Source: Coptis chinensis (taxonomy: Eukaryota > Streptophyta > Magnoliopsida > Ranunculales > Ranunculaceae). Taken from it: DNA of 64,000 nucleotides. The stretch lies in contig CM027381.1 of NCBI GenBank assembly GCA_015680905.1, forward strand, positions 69,057,501 through 69,121,500. Direction: 5' to 3'. The translations under genes were made by a program, and so were the position numbers. The notes beneath the pieces were generated by a model. That model worked only from the letters and a program-made list of their open reading frames with translations, made no database searches and was not told the origin of the DNA. Of this stretch, positions 1 to 64,000 are shown in pieces. Position 1 is the first letter of the stretch; each line of letters opens with the position of its first letter.

Positions 1-2690
1 AAAATTTCTGGTCCGAGAAGTCGCGCGGCGGGCGCTCTTTTTATTTTTTGATTTCCAAAACTTAAGCGTCGGGTCGAATTGGCTTGACTTGGCGCCGCGC
101 TCGAAAATTTTTCGACAGAATTTTAGGGCGAAAGGCCAACAAACTAGAGCTAGCGCCGCTCGACCAAATTTTTCCGACAGAATTTTTAGCGCTGAAGGCT
201 CAACTAGGGCGCTGGCGCACTCGAAAGTTGCGATTTTGTGAAAATGGAGACGAAACGTGGGAATCGCGGGTGTGAAGGGTGAGTGATGGAGTTTAGGTGT
301 AGTGTGAGTTGTGAGGATAGATTGTATCAAGTTTATATAGGTTTAAAGTTGCTAGAATGGATCGGAAAGTTGCCAAAACTAATTCTGGCGGTTCCTAAAT
401 CCTAAAATTTCCAAACTTCGAAAACGGAAACAACTCATCTCACGGATTCTAATTCAAACCCAAAGATCTCTTATTTGGATTTTATGACTGAATGTACCTA
501 TTTAATCTAGATTTCATCCTACAATGATTCTCAATCACGATATGCCTAAACTACCATATTTTCACCTTACTCCGATAAGAAATTCTAACAAGTAGGGTTT
601 TTTATAAAAATACAACGATTGACATAATCAAACCACCCCAAACAAGTTGGGAAGGTGGGGTCAATATGAAACAAGCACACAAACTGAAAATAACCCCTTA
701 TATTAAAAAATTTCATTCGAGGTCCTTTCACTTACAAAATTCAAATTACGAGAATAAAAATTACATTACAATAAAAACAACAAAATAAATAAAAACAACA
801 ACTTATAAAACAAAAATAACTACCACTATCACTCCTCATCCTCTCTAAACACCTCGCCACTGGTGGCGGAGGGCACCTGAACTTCAGTGGTGGCTCTCGG
901 GCTCGGAAGTCCGGCCCAGCGGTAGTCGTCGTCGACGACGCTCATGCCTAGTAGCTGTGTCCTCAGAGGCAGAGTCTGTATGAGGTGGGAAGCGTGCTAG
1001 CATATCTACTCTAAACTGGCGCTGGGCTTCCATCTCAGCCCTCGCTGCTCCCCATCTCTCATCCTCTCTCTGGGTGCGGATCTCGAAGTTGTGATGAATG
1101 GTCGCCTGTCGAGTCCGGAGGTCTGCACAGAGAGTGTTGAGTGAACGCATGCCCCTATGAAGCATAGCCATGCGCTCAGCATCAGACCAACACCTCTGGA
1201 AGGCATCCGTATCAAAGCAAGTGCCATCCTCCTCATCCTCCTCCGAATCATCCTGCTGTCCCCCAGCCTCCTCTTCATTCCCAGCTCCACCATCCTCTTC
1301 ATCTCTATCCTCAGCCCTCAACCAGACTTGTTGGACACACTCCCTATAGATACGCGGGTTCTTGTGCAGGGTAATGTAAATCCTCTCAGAAGCCGGAGTT
1401 GCCTTCATCTTCAGCATGATCTTAGTAATAAGCACAGGGAGAGGTGCCAAAGACCTTCCGACCCCCCTGATCATGCTCAGCAAAAACTCCAGGATACAGA
1501 AATCGTGCTTCGCCGCTCTGGAGTACCCATAACACGATGGAGGCGGGTCGGACCGATGTCATCGACCTTGACCTTCCCTAGGACATTCCGACCAATCCAT
1601 CGGGTCAGAGCCCGGTGGTTGGTCCTCGTGGATGCTGGCGCATTACAATGTGAGTTTGGATTGTAACTCCCATTGATGACGATGCGCCATCAACGGCTCT
1701 ACCCGTCAAACCGGGGCTCTCTGTAGAGTGGCCTCGGATGGATTCTAGGCGGAATGCCTAAAATCTCACCAACGATCCGTAGTCAACTCCTCCTCTTCTT
1801 CTTCACCAACACAAAAATCCTACTCCCTTCCAACTCCCTGGTGTTGTAGAACCGTCGGACCAAGTCTTCATGGTAGAAGTCTTCGGTCGAGTACCAGAGA
1901 CTATTCCAGTCTCTACTAGCCATTTCGTCACCGTAAAACGGCGCGAAATGGTCGGCAGTGAAAACTTGCTCCGGTATGATTCGGCGTTGTTGAGCCATTT
2001 GAAATTTGAATACGGTTTGGGGTTTGTAGAGGGTGTGGTAGTGGTGGTTTAACTTGACCGACTGAAGGAACAGTGGTGGTGGCGGTGTGGTGAGGGCGCA
2101 GCACGAAATTTTTGAATTTTTGGTGGTTTTTGTTGGGTTAAATTGGTGGAGGTGGTTTTGATTGGTGTTTGAAGTCGATTGGGGTTGGGATTTGATTTTT
2201 GGCGTGGGTTGTTTTTAGTTTTCTTTTTATTTGATTTTTGTTTTAGGTTTAAGCTTTAAGCTTGGCGTTAATGGCGGTGGAAGATGAAGAACGCGATGAA
2301 CTGTTCGTGAGAAGGTAAAAAAGGCGAGCTGAATGGGTCGTGGGCGTGGTGTGCGCTGGTTGGGCCCAAGCCCAAAATCGAAATTTTTATTTTTTCGATT
2401 TTTTTTTCGCGAATTTCAAATCAAAATTCCCGCCGTTATCTGGTCCGATTTTTTTTGAATGAGATATGGAAATGATCAGGAGAGAATTTCCTATCCAATG
2501 ATCCATAAAACACTCTATTCCGACTTCAGATGACATACGTGATAGTGGAAAACGCCTCTCTCGTAATGTCGTGCATGACGTAAGTTATGCGAACGAATGA
2601 AATCTAAATTAATAGATTATGGCAATCCGAATCGTAATACAATAAAACGGCCTAAGCAACTCTAATGGGACATAAAACATTTTAGTACGG
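1..2690 (-). mobile_element. Athila-type LTR-element remnant with downstream ORF
   Basis: Minus-strand fossil of a Ty3/gypsy element of the Athila kind. Two open pieces (1783-1998 and 884-1483) look like the extra ORF that Athila-lineage elements carry after pol. The first contains FYHEDLVRRFYNTRELEG, which resembles the domain annotated in many plant genomes as a putative plant transposon protein; the second ends in an acidic stretch and an Arg-rich tail. Downstream on the minus strand lie a purine-rich tract (about 640-660, TTGTTTGGGGTGG read on the minus strand) and, near 335, a TATA-like CTATATAAAC, so 1-640 may be part of an LTR. The element runs off the left edge and is broken. Family assignment rests on motif memory and position. 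It may be the 3' part of the element to its right or a separate copy. Confidence 0.5.
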
Positions 2691-3510
2691 AAACACGAAC
2701 ACCCCACCCCCAAACAAATTTTTTTACAACGAAGCTTAGAAAATTTGTTTTTAGCAGTGGGTCTTTTAAAGTCAGATTCCCGAGACTTCCTAGATTACTA
2801 TGTTTATTTTTATTTTTTAATTTTTATTTTATTTTTAGAAGGAAAAACAATAAGCAATAAAGACATAATTCACACAATAGAGAAACATGACTCAAAAATC
2901 CGAGAAAAACATGCAAGAGTGGAAAACGTGAACTATGTGAACCGTGGACTTAGGATCCGGTACTTACAGCCACACACTCCATAGGGAGGGCCCGGTTACC
3001 TTAATGGTGCACTCACCAATATATTGGAATGAAAGGAATTGCACCAACACGTAAATTTGAGTCGTTTATAGTCGGATACTCAAGACTTTATCTAAAACAT
3101 ATGTATGAACATGCAGTTGATCATATATCAACAACCTAAATAGTTGTGGATCATTCCATAAATAAATATCGGAGGAAACATATCCAAACACAATGAAACA
3201 CCAAGATTTCCTACGACCGCGACCTAGTGGAATCCAAACGAAGTCGGATAACCCTATTGTGTAACCTATCATGCACCTTCTTTTTCATTTTTGAATGAGT
3301 GGGTGTACTAGTAAATAAGTGTGGAAAAGTGAATGGTTGTGAAGGATATGGTGGATATGGATAAGTTTTAGAAAGGCAGCTTGTTGTACACAATGAGGAT
3401 GTGGTTTTAGCATCGAACTCATTCATTGTGTGTGTAGGGACCGCCTCAATTCTGAAAATGAAGGTGTCAAATAGGTTGTCCTTCGAAAGTATCCGCTTTG
3501 CTAGGAGGAT

Positions 3511-4209
3511 TTAAAAAATTATGAAGCCTGAAGAAGAAACAACAGGATCGAGTGCAAACTCGAGATTCCTTTGAAAGGGTGGAAGGAGGGGCATCGAGGT
3601 GGTTGTTGTGCAAGTTAGTTCTTGATAGGGTGAATTGTCACCTACTCGAAGAAACTCATCAAATTCCTCATCTAGATTGGTCATATCCACATTACTATGG
3701 TAGTCCTCTACATCTTTGAGAAAGTCATCTATCCCGTCCTCATCAATAATATGTGTATCGACTAGTGTAGGAATGAAAATGTTGGAGTCTGACTTTCCAA
3801 AGGAAAGAATTTTGGGCATATGATCATCATGGAACGTGTTGTTGAAATAATCTCGAGCAAAGCTCTCGATCATGCTAACCTCTCCATCCATAGACGAATC
3901 GGGTAACTGTGTCCTTGTTTTAAAACATTGACTTCAACAGAAAGATGGCCAAAAGACATGGACATTGAACCATCACGGCAATTAATGAGCGCGTTGGCGG
4001 TTGCCAAGAAAGGGCGCCCTAAAATGATCGGACACAGAGTCGTTAGCGACTTCAGATCGAGGACTACAAAAATCAGCCGGATAGTAGAAATCCCGCACTT
4101 TTACAAGCACATTTTCGACTACACCCTTAGGGTACTTAATAGACCGATCGACTAATTGCAACGTCATTTTAGTGGGTTGCATTTTGTCTAGACCTATTTG
4201 TCTATACAA
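3511..4209 (-). pseudogene. protease/linker region of Athila/Tat-like pol (fossil)
   Basis: Two minus-strand open pieces. The one at 3982-4209 carries LQLVDRSIKYPKGVVENVLV, followed by a FYYPADF stretch, well known from the retropepsin end of Athila-lineage polyproteins. The one at 3511-3891 resembles the spacer that separates protease from reverse transcriptase in this group, with many Asp/Glu residues. No reverse-transcriptase motif follows, so the rest of pol appears to be lost. Broken fossil. Confidence 0.7.
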
Positions 4210-5074
4210 ATAAAATGGGAGTAAGTTAACACTAGCCCCCGTGTCTAATAACGCTGGTGGTCGATAGGAATCTCCTAAGGTGCATTGTGCAATGGGGCGA
4301 CCGGGGTCCTTGTACTTAACAATTCCATTATGTTCGATAAGGTTGGGAATTGTTCGTTAAAAGCGCCTTTTGGTATATTTGTCTTACGCCTAGTAGTACA
4401 CAATTCCTTAAGAAACTTAGCATGGTGTGGTAGCTTTTTATAGCTTCGAGGAAAGGAAGGTTTATAGTTAGATTCTTGAAAACATCCCTAATCTCCTCGT
4501 AATTTGTATCTCTAGTTAACATGGCTAATTTTTGTGGAAACGGTGGTTTCGATATTTAGCAATGGTATCACCGGATGTTTAACCGTGGCTTTTGTTTCTT
4601 AAGTTGTGTTTATAAATGGGACCTCTACGGTGGTAGGCTCTTCAGTTTCTATTTCGCATCTAGTAATATAGCAGGTGTAGGGGCTATCTTGGTGGGGTAA
4701 CTATAGGCATAGTTACTTTGGTATCAACCACTCTGCCGTAACGTGAGTGGTGATGGCATTTATCTCACCTACATTTTCATATTCATTACTAGTATTATCG
4801 GTGACCTCAAAGGCGTGTGTTTGTTGTTTTAGGATTAGGTATTGCGCTTACCGGAAACACACCTTTGGGTTGGGCTTTATCTTGAGCCAACTGTTGGGTT
4901 AAATTATTTACGGATTGTAGAAGCCGTTGGTTGGATTGAGCCATGGTTTGGAAAAGTTTTTGCTCACTTGTATAAAGGTGTCAAGACGATCCTACCGTGG
5001 GGTGTACTAGTCACGCGTGGTGTGACCGAACTATTTCCGTGAATTATTTATTGGTGGATTTTGATAGTTATTAT

Positions 5075-6339
5075 TTACCTAACGATACCTCTATTAGTAT
5101 TATAATTATTATAATTACCTTGACCTTGTGCTTGACCTTGTCGAGGTTGCACTTGGTTGTTATAATTATTAAAATTACCCTCGACCACGCCCTTGTCGTA
5201 GTGGGGCTTGGTTAAAGCTTTGCGTGGGCCTAACATATTGATTATTGTACCCTTGAGGTGTGACGTTTTGGTTATTCCGCCAACCGAAATTGGGATTTTG
5301 TCTCCAAAGGCGCTAGGTTCACTATTAATGGAACAAGCCCGTTTCATAGGCTATAGACGGTGGGCATCGGATGCTCGGGACTCAAACAGAAACTACATGG
5401 ATTTGAATTTACATTCATAACGGGGATTGGCTTTTGTTGTACAGATATGACATCTACCTTTTTAGTGAGGGATTCAATTAGAGTTTTAAGCTCAGGATCT
5501 GATTTAACCTCAAACATACTGGTAGTCTTAACTGTGGAAGAAGAACTAGCGGAGCGGGGGATATCATCACTACCCCCCCAGTTGTTATTTCGCTTTTAGT
5601 TTGATCCTCTAAAATTTATAAGCCTCCGAGGCTCCTTTACTTAAGAAACTACCCCATTCATTATGTCTAGGACTTCTTTATGGTGATGTTGAAGTCCTTT
5701 GAAAAAGGCACGAACTAACGTGTCTTTTGCTAAGTTATGGTGTGGACACTCTATAAGCGGATCGGTGAAACGATTCCAAGCCTCTGAAAATGATTCATGA
5801 GGATTTTGTCGAAAAGAAATGAATCTTGGAAAGCATCTCATCCGTCTTTAGGGGTGGGTAAAATGTTCCATAAACAAACAACAAGTTTAGCCCACGAGTC
5901 CACGAAATTAGGCGCTTTGGCAGTTAACCAAGACGCCGCTTTATCGGGCTAAGGTGAAAGGGAATACCCTTAATTTAATTTGTTCAACCAACCGTAGGAT
6001 GGTGGAATGTTGTTAGGACTTGTTCAATCCCGATACGACATGTCTTTGGTAAGGTTTTTCATGGTCTAAACCATGAAAAACGGGTAACAAATTAAAATAT
6101 TTGGAGGGATTCTCAAATCCCCATTTGGGTTTTGCTAGAACGATGCAAGATTTGGGGCTATCGCTCAAGGCTTTGTAGAAGTCCGAGAGAGGAGTCTCTC
6201 TTTCTTCCCCCATTATCTCAGGTGGTGTGTGTGGAATAGTAGCTAGAGGTGTAGTGTGTGGTATACTAGATAGACTTGATTGTTGATGTTGTTGTGTATT
6301 TACGTTCGGTGTTTTTGTTCGGCCAGACCTTAATCTCAT
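5075..6339 (-). pseudogene. gag region of Athila/Tat-like element (fossil)
   Basis: Remnant of the capsid gene. It begins with MRLRSGRTKTPNVN, a start typical of Athila gag. About 5641-5841 matches the retrotransposon gag core, with FRQNPHESFSEAWNRFTDPL and CPHHNLAKDTLVRAFFKGL recognisable. A Gln/Asn/Gly-rich segment lies at about 5075-5347, as often seen between capsid and protease in this lineage. It follows the primer-binding site by about 0.5 kb, as expected for a leader plus gag. Broken; not a functional gene. Confidence 0.75.
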
Positions 6340-6857
6340 GCAAGACTAAGTCGAGCTTAACTACACATGCAACACTCCAAACAATTCTGATGTACTAGTA
6401 TAAACCTCTAACAGGAGATGCGAGGTGTGGAAGAAAGGAATACCTGATTAGTCCTTGCTTCGCTTATGAATAGCGTCTTGTGTATGCTGTTCGTGTATAT
6501 AAGAGAATAAAACACTGAAAACTTGACAACTCGAAGTTCGAAGCAAACCGTGGAAATCCGAAATTTCAAATTTAAAAGGCGCCGCCATATATCTATATTA
6601 TATTGGCGCTCGTGAGTAAATTCGAAATTCCAAGAACTTAGCTGGTCGCGCTCTTTTTTAAGCGTGGGCCGGTTGTAAACGAGTTCGATAAAGATAGCGG
6701 GTCGCTCTTTTGCGTGGGCGCCTTCGATATTTTCCTCGCGAATTTTTCCAAAACTGAAACGGCAACCACAGTATGAATCAAACAAGGGTGGGTGGGTGAA
6801 ATGGGACTTAAAAATTACTAATTCTATTATGAAAACAATGCTAAAGTGCAACTAAGA

Positions 6858-6873
6858 TGGCAGCGGCGCCATT
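6858..6873 (-). other. LTR-element primer-binding site
   Basis: Directly next to the inner LTR end the minus strand reads ATGGCGCCGCTGCC. The TGGCGCCG(T/C)TGCC form is the primer-binding site used by many plant Athila/Tat elements. It fixes the inner LTR border. Confidence 0.7.
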
Positions 6874-8261
6874 TGATAAATGAAAAATGAATAGTCTACC
6901 TACGAAATGAACGATGAATTCTCAACGTAAGTAAACTATAACTAAACTTTTACTATCTCTATTATCAAATCTTCAACTCTCGAATCTATCGAAATAGAAT
7001 GGAGTACGAAGTTCGTTCCACTCCTAGTGCTCTAGCATGGATGTTTTCTAATCTAACTAGTCGTTTTTAAGTCTATGAGAGTTTTACGAAGGGAATTATA
7101 CTACGATGCAACTACCCACAAGATGCAACTAGTCGGTTATCAGAATACTAAGGGAATGCTACGTTGATTCTATGATAAGGAGTTAGAGGGGGATTGATTC
7201 CACCATAACTCAACTTAATCCACTAACGACGAATCGTCAAGTAATCCGAATTGAATCTGCTTGTGAGAACAATTGGTTATTCCTAATCCCTAATTATACA
7301 TGGCATTTCTACCAATTCATAACTAGCATGTGAACAATTAAACCCATTCTCATGGTGAACTAATCATTTCTAGAGTGGAATAGAAAATACTTTTATTTAA
7401 CTCTACGATAATCGAATCAAGCTTTCATCAAGGCTTCACAACCCCTCTAATGGAGGTTTAGCCTTGAATCATTCCATAATCATTTCCATTTATATTAAAA
7501 CTAAACATAATATAAAGCATTGAAATTTATTTAATTAAACAATAATGAAATCTAATTTAATGACTAAATTGAACTAAGGACATGAATTGAAATTAGATCT
7601 AGAATTGGAATTGACAAAATCGAAATGGATAAAGAATACTACTTTATTGATCTAATCAAATGAAGAACAAGATTCAAAGGTTTAATCTAATAAGGGATTG
7701 AAACTAATTAAAGAAAACAATTAAATCTAGATCTAGAAGCTATTTTAATGCTACTTTCTATTCTAAGCTATCTACCCTAATTCTCTACTATTTAATCTAC
7801 CATTAACAAAGACTTAAGCTTTTGTTCTTATACATTCAGATCCAAAATTCGTGCATGGGCTTGGAGCCAGGGGTTTGGGCGGAGAATCGGGGCCCAAAAC
7901 CCAATTCTTTCAGTCCAAAAAGGCCTCTTCAGCTGCAGTTGACTTCCACAGACTTTTCGTCCACTTCTGCTCCTCTGATTGGGTCAAGGCTTGGACCATT
8001 ACAAAGCTCTTTCCGAGCCGGTCGTTTTGACATAAGGTATGCCCAATTCGAGGTCCGAGTCCAAAGATACGGCTTTTGAAGTTCTCACGACTTTTGCTCT
8101 CAGATCTCGCTAAAGTGGTACATTTCTACGCACATAATGGACTTTGAAGCCCGAAATGCATAAAAACGCGTAATCAGTGTTAACTCTTACTTATTATTCA
8201 CATAATTGGTCTAACAGTATGATTATTAAGGGGTTAAAACTACAGTTTTGGGCTCTTATCA
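6874..8261 (-). repeat. 5' LTR of Athila/Tat-like element
   Basis: About 1.39 kb, starting TGATAAGAGCCC at 8261 and ending TTTATCA at 6874 on the minus strand, so the ends form the inverted pair TGATAA/TTATCA with the usual TG...CA. The inner end abuts the primer-binding site. The first 80 bases resemble the LTR start of the element family at 8668-27495 (TGATAA, then CCAAAACTGT and CAATTATGTG-like words), indicating related families. A partner LTR is not in the window. Confidence 0.7.
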
Positions 8262-8667
8262 GTACTCGCTAAACCCCAAAATCTTTCAACTATTACCTAA
8301 TAGTTGATCTAGAAACATGTCACCCCGGTTTCATCTTGTTTGGGGGTGTGCATAGTCTAGGGGGAATCTGACGTAAAAAGACCACACATACCTAGTCTCA
8401 AGAATCTGACTTAAAAAGACCCAACATAAAGTCTTGAGTATCTGACTTTAAACGACTCATTTTTCGTTACATTCAAGTAATGCCACAATCAGATAACCGC
8501 GCTATTCTATTTGGAGAGATAGTTGTAAGTGTCAGCTCTTTCGACCAAATAACTCGTGTATTCCAATTTAGTACTTGATGGGTGGTAAGGTAATGTTTAT
8601 CAATGACGTGAGTTTATTTGTTCAACATATTAGCGAATAATCTGTATTTGCTAAATCATTCCACCAT
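8262..8667 (+). mobile_element. internal fragment of LTR element B (left part)
   Basis: This 0.4-kb block is an inverted, diverged copy of 11622-12028, which lies inside element A. It contains TTGTTTGGGGGTGTG and repeated words of the type TCTGACTTAAAAAGACCC. It fills exactly the space between the LTR at its left and the LTR of element A at its right. It is best explained as the left stump of a plus-strand element (B) that A entered; the right stump is at 25184-27495. Confidence 0.65.
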
Positions 8668-9818
8668 TAATCTTTCTATAAAACAGCGGTCAGGTTTGTC
8701 ATTTCGTTCACATTTCAATAAAATTGCAAAAGTTTATTTATAAACAAAACTAATCTGATCACGTGATGTTTGTGAAAGTGAAATTTGGTGAGAAAATGAT
8801 GAAAATAAACTAAAATAAACTTTGATTTCGGAGATAGAAAATCCATTTGAGCGAATCATATCTCCGTTTAGTCTCGATTTTTTATCCCAAACAACGACTC
8901 TTCATCTCTGAACGAGCGTTATTAGCGCGTGGAATCGATTCAGAACCCCATCTATGGGTGAACTTACTCGGTTCCTAATCATTATAATTATCGAAACACC
9001 CTCCCTAATGGATATAATCCTCACTTGGGCAGAATTTCTGCTTCAAAATCACATAAACTAAATTGTTATTCTAATTAACATAAAATAAAACTGAATTAAA
9101 AACATTTTAATTAAAAACTGGAAATTAAATTCTTCATACTAGGAAAGTAGTAAACTACTCTACTCCTACTGATGGAATGCTAACCATTCCATCCGAAAAA
9201 CTGAAACTAGACCCATCTATTTATAGTTTTTTAGACGGTCTAGATTCAATCCATCTAATCTAAATATAGCGGTTATAAATAAAATATAATATCCTAGGGA
9301 ATATTCTAAGAATATTCTCTAGAATAGTAATAGGCTTGGACTAAATAGTAATAGGCTTTGGCTAAACCGTACAACCATTTTTTGGAAGCTAGATACTGTT
9401 GCGTAGAGTTTTCTGCGCTGATCAATTTAGTTGGTCGAATGCATGAATCAAAGTTAGGAGCCGGAAGATATCACCATTTGAAATTTTCTCCTGACTTTCG
9501 GGCTGATTTAGGTTAGTTTGACCAAAATATCTTCTTTAGCTGGCTTAGGGACTCAAGTTTGGATTTTTAAACTTGTTTCATGGTTCTCTGAGTCCATGAG
9601 CTTTGCTGGTAGTATGGAGTTTTAAATGAGCTGATACTGAAGATTTCAAGTCCAAGCTTTATTCGGCTATATTTCATGCTAAAATGCAGGTTTTGTGTGT
9701 ATTTTATTGTTGTCTGTTGAAACCTGTGAAAACATGAAAATACAATTAATTTACATTTATTAAACACATAATTGACCCAAATATAATGTCTCTATGGGGT
9801 TTAAAACACAGTTTATCA
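8668..9818 (-). repeat. 3' LTR of element A
   Basis: About 1.15 kb. It starts TGATAAAC on the minus strand at 9818, next to the G-rich tract GTTTGGGTGGT. It matches 24140-25183 in the same orientation and 26307-27495 in the opposite orientation over almost its whole length. A TATA-like CTATAAATAGAT occurs on the minus strand near 9215-9225. Confidence 0.8.
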
Positions 9819-12800
9819 ACCACCCAAACAGCATTTTGCTTGTCTTCAAGCAAAGAAGAGACACTAAAACAAATAAGTGGCAAAAAATGTGTAGTCCTAA
9901 GCTAATTCTCGTTTTGTAGAGTGCGATTGCATTGACCGTATGCAACAAGGCCTTAAACCACTAGGAATTCTCTAGTGGACGAGTTTTAGCCTCGTGAGAG
10001 TTTTCTAGAGAAGATACCCACAAATTTCACCTATACTACAACAACTCAGTAACAAAGGCTTGTTCCCTAAATTAGATATCAGATATCTATACATCTCACT
10101 AGCGGGAAATGAAGATTAATTCCTTTGAAACCTACATTAATAAATGTACAATAATCAAAACATCTGCATATGAATATGCATGCAGTGGGCCATTTCTGGA
10201 TCCTTCGGAGAGCGTCCTTAAGTAGGTTCTCATAGGTATGTGTCGAAACACAAATTCTCTCATACTTTTCACTCAAGTTTTGCTTACTCAAGTGTGCAGT
10301 GGCCACACGTTTCCTCACATTCTCAATGACGTCCAAGAAAGTCGAGGTCAATCAATCACATCTACTACTTACTATCACACCATCCTACTCCTAATTGAGC
10401 TAAAGGTCTTTATTAGGTATTAGGGGGCTTAGGAAGTGGTTTAGAAGGAATGAAAGGGATAACAAAACAATGAGTTAGAGAAAATATGGTCTTCAAATAA
10501 TTACTGGAGAAAACCTAGTGTTCTTCTATTTCAAAATTGTTCCATACTTTTGCCCTTTTTGGCTTTTCTACTCCATTTGATTTTATTTTTGGAGTTTATA
10601 ACTTTGTTTTTTTTTATTCTTTTTTCATGGAATTTACTTTTTCGTGGTTTTGACAGAGCTAACTGGATTCATCAATTAGCGCCAACTAATAGAATGATTT
10701 TTCGTATTTGTATAGGTCTTTCTCTTCTTATTTATACTCTTCATCATATTTCTCAAACTCATCAGATATGGATATGGGTAAAGAAATAATGGTTAAAAGA
10801 TGAAATGGCTAATATAAAGGTTCAAAGGGGAAAACTAGGGGAAATACATTTTTTTGGGTTTGTATATTTTTTATTTGGCTATAACGGTCCAAAGAATGCC
10901 TAAATTCTCGCCTAGGATATGGCATAGTGATCAAGTAAGTGGACGTGTGATTTCTTTCTACTCAGAATTGCTTCATCCTTGGGTCATTACTCAGATACAC
11001 TTATGTTGAGGCTTTTTGGCTAGATTCTCACTGGATTTGGAAATTAAGTATTCTAGCCGTAGGTCCCAGAAACTTACTACTATATATGTATAGTCATTGA
11101 CACTCATTGCATGAATATTCATGAAAAGATGTAAAAACTATTGCGTACGTATTAACATAAGTTTCTAAGAACCAATCCTAATTCTAATGCTAATGTGAGA
11201 TTTCTAGGCAACTTTCATTACATAAAAGGAAACAAGACCTTTATTACTAAATATGAAACTATTTTTTTTTATTTTTTTTTATTTTTATTTTTATTTTATT
11301 TTTAGAAAGAAAGAAAAATAAATAACCTAAAAGTGCCTAATTTTTGCAAAATGTTTCTCTCCCACCCCAAACAAATGGATGCTTTGTCCTCAAAATATCA
11401 AGAGAGATAGGGAAAGAAATTACCTGAGAAACGTGAGCAAAAATTCGGTCGAAAAAATTACAGCATGCAACAAGAAAATTGAAAATAGGAAACCAATCAA
11501 AGAAAACAACCAAAATACACACATATATATAGACATAATAATTTAGGTCGTTTATAGTCATATTCCTAAGACTTTTATCAAGCATAAGGATTTGTAGAAA
11601 CCCTTGGCATTCGCACCCAGATGGTGGAATGATTTAGCAAATACAGATTATTCGCTAATATGCTCAACAAATAAACTCGCGTCGTTGATAAACATTACCC
11701 TACCACCCATCAGGTACTAAATTAGAATACACGAGTTATTTGGACGAAGGAACCAACGCTTACAACTATCTCTCCAAATAGAAGGGCGCGGTTACCTTAT
11801 TGTGGCATTACTTGAATGTAACGGAAAATGAGTCGTTTAAAGTCAGATACTCAAGACTTTGGGTCTTTTTAAGTCAGATTCCCGAGACTTGGTACGTGGG
11901 GTCTTTTTATGTCAGATTCTCCTAGACTATCCACACCCCCAAACAGGATGAAACCGGGGTGAAATGTTTCTCGATCAACTATAAGGGAATAGTTGAAAGA
12001 TTTGGGGGTTTAGCGATGGTATTTTTACGCACCCGTGTCAAGATAAAAAATGAAAATGCATCAGAAGTTGTCTTTCATAAGGCTTAGATATGTAAAATAG
12101 GACAGATTAGCATTTTTTATTTTATTTTTTTTAGATACTCATTCGAAAGATTGTTCTCAACAACGGAAATGATTGATTTATCTCTTGTATGCAAGGGTAA
12201 AGGTTTGTTACTCTTAGGTTGGTCTACATTTTGATTTACCATGATGGTAGAAAATTGTTGTATGTAGTAGATTCTCTAAAATTATGTTTCAGGTAATCAT
12301 ACGTTCTAAACATGCATTAATGTTAAACCACGATTCTAAACATGCTATCATATCATTTTCAAAAGGCTAAGATTGATTTTTGTTCAAGTAATCTAATCAT
12401 GCTTGGAAATTGCATATAACCCTTTGACAGGAGATTCAAGAGAGAGAATAAAGAAAACGTACCTTCCTAAGTTATGCTTACATGCACTTGGGTTCGAAGA
12501 TGACTTGAGTGGCTATTGACCTGTTGACAATTCGGGGTCAATGCCGCTCACCTGTTATTTAGAAAATTATTACATACTTATAGAAGCCCACAAACCAGGC
12601 TGAAAATGGTGGCACAAGGCCAATAAGTTACAGAGTTTGCCTTCGAGGGCTTTATTACAACAATAAAATAAACAAAGAAAATTACTTATATAAGTTTTAA
12701 AAAAAAAAATTATTATTATTATTATTTATTTTTTTATTTTTAAAAAAATAAAATAAAATAAAATGTATGGTGCTTGGACGATGAAAATTAGGGTCCACAA

Positions 12801-13047
12801 TTCGGGGTCCACAACCCATAGAAATTACCTAAGTCTCTAAGAATGCCACCTTACAGGCATTAAGTCCGGAAGCCACTACACAGATAGCATAGTACTGGTA
12901 CTCCGCCTTCTTTAATAGCACGAAGTTCACTTTTTTCATCAGTCAACACTCATCAAAGCATCAAGGTAACAGTGCCAAGCCAGAACAATTCACTTAGACG
13001 TAGCAGAGAGGTAGCAGTAGAGCAACAGCATAATGACAAGGAATATA
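9819..13047 (-). other. 3' interior of element A, no genes seen
   Basis: 9819-10910 is repeated inverted at 25184-26306 and includes a block ending in TTGGCGCTAATTGATGAATC (minus strand, near 10680). 11622-12028 is repeated inverted at 8262-8667. 11250-11310 and 12690-12760 are A/T-rich low-complexity runs. No coding sequence was recognised. The open frames here are short and low in complexity. Confidence 0.6.
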
Positions 13048-13620
13048 CACTATACCAAAACAGGACATCCCTAACAGTCAGAAACCGTTACTAAAAATAT
13101 TTGTAACGGTTTTTATGCGTCACAGTTTGGGCGTTGCTAATTCGTTATTAATATTCGTAACGGTTTATAACCGTTACATAATTATTTATTGTAACGGTTT
13201 CTAACCGTTACTAAAATATTTACTAACGGTTTTCTTTGCTCAATTGTATTACTCTTTAGCAACGGTTTTATAAAATTAGTAACGCTTTTTGGTGTTACTC
13301 TTTTTAACATCGATAGATTTTTATAACATTAGTAACGCTTTTTGTGTTACTCTTTTTAACATCAATAACGGTTTTATAAAAAAATAGTAACGCTTTTTGT
13401 GTTACTCTTTTCTAACATTAGTAACGGTTTTATAAAGTTATTAACGCTTTTTATGTTACTCTTTTCTAACATTAGTAACGCTTTTATAAAGTTAGTAACG
13501 CTTTTTGTGTTACTCTTTTTAACATTAGTAACGTTTTATAAAGTTAGTAACGCTTTTATTGTGTTACTTATTGCAAAGCTTAGTAACGGTGAAGAACCGT
13601 TACAAAACTATTTCATACGT
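13048..13620 (+). repeat. left sub-terminal repeat array of CACTA element
   Basis: Repeats of GTAACGGTT and its reverse complement fill the first 180 bases. From about 13240 to 13600 a tandem array with a unit near 60-65 bases follows, each unit holding GTAACGGTTTTATAAA, TAGTAACGCTTTTTG and GTTACTCTTTT words. Such arrays bind transposase in other CACTA elements (family knowledge). The right end has sparser GTAACGC/ACGTTAC words at about 22760-22890. Confidence 0.85.
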
Positions 13621-14615
13621 AAAAAAAAAAAAAATCCCCAAAACAACCCCTCCCCCTCCCTTTTTGGGAGACTACTTAACCTGCATAAAGATGCCCCCAC
13701 TTATTGGGTATTTTACAATCGTCCATAATATAAACAAGAAATCTTACAAGTACATCCAATCACATAATCTTTTATTAAAATAACATCACCAAAACGTCTT
13801 TCATAAATAGGATTTGCCACGAATGAAATACACACTATTTTACAAATCAATGGGACTTGTCCTTAAACTCAAGCTCTCATATCATTTGTACAAAACTAGC
13901 ACCTTCAAGAGTTGTAAGCATCGGGGGGATGACTTTGGGATTGTATCATCGAAAAAGTCCCTTTCATCCTATACACCAATAGAAATAAATAAAAAGAGTC
14001 GAAAGCAAGAGAAAACAAATATGTATATATAGATATATACTTATATCCTATTCTTAAGTAGTAGCTCCTTATACTCAAACTACGGAATTCAGAAAGCAGT
14101 ATGGTAGCATAATTCTTAAGTAGCGGTATGTTTTGTCCCTTCCAAGAGATCGAAAAGTTCAAGATTTATTTTCACCGGTCCGACAACCAAACTCACAAAA
14201 AATGTGGCAACAGGGTCTCATACTCCTAACAATATGAGCAATTCAAACTCCAATAAACTGTTCCACTTGAGCAGTCTTCAAAGATCCTACTTTTGACACT
14301 GTTTTGTGCCTTCCAGAAAAATATTTGACGCAAGGAGGTGTTCTCTCGTCTCATATACAACCCTACAGACTCTATTAATTCCATGGGAAGAGTAAGAGAA
14401 CAGTTCTATTGATTATTACTAAAGAAGCTCATGAAGTCCAAAAAAAGCTATATGCTGAAGATTACTGACCACTACTAGTGTGTATCTACGGGTATGATCA
14501 TACTATTTGCAACAATTCTTTAAGGTTAAATAGCTAAACAAAGTAAACAAAAACAAACAAAATCATTCACAACAATTCTTTGGAGCTTTCAAGAAATTTT
14601 CGCAAACACGACACC

Positions 14616-15223
14616 TTATACAGCAGTTTGTACTTGAGCAGATTCTAGAACGAGATTAACGTATTTGTAAGTACGCAAAGAGAGTGCCTTGGTGTTTTCA
14701 ATAATCTGTTAAGTACCTGCAAATCAGATCGAGAGAAGAAAGGGGAGTGAGTTGGAAAGGGCTAGCCGACAAAGAAGCAAAATGAATGCTTAGCGGGGAG
14801 GAACACCGGTTGAACACTTACACATTCACATGATTGGGTTCCATGACAACAGTTTCCGACTTGGAATCAATATTTCGCGTCAAGCTTTGAATTTCGCACA
14901 AGATTCACTATCCATCTTTCAGCCTCGTCATAAGTCATATTCAACTTTTCCGCCAAGTGTTACATCGGATATAAATGATAAGACGGATGAATGGACACTT
15001 GAATTTCTGCACGTCACAAATTACTAGGCGAACAAAGTGAAACTAATTTACATATAAAACTGATTCTTCAAGTTAGCATTTAATTACCCTATATCAATGC
15101 ATCGATGTATTTGCACTAAGTTTCAAATATGAAAAGACGGGCATTTTCGAAAACTCATCCCTCAAAGGTAGTAAAGTTGCCTTCTTCAACACGTTTTCCC
15201 AAGAAAGGATCATTCAAGATAAC
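14616..15223 (-). pseudogene. captured 3' exons of eIF3 subunit e
   Basis: Three exon-like blocks on the minus strand match the C-terminal part of translation initiation factor 3 subunit e (INT6, PCI-domain protein). 15117-15223 holds NDPFLGKRVEEGNFTT. 14822-about 14956 holds [20 protein letters not shown] and, after a one-base insertion, SKSETVVMEPNHVNV. 14616-14716 holds TKALSLRTYKYVNLVLESAQ and a stop codon at 14616-14618. The splice between the last two blocks is intact (GTAAGT donor, TTGCAG acceptor) and keeps the Val-Tyr junction. Introns are present, so capture was from DNA, not from mRNA. Frame changes in the first two blocks and the missing N-terminal part make it a pseudogene. It is part of the CACTA element and downstream, on the same strand, of the sugar transporter piece. 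Confidence 0.85.
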
Positions 15224-15559
15224 CCGCACGAGTCCGAGATTCAAAGGCAAAAAATATTTGAGACATGCGAAAGCGAAGCATAAAATGCAACGTGAAACAA
15301 TCACAAACACATAAAATAGCATCAAGCTTATGTAAAGATCACAGATGCATATCTTCTCCCCCACCAAACAATTACTAAAAGCATAGGTACAAGTACGCAC
15401 ACCTAGAAGGTTTCAAGTGATGCAATCAGCTGTAACAGTGACGGTGTCGTATTCTACTCAAAACATCCCCGTCAAACAAGTAGTCATTCTATATGAACAA
15501 CTTACACGGAGCACTGGAGTGGAGGAACGTACCTTGAGAGTGGAGAGAAGACCTGGAGC

Positions 15560-16323
15560 ATTGGAGTGGAGGCGTGAGATAGTTGAAAGTGAGGAACGAT
15601 CATCAGTAGAGTTCCCTTAGACATTACAACCCAATGAATTGCTCCCATTCCTATTGAGAATGAACCAATATATAGAGCTGCGAAGTTCAAAGAAAAGGTT
15701 TTGATGTACTATTAAGTTGAATTTTGACTTGTGGAAATGAACTTATCTAGACATAGTATAGTTCAATAACCCGGTGCTAGTCACGGCAAGTGCAGGGACT
15801 ACTTCAAGTGATAACTCATGGCTCTGTTCCACATAATTATGATGCATTATATTAGGGATCTCAAAGGCAAAAAAGTTAGAACATAAATAATTTTAGCACC
15901 AGCACCTTTAAATAGAAGGAAAGAGCAGCTATCAAATAGCGAGGAGGACCACCCCTGTTCTAGAAGTCTACAAGTGCAAATCATCAGGCCTTATATTCAT
16001 CAAAGAGTGATACTTTAAAATTCTGAGCTAGAGGCTATTACTACCACGTACCACAAGAACGAATCGTTTTCCAGCTATATCGACTAAACTTGCACCAAAT
16101 GCAGTTACTACGACCTGTAAATCAGTATTAGACACACATCAACTTTGAAGATAAAGAATGGTATGGGTATGGGTATTACAATGAAGGGATCTACTTATAA
16201 CAAAGTTTAGGAGGTATATATTTACCTGCAGTAGCAAAAATTCCGCTCGTATAGAAACATACTCCATTTATTCCTCCAAATTGTAGGCAAACCATCAATG
16301 TTCCAACTCCAGATAGAGTGTTA
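15560..16323 (-). pseudogene. captured exons of an ERD6-like sugar transporter
   Basis: Three exon-like blocks on the minus strand match the major-facilitator monosaccharide transporters of the ERD6-like family (vacuolar in known plants). 16226-16323 encodes SGVGTLMVCLQFGGINGVCF and ends FATAG at a GTAAAT donor. 16052-16114 encodes VVVTAFGASLVDIAGKRFVL between a TTACAG acceptor and a GTACGT donor; normal family members have GRR or GRK where this reads GKR. About 15560-15685 encodes LYIGSFSIGMGAIHWVVMSK, after which the match is lost. The rest of the transporter (12 membrane helices, about 480 residues) is missing. Introns are kept, again indicating DNA-level capture. Not functional as a transporter. 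Confidence 0.8.
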
Positions 16324-16639
16324 CTGCACCTTATATGCTTAAGTCCTATACAATATCCAACTCTTTCACATCCATCAAACAAAAAGTCAGGGTCACAAGG
16401 CCACAAACAACTCTTTCACAAAAAGTCATAATAGTAGAGTGTGATTGACCGGAGAGCTTACATGCACGCACACTTTTAGTACATATTACATCTAAATCCC
16501 CACAAATAACAATTTTACATACCTTACTAATTTATATATTAAAAGTGAATAATAAGATCCTAATCTCCACAAGTCATGCTCTAAGCGACCCCAATAAAAT
16601 AGCCGGGAGCAAATACAAGATTATATATTGAGGCAATAT

Positions 16640-19165
16640 CGACATCCATCATGATTATAAAGGATGTACAAATGGGAGTCAAAACAGAAAGTCAAAACAA
16701 AAATGGGCTCTATATGGAGATGACTGCACAAATTATTTCCATAAGATGGTTAAGGAAAGGAAATCAAGAAATCTGGGGTTTGATTAGAGCAAATGGAGAC
16801 AGAACTGAATCTGAGGAAGACGTCCGAGAAGAGATAGAAGGCTACTACAAGGAATTACTGGGCTCACAAAATCCAAAACCTTGTAATGCAGATACCCTAA
16901 ATGAGTTCACCTTCAAAAGAACACTAAACGATCAACAATTAAGCAATTTGGAGGAGGATATTACTGATGAAGAAATAACTGAAACACTTTTTTCTATTGG
17001 CAATGACAAGTCGGTAGGACCAGATGGGTATGGCTCTTATTTCTCTAAGAAGTATTGGGTAATCATTAAATGGGACTTCCTAAAAGTTGTAAAGAATTTC
17101 TTCATATCAGCTAGAATGCTCAAGACAGTCAATGCCAGAAATATCACTCTTGTTCCCAAAGTTGAGAACCCTAACACGGTGGAAGAGTATAGACTATAGA
17201 GTATAGATCAATTGCATGCTGCAATATGGATTACAAAACTATATCTAAAGTGCTAGCAAATAGGATGAAAAGAGTTATAGGGTCTATTACTTATGAAAAT
17301 CAGCGTGCCTTCATCCCTGGAAGACATTCAAGACAATTTACTTCTCACTCATGAGTTACTTCGGAAGTACCATAGGAAGTGGATCTCCCCGATGTACACT
17401 CAAAATTGACCTACAAAAGGCTATGACAATGTACAATGGCAGGCAATTCTTGATATCTTGACCAAAATGGGGTTCCCTCAGAGATATATCACATGGATTC
17501 AGTCTTGTATGACTACACCATCCTACTTGATCATCATTAATGGTCAGCCTGTGGGTTTTTTTCAAGGTAAGAAGGGCATAAGACAAGGAGACCCATTATC
17601 TCCTTCTCTCTTTATCCTACTGATGAAGGTTCTAGCAGCTCAGATGGAATGGGCAAGACAAACCAAGCTTTTTAATCTCCATCCAAAATGCTTCAATCCC
17701 ATTATAACTCACTTATGCTTTGCAGATGACCTTATGATATTCTGCAAAGCTGAATTGTCTTCCACTCAAGCAATCATAAGTATTCTAGAAAGTTTTGGAG
17801 AGGCATCAAGTTTAAATATGAATCATAATAAGAGCAAAGACATCATGGCAGCGGGACTCTCTTTACGCATGTTATTGGGGTCGACTAGTCTTTGCCTCCA
17901 ACAAAGTATTTGGGGATGCCTCTAATTACCACAAGGTTAGAAATAAGTGATCGACCTCTCATTGAGGCAATGACTAGAAGAGTTAAGTCATGGAAAGCAA
18001 AAGCACTCTCTTATCTTTGGCAGATTGCAACCGATTAAATCGGTGCTAATAAGCATTCAAGTATATTGGGCGAGAACTCTTATAATGCCCAAAGCTATCA
18101 ATCGAAGGTCTACAACAAATTTGTACTAGATTTCTCGGCTCTCTCAAAATGGCAAGGAAAATTCACCCTATAAATGAGAATACACTATGCAAAAGCAAAG
18201 ACTGTGGTGGACTGGGTATCATATAGATAGAGGACTAGAGCAAAGCAGCTATTTGTGGGCTGGTGTACAAGATTGCTACAAAGGAAGACAACTTATGGGT
18301 CAAATGGATGTGGAGAAATAGAATCAAATCAAAGAACTTCTGAACTATGACAATTCCACATGATTGCTTGTGGTCTCGGAGAAAAATGCTCCAGTGTAGG
18401 AAGCTAACTCAAGGAATTACAGATGGAACACCTCCTTTTGGCATCACAAATGGGCCAGTCTTGCTTATAGAGTTAAGCCACTCCAAAGAATTAAAAGCGA
18501 CCTCGGGCATACCGTAGAAAATGCACCGGTGAGCATCATGATACAAGCAAGGCACTGGAATTGTGCTAATCAACCCTCCCAACAACCTGTTAAAGAAGGT
18601 ATAATGAACGCTAAGTTGAGCGAAAGACACGCTAAAGATGTATGGACATGGACTGCAACAACTACTGGTACATATTTTACAAAATCAGCATATGAAGCAA
18701 TTAGAGGGCATGGACAACAAGTGTGTTGGAGTACAATGGTGTGGGGTCAATGGTCTCTACCTAGACACAACTTTATGATGTGGCAAGTACTATCCGAGCC
18801 CTCCTTACCCTCGACAAATTGGTGCGGCTCAAAATCTTAACTTCCTCAAGATGTATCCTATGTAATTCGCGCCAGAGAAAGCATTCAACACATTTTCTTT
18901 AACCGTGGGCACACAAAGACACTCTGGAAGGAAGTAAACAAGATTGTGGGATACCAAAGAATAATTTTAGAAGCTTCGGGAAGAATGGAAATGGATTCTC
19001 CGAGCTTAAAAAAGAAGAATTACTTTGTTGAAATTTTTCAAGTTTGCTATGCAAGTACTCTACTGGTTATGAAGGGACGAAATAAGAGAAAATTCAAGAA
19101 ACGAGTATGTGATGAGAGGACTTTACTCAACGTGAAAAGCAAACTTGATCAAGTGGATACTTGAT
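16640..19165 (+). mobile_element. L1-type LINE, 5'-truncated, inside the CACTA element
   Basis: Plus-strand remains of LINE ORF2. 16651-17199 covers the linker between endonuclease and reverse transcriptase and the start of the latter (NDKSVGPDGYG). 17458-17925 holds the core: GVRQGDPLSP-like GIRQGDPLSPSLF and the catalytic FADD box in HLCFADDLMIF. About 18630-18840 is a zf-RVT-like stretch (FTKSAYEAIRGHGQQVCWST). Endonuclease is absent. Stops and frame changes interrupt the domain (for example the stop at about 17197 and a frame change near 17400), so it is dead. No poly(A) tail or clear target duplication was found, so it is unclear whether it jumped in or was captured with flanking DNA. 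Confidence 0.85.
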
Positions 19166-22000
19166 ACTTGTCCCCCAAGGCTTGCACACGATTAAATATA
19201 GCAATATTCAATTTGGGCACTTGCTAGTTTAGCACAAATTTAAAGGGGTGGTGATCTGATAACCAACAACAAACATAGTACTTTTAATTATCTTTTAAAT
19301 GGCATGCAATAAAAATTTTACCTTTGTTAAATAACCACGCAATCCTTCATCTACATTCGAGCTACCCAAGACCAGATAAAATCCAGGTTTATTGTGTACC
19401 CAAGGCATGAGTGACGAAAAACATAAATGCCGACACCATTACGATCACGAGCTTGAATATTTTGCAATCCTAAGTTTTCAGAGTTGGATCCCCATCTACC
19501 TGCACAAACCAGAAAGATGGTAACTACAATCAAAATAGAATTAATGATTCTTCATCACTATAATTACAGCTAGACACTACAAAAATCTTTTATAACAAAA
19601 GAATTGCAAAACAATCGCGGATAAAAAGTTTAGAAATGCTATGAAAAATGCAAGTGATAATAACAGTAGATAGGCAATACAACAAACCTGATCATATACC
19701 AAGCAGTGGCATCCTTTATTAAATTGAAAAGATAATTACATAAGACACTCAGATGAGATAGTATAAAAGCTAGTAAAACAGAACCACCAAAAGAGGGTTT
19801 CTGCAAAGCTTATGCGTCAAAACGGTACAGTGCTACCTCTATCAATATGGATTAACATACTCCTTGACTTTAAGGTCCTTTTATATCTCTTTCCATCTCA
19901 TGCCAAAAACAAAAACTTCCAAAACAATAGTTTTTTTCTTAGTAGCCTATGTAAAAAAATCACAAAGACAACAAACAAAAGAAGTAACCAGCTTACGCCT
20001 GGCTACACAAAGCAACCTTAGTACCTTACTAATATTTTCATAGCAAAAGAAGCAGTGGATCTTGTAACTAGGGGAGGTATCCATAATTTTTTTGCAAATG
20101 GGGGTCATCCCTAACTAACCCTTCTTATAATTGTTGCTTCCGCCAATCATCATCCGCATTAAAAGCAATAAATATTTACCTTATAACGAGAGCTTTCCGG
20201 TTAGTTATGCGGAACAAAGAGAGCAAAGCGAAAAATAACACTATCTATGCAAACATCAAGATGCCAGGATCCAATCTCATCTGCGAGAACCTTTGCTTGC
20301 AACTTTGTTTCCTCCGAATTGTAAGGAAACATACATTGACCATGGTCAGAGCTCACTTATTATAGGAGTGCAACACAAACACAGAGCATTTAACTTCTAC
20401 TTTCAAAAAAATTAGTTCTACCATTTATCACTAAAATTTGGTACTTTTAGTAATGTCCCCGCTAAAGGTTCGATTTCCAAAGGAACGATGGGTAACTCGA
20501 CCATTTAATAAATCCAATTAAATTTGAATTCCACCAAAACGAATTTGGCTTCATAGAATTCTGTCTCTCCAACTAATGCCCGAAGTAATTCGGGAACGCA
20601 CCTTAATTACACGAGAGATAGATTTTTAGCAAACAACGGATACATCAAGGTTCTTGCTCACCTTCAGTTTTTAAATATAGATGCATGACTTTTTTTTTTT
20701 TTGCACTGTCGTCAAGGCCCAACCCTACAAAGAGGGACTACACCAACACTTAAGCTTTGAGGGTAGCTAGTTGTTACGAACACACTAGCCATCCATACAC
20801 TTTTAACAAACAAATCCCCATGTATGGATTAGCTCTTTGTTAAACTAAGTTCGAACTAGCCACAACTTTGTCCGAGGTCGTGGCTGATTATATAAAGGTG
20901 CCAAAGTTCACAAATTTCTTGCACTTGAGATGTAATCCGTTCATGGAATACATAGTCACTCAAGATACTGAAATGAGGACATTAAAAGAAAAGCTGAAAA
21001 TCATTATAGTCGCCCTTGCTGATTTTATAAATTAAGGATTTAAAAATACCGATACAAAGCATTTTAAGTTTCCAAACGGCAATATTAAGAATCAAAGGAA
21101 CAAAAATGAAACAAGTACCGTGATAAATTAAGTAACGGTTCAAGATCAAAGTCTCACCTGTTTTCGGTTCCCATGAAAACGTGTAAAAAAATCGTTTGGC
21201 AAACTCTTTGCTATCGGTTGAAACCCGACCATCGGCATAATTGCCAATTAAGTATTGCATCGGCTTTGACTTGCTCATCACCATTTGCTATTTTTGCATG
21301 ATTATTTGGGATCAATATATAGAAATAGAAGGCAAGAAATACTCGAGGGGTTTTCCATACATACGGGCTCATTAAGGCTTAAAGATATAAAATGATCGAC
21401 TTATATTGTAGCCACATAATAAAATATTAAGACCTACAATATGCAAACTTTAGGGCTCGATAACTCGACCTTCTACTACAAGTTGGCACATGCGACCAAC
21501 AATAGCAGCTCTGAGGAGGAGCTATCGCTCCACCGTAAAGCGGAAGCAGAAAACCGAGGCACCACTCCTCCTTAAATAGTCCCATAGCCAACAACCGTGT
21601 CCATAAGCTATCTCCTGCTCAGGGGAATGATATGTGATCTGCAACAATGTGGTGAAAACATGATAGGTAAGACACAATTTTGAACATGCTTCATTACATG
21701 GGAGATATAGAGAGAAAATGGAGATATGGGGTTATCCTTTCAAAAAGAACAACAAACCTTCAATGGCCTAGAGAGTGGCGTTTGGTGCTTAAACGATCGG
21801 CATAGATTATATTGTACTCTGACCGATGGAACTACTGCTGCTTCACTTGCTTGCTGTTGGAAACTACTTATTGATCCCCTTAGACTATTAACCTTTAATA
21901 AGATTACAAGTAAGAGCAAGAGTTAGTGGTATATATGCAATTACACTCTTGCCTTCAGCAGTACTCTAGCTTCATATGAGATCCTAACAATGTCAAACCA
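19166..22000. other. CACTA interior with exon-like pieces of unknown origin
   Basis: No known gene was recognised. Two minus-strand blocks look like former exons. One, about 21175-21290, is open and ends in a GTGAGA donor, encoding YLIGNYADGRVSTDSKEFAK and FFYTFSWEPKTG. The other, about 19380-19515, follows a GTGCAG acceptor. They may be further captured host sequence; the source gene is unknown. The rest is non-coding and AT-rich. Confidence 0.35.
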
Positions 22001-22290
22001 TAAAAATACAGAATTTTTGCATTCCGAAATAACAGAAGAGCAAAATCAAAACCACAAGTAATAAAATCAAACCACAAGTAATAAAAACCGAATAAACTAA
22101 CTACATACAGAAGAGCAAAATCAAACCTAGTAATAAAAATCAAACCACAAAAATCAAACCACAAAAATCAAATTTTTTAGGTAACAGAAGAGCAGAATTT
22201 TTACTAACTACATACAGAAGAGCAAAATCAAACCACAAAAATCGAATTTTTTAATGAATAACACAAGTAATAAAAATCGCACCTTTGGTT
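22000..22290 (+). repeat. short tandem repeats near the CACTA right end
   Basis: Imperfect repeats of AGAAGAGCAAAATCAAACC and CAAGTAATAAAAATC words in variable order. Just to the right, 22465-22575 repeats CTTGTTGAACGAGAGAGGCG. They are probably part of the sub-terminal region. Confidence 0.55.
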
Positions 22291-22911
22291 ATAACTGTAG
22301 CCAACCAACACCCAAGTTAATTTCAGTTGTGATATCACCTAGTAGTAGTGTGAAAAATTGAAAAAGAGATATGAGATGATGAAACATAGAAAATCATAGA
22401 AGAAGAAGGCGAAGGAAGTCGTTACCTAATAGCGCAAAGGCAATGCGCGGTAGTCTTGACTCCAAAACTTGTTGAAACGATGAACTTGAACGAGAGAGGC
22501 GATGAAAAGAGCGAAACTTGTTGAACAATAAACTTGTTGAACGAGAGAGGCGATGAACAATATAAAGCTTGTTCATAGTAATCTTAAATAGGAGAGAAAG
22601 AGCGTGATAATTTTGGTCTTTCCCTCTCACCGAAAATTCTTTTCTCTCACCGAAATTTTTTATTTAGAAATCTTAAATTCTAATTTAGTTATTATTTTAA
22701 TATTATATTTAATATTCACGATTTATTTACGCTTTTTGTCCAAAGAAACAATTTAAAAAACGTAACAAATTAATTCTCATATTTGGCAAAATTAACGTAA
22801 CACTTTATATATAATTGTAACGCTTATAAAACGTTAGGAACCTAGTTACACTTTAAAAACGTTACTAAGCAAAAAACTGGAGCGTTACTAATATCCTGTT
22901 TTGGTGTAGTG

Positions 22912-24126
22912 ATATTAAGCAATAGCGCACATGGACATCAGTAATACCTCCAATAGTTGCAACTAGTTATTAAATATTCACAAAAAGTCAAAAACCAAAC
23001 ACTGAGAAGCTCTTGTTGTGCACAGAGTCTTGTAGAAAAATCTAAAAAAAATAGTAGACAAATTAATGAAAATAGGTGAGAGCTTAATAGCTATGTCAGC
23101 CCACTATCTTTCAATTAAGAAACTCTCCTGTCATGTAAAACCTCCATAGCTGGTTACTTGCATTATCACAATTAACAAAAGCTCTCTACACCATGCAACA
23201 TCCTTCACACTCCTTACAACAACACACTAGCATCGGGGAGTTCACTTCATCCACCAATCTCTAGTCTACGACCTCATTTCTGTACACACTTGCAGTGTTT
23301 AACCACACACATAGACCTCACAAACAACATCACAAACACTTAGCAAATCAATTGCTCAACTTCAACGCCATTCACCACAACTTTCATTTACTATACAAAG
23401 AACAACAAGACTACACACAGACCAACTTCACCTTACAGAGAATCGTCCAGCAACACAACTCATCAGCTACACACATGAAGCAAGTTGCACTAGCAGCCAC
23501 TACTCAATACACCTCTGCACAACCATCACTCTAACTTACCTCAAGCCACCAAAACACAACCACCAACACCGAAAGTACAAACACCAGCACAGACACCTTC
23601 TAACTGACCTCAAGCCACCATCACTCAACACCACCTTCACTTCACCATACACCAGTTTTCAGTCACCCCCAACAACACCACAATCGACTTCAACAAAGCA
23701 CCACCAACAGCCACCACCGCCTCAACCCGGCACCCTTCTAATTCTTCAAGCAATCTTCACAGAACCTACAAAATAATCAAAGAAAAAGATTAGTGATGAT
23801 TGGGAGAGAAGATGGACACAGAGAAGAAGGAGACACAGACACAGACACATACACAGACACAGACGTAGAGAAGAAAGAAGTTGAGAAAGAAAGAAAATGA
23901 AGAAGAAGAAAGATGGGTGCAATTTTTGTTTTTTTAATTTTTGTTGTTTTTTTTTTTATTCAGTCAAAGAAAGGCCCAAAACCACCTATTTGCTAATTTT
24001 ATGGTTTTTTTCTTTTTTTTTTTTGAATTATTGTTTAGAGGAAAATGAAAAATTGTGGAGGGAATAGAAAATGATTATGGGAGTGTTGTGACCAAATTAA
24101 TTTATTTTACAAATTTTACTGAAAAT
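22912..24126 (-). other. 5' leader of element A, GT-rich on the minus strand
   Basis: Between the primer-binding site and the CACTA insertion. About 23160-23780 is strikingly poor in G on the plus strand (CACCA/CAACA words), so the transcript strand is GT-rich. 23820-23890 has ACACAGAC repeats. No gene seen. Confidence 0.5.
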
Positions 24127-24139
24127 GCAGCGGCGCCAT
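24127..24139 (-). other. primer-binding site of element A
   Basis: The minus strand reads ATGGCGCCGCTGC directly after the LTR end CAGATCA. It is the same site as in the neighbouring Athila/Tat-like element (6858-6873), showing that 24140-25183 is a 5' LTR whose interior lies to the left. Confidence 0.7.
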
Positions 24140-25183
24140 TGATCTGTCTGTAAAATAGCGGTCGGGTTTGTCATTTCTTTCACATTTCAATAAAATTGCA
24201 AAACGTTATTTATAAATAAAAACTAATTCGATCACGTGATGTTTGTGAAAATGGATTTAGGTGAGAAAATGATGAAAATAAAATAAAATAAAATATACTT
24301 TAATTATGGAGATAGAAAATCCGTTTGAGCGAATCTTATCTCCATTAAAAGAGTTAGTCTCGATTTTTTATCCCTAATAATGACTCTTCATCTCTAAACG
24401 AGCATTATTAGCGCGTGGAATCAATTCAGAACCCCATCTCTGGGTGAACTTACTCGATTCCTAATCGTTATAATTATCGAAACACTCTCCCTAACGTAGA
24501 TAATCCTCACTCGGGCAGAGTTTCTGCTATGAGATTACATAACTAAATTGTTATTCTAATTAATAGAAAATAAAACTGAATTAAAACATTTTAATTAAAA
24601 ACTAAAAATTAAATTCTTCATTATACTAAAAAAGCAGTAAACTACTCTACTCCTATGATTGAATGCTAACCATTCAATCAGAAAAACTAAAACTAGACCC
24701 TTCTATTTATAGTTTTTCTGACGGTCTAGATTCAATCCATCTAATCTAAATCTAACGGTTACAAATAAAATATAATATTTCAGGGAATATTTTAGGAAAT
24801 ATGCTAGAAATATTCTCTGAAATATTCTAGAAATATTCTCTAGAATAGTAATAGGCTTTGGCTTTATCTTCATATTCCAAATTATACGACCATTTTTTGG
24901 AAGCTAGATACCATTGCGTAGAGTTTTCTGCGCTGATCATTTTAGCTGGTCGAATGCTTGAATCAGAGTTAGGAGACGGAAGATATCGTCGTTTGAAGTT
25001 TTCTCCTGACTTTTGTAGCTAGCTTAGGGACTCAAGTTTGGATTCTTCAACTTGTTTCATGGTTCTCTGAGTCCATGAGCTTTGCTGGCAGTTTTGAGCT
25101 TTAAATGAGCTGATACTGAAGATTTCAAGTCCAAGCTTTATTCGGCTGTATTTCTTGCTAAAACGCAGGTTTTGTATGTATTT
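24140..25183 (-). repeat. 5' LTR of element A (outer tip missing)
   Basis: Matches 8668-9818 in direct orientation and 26430-27495 in inverted orientation. The match stops at a junction near 25183, after GTATGTATTT, where the sequence switches to the interior of the inverted element B. About 130 bases of the LTR start are lost. Confidence 0.75.
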
Positions 25184-27495
25184 AGGCATTCTTTGGACCG
25201 ATATAGCCAAAAAAAAAATATACAAACCCAAAAAAAATATATTTCCCCTAGTTTTTCCCGTTGAGCCTTTATATTAACCATTTTATTTTTCAACCATTAT
25301 TTCCTTTCCCATGTCCATATCTGATGAGTTCGAGAAATATGATGAAGAGCATAAAAGAGAAGAGAAAGACTTATACAAATACGAAAATTCGTTCTATCAG
25401 TTGGCGCCGATTGATGAATCCAGTTAGCTGTGTCAAAACCAAGAAAAAGTAAATTCCATGAAAGAAAAGAAAAACAAAAAAACAAAGTTATAAACTCTAA
25501 AAATAAAATCAAATGGAGTAGAAAAGCCAAAAAGGGAGAAGTATGGAACAGTTTTGAAACATAAGAACACTAGGTTTTCTCCAGTAATTATTTGAAGACC
25601 ATATTTTCTCTAACTCATTGTTTTGTTATCCCTTCTATTCCTTCTAAACCACTTCCTAAGCCCCATAATACCTAATAAAAGTCCTCTAGCTCAATTAGGA
25701 TAGGTTAGTATGATAATAAGTGGTAGACGTGATTGATCGACCTCGACTTCCTTGGACGTCATTGAGAATATGAGGAAATATGTGCTCACTGCACACTGGA
25801 GTAAGCAAAACTTGAGTGGAAAAATTATGAGAGAATTTGTGTTTCGACACAGACCTATGAGAACCTACTTAAGGACGCTCTCCAAAGGATCCAGAAACGG
25901 CCCTACTTGTACATTTCATTGTAAAGTATACTACATGCATATTCATATGTAGATGTTTTGATTATTGTACATTTATTAACGTAGGTTTCAAAGGAATTAA
26001 TCCTCGTTCCCCGCTAGTGAGATGTATAGATATCTAATATCTAATATCTAATTTAGGGAACAAGCCTTTGTTACTGAGTCATTGTAGTATAGGTGAAGTT
26101 TGTGGGTATCTTCTCTAGAAAACTCTCACGAGGCTAAAACTCGTCCACTAGGGAATTCCTAGTGGTTTAAGGCTTTGTTGCATACGGTCAATGCAATCGC
26201 ACTCTGCGAAACGAGAATTAGCTTAGGACTACACATTTTTGGCCACTTATCTGTTTTAGTGTCTCTTCTTTGCTTTATGACAAGCAAAATGTTGTTTGGG
26301 GGTGGTTGATAAGTACCCAAAACTGTGTTTTAAACCCCGTAGAGACATTACATTTGGGTCAATTATGTGTTTAATAAATGTAAATTAATTGTATTTTCAT
26401 GTTTTCACAGGTTTTGACAGTCAACGTTAAAATACACACAAAACCTGTGTTTTAGCAAGAAATACAGCCGAGTACAGCTTGGACTTGAAATCTTCAGTAT
26501 CAACTCATTTAAAGCTCCAAACTGCCAGCAAAGCTCCTGGACTCAGAGAACCATGAAACAAGTTGAAGAATCCAAACTTGAGTCCCTAAGCCAGCTACAA
26601 AAGTCAGGAGAAAACTTCAAACAACGATATCTTCCGTCTCCTAACTCTGATTCAAGTATTCGAGTAGCTAAAATGATCAACGCAAAAAACTCTACGCAAT
26701 GGTATCTAGCTTCCAAAAAATGGTCGTACAATTTGGAATATGAAGATAAAGCCAAAGCCTATTACTATTTAGTCCAAGCGGCCCATTACGATTCCAGAGA
26801 ATATTTCTAGAATATTTCATAGAATATTTCTAGCATATTCCCTAGAATATTCCCTGGGATATTATATTTTATTTATAACCGTTAGATTTAGATTAGATGG
26901 ATTGAATCTAGACCGTCAGAAAAACTATAAATAGAAGGGTCTAGTTTTAGTTTTTTTGATGGAATGGTTAGCATTCCATCAGTAGGAGTAGAGTAGTTTA
27001 CTACTTTTTTAGTGTAATGAAGAATTTAAATTCCAGTTTTTAATTAAAATGGTTTTAATTCAGTTTTATTTTCTGTTAATTAGAATAACAATTTAGTTTA
27101 TGTGATCTCGGAGTAGAAACTTTGCCCGAGTGAAGATTATCTCCATTAGGGAGGGTGTTTCGATAATTATAACGATTAGAAACCGAGTAAGTTCACCCAG
27201 AGATGAGGTTCTGAATCGATTCCACACGCTAATAACGCTCGTTTGGAGATGAAGAATCGTTATTAGGGATAAAAAATCGAAACTAACTCTTTTATCGGAA
27301 ATATGATTCGCTCAAACGGATTTTCTATCTCCGAAATCAAAGTCTATTTTATTTTATTTCCATCATTTTTTCACCTAAATCCACTTTCACAAACATCACG
27401 TGATCGAATTACTTTTTGTTTATAAATAAACTTTTGCAATTCTATTGAAATGCGAACGAAATAACAAACCCGACCGCTGTTTTACAGACAGATCA
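25184..27495 (+). mobile_element. LTR element B, right part: 3' interior and 3' LTR
   Basis: Plus-strand. 25184-26306 is the inverted equivalent of 9819-10910 and includes TTGGCGCCGATTGATGAATC at about 25400. The polypurine tract TTTGGGGGTGG precedes an LTR at 26307-27495 that starts TGATAAGTACCC and ends CAGATCA. It has no coding capacity. With 8262-8667 it forms one element interrupted by A, with about 0.7 kb missing at the break. It borders the copia fossil at 27496. Confidence 0.7.
26307..27495 (+). repeat. 3' LTR of element B
   Basis: 1.19 kb with TG...CA ends and a TATA-like CTATAAATAG near 26925. With 24140-25183 it forms inverted arms of about 1.05 kb around a spacer of about 1.25 kb. 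Confidence 0.8.
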
Positions 27496-30238
27496 GTACT
27501 CAAGAAAGCATGATGAGATGAAGTGATATTGGCATACGTTATATACTCCTGTAGAGGATATGAAACGTCATGCAATGAATAAAAATCCCTGTAAATCACT
27601 GGGGGATGCAGTTCTCTATCAGATTTATAGTAATCCTTGAGAGTTACTGGAGGTCGTCTCTCTCGTTCTGATTGTCAAGAAACTGGAGGTGCTGGAGGAG
27701 CTGGAGGAGCTAGAATGTGCGCCCTTTAGTTGCTTTCGGATGAAAGCGCCGCCGCGTGCCCGCAATCATCGTAAAAGTCGTCATGGAGTGAGGGGCGGCG
27801 CCCTTGGTTGTTCAAGATGTGAGCACGCCACGCCTTCTCAGAACCTATAACTTCAGTAGGTTCAATAACTTCTGTGGCAGGAACTATATCTTCACCAACT
27901 TCTGTGAGAGGTGCCAAATCTGTCAAACATTCCCCCTGGGACCGATTCCCAGGCACAGCTGAATCCTGGAAAAAAAAAACTTCAAATTCTACAAATCGTA
28001 CATCACGAGAGACAACCAGTTTTCTTGTCGCCGGATTGTAACATATGTAGCCATAACCAATAAAAATACATCGAGTAGCCTGAGCATCGAATTTGTCTCG
28101 ATTAATAGCTTGATGATGCACATAACAAGCACACCCAAACACTTGCAAATGAGAGAGATCCAGCGGCCTAGATTTGAGCACTTCCAATGGGGATTTAAAA
28201 CTAAGAACCCGACTGGGAAGACGATTAATCAAATAAGCAGCAGTTAAGACGTCATGAGACCAGTATTGCTTAGGAACATTCATGCCCAACATAAAAGCAC
28301 GAGTGGTCTCCAAAAGGTGTCTGTTTTTTTTTCAGCCACGCCATTCTGCTGAGGTGTGCCAACACAGCTAGTTTGATGAATTATCCCCTGGTTACGAAGG
28401 TACACAGGTAACCGACCTTTGCAAAACTCAGTGCCATTGTCAGATCTAAACATCTTGATTTTTGCACCAAACTGATTAGTAACCATAGTATGAAAATCTT
28501 TAAAAACATTCACAATCTCAATCTTCAATTTCAACAAATATAACCATGTAGCATGAGATTTATCATCAATAAACAAGACAAAATACTTATAGCCATCATA
28601 AGAATTAACGGGAGCAGGTCCCCATAAATCAGAGTGGATTAACTTAAACAAATTATTAGACATAGTATGAGAGCTTGGAAAAGGGAAATGAGTCTGTTTA
28701 GAAAATTGACAAACATCACCAGAGTTTATAGAAACATGTAGAAACAAATTTGACAGGACATGACTAGATGGATGCCCAAGTCTTTTATGCAAAATGCGAC
28801 TATCAAGTAACCCACTAGCTTGACATGTCTTTTTATTCGACTTCAACAAATAGAACCCATTGGAATAAATTCCTTCACCAATCGTCCTCTTTGACTTTCG
28901 ATCCTGAAAGACGACAGAGTTAGGAGAAAAAATGACATCACAATTTAAAGAATTTGTAAGTTTGCCAACAAATAGAAGTTGGATAGGGAAGGAAGGAACA
29001 ACTAGAGCGTCACTCTTGAGACTTTGATTAAAAAAATCCACTTGACCACTACCTAGAATGGGAACGGTGGATCCATTAGCTATGGAAATATTATGTTTGT
29101 CGGTTTTGGACACAAAATTATGGACAGAGGCAGGGCAATTAGTCATATGATCAGTAGCCCCCAAATCAATTATCCACGAGTGACTATTTTCTGGCATAGT
29201 AAAATAGGCATGTAAATTACCTGACACATGAGTTGAGACATACTGACCTTTGCCAGATGGCATGGACTTAGTGAGTTGTTGGAGAATTTGACTCAACTGA
29301 TAACTAATATCTGAGTTGGAAATTGATGTCTCGGCTACTGCGGCATGATCTTTTTTGGACAGTTCCTTTTTAAGATGCGGATACAATTCCTAACAACAGT
29401 CCTTGGTGTGCCAGTTTTTTCCACAATGATCACAGTGAGACGGTTCCCTTTTTCAAATCTCTGTGACTTCTTTCGAAAATCATTTTTTGCAAGTAATACA
29501 GTAGATTCAGATATTGAAGACTTCACCTCGGAGTTCATAGTTTTCTTCCTTGTTTCATCTCTCTGAATAGTTGCACAAACAGCAGCAAGTGATGGAAGAG
29601 TGATTTCCATTAGAATATTGCTTTCTAGATTTTCATATTCTGAGACTACGAAATACTGTGAAGATTTTATCCTCTTCAGCCCGTTTCAAAAGAGTCTTAG
29701 CATCTGTGGTGTGTGGACGATATATGTTTAACTCATCCCACAATTTTTTAAGATTCCCAAGGTGTTCAGTAAAAGTCTTCTCACCTTGTTGCAAAGCACC
29801 GATTGCAAGTTGAAGTTCAAAAACACTAGCAGAATTGTTCTGGTTTCCGTATAAATCTTCAATTGAATCTCACATCTCCTTTGCAGAATCAGAAAAAGTA
29901 AAAAATCCAACAATAGTTGACTCCATCGAATTGAGTAACCAAGATCGAACAAGCTGATCATTGGAAACCCAATTCTCGTATTCGGCATCATCAATGGCAA
30001 GACACACCTTTACACCATTAATGAACCCTGATTTCCTCTTGCCACCTAGAGATAGCGAAACAGCCCTTGACCAAGGTATATAGTTAGTTTCATTCAAAAG
30101 AATTGATGACAGCTTCCAACCGGGATTAGAATCAGTCTCTGTTGTTACAACAGACTTAGGGGTTTGGTTTTGGATCTGTCATAGTTTTTTTGTGTTTGAG
30201 TAAGTTGAGATTGATTGAGAGAAGAGATTAAGCGCGCC

Positions 30239-30250
30239 GCTCTGATATCA
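30239..30250 (-). other. copia primer-binding site
   Basis: The minus strand reads TGATATCAGAGC, the usual plant copia site complementary to initiator methionine tRNA, directly after the LTR end ATTCTACA. Confidence 0.85.
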
Positions 30251-30898
30251 TGTAGAATTTAACAACCAATCACAGAGACAAAATACAAGATTTATAGTGG
30301 TTCGGTGCCATTGAAGTAACCTACGTCCATGGGAGAAGAAAGAGATGTTATTGTTTGATTAATTTTTTAGGGTTCCATTACAGAGATATATATAGGCACA
30401 ACACAAGTGCACAAAATCGTCTCTTGTTTCTAAGAATGGAGTCTTCCCTTTTATAGAAACACCAATATCGGTCGAACTTGTCATGAACCGACTGAGTGCG
30501 CACGCGCCTTTATCATGTGCAACTAGGGTAGGGTTCGGGTAGGGTTCGGGTCGGATATGGCTATATCCGAATCCGAATCCGAATCCGAACCCGATTATAT
30601 CCGAAATTTAATATCTGAATCCGACCCGAACCCGACCGAATCCGACTAACCCGATCGGATAACACTAAAAATTCAAAAAAAACCCAAAAATTATATCTGA
30701 ATCCGAACCCGAACCCGAACCCAACATACCCGAACCCGAATCCGACCCGAATACATAAACAGATATGAAAATCGACCCTAACCCGATGTATTCGGTAATC
30801 GGGTCGGGTAGGATTCGGATCTACCCGATCCGATTCCCTGCCCTATGTGCAACAGAAGCGCGCCCGCGCCTAATCGCCTGTCTCTGACTTCTCCCACA
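30251..30898 (-). repeat. 5' LTR of copia element (with MITE inside)
   Basis: Begins TGTGGGAGAAG (minus strand, from 30898) and ends TTCTACA at 30251. Without the 322-bp insert and its duplication it is about 318 bp, a normal short copia LTR. The outer border is inferred from the TG end only. Confidence 0.65.
30524..30845. mobile_element. hAT-type MITE built of CCGAAC-like repeats
   Basis: Flanked by the perfect 8-bp direct repeat TGTGCAAC (30516-30523 and 30846-30853). The ends are TAGGGTAGGG and, reverse complemented, TAGGGCAGGG, matching the YARNG start of hAT elements. The inside is a degenerate CCGAAT/CCGAAC array. Non-coding; inserted into the copia LTR. Confidence 0.8.
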
Positions 30899-31911
30899 AT
30901 ATATACAAACTCAATTTCCTATAATATCAATGTCGTTAAAATTTACTAACGAAACCAGACCTCTTCCATCTGCTCCTCTGAGAAACGACCTGGAACTTGA
31001 TTCTTTACGTGAGCAAGCAAGCTGTAAATTGCAAATGCAGAGTTTGAGATAAACGGACACACATGGTCGTACAACAGCATTCAAACAACATGAAAAATAA
31101 TCTGTAAACAAAAACCTTGAAAGTACTTGTTTCTTCTCTTCCCTTTCATTTTAGGACAGGGATTTGAACACCTAGTATAATCAAAATCAACCAAAAAGCA
31201 CAAATCAGATTCCAGCATTGCCAAGAAACAGTCATAAGAAACTTTAAACTAACAATACCAAAATTTTGCAAGGTCTTATAGAGTTCAAATGTTGAATCCC
31301 ACTAAAGCACTGATCACTGACATGACTAACTACCGATAGACCACTCTATGAAACAATCAAGTGCTGTCCTCAAACGCGAATAAACTCCATCAAAACATCT
31401 ACAAAGAAGACAGTATATTGAATCAAATATACCTCCAAAAAAAATGTATTATCCATGTTTTTGAACTTATGTCTTAATATTACTGACGGTAACAGTATCT
31501 AAAGCTTCTAAAATCAAACAAATATGTTTTTATCAAAATTCGTCTCGCCTCTCAAACTCAAGTCGTCCATAAACCCGCCACCTGTGATAAACAATAAATA
31601 TTATTTGAGGTGGGTTTCTAAATATAGATTACTGAATGTGAAACAACATCACTTAATGTACACTGTTCCATTAAAGTTTCATAGTAAATAAAAATGTAAT
31701 AACAATTCAATAAACAAAAGTAATGATAGTTTTAACATTAAATCCAACACCTACACGTGTTTCAAGAAATGGGGTTATGCCCAGTGCCCACTATCCAAAA
31801 CACCCATATATTCAGCTAAAGTGCTAAACAACCATTTTAACATTCACGTACATATAAACCCACCTTAAAAAAAGATTAAATAATAAAACCAAACCAAACC
31901 AAAACAAAATA
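30899..31911. other. intergenic stretch, nothing recognised
   Basis: AT-rich. Only short open frames without resemblance to known proteins. No repeat border seen. Confidence 0.4.
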
Positions 31912-31914
31912 TTA

Positions 31915-33020
31915 GAGCATTCCCAATGCAGTCAGTATTGAGTGAAATTAAGAATTTTTACCGTTTTTTATTCAAAAACTCTTGCCCAATGCAAGGGTGA
32001 CAAAGTCGCAGGGCCGGCTCAGGGCTGGATGTGGCCTTAGGCGACGATCCAAAGTGAGGCCTTTTTTTCTAAACTAATTGATTAGCTTCCAAATACAAAA
32101 GTATTAGAGACCAGTTTGTGAGAATGTGAGTTTAAGATGATCAATGGTTGGGGGTGAAACATGGAAGCAGTGAGAGAGAGACGTTCATAAAGAGATGATT
32201 GATATAGAAATTGATATATTTGCCTTTAATTAATTTGAGAATAAATAGGAAAGGCGCCATCGAATACGGAGATTTTTCTTGGGATTTACCATTTTCATTT
32301 AATCTTTTCAATTAAGAGATTTAAATAGATGAGGACCCCACAAAAAATAATGAAACTAGTACGCGTTTGTAGCCATTAGATTTGTCATATAGTTTTAAGA
32401 TGCAAATAATGTAATGGACTATTGGATATTATTTCTTTTAAACCAATTCAATTCCCGAAATTTAGTGAGGTGGGGAGAATTGGAGAAAACAAATTGACGA
32501 CATTATCATTTTGTGTTTTTTTTTTTTGCTTTTAAAAAAATGGTAATATTAAACATGTGCAATGACAAACAAGGAAATTTGAGGCCTTCCAAATTTGAGG
32601 CCTTATGCAGCTACCTAAGTCACCTAATGATGAGCCGGCACTACAAAGTCGATCACTTGTCACTAAGTCAAAACGAGAGTAGCAATTGCTACCGAGATAG
32701 TTGTTAAGTTGTGAGCTTCGGATGGAACCTTTTATTCCGTTCGTGTGTTTTTTATATTTTTTTCGGTTTTTTTTTTTCGTCCCGCGTGTTTTTTCGATTT
32801 TTTTTTTTCTTTCAGACGGGATATTTCATTCCGTCCTGCCCTTTTTTCGATTTTTTTTTTTTTTTTACATTCAAACGGAATCAAACATTCCGTCCGAGAT
32901 TCAAATTAAAGTCACCTCTACATTGGGCACCTTCACCTTGTTTTTCACCAAAACAATAGCAAATAGGAGAAATTAAACCTACGTGGAGGTGAAAAATACT
33001 GACTTGTATTGGAAATACTC
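31915..33020. mobile_element. PIF/Harbinger-like MITE, interrupted by a hAT element
   Basis: The left end GAGCATTCCCAATGCAGTCA and the right end, reverse complemented, GAGTATTTCCAATACAAGTCA form terminal inverted repeats flanked by a TTA direct repeat (31912-31914, 33021-33023), the 3-bp duplication of this superfamily. Without the insert at 32009-32643 it is about 460 bp. It contains T-rich runs with CCGTTCG/CCGTCC words and no gene. Confidence 0.75.
32009..32643. mobile_element. hAT-type non-autonomous element nested in the MITE
   Basis: Flanked by the perfect 8-bp repeat CAAAGTCG (32001-32008, 32644-32651). Ends CAGGGCCGGCTCA and, reverse complemented, TAGTGCCGGCTCA. 635 bp, no coding capacity. 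It carries GGCCTTAGGCGA and GAGGCCTT words seen in many plant hAT relics. Confidence 0.8.
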
Positions 33021-33289
33021 TTAGTAGGGCTAAATGTGAAAGAAGGCGTTACTTTTGTTATCAGGTTCGGCATTGTTATTAGTGTTCTTGTTGGCCATGG
33101 TTTCTTGCTATTTTAAGACATGCAGAGAAAAAAGAGGAAATGAGAGTGAGTGAGTGTGTGAGGGTTAGAAATGATTTGTTATATTCTTGCATTCAATTTT
33201 TTCGTTTCCCATAATTACCTTTTACCTACAATTAAGTCTCTACATAATATTGGGTGAATTTTTTTTTTTTTTTTTTTATCCACACTTCG

Positions 33290-33670
33290 ACCTGCGGATA
33301 TATTGATATACAGTTGGTCTGAGGGGAGACATGCATGTGTTGATGTAACTGGAGCCTCTCCGTTGGTAGGGCTTGGGAATGGAGTCTTTGAGGTGGGGGG
33401 CAGACTAAGAGAGCAAAATGGCAGCGAGGGAAGATGGAGAAGCATGAGGAAGCTTGCGGCTAACCAAAGATTGTTTCATTCCGTTTAGTTTCGACACTTT
33501 TGGTTTCTTGGAACAACAAATCATGTTGAGCTTCTCAAGAGACTTCGAAAGTTATGGACAATATGTGTTATGACAAAATTTGGTTCTAACGAGTTTGTTT
33601 TTAGAAGAATAGGATTTGCTATTTAGAAAGGACTTGCGGCGCAGCTTGTTGCACGCTTGTCCTAATTATT
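33290..33670 (+). pseudogene. decayed copy of a multicopy plant protein family
   Basis: The frame at 33303-33488 reads LIYSWSEGRHACVDVTGASP followed by LVGLGNGVFEVG. Further right, in shifted frames, come FDTFGFL and RRIGFAI...KGLAAQLVAR. This order matches, from memory, a plant protein family (the HACVDLTGVSPL ... FVPFAFDTFGFL ... GLAAQLVARLP type) that is usually seen as scattered degenerate copies and is probably spread by mobile elements. Function unknown. Several frame changes make it a pseudogene. Confidence 0.55.
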
Positions 33671-34347
33671 TGTAAAAAAAAAAAAAAAAAAAAAAAGCTA
33701 CAAATTCAAAGATTTTTGAAAGTTCTGATTTTACATGCTTGTCCCTCCTCCTAACTAAAAAGGAAAAAAAAATGCGAAATAAAAAAATGTACGTGTATTC
33801 ATTACTTGTGGCGCTATCTCTTATTAGGATTAGGGTTTGGTTGATCCTACATCATTTTTGATAATCAAATATGCATTGTCACTATGTCAAGCAACTAAAG
33901 AACAACCGAACCTTTTGAAAAATGACGTTATTGCTTACTCGAAATTCTATAAGAAATCTATAACAAAGTAGGATCGTTGTTTCTTATTCAAATACAAACT
34001 TTGGATATAATACTCATGCCTAGGAAATATTTTTTATGAGAGAGAAGTGTTCATTTATGGATCGGAGAAGAGAACTGGGAAATATGTTGGGAAAAAGATG
34101 AAGGGGTTCGACCTTTTTATCTTTATGTTTCAATTTTTTTTGTTTTGCTTTTGTTTTGTTTGTTTTTTAAGAGGGGCAAATCAGTTAAACTGAAATTTTT
34201 GAGATTTTTTTTTTTTTTGAACTGGTGATACGTGTGTGGCTGGTAATCGGAGGTAACGCTGGGAGCAAAAAAAACACTCGGTGAAAATGTCAATTCCCGA
34301 AGTTAGAAAGAAAAGCAGACATTCTTACTTTTCTGAAAACACCCTTT
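33671..34347. other. non-coding, low complexity
   Basis: A/T runs, with a stray copy of GCTGGGAGCAAAAAAAACACT at 34258-34278 that resembles the end of the neighbouring MITE. No gene seen. Confidence 0.4.
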
Positions 34348-34843
34348 AGTGATTTTTTGCTCCCAGCAGGATTTGCTCCTAGAGCTCCAAGCGAAACAGG
34401 AACCAACCACGTGTCCACTGAAAAGAGATTAACAGTTATCAAATTCTTTCCTTAGAACAAACTTCCTGATTTGCCCCCACTAAAAATAATAATAAAAAAT
34501 TAAAAGAAAAAAAATTAAAAAAATGTCATTGTAAAATATATAGGAGTTCTTTCCATCCTTAGCTAAAGATTTTTTTTTATCTTTTTTAGTTTGAAAGAAG
34601 TGTCACTAGTTCAGCACTTCAAGTTTTTTATTCCTTTTTTTTTTCCAACAATTAAAACCAAAAACTAGATTTTGTAACTGGTTAAGTTTTTTTCTTTTAT
34701 TTTTTTAAGGTTGGGGATAAATCAGGAAGCATATATTAAAGTGGAAATTTGATAATTGTTGACCCCTTTTCAGTGGACACTTGGTTGGTTCCTATTTCCC
34801 TTGGAGCTCTTGAAGCAAATCCCGCTGGGAGCAAAAAATCACT
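34348..34843. mobile_element. MITE with long terminal inverted repeats
   Basis: The left arm (34348-34480) starts AGTGATTTTTTGCTCCCAGC; the right arm (34710-34843) is its reverse complement with moderate divergence, so the arms are about 130 bases. Between them is an AT-rich spacer. No clear target duplication was found, so the superfamily is open (long arms would suit a Mutator-like element). Confidence 0.65.
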
Positions 34844-34869
34844 CCAATTTCAAGGGCGTGTTGTGGGAG

Positions 34870-36930
34870 TGTGTTATTGGTGCTTTGCCACGTGGCCTCT
34901 ATGCGACAAATATTGAAGCAGGCAAATGGGTCATCGTAGTATTTCATTTTCCTTGCTGCTCACGAAGGATAAGTACTTCAGGGAATCTCCAATGAGGGGT
35001 ATAAAATTACACCTCCATATAGGTGCCATCTGGGTGCCATTAGGATTTTACAATTCCAATTGTAAATTATTGTAGAGTCCATAAATATCCACTCTCTATT
35101 GTTCCCAATGGAAAAGTGTAAAAAAGTTTAATTTTAAACTCAGATGACACTTCAAGTTACGTCCCTCTTTAAATTAAAGTGGGACGTCACTTCAAGTGTC
35201 GTCCAAGTTTAAAATTTTCCAATTGTGACTTTAGAAATAGATAGGGACGACACTCCAAGTGACGTCCGAATTTTTTTTTACTCAAACGTCTATTCGAGTG
35301 TCGCCCGGGCTTTTTATTAGCTGATAGCGAGAAGGAAAATTTCACACCCTCTCTATCAACTAATACTCTATTACCTACGGTATAACACCCCCATTGAAAA
35401 GAGTTTTTTGACATTTGGGGTGTAAAATTTCCACTCTATACGGTTTACACCCCCCATTGGAGATTCCCTCAGGAGAAAAAATTTTATGCCACACTCATCT
35501 AAGCTCAACTGCATCAACAACTTGGAGGACAATGCACTATATGAGAAACCTTCTTGTAATGGGGAGGAGATGGCAGGTGGGAGATGGCATTTCAATTCAT
35601 GCCTGGAGAGATAATTGGATTCCAGACACACCAATTGAGCTACCTCTAATTGATAAACCAAGTAATATAATGGGTGCGCGACTTCATTGACCCAGTTACA
35701 AGACAATGGGACACAAGGCTGGTTACGGAGGTATGGCCATCTATTTATGCGAAAAGGATCATGTCCATCCCACTCACTTTCGATGCAAGAGAAGATACTA
35801 CCTTCTAGTGGCCGCATAAGTATGGAGAATACACTGTAAAAAGTGCCTATAATTTGATGCAGAATTGGTGTGACCCAACCATGGAAAAAATCAAGATATT
35901 TTCCAAAATTTGGAAAATAAATCTGTCATATAAGGTGAGATTTTTTATGTGGCAATTAGTACATGAGCTTATACCAACTGCAGACCTCCTATGCAATAGA
36001 GGATTACATTGAATAAAGTGTGCTCTCTATATATGTGTGATGATGAATTACCTGTACATTTATTTGTCCAATGTATGTTTGCTAGAGCTGTATGGTTGGG
36101 GCTTGGCTTGTCGGTTTCAGTTTCTTATTTTAATGCCGATAACATGAAAGAATGGCTACAACACCTGGTATAAATATTTAGAGACTGATGTATCATTAAG
36201 AAAGTGAATGAGTACACTTGAGGCTGGTCTTTGGTCCATATGGTTGCATGGCAAGAAATAATATCAGATTCACTGGAAAAACACAACATCCTCTTGGTTG
36301 TGTGATAAAAGCTCAGAAGATGATGGAAACAATGGATGAAATTGATGGCACTAGTTCACAAAAAAAGTTCGGAGAAGATAGAAATAAATGAGAAGTGGGA
36401 TACTCTTCCAAAAGACTGGTTCAAGCTTCATACTGATGGATCGTCGCTTGGGAATCATGCTGCAGCAAGAGCTGGATGCTTGTTCAGAGATGAAAATGGT
36501 AAGTTCATAATGGCAATAGCTACTCCTATTGCTTTCTCTTCGGCTTTTTTGGCAAAGGCAATTGCATTGAAAATGGGAATCAAAGCAACGAAAGCCTTAA
36601 ACCTTACAAATGTGATGGTGGAAACGGATTGTCGAATGCTCCATGAGTTCGTGACTAAGAATTCCTATCAAATACCGGCAATAGCAATTGATAATGGAAA
36701 TTCGAGAAATTGTGAGTGTAGGAAACTTTGTGCTGAAATGGAACAAGAGAAGCAAATTATTGGGCTGATGCATTGGCGAATTTTGCGGCTCATTAGGCAG
36801 AATCGATGGACTAGGAAACATGCATAGACCAAGCGAATCTAGTACAAGATGGATATAGGCAGTGGCTCCCTAAGTTTTCTTATGTTTGGAATGTAACTCC
36901 ACCTCCTTTCTTACATGGGATGCAGGATTA
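34870..36930 (+). mobile_element. L1-type LINE 3' fragment with RNase H domain
   Basis: Plus strand. 35472-35690 holds GRRWQVGDGISIHAWRDNWI, the usual stretch after the reverse transcriptase of plant L1 elements. About 35860-36010 is zf-RVT-like. 36336-36827 encodes an RNase H-like domain (WFKLHTDGSSLGNHAAARAG, then GCLFRDENGKF, and ETDCRML). Frame changes and stops between the pieces show it is dead. It is split by the PIF/Harbinger-like MITE at 34981-35468; the sequence resumes at KYF...R in register with the direct repeat. Confidence 0.8.
34981..35468. mobile_element. PIF/Harbinger-like (Tourist) MITE inside the LINE
   Basis: Ends GGGAATCTCCAATGAGGGGT and, reverse complemented, GGGAATCTCCAATGGGGGGT, flanked by a TCA direct repeat (34978-34980, 35469-35471). 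488 bp, non-coding. The inside carries GACGTC/GACACTT words in both orientations. Confidence 0.85.
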
Positions 36931-37630
36931 ATCATGATATGAGGAATGATTGTACTACGAGAATGATTTCCAGATAATACCATATCTTTAGCAAAAATAA
37001 ACAAACTTTGTTAGACTCATGCACGCTCATCCTGTGGGTAAGGGGATACACTTCTCGTTACTGAAAGTGAACTACAACATGAAAGGAATTGAACGGCAAA
37101 AGGGTGTACGTACTAATATTTTTTGAAAACAAACAGTTATCATACATCACATTATGTCATTATGTCCGTCAAATATCTGGTAACCAATCTTTTGGTGAAA
37201 AGAGTGGATCCTAACCTCATCAAATGAATCTATATGGCCAAAGGACTACTAAAACTGATGGCTTTATGAAAGCCAAGTTAGGAGAAAAGAATTGCTTGCT
37301 TTATAAAGTTACACTTGCATGAGCAGGAGTGATCTAGGAAACACTTGTAAACTTATGCTTCATTTAATATGGAGAGCATACAAAGGATAAACAAAAAATG
37401 TAACTTTTATCCCTTGCTAAATCCATGTACAAACAGTAAAGAACAATTGAATTACATGTCTTGTCGGAACATAGGAGGCAAAATCGCTTAATGATAGCTG
37501 GACACCCGACTACAGCTTTGAAATCGTTCAAATGAAAAATGCTACTCTACTCTCGGTGCTGCCTAGACGTCCAAACCATCCAGTCAATCAAAGCATCTTA
37601 AGACGACAGGTAGAGATATAAAATCTGATC
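36931..37630. other. ERDJ3B 3' flank, no other gene
   Basis: The part next to 37631 is presumably the 3' untranslated region of the minus-strand ERDJ3B gene, but I could not place its poly(A) site. The rest is unremarkable AT-rich DNA. Confidence 0.4.
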
Positions 37631-40600
37631 TTACCCAAGAACTTCCCTGATCTTGGTCTTCTGGTCTTCTGTTAACGATGTAGGAAACAAAACCTCAAAG
37701 GTAACATACAGATTGCCCTTCTTTGAACTAAAGTGCAAAGGCATCCCTTCCCCTTTAAACTTCCTCACTTCCTTCGGTTTAGTAACACCCTGAAGATTGT
37801 GATCAAAATACATTATCAGAACACGAACAGTATGGACACTAATATGGGGGGGGGCATAAGAAAAAGAAATAGAGGATCAACTTTCACCTTCGAGCTGATG
37901 TCCACTAAATGTTCATCAAGATGTTTGATAGTCTTTTCAAAACCAACAAGAGCTTGAACCTGATGAATGCCAAGAGTCATGAGAGAAACAAAGCACAGAT
38001 GCGCACAGAAAAACTTAGTCTCATGAAAAATAAGTTTTATGCAGCGGATTTTCAAAAAAACTGTCTGTCTAATACTTTATGTAGATGTTGTAGTAAATGG
38101 ATATTCTTTGAGTCCGTGTGTGTGCCTGTGGTGTGGTCGTGGTGGGGTGGTATGCATGTGGAGTTTTTCTGTGGTGGGGTGGTATGCATGTGTGCCAGTG
38201 GTATGGTCGTGGTGGGGTGAGGGAGTTATGATCAGTCTTGAGATATGTCTCCCAAGGCACCTGCTGACCTTCAAGACTTTTCATTCGAGGGCTGGTATGC
38301 ATGTGGGGTTTTAGTATGTTCAAGCTCACTCGGCTTATTTTCTATCTAAACTGAGTCCTACAATATGTTTGAGCTCGGCTCATATTCCAATAGGAGTGAG
38401 CTCAAGCAACCAAGAAATGTCAGTCCAAATAGCTCGGTTCATTTATCACTGTAAGAATGTATTTGAGCTGAATCTAATCAAGATTCAGTATGTTCAGGCT
38501 CGGCTCGATTTTCAAACAAGCTTTACAGTATGTTCAAGCTCGGCTTATATAGTAACAGGGGCCCAGCTCGAGGGAGCCAATCCAAATACGAACAGAGTCG
38601 AGCCTAACTCGCATACCAGCCCTAATTCATACATCCACGAGAGCAAGGAGTAACTTTGAAGTTTTGAGAAGCTTTTGTCCATCTTCTTGTTAACTGAATG
38701 TCTTTCTGTTCTCTTACCACAAGCAAAAGAGAACATTTTGTCCCCATCTCTCTTGATTCTTGTACCAAAATTTGATAGCAATGGGGTCGGATGTGGATCC
38801 AGAGTAAATCTATGTTCTACTTATCAAGGCCCAAAATATCGATATCGATGAATATATCGGTGTACCTAAAAACCGATATATATCGGATATATCCATTTTT
38901 TTGGTGACCAATCCAAACTATTTAAAATATCAAAAATATCAGATACATCGGAAATATAATATCAGAAATATATCGGAAATATCGGATTTATATTAAAAAT
39001 TTGTCAAAAATTCAACTGATATATATCATAAATATTGTAAATATCGATTATATCGGCAATATAAAGTTTTATATCGGAAATTCCAATATATATCGGGGAA
39101 AAAAAAGGGTTCTATATTCGGTGGATATATATCGGAAATATCGATGTCGGTGTACCAATATACCGATATATATCGGCAATATATCAGATATATCGGTGAT
39201 ATTTTGGTCCTTGCTACTTAGTAACAAAAGACTCAGAGACTAGAGGAAACCAAAAGGAAAAAGATACCAGAGTTATTGTCACAATCATGTGCAGGTCATT
39301 GCCTTCCCTTTTGAAACGATCATGGGGTGCAGTACGAATTCGGAACTGAAAAAAATCAAAAGTTAAAGATAGAAATGGTTTGAATCAGCACATTGCGTCA
39401 AAATTCAGGTTAGCGTGCATCTACCTTAAGATCTCCAGCTTCTCCATCTATTACCGGCTCCCCATCCTCGTAAAATACCACCTCCTGCAACAAGTTGAAA
39501 GTAATATTAAGTTGACGACACAGACGAGAAAAAATGTCTTTCATAGTGGAACACCTAACCTTAGAAAATACTTTAAAGGAAGCATATCAAAATGATGGAA
39601 AGAAAATTTATAATTAGGTTTTCAGAAGCAGAAAGGATTTTTTTTTTTTAAAACAAAGAAAAAAGACAGCAAATTGTTTATATGTAAAGGGTGACTACAC
39701 TATCATTCTTCCATTCAAGAAACATAAGTGTGTGCTTCTGCAGTGATTTTTTTTTTTCTTCGCAGGGTAGGGGAAGGAAACATGTGCTAGACTTGTGGGA
39801 CCAAAACATGAGTACAGGACAGACTATCTGGCACAAAGTTTAGATAATATGTATGTTGATGCATGTTTGAATTTTCTTTTGGTCGATAAAACAATATTGT
39901 ATTAGAATATCAGGTTTGCACTACCCTTATAATAGTTACATCAAAGTTGTAGTATAGCATCCCAATCAGTTACAATTGAATCAAAACTCAAACTCCTAAC
40001 ATGAGGAAGATGAGATACCCAACCCCAAAGGATGTATTTGCAATTACAAATAATACTATTTATATCACAAAACCTGTCATCAAATATTCTTTGATTTCTT
40101 TCCAGCAAAATGGTCCACGTAATAGCATGAGCAATGGTTTTACTCAGCAACATCCCCATAGGCGATAAATCTAACAGCTACTATATCCCATTTGGCAAAA
40201 AAAAATTAAGAGATGGAGGGAGACACAATAATACTAGGAATGGTGTTATCTTGCAATATATACTAGACAGATACGAGAAAAATATCAGTCTCCCTAGTCC
40301 AAAGCCTTTTTCCTGTACTGGCATGATAAGCAAGAAGGCAGGGCTATTGACAGGGTATGTCACACAGCAGGTACTGCAGCATACAGCTATTACTTTATAA
40401 CAAGTCTTCGAGACAAGGTTTGGAGATGAGGGTATGGCTCCAAAGGAAAAACTGATGAATACGTTAAAAGGAGATTTTGAACCATTTGACATGTTTCCCT
40501 TCATACCTACTATATTTAGCCACAAAATTCCCCCGTTTGAGTTTTACAGAGGCCCATATGGTCTTCTTCTGTCATTCTTTGGAGGGGCCAGCAATTTTAT

Positions 40601-43600
40601 GAATCTCGGCAATTTTATTGGAACTGCAACTACCTTGTCACGGACCTCAAGTTTTAGATCCATAGGTGACTTGGGAACACTGGATCCTGACATCAATGCA
40701 TCTTTCTGTTGCCCAATTGGCATGTTATATAGTTTCTCCAACTACAGTGTACTTCCTATAATGCCCTCCAGTTGTAGGTCCACTAAATATCCTACAGAGT
40801 GATAATGTGGTTGCCTAATTGCCAAGTAGGGAGGAGAGATGCTTATTCATTTAGTCCCATCAACAATTAGTCAACCACAGAGTATAATACACACATATTC
40901 AGAAGTTTTGATTCCAGGGACTAGGACAGCCAACTCAATACAGTATTATTAGCCAGTCTCTTTGAGGCAAACATCTCTTTGAGCATACACTCACCAGCAT
41001 CCCATAAACATAGGGCGTGTTTGATTTGTGGGAATAACTCCCAAAGTCACTTATAGGCTAGATCCAATTGGTTAGTTCATTTCAGTGGGAACTTTTCCCA
41101 CTCTAGAGCTCTGATATCACCCAAACTCTTCCACTCCCCGCTACTTAAGAAAACATTCCCCACATTATCAACAATTGAGTTGTGGAAAATTCCCACAAAA
41201 TCAAGAGTTCGATCGAAAATTAACCATTGAAGATGAAAGTTTCTCATGGGAATTATTCCCACTTATCAAACACACCATAGATGCAGGGAATTATTCCCAC
41301 TAATCAAACATGCTCATAGATGCAAACACGAAATAACCCGAGCAGTCCAAAAACAAGTACAGATTGACAAGTATAGGAAGAAAATCATTCCACTGGAAGC
41401 TAAGAATTCAAGATTGACATGAGCGATAGGAATGACACTGGAAACAGGACATCGCTGAACATCTTCTTTTCTTCTTTCTTTAACACCAAAGTGACTCAAT
41501 GAAACGATGACAATTAACTAGCCGGATCAGAAAGAAATTGCATCCAAAGTAATGCATTGAATGTCTATAACACCTTTCACACTTTCCTATAGTAAAATTC
41601 TAGATTGATCATTCCCATCTAAGGCTTTTTGTTCCTCTGGTCCAAAGTTCATGAGGAGACAAGTAACATTCTTTTTGAGCACTTTGTGTGAAGATGGGAA
41701 CACATTTTAACTTGATTGTGTTTTGCTTCGAAGCGCTCTAAATCTTTTTTTCTTTTCTCTTTCTCTAGTTGCTCCTATTGTAATTATAAATGAAAAAACT
41801 TTCAAAAAAAATAAAATAATAAAATGAGAGTTTGTCTCTAGCTTACATGCCCATCTTGCATCCCTTTCTCAATATCAACAGTGACATGATACCCCTCCCT
41901 TTCATATTTGACATTGGGGCATTGTTCGCAGACCTGAAAGGACAAATAAAGAATACAAATAGAGTCAAGTCACAATAGTATCTAAGAGTTCGTTTAAATA
42001 GTTAAAAAGGAAAAATTGGTGGGAAGGTTGCAAATTTGCAATCACGCCTACAAGTCTCCTTATATGCAGTAATGCCAGACTATACCCTATTAAAGTATTA
42101 ATACACATCTTCATAAGCATTTCTACAACAAAAATGTAAAAGTAGCGAGAACAGATTACCTGCTCTGTCATCTGCTGAAACATGCCAGGGCCTATTTGTC
42201 TGTGGTAGACCTCATTTCGACAATTACACCGTCTTTTACCTGGAGCTGATTTTAAAATGTTCTTCTCCCTCCATACCTGATTGATTCATACCAATTAGCA
42301 CATAATAAGCACCGTGGCGTAACCAATTATATGAGAAAACAAACAGTGTCATCTAATTGCATTATGATAAGAAGTAACTTGTTGTGATACCAACACACAG
42401 AAAGCACATTTTTGTCTTGGGATTCAACTTTATGTCCACTTTACTACAACAAAGCTATGTTGCACGGACGCAGACGCGGCGACTCGGTTATATCTCAAAA
42501 AAGTAGGACGCAGACGCAGCAAAGGACACATAAATTAATTAATATTTATAATTTTATTTTATATAAATTGAACATTAAAAACTAAATTAAATGTATCAAC
42601 ATTCATAAATTCAAAACTATTCAAGATAAATAGTCACCAAATTAAGTTTAATATTTCCTAATCAAACTTTAAAAACATGTCATAATTCTTAACAAAATAA
42701 AAACTTGAAAAATTGAGTTTTTTTTTTGCATTATTTTATATTTTTTAAGTCAAAATCCACGTCATGACCATGTTGACCGCATCTTGACCCGTGTCCAGTT
42801 AAGTTGACCGTGTCGGACGCGCATCCATGCCGCGCCCACGTCCGACACCACAGCCCGTTGGTGTGCGTCTGTGCTTTAGAGCTACAAAGTAAAGAAATGT
42901 TCTTTACAGAGGAAGTATATATGCAACTCGCTGATGAATTGCTTCTAAGCATTCTTCTAGTGTTTATATACAGCTATAGTTTAAAAAAGAAAAGATATAC
43001 CAACAAAAGACAATATGCAGATTGATTAAACAGAGCCTTTTAAATTTTTAGCGATAAACGTCAACCAATAACAGTAACAGAAAAGGAAAAAAAGAAGTAC
43101 AATCGCTAATAATGATAAGCACATTCAACCACTCTTACATTGGACTATCAAAGAATAAGTGATACCTACTGTATACACACAAAACACTTTCTTTTTCTTT
43201 TATTTTTTTTACTAGGTAAGTGTCATTTGTATTCACTGTAAGGAAAAAGAAACAAGAACGAAGAATGTACAATCTACAATGTGTGTTACCCTTCAAAGGT
43301 TGAGTGCCATAGAAGCCCTCATGCTCTCCTAGGATAAGCTACTTAAATATAAAATAAATCATGTGGGGGGTCCTCCATTTTACACAGAAATGGAGGCCTT
43401 CCAACATACTTTTCCAAGAAATTTAAACCTAATTAAGCCCATAATTTTCCATTAGATCAGCTGCAAAATTCACCTCCCCCCTTGTGGAGGTGATGACAAC
43501 ATGACCGTGTGACTCCATTGCCTTAAGAAACCTACTTCTCATGATCCATAGCAAGTCCGTGTTACAAAAAATACTAAAATGAAGATTTATGAATTCTCAA

Positions 43601-45050
43601 TTCTTTGACAGTGGTTGAAGCCCAAAAAGGAAAAAAGGGAGAGGACTTATTTTATCATAGGCAGTATAGGCCATATGCCTTATAACATTCGAACTAGCAG
43701 TATGCTCGTGCTGGCCACGTGCATACTAACATCTTGTTCAAGCTAGCATCTGTTTCAACTTTTGAAACCATAAGCTGTGAGCTTGTTTACTTGTGTACTC
43801 TTCCATGTAGATGAAAAGTTTAAAACTAGAATCCTAAAAGAAGGGATGTTTCTTCAAGTAGCTTGTTGGTGTTTCTACCTCCAAAATCCTTCCAAAAATA
43901 CAGGAAAAGATTTGCAGTTTCCATAATGACAGGAATTTTTTTGTTTAATACCCATCCTTTTCAGAAGTTTTTTATACATCCTCTATTCTAGTTCAAATCT
44001 ACATGGGTAATATACAAGTGAGCAACCACTGTCTAATGTATATACATGATAACATGAGAAATTAGCAAAATGCATTTTTATATCTATAATTGCATAAAAA
44101 CGTATGTACTTGTCCAGTCCTATCTACTTTATCTTTTAATGAGCCAACTATATTTTTTTTTCTTTACACCTCCACTACTCTATGATGGATAGTTCTCATC
44201 ACGAACACAAGGTGCAAGATTTCCATAGTGGTATGTACTAATGCTTAAACTCGTTCAAACACATAACATGGCAGAGAATCTGTATAACAACTTATATTCC
44301 AACAAAACACAACTGCTTATCAAAACCATTCATACCTTCAAGGTACCTCCCATGTATAAATCTTCCAATGAGGCATCCAGTTCAACAATTACATCGTCCC
44401 CTTTTACAATCCTTTCTTCTTCTTCTTCTGCCCCGCCTCCTCCAAAAAAACTAATAAAAAACACGCATCTCTAATCAGTTAAAAACAGAAAACAATAGCA
44501 TTGTATATACTCAAAATTATAAAATATACCTGCTAAAAATGTCGTTAATATTCATACCACCAGCACCACCTCTCCCCCCACTAGCTGCATGTTGCTTTAA
44601 TCCTTCTTCACCATACCTATCATAAATACTCCTCTTTTCTTTATCACTCAACACTTCATAAGCTGCCAATTTATAAAACACACGTCAAATGCTCAAAACA
44701 AATGCAATAAACAAATAAAAGTATATAAAAGTATTGATTCATACCATTATTAATCTCAGCAAATCTCTTACTAGCCTCTTCATTTCCTTGATTTTTATCC
44801 GGGTGCCATTTAAGTGCCAATTTTCGATAGGCTCGTTTTATTTGATCGTCTGATGCACCTTTTGATAATTGTAATATATCATAATAACTCTTCCTATAAA
44901 ACAAACAAACAAACAACCAACCAATCTTACGATCTGAATAAAGTAAATATTATTATTATTATTGTTTTTTAATTACCCGGCAAAAACGGATATAAGGAAG
45001 GAAAGTGTATAGAGAAAGAATAATAATCTCGGTTTGTGAAACGTTGCCAT
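37631..45050 (-). CDS. ERDJ3B: ER-lumenal J-domain co-chaperone ERdj3B
   Basis: Hsp40 co-chaperone that delivers unfolded proteins to BiP in the ER lumen and stimulates its ATPase; in Arabidopsis it works with SDF2 in quality control of surface receptors (family knowledge). Coding exons: 44977-45050, 44745-44893, 44530-44662, 44336-44450, 42160-42276, 41847-41933, 39425-39484, 39268-39345, 37888-37959, 37631-37789. All introns are GT-AG and all joins keep frame, giving 1044 bases and 347 residues, close to the 346 recalled for Arabidopsis. Residues 1-24 form a signal peptide ([20 protein letters not shown] start). The J domain runs from about 26 to 90 with HPD at 55-57; a Gly-rich linker and an acidic EEEEE follow, then the substrate-binding part with two Cys pairs (CNC in exon 5, CEQC in exon 6). 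The C-terminal exons ([25 protein letters not shown]) are highly typical. No damage seen; introns carry MITEs and LINE scraps. Confidence 0.97.
38080..38225. repeat. GT-rich imperfect tandem repeat in ERDJ3B intron
   Basis: Units of GTGGTGGGGTGGTATGCATG type with TGGTCGTGG variations, in the intron between the last-but-two and last-but-one exons. Non-coding. Confidence 0.6.
38288..38624. mobile_element. hAT-like MITE in ERDJ3B intron
   Basis: Ends AGGGCTGGTATGC and, reverse complemented, TAGGGCTGGTATGC. The flanks TTCATTCG (38280-38287) and ATTCATAC (38625-38632) are a possible degenerate 8-bp duplication. The inside is made of GAGCTCGGCTC words. Confidence 0.6.
38825..39213. mobile_element. 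hAT-like MITE of ATATCGG repeats in ERDJ3B intron
   Basis: Ends CAAGGCCCAAAATATC and, reverse complemented, CAAGGACCAAAATATC. Flanks CTACTTAT (38817-38824) and CTACTTAG (39214-39221) are an 8-bp duplication with one difference. Filled with ATATATCGG/CCGATATAT words. It ends 55 bases from a coding exon. Confidence 0.75.
39900..40170 (-). mobile_element. LINE 3' scrap in ERDJ3B intron
   Basis: Minus-strand frame (39941-40159) with [20 protein letters not shown], the typical last part of plant L1 ORF2 (W-x-ER-N-R-IF). Only about 70 residues remain. Open but unrecognised frames lie at 40180-40800. Confidence 0.65.
41014..41276. mobile_element. small MITE in ERDJ3B intron
   Basis: Ends GGCGTGTTTGATTTGTGGGA and, reverse complemented, GGTGTGTTTGATAAGTGGGA, flanked by ATAG on both sides (41010-41013, 41277-41280). 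The right 45 bases are duplicated in tandem up to about 41325. Superfamily unclear, since a 4-bp duplication is unusual. Confidence 0.6.
43220..43570 (-). mobile_element. possible LINE RNase H scrap in ERDJ3B intron
   Basis: The minus strand near 43430-43560 reads [20 protein letters not shown], like the REANxxAD end of the RNase H domain in plant L1 elements. Weak and short; non-functional. Confidence 0.35.
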
Positions 45051-45420
45051 TGAATTATAAGATCTGTAATAAAAACTAATGTGTGGGAAGAAGAAAAGAG
45101 ATGAGCTCTAGTTATTTCTTGTGTTTTGTGTTTGGTTTGGTTTAACTCGGTTTTTAGAAACGAGAAACGGGACTTTGACTTTCGGGAGTCAGCGAAGTGT
45201 TATGCAAGTTGTGAGACGTGTATTTTGTGGAGTTGGCCAATGAGAGAAGAGTTCGGAGGGGGTGTGCCAAATGGGAACTGGACACGTGGAATTTTTTTTT
45301 CTGAGAAAAGGGTCTTTGTTCTATGGGGAAAAGAAATATGCGGTAGTATTGTGAAGAAAAAACAACTAGGCAATGACGTCAAATGGTCTTTCTTTATAGG
45401 ATTACTACTCACAGAGTCAT
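45051..45420 (-). promoter_or_regulatory. ERDJ3B upstream region with bZIP-type motifs
   Basis: Within 370 bases upstream of the ATG are CACGTG (45283-45288), CCAAT (45237-45241) and the palindrome TGACGTCA (45374-45381). CCAAT and CACG/TGACGT motifs are parts of the stress elements bound by bZIP28/60 and NF-Y in ER chaperone promoters, but the spacing here does not match the canonical ERSE. A TATA-like CTATAAAG lies at 45392-45399. Transcription start not determined. Confidence 0.4.
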
Positions 45421-45949
45421 AGAGGACCAGAACTAGTACAAGCCCGTCTTCTATGTTAAGAATCTTGAGCTAAAGAGCACCTCGATATTTCGTGCATTTG
45501 TTTTAGTGTTGGAAGTAAGATCGTTCCAAATGCAATGTGAATATGACGCCGTTTATAAGGATGCATCGCAAGCACAAACTTAAGGGGAAAAAAAACTCAC
45601 TGCCCTATGAAAATCCACCAAAGGGATAAGATTTGTCTCACCAATAAGAACTCTTTCTTCTAGAGAAAATTACTATAATAATTCATGCAAAATACCTTTC
45701 CCATTTTCCATTACACGTCTGTATACATTTATAACTAAATACAAAATGCAAAACCCAAAACCTATAGGATATATGAAGAGACAAACATTAAAAACTAGTG
45801 TAGATTTTTTCTTAGGTTCATAGTCTAAACTAGTGTAAAAGCTTTATAGTTTGGGTCAATACTAGGCCTGTGGCAGGAAAATTTTGCTAGACAGAATATA
45901 TTAGATAATGGATGGATGAGATAATTAAATGGTGTAGAGACAATGATAA

Positions 45950-46470
45950 TAAACAAGCTCAATTTACAGGTTATTATAGTTTGATGAAATATGGAATAGC
46001 ATAAATAAACTTCGGTTTGAATGTGAGAGTACAAAACCTTCTAATATTTATCACAAGGCTATGAGGCGAACTTGCATCAATGTAAAAGCCTACAAGAAAA
46101 AGAAAATCAATGCACAGAAGATTCGTTTGCAGTGTGATGATATTTGTTTTAGTAACTTGATTGCAAATAGTGATAAGAGAACTAGTATGAAGATCTATTT
46201 TGATGTGGTATGATAGGATCACAAAGAGAGGAGCAGCAGTAGCGGTTTGTAAAAATAATGAAGGACAAGTTTTTGGAGCAATGTACAAAAGGTTTAGAGT
46301 TGATGATCTTTTGTAGGCATAAATGGTGGAGCATAGATTGCAAGCATACTCTTGGATAGATTGCAACCAGCGCAAGTGGTGGTACTTAGAGACAATAAGA
46401 ACCTAATGAAGATGGAAGAAACTCTAGGTGACTGAAATAGAATTGATTTCCTGTAGAAGATAAAATTTAT
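45950..46470 (+). mobile_element. LINE 3' scrap with RNase H remains
   Basis: Plus-strand pieces such as IYHKAMRRTCINVKAYKKKK and, after a stop and frame change near 46212, RGAAVAVCKNNEGQVFGAMY. These match the end of plant L1 ORF2 (linker, then RNase H). Dead. Lies between the two host genes. Confidence 0.6.
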
Positions 46471-46714
46471 GTTTTATGTCTTGTACTATTAATTATCACG
46501 GTAAGGTTTATTTTTTTTGGGTTACTAGAAAAGACAATTCGGAGGCCCATGATTTAGGACAATGGGCTATTAAGTAGGGTCGCAATATTGACACCCTATA
46601 AAATGGAGTTAGCACCCCTTTGTCTAAATTGGTGGTACTAGCACCCGTCCATTTAATGAGACATTATCCATACACCCCACCATCTAAAATTTTCCACCCC
46701 ACTTTTCGAGTGGA

Positions 46715-46990
46715 AAATGAGCTACGACAGTTAATTGCCGTCAGTGTTGTCTTTTAGCGGCACCCTTGTGTCGTGGGTTTGTTATGTTGGCCACATCTGA
46801 TTGCCGTGGAATTCCAATAGGGGTAAAGAAATTTTTGAATGAAATATAAGCTACGCCAATTGATTGTCGTCAGTGTGGTCTTTTGGTGGCACTCTTGTGC
46901 CGCAAGTTTGTTCTTTTGGCAGCAACCTTGTGTCGCAAGTTTGTTCTGTTGGCGGCATCACCTTGTCGTGGAATTCCAGTAGAGTAATAA
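46715..46990. repeat. dispersed GC-rich repeat, two copies in tandem
   Basis: Two imperfect units with GAGCTACGACAGTTAATTGC, TGGCGGCACCCTTGTG and CCGTGGAATTCCA words (46715-46820 and 46850-46985). A third copy lies at 47595-47700. Probably transposon-derived (sub-terminal-type repeat); parent not identified. Confidence 0.6.
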
Positions 46991-47594
46991 AAACGTGTTT
47001 GGCATCAACTTCCTTCTGATTGAGCATGGTTTTCCGATCTTTATATTGAGATGGTATTAGATTGTAGTATTAAATATACAATAACAGGTACATTGACATG
47101 CATATAAAAGATACGACATTTCTGGGATTCCAATATTACAACTACAGTGTCGAAAAAGATAACCGCAAATCAACTTAGCATTTGCAAACATAAATTACAC
47201 CAAAAAATTCCATGTGAACCAAATCGTATCAAGAGTATTGTGCTAATTAGCAATATGGTCTTGCCATGCCCATACAACAAAACCACATATGCATTAAGCG
47301 GTTTATAATCTGCAACATCGAGATTGCATTGCTCGACTCTTTTAAAAGACTCATCTGGAAACTGCGAGACTTTGCCCAAAGAATACCATAACAGAAGGGG
47401 GCACCACATAGGCAGCAAACCTTAGCACCACTATATAATTCAAAGTTGAAAATTCAGTTCCAACGGGTATATCTTGTTTGACAAATATATGAACTCTAAC
47501 TTCCCCAAACACATTCCACTTCCTTGTTCCAAATTTTGGTTGGTTGGAAGTTCCAAAAAGTATGAACCGATAATCAAACCATAAAATTTTGAGT

Positions 47595-47705
47595 AAAAAA
47601 TGAGCTACGACAGTTAATTGTCGTCAGTGCTGTCTGTTGGCAGCACCCTTGTGCCACAGGTTTATTCTGTTGGCGGAATCTGACTACCGTGATATTTTCA
47701 TTACT
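47595..47705. repeat. third copy of the GC-rich repeat
   Basis: Starts ATGAGCTACGACAGTTAATT and contains GGCAGCACCCTTGTGCC. Same orientation as the copies at 46715-46990, about 330 bases upstream of the AMSH start codon. Confidence 0.6.
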
Positions 47706-48031
47706 TATATTTGAACGAAGTAATTTTTTATGGAATTGAAAATGATGAGAGTTCAATTTCGCTAGGACAATAAAAGGGATGAAGGGAAAAAAAAAAGTAG
47801 CACTATAAATATGTGGACGTTTAGTTCCCCAAAACCCATTTTAGCAGTTTGGGCCTTAGTGGGTTGGGGTCGGGTTTGGAAGTGGGCAGACGTAGCCACC
47901 AAAAGTTTGATGATGATGATGACGACATCAGTTGTCTAAACAGATAAACAACGTTATGTCGTCATGAATGATAGAAACAGAAGTACAAATAGAATCGAAG
48001 TCACAAGTTTCGTACCTCGTCCGAAACAACA

Positions 48032-51000
48032 ATGAAGGCGATCAACATCGATGCCATGACTCGTAAAGTCCACGTGGACAATCGAATTCCTCTTCATTTC
48101 TATTATCGAATTGCGGACAATCTTCTGAAACAGGTTCATAGATATTTTGGTTTTTAAGATTTGATAATGTTATTGTATGGATCGCGAGTTTATTTCTTAT
48201 GCTAAATTTGTGTTCAGGCTAACATTTACCGTGAGGAGAAGAATCTTGTAGATTTGTATATAATACTACTCAGATTTTCAAGGTAAAGAGATCGTGTCGG
48301 TGTTTTTATATGCTGCATGGGTTAATACATTATTTTCTTTCTCAGTTTGGTGTCTGAAACTATACCATGCCATCGAGATTACCAGGTTTTGCTTCCAAGA
48401 GAAAAAAAGAATTACAGGAAGGTGAGATAACTCTACGTTTTCAGAAAATTTTGTTTTTGTTAACCTTTAGTTTCAACACTCTTGTGCCTTGTAGAGACTT
48501 TTGGATGTCATAGATGAGTTGGAACCTCTGAAGCCAGTGGTTCAACGTCTTGTAGACGAAATGAACAAGGTTCACCTGGGAACTCAGCCTGATTTCATTG
48601 AAAGGAGTATTGTATACAATACAGCTGCTTATGCTCTGGAACCTTGCTATAATAAGAAACCCAGTCCCTCGAATGTCGATATTAAACTGGTATGTTTTCC
48701 ATCTACATATTTTAAGTCATGTGAAAGAGAAAACAAAAAATTGTTCTTGGGAAGTATCGCTTAAAAACAAAAATAAAATAGAGAAAAACAAGTTAATACT
48801 TGAAATCTACTTTATCCTAATTAATGTTTTCACTTCCTTCTGAACCCTACTTTACCCTAGTCAGATTTGTTTTACGCGCAATCGCCTTCTGTGCTGCTTC
48901 CTACCATGGAGTTACCTTGCTTTAATTGTTCCTTTTCAACATCTGATTATTCACTCATTTGTATTTAGCTGAATGCAGTTGGCAGAAGTTCATCTCAGAC
49001 TTCTTGGAAGCATGATAATGAGAGCACTCAAATGTTTTCATCAAATTCTATGCAAATTGAGAATCAGCTTCGCAAGCTGTACGTATATTGCAATCAATTT
49101 CTTCAGAAGATTCTAGCTGCAATGTCTATTTGATCTATTTACTATCTAGTATGTATATATGTATATGTGAAAATTTCAAGTCAGTCATTCCCAATATTTT
49201 GCATGACAACCTTTTCTTTATTGAGCTTGGCTCATCGACTCATCGGACTTTTCAAAATTTGGAAGTTTAAGATAAATGCCAATCACAAATACAATACATT
49301 TATAAGTTAAACACGACAGGCACATATTTATTACCTTTTTCTTTGGTTTCCAATACATGTCATTGATAGACTATTTACAGTTCTGTAGGACTACCTCGTC
49401 CAAAGGAGGAGACATTGTCCAGACACTCAATTTTGGGCCCAAATGGTCTCCGAGGTCAGTGGCTTGGACCTAGTACCGGAACGAAGGTAAATTTTTGCAG
49501 TTAATATCTCTCTTCAGTCTTCTCTATATGTTAACTTTTTTTGACATCGTATATATGTTGTCATTTAGGTGAATTATCCTAGCAATGCTGATCTAATTCA
49601 CCAGAATTCAGGGTTAGTATCTTTGAATTCTAGGACTATGCCTGATTTGAATTCGAATTTTGACTCTACCATTTGTTTCCAGTGTTTCATGTTTGCTCTC
49701 TGAGATATTCTAGCCGGTGTTCACTTATTTTGTTGTCTTGTTTTGTTAAATTTTCCACATTGTGGCTGCTTCTAACTAATTTGGGTTTGTGCTCTCTTTT
49801 CTAAATAGCTTGAATCAGGGTGAACAATATGGTGATGTTACAGAAACAGAAAGTGACCATGGTGGGGGAAAATATATTATGGAATCTGTTCTCTCCTTGG
49901 ACGATGGCCGATGGCAAAATCCACCTGAGCCATTTTCTAGCGAAGATTTCAGGGAAGATCTTTTACAAGTGAATAACATAAGGCAACCTTCTCCTCCCCC
50001 GGTTCTCGCACAAGTTCAGCAGGCTTTCCTTCCAGTATCTCCTTCAAAAGTTGCTGATCCAAGACCTGGACCAGCAAAGTTATCACAGGACGGCTATCAG
50101 AACTTACACATTGTAAGCTCCACCCAAACTATCTTCCTGTTTTAGGTCTCACAGAATATTTCCTATACTCCGATATGGTTTTGGAATTTAGATTTAAGGC
50201 TTCTGCCACGTGCTTGTTGAAATCCTTACTAACTTCAATGAGATAATGCTACAGCCTGTGAGAATGATGGAGGACTTCCTGAGGCTAGTACAGAAAAATA
50301 CAGCGAAGAATCTAGAAACATGTGGAGTTCTTGCGGGTTCACTGGTAAGCATCACTAGTTTTCTGAGCAGCTAATATGAGTTCTAAACCATTGTGTATTT
50401 AATATTGTACTTACTTCAAATTGCAGAGGAATAGGGAATTCCATATTACAACACTGTTAATTCCAAAGCAGGAGTCAACTTCAGATTCAGTAAGAACTTT
50501 CTTTCCCCTCTACTAAATCCCTTAAATTATTTTTTCAACTGCTTCTGTTTGCCTGAGTTCACAGTTCAAAACCTCAAATTGCTCTAGTCCTTTATTGGTG
50601 TCTAAATAGATAGCTATGTAAAACATAGGTCTGTCATTGGGGGATCTCAATCTGGACTCGTGTATTTTCCAGGCCTGGCCCGGTGAATGAACACGTTGGT
50701 CCAAACCCAATCAGATCTGATTCCAACAACAAGCTAGTCAGAGTCAGTCCGAGATCCAATTTCACTAATCTGTTTTCTAAACTCAATTACAAATCGTTTA
50801 AAGCACCGGACCAGATTCCAATAAGGGTATCCAAAATTATAAAACACATTCCATGTATAAAAAGCCAAAACTTCCAAAGCCAGTACATATTATATTCGAG
50901 CTGCAGCCCGAACTAGTACAATAACACATCTGACCACATTGTTTTAGATCATATCCTTATTAGACTGCAGAGCTAAAGGTCCTCATTTTAAATTATTGGA

Positions 51001-54000
51001 CCAGATTCATTCGGGCATCATATCTGGCCCTAGTACAAAGTGGAGTTAGCAAATTATAAAATGAACCAAATAAGTGCGACCAAACTGAAGGCACTTTGCG
51101 AAAAACGGAAGATGCTAAAAGGCAATGGTTTGTAACAAATTTCTCTACCAATCGAGAGAAAAAAAAAGGTCCAAGGAATACAAGTGCAGATTAGATATAC
51201 TTTTTTCTTGGCTCTTAATTTGGTTCTCCTAGTTTATCTTTTGCATAATTTGAATCTGAAATAACACCTTGGCAACTGTGCCTTTTATCCTACTTGTATA
51301 GTCTGCCTGTCGGCCAGAATCCGTTTTTGATGTGTTTGTCAATGACTTAATTTGCAGTGTCAAACAATGAACGAAGAAGAAATTTTTGAATATCAGGACA
51401 GACTTTCCCTTTTCCCCCTTGGGTGGATTCACGTAAGTATTGTAGATTTTGTCCAATTATTGTTCTATCAACGCCCCCCCCCCCAACACACACACACACA
51501 CACACACCTTTACAATTTCTGTTTGCATGCTGCTATCAACAATTGATGTCTCTGCTCTTTGAGGGTACAAATATTATGGTCTTATATGGCATGGATTAAG
51601 TATTACTGTACAGTTATGGTCAAGATGTATGCACTATTTGTATGGACTATGGACGATCATGTCTCAATCTTGTAACCCAGATGATCAAGTCTAAATTAAG
51701 CATTTATAAAAGGTTGATAATCAGATTTGATTGTGTTGCTTGTATGGTATAAGCATTTATGTTCCTCCCATCCCCGTTAGCACCCTCAGAAAAATATCGA
51801 ATAAGCTATAAAAAACATGCATAATTGATGTTTAGAGTTGGACACAAATTTGAGGAGGATTCCATGCCTTCGACAGCAGATTTATCTTATATCTTAATTT
51901 CATAGATGAGTTGATAAAGTCTCTGTTTTCTTCCTCAGACGCACCCTTCACAGACTTGCTTCATGTCATCAGTTGATCTTCACACTCATTACTCATATCA
52001 GGTATTAGTTTCTAAACCATCATTTTTGTGTTTATAAGCTTATCAAATCTGAGTATCATCGAAGTTCATATCATAATCTTATTCATGCACAGACAAAGTT
52101 CCGTTATATTTACACTGGATATAGATACTGGCAAAGTATTTAATCTGTACAATGGCTTAGCTCTTCTTTGCCTCTATTTGAATAGATTTTTCGTGTTGAA
52201 ATTAATTACATTATTTTTTTCCTCTTCCTGGGGCAAAATATGACCTGTAATAAAACTTTGGGTTTTAATTCTCTATTGTAACATTGGGAGATTTAATCTC
52301 TCTTACTTCTTTACGCTACTTAACTTTGGGTTAGTTTTCATTGAGTTGTTTTTGGAGGTAGTTTTTTTTTTGGTAAAGGTTTTTGGAGGTAGTTGCAAGA
52401 TAGACATTAGGATCTTGTATTTATTAAAGAAAGTGTTTAGAATACTGAATACAGACATCTGACAGTTCAGCATTTTGCACTACATCATAAAGGCCGTTTA
52501 TTTTTAAGCAAATGTATTGCAGACTCACCATAGCTTCCATAGTTCATCTTATCTACACACAACTGATCTGAAGTGATTCCAGTTAAGGTGCAAAAAGTGG
52601 GTATATTATGTGAATCTTGACAGGCGGTATAGAAACATTTTAAGTTGGAAATGTAGAAAATCTCTGTCGGAGTTATGTCTTATGTTTTAACTGATGTAAA
52701 TCCTATAAAGATGTGTGAGAGAAGGCCAAAACCTATGCAGCACTCTCTTTTCTCTCCAAACTTTCTTCTTCATTAGCGATAATATAACTTTACTGTCACG
52801 TTAACCAAAATTTTGGAAACTTTAGAATATCTCGAGAAATCTACAGTCTTTTGAGTTTTGACACGTGCTATTGAGAACTGGATCTTTGAGGACTTGGTCA
52901 ATAAATGTGAGCTTTTAGATATGTAGAGCTTTTCTCGTGGGTCTAGAATTTTCTTTTCTAAAGTTCCTTCTACAGTTGCCTTTTTGTTTCACAAGGTGCA
53001 TTTGAGCAACTTTTCATAATACCCTTGAGGAAAAAGTGAAAAACGTGTAGGAATCAGATGTTGTATCACTGCCTTGTCTGTTCTAGTGTTGGGGAGTCGA
53101 TAGATCATGCCTTTGTCCTGTTTATTGGCAAGTTTGATAAGATTTTGGGAATCTGGTTTGTATTGGGATTGGGTGGTGTGCTGGTGGATATCGTTACAGC
53201 ATTTACTCATTCACATTCAAGGACATTCTCTTCTAGGGGCCAAAATACTTGGAATATGGTACCGCTTGGGTTTGTGTGGGGCATTTAGTTGGATTCCAAC
53301 AGGCATCATTTTGAGAATAGAGCAGTGGACTTCCAGTAGGCTATCAAACCCATGAAGGGGCTTCTTTGTTGTTGAAGCAAAGTGCACTTCGATAGAAGAA
53401 GCAGCATTTTGATCGTACTGTAGCGAGATGGGGTGACAGTATGCATAGAGAATCTTGATTGTGTGGTTTGTGGATAGTATTTATGTATTTTAATTTCTCT
53501 CTTTTTTCTTGCACTTGTAGGTTCTATCGATCTTATCTTTTTGTTTCTGTGAAAGTTGACTTTACCAATGAAGAAAGATGTTTTGGGATTTTCTATATTT
53601 TCCAAGGTTATTTTTGCAATTCAATGGTAAAATACTAAAGAATAGCGTATATACTCCCTGTGTAGCATCGACACTCCAAATCAAAAAGAAAACCCATGTC
53701 GGATACATAACCCCGTATCCGTGTCAGATACGACACATGGACATATTGAAGGGTTATATACCTCAGTTTTGATACACGTACATAACTTAGTACTCCATAA
53801 CTTTTGATTTCTATGCTTTATTATTAATTTTGTTTTATTCCAATTGTCAAAATATAGTATTTAAAATCCACCAAATTAATGACTATGGACAATTACCTGC
53901 CATTGTAAGATTTTAGTTGGTCGTTCTATGGTTCTCCTTGTGTACTATTAAAAGTTTACGTGGATTCCTTGATTTGGAACTTGGTACCTATGAGTTGGTT

Positions 54001-56111
54001 GGGACTGGAATGATAGGTATCTGAAGTGTTCAGTTGGAATTTTGAATTCATAAGGGACGTCTATGGTAAACTTTAAACTTCATATGGGCACATGTAATGC
54101 AAATTGTTTGACATTGGAAGCTATTGAATATGCCTTTAGACTCTCTGTATTTTGGTGTGGTTTGTTGTGTGATTTCTTGTATAACGTAATTTTGTTGAAG
54201 AGTTATTTATTCATCTACTGTATCACGACTCACGAGCACAACCAGAAATTCATAGAAAAATGTAGTAGAGCTGTATGCAACATTTGGTGGGTGGAGGAAA
54301 TAAATCAGAAAGACATCAACACAAATAAAGATCTTGTTGATGTCTTCTATGCATGGGATTTGTGGGCAAGAGCAATATCAAGGGAGTGTAGTGGAGGTTG
54401 ATGCTTGATAAAGCATGCTATATCTAAAACGTGACAAATTAACGTATTTTTTCTTTCTCATATGATGAATTAAACTAGTAAATAACTAAAATAAAGGAAA
54501 TTGACTATTATTTAGTGATTTACCTCTCTGATGGCAACTCATGGTACAAATTCCCATATAAAAACGTTACTGAAAACACTTACAGTTTTTTCCTTTATTT
54601 TCTCATAGATTCCATGTTTTCCGGGCTTTCTGGCCTTACAATTTTGTTATTTTGTTTATTATTATTTTTTCGTTGTTAAGCATTTGATATTTTCTGATAA
54701 GATCGTTGTGTATGGTTGCTTCACCAGGTCATGTTACCGGAAGCAATAGCTATAGTTATGGCCCCAACGGATACATCCAGGTACTTCATTTCTCACCCAA
54801 AAAAACCCTGCTTAGTTCATAGCTATGATCTTGTGACAATTCTATATTAGGGGACACTTTCTGTGTGTTTAGTAATTCTCTACTCACAAATCAGAAATTA
54901 GATTGGTCCGAGGGAAATTTTCATTGTTTGTTTGGGTGTGATAATTTATAATGTGCATCTTTAATGGGGTTGTGAATGTCTACTCTGACAGTCCCTGGGG
55001 CAAGGCAGACCATGAATATTATTAATAAATCGGTCTTACATACATGATACATCCTCCCTGAGGCATATTCATCTGCACTGCTTTCTAGTCTATTATCCGT
55101 ACAAAATGTTCACAACATTTGCCAGTCAAAGTGCACGAGCTGCTACATAGCCAGCAGCTCAGGTCTACTTGTCCCTCTAGAATAAGTTTTGAAGGAATGA
55201 ACCCAAATGAACTTTGAGCTAGTTCATAAAACCCCAAAGGTCCTCAGAATCTCAAAGTACCACGTATATTCCTCTCTTCTGGTAATTGCTTCAACATGTC
55301 TGAGATTTTGAAGCCACAATTAATATCTTCAACTGCAAATCCTTGCATCTTGGTAAATGCACCTCTAAAGGTTTCAGCTCCTGATTGATCACTGAACCTC
55401 GGCCACCGCTGTCTAAATATGCTAGTCTAACATTTCCTTCATCCTATAATCAATTAAAATATCAAAAAAATTATGTTAGGTGGGACCTGATTTCCCAGAT
55501 TCTGGAGTCGAACTAACAAAAATGCCCATAACCTGTTTGACTTCTAAGGAACATTCCTTAACATAGATTTCTAATGCAATTCCAAAAAAAAAAACACTCT
55601 GACCCCGTGTAAGATTACTAATAAGATGGAGATTTTCACACCGGTTGGGGGCTGCTACCAGTTTACTTTTGTGAAGAACATCCGCTATTGTGGAACGTAC
55701 CAGCAAATAATTCGTGTAGTCATTAACACTTAGGTCAAGATGGCTAATACATTCAAAGCCATCTTCATGTAAAGTTAATTGCATCAGAATATAATTAAGT
55801 TGAAACAGAGGGACAGTTTGATAACCTACTAACTAAGCCCATTTCACTTGGTTAGTTTTCCATCACTTGAGCAAGAGCAGGCAATCGATATTATATGAAA
55901 CTGCTTAAGTCTTTTCTGTTCTTGCTATACTTGCAGTCCACGTGGTATATTTCATTTGTCCGATCCTGGGGGTGTCTCTTTAATTCGTAATTGTCAGCAG
56001 CGAGGATTTCATCCCCACGACGAGCCTGCCGATGGAAGTCCTATCTATGAGCATTGTACACATGTTTATATGAATCCTAGCTCGAAATTTGAGATCGCTG
56101 ATCTTCGTTGA
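48032..56111 (+). CDS. AMSH: AMSH-like deubiquitinating metalloprotease
   Basis: Zinc isopeptidase that removes Lys63- and Lys48-linked ubiquitin chains at endosomes together with ESCRT-III, needed for vacuolar sorting and autophagy in plants (family knowledge). Coding exons: 48032-48133, 48218-48282, 48346-48421, 48495-48689, 48969-49078, 49381-49486, 49569-49612, 49809-50112, 50255-50344, 50427-50489, 51358-51432, 51939-52001, 54728-54780, 55937-56111. All introns are GT-AG and joins keep frame: 1521 bases, 506 residues, near the 507 recalled for Arabidopsis AMSH1/AMSH3. The MIT-like N-terminus has [20 protein letters not shown]. Catalytic Glu355 lies in NLETCG; the JAMM motif is H410-x-H412 ... 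S420-x-x-D423 in [14 protein letters not shown]; the C-terminus ends KFEIADLR. All active-site residues are present. It could be the AMSH1 or AMSH3 orthologue; I cannot decide. A 2.7-kb intron (52002-54727) holds LINE scraps. Confidence 0.97.
51472..51508. repeat. poly-C / (AC)n microsatellite in AMSH intron
   Basis: A run of C followed by about a dozen CA units, 40 bases after the donor site of exon 11. Confidence 0.9.
53050..53420 (+). mobile_element. LINE 3' scrap in AMSH intron
   Basis: Frames shift among [16 protein letters not shown] (the zf-RVT end, normally CxxCxxxxESxDHLFLHC), [14 protein letters not shown] and an RxxFENR-like end ([10 protein letters not shown]). These are the typical last motifs of plant L1 ORF2. 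Dead, in sense orientation within the intron. Confidence 0.7.
55060..55790 (-). pseudogene. antisense gene fragment in AMSH intron, unrecognised
   Basis: Minus-strand frame of 102 codons (55476-55784) with [20 protein letters not shown] and [20 protein letters not shown]. After a gap that ends in a TTATAG acceptor-like site (about 55447) another open stretch follows: [20 protein letters not shown] and [17 protein letters not shown], then stops. The composition looks like true protein with an intron, so it is probably a displaced piece of a host gene. I could not name the family. It lies in the last intron of AMSH on the opposite strand. Confidence 0.4.
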
Positions 56112-57347
56112 GATTACATCTGTAAAGGTCTGAGCTTTGTAACAAATGTATAGTACATAAAATAGGAATAAATATAACAAGTTTTTATCTGAGTTTCTTG
56201 TCATTTAGGCAGGTGTGTTGATGTGGTCTTGGCTCTGCTCGCTCATTTGTTTTAAACTGTTGTGGACTTAAATATTTACTAGTATTACTAATTCTTGATG
56301 GTTACTAACTGATACTAAAATTTAAAACAGAATTAATTCAACATTTCAATTCTTACTGAATTTAAGTGACGAGTTTCAACACATTTAAACATTTTTTGTT
56401 TCTCTGTTTATATGGAATATGGGTAGAAATTTAGATATGGTTTGACTATTGGATTGATAATCTCACTGCCGTTTTGTCCAACAGAACAGAAGCAACAGTT
56501 GGAAACTATAAAAGTATAAATTACCTTTTAGAGTTATATTGCTCATCATCATCTGTATTTAGGAGGTGTTTGGTTTACATTAATCAAGACTTCTGGAAAA
56601 TGAGCAGAAGAGGGAACAAGAGAAAAGTAATCCTTCAGTTTAAAAAAGTGTTGCTTTCCTTGAATTTTATGCTCTTGAAAAATTGTGATAATCAATTTGG
56701 TTACCTCTCTTTGAGTCTCGATCTTCAGTCTGCGTATGAAAACTTTTTACATTCTCCCCGTTGAATGTCCTCCCCTCTTCAGAACCTTAATCAATAATTG
56801 TTGATTAATAACCTTTTTTAGCTAGATGACCAGCTACCAAATTGAATTTTCTCTAAAAACAAAGATGAAAGTACCAAAGTTTAATTTACTATGGTTAGTG
56901 CTATGATTCCATATGATTTTCATTAACTGATTGTAATTGTATCGCCAGAATTTGGTTAAACTATTGTAATTTAGCATTTGGGGCCAGAATGCGATTGGGA
57001 ATATCGTTCCCTCAAAGATATTAGATATTAGCCAAGGTTTCCAAAAAAAAAAAGATATTAGCAAAATTCTCATTAGTTTATTCATTGCACATGTTTAATA
57101 GGTCAATAAGAAAGTGTACTAAATTGTGTTGAACATAGCTACACATTTGTGTCATGACACAATTGCCACCATATATTTAGTTAGCAACTTAGCACCATCA
57201 CCAGCTACTGGTGTAGCTGCAAATAAATCTTATGTGGATTCTGATATCTCACACTAACAATGTGCTATTGGCTATTGATATGAAGTAATGGATAATCACT
57301 CATTTTCTTTTCGGTAATATCATGGATAATCACTCTAGTCTGGTAGA
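56112..57347 (+). other. AMSH 3' flank, no gene
   Basis: A consensus AATAAA lies at 56167-56172, about 56 bases after the stop codon, a likely poly(A) signal for AMSH. The rest is AT-rich; open frames here do not resemble proteins. Confidence 0.5.
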
Positions 57348-57355
57348 TGCATGAT

Positions 57356-58077
57356 CAGTGTAGTCAAGGCGCGCGCCTAGGCGCGCTTAAAGCGCAAGGC
57401 GCACTTTTAGTGTCTCGCCTTGACCAAGGCGCGAGAGGTAATATAAAGGCGCTTTTGTCAAAGCGAAGAGCTGGCAAGCCTTATCAAGTTTTACAGTTTT
57501 TTCGTTTTTTTTACAATTTTTGCTATACGTGACACATTTACACTCGATCCAATTGTTGTATGATATAAGAAATTGTACAAATTTAGTAAGTTTCATTGTG
57601 GAGTACACTTTAAACTTAATTTTGACTAGTTTATGTTAAGTTGTATGGATTGAGAGAAAACACAAAGATAGATTAAATTTTAAATGAAGTTTTACGGGAT
57701 TTTAAAATTGAATCACGTGTTCTATTTTATGAAAAACTCATTTGACTCAATTCTATCGGTTCATTATTTTAGTTTATTGAAGTTGAGCTAAATTGTATTG
57801 AGAGATACGAGTTTTATTTTGCTCTTTACATATTGCTTAAGATTTTTCTTTTAAATGGTGGTTTTATGTTTACAATCACATAAAATTAATTTTAAAGTTT
57901 GGCTAAGCAAATCAGTAATAATTCATGTCATATTTAATATTTATTTTATTTTTTATTTGATATATCTATTTTTTTATTACTACGCGCCTCACTTCGATCA
58001 GGCGCGCACCACGCCTCGCGCCTAAGACACAGGAAGGTGTTGTGCCTTAGTTGCGCTTTAACGCCTTTACTACACTG
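57356..58077. mobile_element. hAT-type non-autonomous element
   Basis: Perfect 8-bp flanking repeat TGCATGAT (57348-57355, 58078-58085). Ends CAGTGTAGTCAAGGCG and, reverse complemented, CAGTGTAGTAAAGGCG. GC-rich sub-terminal blocks of GGCGCGC/AAGGCGC words face each other around an AT-rich centre. 722 bp, no gene. Elements with CAGTG...AAGGCGC ends are common hAT relics in plants. Confidence 0.9.
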
Positions 58078-58085
58078 TGCATGAT

Positions 58086-59690
58086 GCATCGTAGTACTTC
58101 TTAAAGATTGGCATTTTATTTTAATGATTCTCTATGCCTAGGCATAATGACCGGTTAAACAGTCCTTGTTTTCAAATGAATCATATCCACCTGAAAATCT
58201 CAGGAGAAAAATCTTAGTATGTCACAAATCGGAACCAAATGTTCCCCAAATACGCCAATGCAATCAGGATAAGTGGGTAACGGTAAAAGAGTAAGAGTAC
58301 GATGTAATAGTTTTGTCTTCTTGCTGTTATTGTAGATAACAGTACAAAACTTCACGTGTTACTCTCTCAAGAATCTCCCAAACATATGGAAGTTGTTAAA
58401 GTTAAACCGTAGTCCAAAAATTCTAAAATGGCTAATGCCTGATGTGTATTTCCTTGTCTTATCTTTTGAGAGAATTAGAATGGTTCTTGAGATTTACACG
58501 AAAATTCGATCAATGTTTGTTTGACAAATGATAGAATTGTTGGATGAACTTGTTTTTCGTCTTGGAAACTTGGTATGTAAATGGTGAAATTTTTGTTCAC
58601 TGTTATCTTAAAGAGTAAAGACTAAATTAGATAAGGGCATAAGGCAGACATCTACACGTTTTTTTTTGTAAAGACTTTTACATGTGTTCGCAATAAGTAA
58701 AAAACCTGAGACAAATTTGTATGTCAGGGGTCAGGAGTCAGGAGTCAGAACTCAGAACTGGAAACTATGTATCTTCTTATTTAAATTTCCTGGGCCCTAA
58801 TTTATCTTTTTTATTATATGGATTTTATTATAACTCTCTTGAATAATAACACAATCCTTCCATATAATTGTCACTGTACTGCCAGCAGTCTATTGTTGGA
58901 AGTCAGAATGTCAGATAAGGCCATAATTAGAGTAGGTTTTCACGTTTAATAGTCTACAGACTACAGTGCAACTTGGCGAATACATCTTCTCCTCAGAAGT
59001 GTCAGCAAGATTCATGCCCTCCATTCACTAAATATGTTTCACGTGTCGGGAAGGTACAAATTAGTTTGAAACATTATTACACACTCTTATTACCGAAGAC
59101 ACAGGACACCAAAAACAATATTATTGATGACACAGGACACCAGTTATTTTGTATATTTTGGAAAAAAAAAAATAGCATGTCTTCAATACGCTAGATGTAT
59201 CATGTGCAGGATGTATAGGCCTTTAGATCAGTACTTTGTGATGCAATACACATATACCTTCTGTAGATGAATGGTCTACATTACATACGTCCTGCGCACC
59301 ATAGATTTAGCCAAAAAAAAATAGATTGAAAGTTGATCACAACCACTGGCGAGACAGTGATGGATCTAGGGGTGCCAGCCCCAAATTTTTGAAAAACCAA
59401 TTATTATATATATATATTAGAATTAGTTAAAATGTTGTAAAAAATTTCATAAATTTGAACTACTGCCCCTAAAAGAGTTGCCACCCCAAACTCATATTCC
59501 TAGTTTCGTACCAGCTGGTGGGCGAAATAACATTAATTAGCTGCATGCTTGACCTACACGCGGCTACGCCACAAGGCAGCAAGCCAATAAATGAATGAAA
59601 AAGCTTTCACTTTGGTAGCCCAGTCGAATAAAACCTTTTTGAAAACAAGTAATTGGGCCGAGAGCCTAATTTTCAAAATAAATTCTCTTA
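58086..59690. other. intergenic, mostly unrecognised
   Basis: 59340-59575 has CAGTGATGGATCTAGGGGTG at its left and GGCTACGCCACAAGG at its right, faintly like a decayed hAT relic of the CAGTGGCGGAxCTAGG kind. The open frame at 58973-59050 precedes a GT and might be an exon scrap, but nothing supports it. No other feature seen. Confidence 0.3.
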
Positions 59691-59694
59691 AGCC

Positions 59695-59930
59695 CAAAAT
59701 TACGGGCTGACGTTAGCATATGTAAATTTATATTTTCATATGAAAATTTAATTTTACATATGTAAATTGAATTTTGTATACGTAAATTTAAATTTGCATA
59801 TGTAAAAAAATTATGTTATTGTAAAATTTTCAATTTACATAAGTAAAAATACTATGAAAATTGTAAAGAAAACTATGTAAATTTAAATTTAAATCTAAAT
59901 TTACATATGACGACGTCAGCTCGGTTTGTC
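59695..59930. repeat. AT-rich palindromic block, possible MITE
   Basis: GCTGACGTTAGCATATGTAA at the left and, reverse complemented, GCTGACGTCGTCATATGTAA at the right enclose many ACATATGTAAATT palindromes. No target duplication found. Confidence 0.5.
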
Positions 59931-61019
59931 TTTGAGCCAAAATTATTAACAAAAATGTGTCATTAAGCCGAAATTATAAGTAAAAAATGATGATAACGTA
60001 TGAAGATGTCATGCCAGTTTTGGACTTATGGTGAAATTAAAATTGGAATGGACTTGTGGCAAATTTATTATTGGGATTTGTCCTTGGGCCGTAATCTCTG
60101 CTTTGAAAACCTGCTTTTGGCTAATTTTCAAACTAGAAGATACATTACAATGCATGCTCATAGGGCGAGCGAGGGCTGAAAACAAAATTGTGCTTTTGAG
60201 ATCAGTTGGTTGGTGGAGTGGTGCTGCTAATTTTTTGGTATTTTATATACATAATAAGTTTGTGGACAGGCAACTGTTTGCTGTCCACAAGATCTCAGCT
60301 GCTAATTGGTGGAGTGGCTGCCCGAAAAAACTGTGTTACTGCCCAAAAAAACTGATAAACTACCTGAAAATAGATTTGACAAATAGAAATGTGCTGTTTG
60401 TGGACAAGTTTGTCTACAAATTCGAACTCTTTTATATGTGGACTAAGCAATGGAAAACGATAGCGGATAGCCAATAATAATCAACTGTTTGGACGTACTT
60501 TGGACACTATGTGCTATCAGCCTATCAATCCTCAAGCCACCAGGTACTTGAACATTTTGATAGTCACATACCATGTGATTATCATTAATTCCATGCAAGT
60601 CCCATGTAAGCTGTCCCCTTTTTAACATTGATAAGAGTACAAATGCCAAAGGGGCACACTTACATTCAAATATCAAATCAGGGACGAGTACTTAGAGCTT
60701 AGGTAAGTTTTGCGTACAAGGAAGAAAACATGATAACATTGGACAACCAACAAATCACAAATCAGTTAAACTATTTTTAGAGAAACAATAACATGAGATA
60801 ACTCTCATGCGATTAGTTTAGAATTGATTTGGAAATGGTTCATCAACAAATTGCATGGTTCAGATGACCAATTTCGGGCCAAAATCACTCTAGAGGACAG
60901 GGTTTTTTAAGAAATCAATCACAAAATCAAATTCAACGTTTTAATAACTCACAGACCCAGTGTTTTAATTAAAATAACCCTCAAAGACAAAATTAGTTGG
61001 CCTGATCTTTTTTTTTTTT

Positions 61020-61915
61020 CCTTAAATACTATTTTGGGTTATATTAACATATCCCCCCCTACTAATAGGTGCAATTAGGATTACCCCCAAATAACTTTAA
61101 TAAATGAAATCAGGATTTCCCACCCAAATTGACGGTCAACTAACTTTTCCGTCCTTTGACTAGGCAAAACACATGGTAAAAAAAAAAACACACACACACA
61201 CACATGAAATGACATTAATACCCTTTTACTCATCCATATATTTTTTTATTATTCTATGGGCCCCACAAAATAAAAAAAAATAACTCATATTTAAATAATA
61301 CTTACATCTCACAAATAAAATAAAAAAATTTCTAAAAAATGTGGATCTTACAAACACTAATTCCCCACTTATTTTTTATTCACTTATTAAAATAAATTGA
61401 GGGCATTTTTTTTATTTTTGTGGGGCCCACAGAATAATAAAAAGAAAAAAAAAAACTATCCTCAATTTATTTTAATAAGTGAATAAAAAATAAAGTGGGG
61501 AATTAGTGTTTGTGGGACCCACATTTTTTAAGAAAAATTATTATTTTTTATTTGTGAGATGTAAGTATTTTCTAAGTATGTGGTTTTTTTTGTTTTGTGT
61601 GGCTCACAGAATAATAAAAGAAAAATAAATATGAGAGAGTAAAAAAGTATTAATGTCATTTCATGTGTCTTAACTAGTCTTCACTTTATTTTTTATTCAC
61701 TTATTAAAATAAATTAAGAACTTTTTTTTTGCTTATTTTTTTTTTTTTTTGTGGGGCCCACAAAATAATAAAAAGAAAAAAAAATATTAGAGAGTAAAAA
61801 GGTATTAATGTTATTTCGTGTTTTTTTTTTTTTTTTTTTTTTTTCATATGTTTTGATTGGTCAAAGTCCGAAAAAGTTAGTTGACCGTCAATTTGGGGGT
61901 TGTATGTCAATATAA
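61020..61915. mobile_element. long fold-back element
   Basis: The outer arms carry AAATTGACGGTCAACTAACTT at the left (61135-61157) and its reverse complement at the right (about 61875-61900). An inner palindrome has CTAATTCCCCACTT...TTGAG at 61358-61404 mirrored at about 61460-61508. GTGGGGCCCAC words and CATTAATACC words recur. The whole 0.9 kb can fold on itself several times. Non-coding; no target duplication identified. Confidence 0.65.
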
Positions 61916-62034
61916 CCTTTGTGTTTTATATACAAGAAATCACAACCCTTCGCTGCTTTATATAGAAGAGAGATGGAAAACCAATTTTTGGGTGAAAATA
62001 ATCCATAAGGACAAATCACTGTTTATACCCCAAA

Positions 62035-62350
62035 TAGGTATGGACAATGATTGTTCATAGTTCATGTTGAGGTCATTGTTCATACCTCATGTTGAGGTGT
62101 GAACCAAATATGTATAAACAATAATTGTTCATACTCCAATAGGTGTTCTTACTGGTCATACATTAGGTATGTTAAGGTATAAACAGTGATTGTTTGCACC
62201 CCACACTCCAATAGGTATTCTTATTGATAATACATTATGTTGAGGTATGAACAATGACGAACAATGATTGTTCATACTCCAATATGTGTTCTTATTGATC
62301 ATATATTATTATGTTGAGGTATGAATAATGATTGTTTATACCCTAAATAG
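62035..62350. repeat. imperfect tandem repeat
   Basis: Four or more degenerate units with ATTGTTCATACTCCAATAGG, TTATTGATCATA and ATGTTGAGGTATGAAC words. Unit length varies around 65-90 bases. Confidence 0.65.
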
Positions 62351-62397
62351 GTATACACCGGGTCGTTATGTTTTTGTTAGGCTGGGTTGTTTATTAT

Positions 62398-62492
62398 TTC
62401 GCGTCAAGGGTAAACTTGATCTTTCATCTATCTGATCCGTTTTTTATTCCGCGTCAAGGGTATACTTGACATTTCATCTACCCGATCCTTGT
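62398..62492. repeat. tandem duplication of about 50 bases
   Basis: GCGTCAAGGGTAAACTTGAT and GCGTCAAGGGTATACTTGAC begin two similar copies that both end in CATCTA(T/C)C(T/C)GATCC. Confidence 0.75.
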
Positions 62493-63019
62493 GAGTGATT
62501 AAAAAAAAATGGTTTGAGAGTGATTTTTTTGTCCGATTTGTCCTTGAGAGTTACTCTATGATGGTTCATAATATCTAATCTATATGCAAATATATTTGTA
62601 TTTTGTGAGAATATGCATGTTACTATTCTGGTTTTTAGTAAGAACTCTATATCTATTTTATTTTATGCTCACTTGTCTCTAGATTGTGTTCAAATTCAAA
62701 CTTATAAACAAAACAAGTTGAATAAAGCTTGGAAACCTATAATCAAGGTCCAACATATAACATAGAACAATCTTGATCCAGACTCGATGAGCTACTCAAA
62801 AACTCAAATAACTCGACTCAATCAAACTTGACTCGAGAGACACCTTGAGCTGGACTTGAACTTGTTAAAGATTGATTCACTTAACGACTAGCCAAGCCCT
62901 TAATGGAACAAGATTGAATTTGGATTATATATTTGTTGTCGCCACTGGGATCTCAATTCGTGGAGCAGATCCATTGGCCCTACTTCGGGTCATTCAATAT
63001 TCCACTGTACCACACCTTC

Positions 63020-63335
63020 AGACTAAACCCTGTAAAAAAGAAGATTAATCTCCACATATAAACTCTGCAAATGATCAACATATAGCTCCAGTTTGAAATG
63101 ATCAAGAGCTTCACAAAGGTAAAAGTTTGGATATGTATTGAGAGATGAAAAAGGTGTTTTCATAGCTGCAGGTACTGATTCAGGATGGACATTAGATCCA
63201 ACTAACATACTCATAATGCAAAGGATTACTCAAAGCCCTCAAATGGTGTTGAAGGCACCTAACTACAAACTTAGTAGTGGAAATGGATGCAAAAGCTGTA
63301 ACAAGCTTCTTACACGAAAAGCCATTGAGTATTGG
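63020..63335 (+). mobile_element. LINE RNase H scrap
   Basis: Frame 63138-63341 starts RDEKGVFIAAGTDSGW, like the xRDxxGxxIAA stretch of the RNase H domain in plant L1 elements. Only about 30 residues are convincing. Dead. Confidence 0.45.
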
Positions 63336-64000
63336 TGTTAGAGTGTGTGGATTGAAATGAGGAATAGTCTCACATGGAACAAGAATGGAGTTCATCATGG
63401 GTTGATAAAGTGGGAAGCTTACTAACTAGTACCGATGCCTTTTCGGATAAAACCTCACATCCACGGCCAAGTTGTGGCCCAATCCCAATGGGTGGTTAAG
63501 AGGGGGACAATATCGGTACTAGTTATCCCATGGGCGCGAAGGCCCAGGCCTGACAGGTGTGCCCAGGTGTCACGGACACTTCCCGAATCATGTGCTAAGA
63601 GGTGTTCGTGTGGCGTACATGATCGTACAACTCGACCATGCACCAACATGATAAGCGTTCGGTGCTCGAGTTACTCACGAGTAGTCAAGACTGAGGGTTA
63701 CCCCGTTTACCCACAGTCGAATCCTCATATATGTTTGAGAGGAGACTAAGCACACTTGTCCCATATCGTTGAGACTTGGATAGCTGAATACACTATAGGG
63801 ACGAGTATCTAAATGTTCCCAAGACCAAGCAGCACAGCGTAGCGCGATGCGCTAGGACGTGGTATTGGAAACCTCTTTTCCCAACGGTACCACGTATGCA
63901 TGCTCTAATGTGATACGTCTCTAGACCCGTCCTAGAGTCGTCAAGAATCTATGACGCACCCTTGAGTGTCGCTATGAATTGGCCCTGGTATTGCACCAAG
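63336..64000 (+). repeat. possible LTR start, runs off the window
   Basis: GC composition and style change sharply at TGTTAGAGTGTGTGG, a usual LTR start, after ATTGG. A perfect inverted pair ACTAGTACCGAT (63425-63436) / ATCGGTACTAGT (63512-63523) lies inside. No coding or primer-binding site is visible before the edge, so the call is tentative. Confidence 0.4.

Follow-up and report, generated by a model that had tools for sequence, protein, structure and literature searches.

The closest described element to the one reported here is Tgm-Express1, a 5.7-kb CACTA transposon of soybean. It contains five fragments of host genes, and splicing places their exons in chimeric transcripts, as set out in the abstract and Discussion of the original report (Zabala and Vodkin 2007, PMC1947982). 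Both elements are CACTA transposons built of unrelated host-gene fragments that retain exons and introns, but Tgm-Express1 has its five fragments in 5.7 kb, was inserted into a known gene, in one of its introns, and has exons for which splicing was demonstrated, whereas the element described here spans 9.9 kb, holds three fragments and is known from sequence alone. It also contains a LINE, a feature for which the abstract and Discussion of PMC1947982 hold no mention in Tgm-Express1. As Tgm-Express1 is a precedent of the same build, our element belongs to a kind already known. The Pack-CACTA elements found in Arabidopsis, maize, and rice are likewise non-autonomous CACTA elements that captured coding DNA, which in maize often stems from several loci, and, in the account available from PMC8903248, their annotation kept clustered elements and discarded singletons. 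CACTA-like elements of Chenopodium also contain host-gene fragments, but the relevant passages of PMC8978399 place these upstream of a conserved TAD domain with coding sequence present, whereas no transposase domain was seen here. A CACTA transposon together with eIF3e gave no match in the literature searched, and the 17- and 13-letter end strings of the element were absent from the full text of the same literature. The absence of the end strings carries little weight and says little on the novelty of the family, which the initial annotation had taken to be previously undescribed, because transposon families are often deposited in databases only.

Ends and subterminal repeats of the element

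The window, by which we mean the whole 64-kb stretch of DNA analyzed, appears from its content to be plant nuclear DNA with a high load of transposable elements. The element and its ends were placed as follows:

13048..22911, no strand assigned: very probably a non-autonomous Pack-type CACTA element, 9,864 bp, with inverted ends and an ATA duplication
13048..13065, plus strand: left terminal inverted repeat CACTATACCAAAACAGGA, by pattern match
22894..22911, minus strand: right terminal inverted repeat CACTACACCAAAACAGGA, by pattern match
13045..13047: left copy of the target-site duplication ATA, directly outside the left end
22912..22914: right copy of the target-site duplication ATA, directly outside the right end
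13072..13613: subterminal array at the left end, made of GTAACGGTT/GTAACGCTT in two orientations and partly built of ~52-55-bp units, from motif counts and repeat families D1-D5, I1, I3, and I4
22723..22895: subterminal region at the right end, where copies of the GTAACG[C/G]TT motif are sparse and diverged, with one exact GTAACGCTT at 22817 and five TAACG/CGTTA cores within the final 200 bp

The 18-bp inverted ends are identical at 17 of 18 bases, and the sequence CACTA[T/C]ACCAAAACAGGA is read inward from both 13048 and 22911. Both ends (13048-13065 and 22894-22911) match CACTAYACCAAAACAGGA with 0 mismatches, and allowing up to three mismatches returned these two matches and no others in the 64-kb window; 0.20 matches were expected in shuffles, and two were reached by 2 of 100 shuffles. 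Over 28 nt, the arms of the element are 82% complementary. Inverted repeats that start with CACTA and a target-site duplication of 3 bp, as known for the CACTA superfamily, are thus both found here, with ATA on the two sides. The initial annotation had proposed CACTA ends and an ATA target duplication, and both proposals hold: the ends through their 17/18 identity and their being the sole two matches in the window, the duplication through the copies at 13045-13047 and 22912-22914. The extended end gave 0 matches against viral contigs, a result of little weight for a plant element.

For the motif GTAACG[C/G]TT (GTAACGSTT), 16 copies were counted in the window, where 0.71 would be expected. Every one of the 16 is inside the element: 13083-13603 holds 14 of them, and single copies are at 21132 and 22817. 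The short core of this motif, TAACG/CGTTA, was counted 79 times in the window, 29 of these in the element, where the left 600 bp contain 20 copies, the right 200 bp contain 5, and the other 4 are in between. Over the whole window this core is rarer than chance (79 vs 138.6 on average in 20 shuffles of the same base composition), so that only its clustering at the element ends counts. Subterminal repeats in two orientations, as expected near both ends of a CACTA element, are therefore strong on the left and weak on the right, and the arrays first described are real and confined to the element but lopsided. Imperfect direct repeats (CAGAAGAGCAAAATCAAACC and related units) were also observed at 22009-22279, in the right part of the element.

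Six-frame Pfam scans of the element, in which stops were written as X, found no transposase domain at E up to 1, at a sensitivity that very short or decayed remnants could escape. The TNP2/TNPD-type transposase domains by which an autonomous En/Spm element is recognized were absent from these six-frame scans, and a transposase gene is lacking at Pfam sensitivity, as in Pack-CACTA (Pack-TYPE) elements. The same scans uphold the earlier statement that no recognizable transposase lies inside.

Other repeats and remnants in the window

Several other features were observed outside the element. To its left, the segment at 8266-12016 lies between ~400-bp inverted repeats that are 90.5% identical and both begin TCGCTAAACCCC; it resembles a further DNA transposon of the type with long inverted ends, and no target duplication was recognized around it. 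To the right, 24136-27495 is framed by ~1.05-kb inverted repeats (24140-25183 and 26430-27495, 90.5% identical), which also match parts of 8664-10905 at 83-86%. A broken retrotransposon pol, which we take to be Copia-type, occupies 27726-29389 on the minus strand, with matches to SH3_retrovirus, Pol_BBD, and the integrase core, and with gag_pre-integrs below the cut-off. At 3982-4356, likewise on the minus strand, weak aspartyl-protease matches that stay under Pfam's cut-off (E=0.0021) mark a possible Gypsy-type remnant, an RNase H-like open frame at 36324-36827 (RVT_3, E=1.4e-10) is possibly a LINE fragment, and a glycosyl hydrolase family 85 match at 54054-54401 (E=3.3e-4, just below Pfam's cut-off) is perhaps an exon of a host gene.

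Gene fragments and a LINE remnant inside the element

The interior of the element holds fragments of host genes and a remnant of a retrotransposon:

14619..15220, minus strand: 3' fragment of an eIF3e gene, exon pieces at ~15220-15086, 14980-14821, and 14708-14619 with introns between, frameshifted
15616..16328, minus strand: sugar-porter gene fragment (MFS, presumably ERD6-like), exon pieces at 16328-16224, 16117-16031, and 15678-15616
16690..19175, plus strand: degenerate remnant of a LINE (non-LTR) reverse transcriptase, whose outer limits were drawn by eye
19319..21644, minus strand: fragment of a glutamine-dependent NAD(+) synthetase gene, in several exon pieces that are separated by introns and frameshifted

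Two captured genes in tandem on one strand, encoding eIF3e and an ERD6-like transporter, had been read from this interior at first. The arrangement on one strand stands, as all three host-gene fragments lie on the minus strand in one orientation, but the number does not: three host genes are represented (NAD synthetase, sugar porter, and eIF3e), plus the LINE. Fragments of host coding genes, the defining content of a Pack-CACTA element, are thus present.

All four PDB matches of the eIF3e fragment were eIF3e chains, the best with E=2e-9 to residues 351-396 of 6zvj, and on the minus strand it gave PCI at 14980-14873 (E=4e-4) and EIF3E_C at 14708-14667 (E=0.034), both below Pfam's curated cut-off; these matches bear out the eIF3e exons claimed before. 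The piece at 15220-15086 is presumably also eIF3e, an assignment made from its likeness to the plant protein, and 15158-15412 against Pfam and NCBIfam returned an unrelated match alone (E=0.93). In the translations, the eIF3e homology switches frame within an exon, for example at 14873/14871. Between the transporter and eIF3e pieces, two 18-bp repeats (17/18 alike) whose starts are 47 bp apart were observed at 15508-15572 and are possibly filler at a capture junction.

Two stretches of the NAD synthetase fragment match chain 6ofb in PDB, which we take to be the human enzyme: 21644-21471 corresponds to residues 322-379 (E=1.5e-7) and 19423-19319 to residues 496-530 (E=3.7e-4), in the order expected of a minus-strand gene. 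We also presume that the pieces near 21287-21157, 20330-20240, and 19500-19442 belong to this gene; against PDB, the first two gave unrelated matches only, and 19500-19442 had no supporting match in Pfam and NCBIfam.

For the transporter, all eight PDB matches of the first piece were SLC2/GlcP transporters (E 0.045-0.65), and the one plasmid sequence that it matched (E=3) is a bacterial protein with a sugar-porter annotation. The three pieces are collinear with this bacterial porter, at residues 251-270, 288-308, and 342-360. The score of the first piece against it was reached by 0 of 500 shuffles, with its tile ranking first of 10,650 window tiles, a comparison that is not independent because the porter was found with that same piece. 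The score of the last piece (15678-15616) was reached by 3 of 500 shuffles, while that of the middle piece (16117-16031) is not significant (356 of 500) and the piece is placed by order only; against PDB, this second piece gave unrelated matches only. A further upstream candidate at 15823-15769 was rejected as not significant (60/500, and 262/500 in another frame). Of the transporter exons in the initial annotation, what remains is a sugar-porter fragment at 16.33-15.62 kb, whose assignment to the ERD6-like subfamily is presumed, whereas 19200-22000 matches NAD synthetase in two stretches.

The LINE remnant was recognized from RVT_1 at 17338-17844 (E=4e-21) and zf-RVT at 18673-18927 (E=2e-8), both on the plus strand and above Pfam's cut-off, and from a second RVT_1 match at 17199-17330 in another frame (E=0.0016, below the cut-off). 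Because the RVT_1 matches fall in two frames, the reading frame of the LINE is broken. Its extent beyond 17199-18927 is presumed from features typical of LINEs. The only exact repeat of at least 9 bases between 16380-16760 and 19000-19420, at 16726/19232, was considered as a LINE target duplication and rejected, as its first copy falls in sequence read as LINE coding. The LINE could be either a later insertion into the element or an arrival with the host DNA.

Frameshifts and stops interrupt the gene pieces, with the homology shifting frame within exons in the translations, and no intact protein is therefore expected. Ten separate exon pieces compared with Pfam and NCBIfam gave no supporting match and three unrelated weak ones. 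GT or AG lies at most 2 bases from 11 of 11 printed exon edges, a count in which the edges were set by eye and without a chance control. As introns with GT-AG edges lie between the exon pieces, these were probably copied as genomic DNA, and the most likely history, as read from the sequence, is that they came with their introns and then decayed.

Origin and possible effects of the element

Our results make it very likely that 13048-22911 is a non-autonomous CACTA element (En/Spm-type) without a detected transposase that holds genomic fragments of three host genes. The proposal of a Pack-type CACTA element with captured host genes is thus supported by the ends, the duplication, the subterminal array, the lack of a detected transposase, and the gene pieces. 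From the target duplication and the occurrence of three unrelated genes together, we infer capture rather than resident pseudogenes inside CACTA ends. A resident segment of chromosome with three old pseudogenes, which happens to lie between the ends of two separate CACTA insertions and has not moved as a unit, would also contain fragments that seem intron-bearing and decayed, and the arrays at the two ends are indeed very unequal in length. However, the same ATA at both outer ends and the near identity of the ends are what one transposition unit should have, and no other end copy at up to three mismatches is found in the window, meaning that two complete separate elements are not present. We consider this explanation improbable.

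For a captured origin, a sequence of events can be suggested from what is known of the family. A transposase from an autonomous relative would bind the ends and subterminal motifs and cut in trans, and insertion of the element generated the ATA duplication that we see. Host DNA may have entered when a stretch between two neighboring CACTA insertions was mobilized as a single unit, a route by which, in the part of PMC8903248 that deals with capture, neighboring insertions move together with the intervening DNA. Alternatively, excision gaps may have been repaired from host templates, which corresponds to the abortive gap repair cited in a passage of PMC8978399. A search for internal relics of CACTA ends gave a best match of 13/18, while 20 shuffled interiors reach 12-14. 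The missing relic does not separate the two routes, because the first permits deletion or mutation of the internal ends.

The splice edges seem to be kept, and a putative transcribed Pack-CACTA element could regulate its donor genes through chimeric or antisense RNA or through small RNAs. Antisense or chimeric transcripts against two essential host genes had been put forward as a possibility in the initial annotation. The exons of Tgm-Express1 are spliced into host transcripts, according to the abstract and Discussion of PMC1947982, and a review, in the section relevant here, reports that sequences captured by Helitrons, Pack-MULEs, and Sireviruses of maize, which are not CACTA elements, serve as siRNA reservoirs (PMC13317346), a role that would fit such regulation. 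However, the exons are frameshifted, and all three fragments point the same way: transcription from a right-end promoter would yield sense RNA, and antisense RNA needs a promoter at the other end. We regard a regulatory role of this kind as very improbable. If the element were transcribed from the right end, the product would be a sense, non-coding chimeric RNA, maybe spliced as in Tgm-Express1. It is extremely improbable that such putative right-end transcription, with the three sense fragments spliced into chimeric RNA or feeding small RNAs, couples the dosage of eIF3e and translation initiation, NAD synthesis, and sugar transport. Most likely, the element now does nothing for the host.

In conclusion, this element taken alone is a decayed copy and leaves current views unchanged. 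It is a further clear example of unrelated host-gene pieces held by a CACTA element in one orientation, with splice edges apparently kept, and as such it bears on exon shuffling by Pack-type elements.
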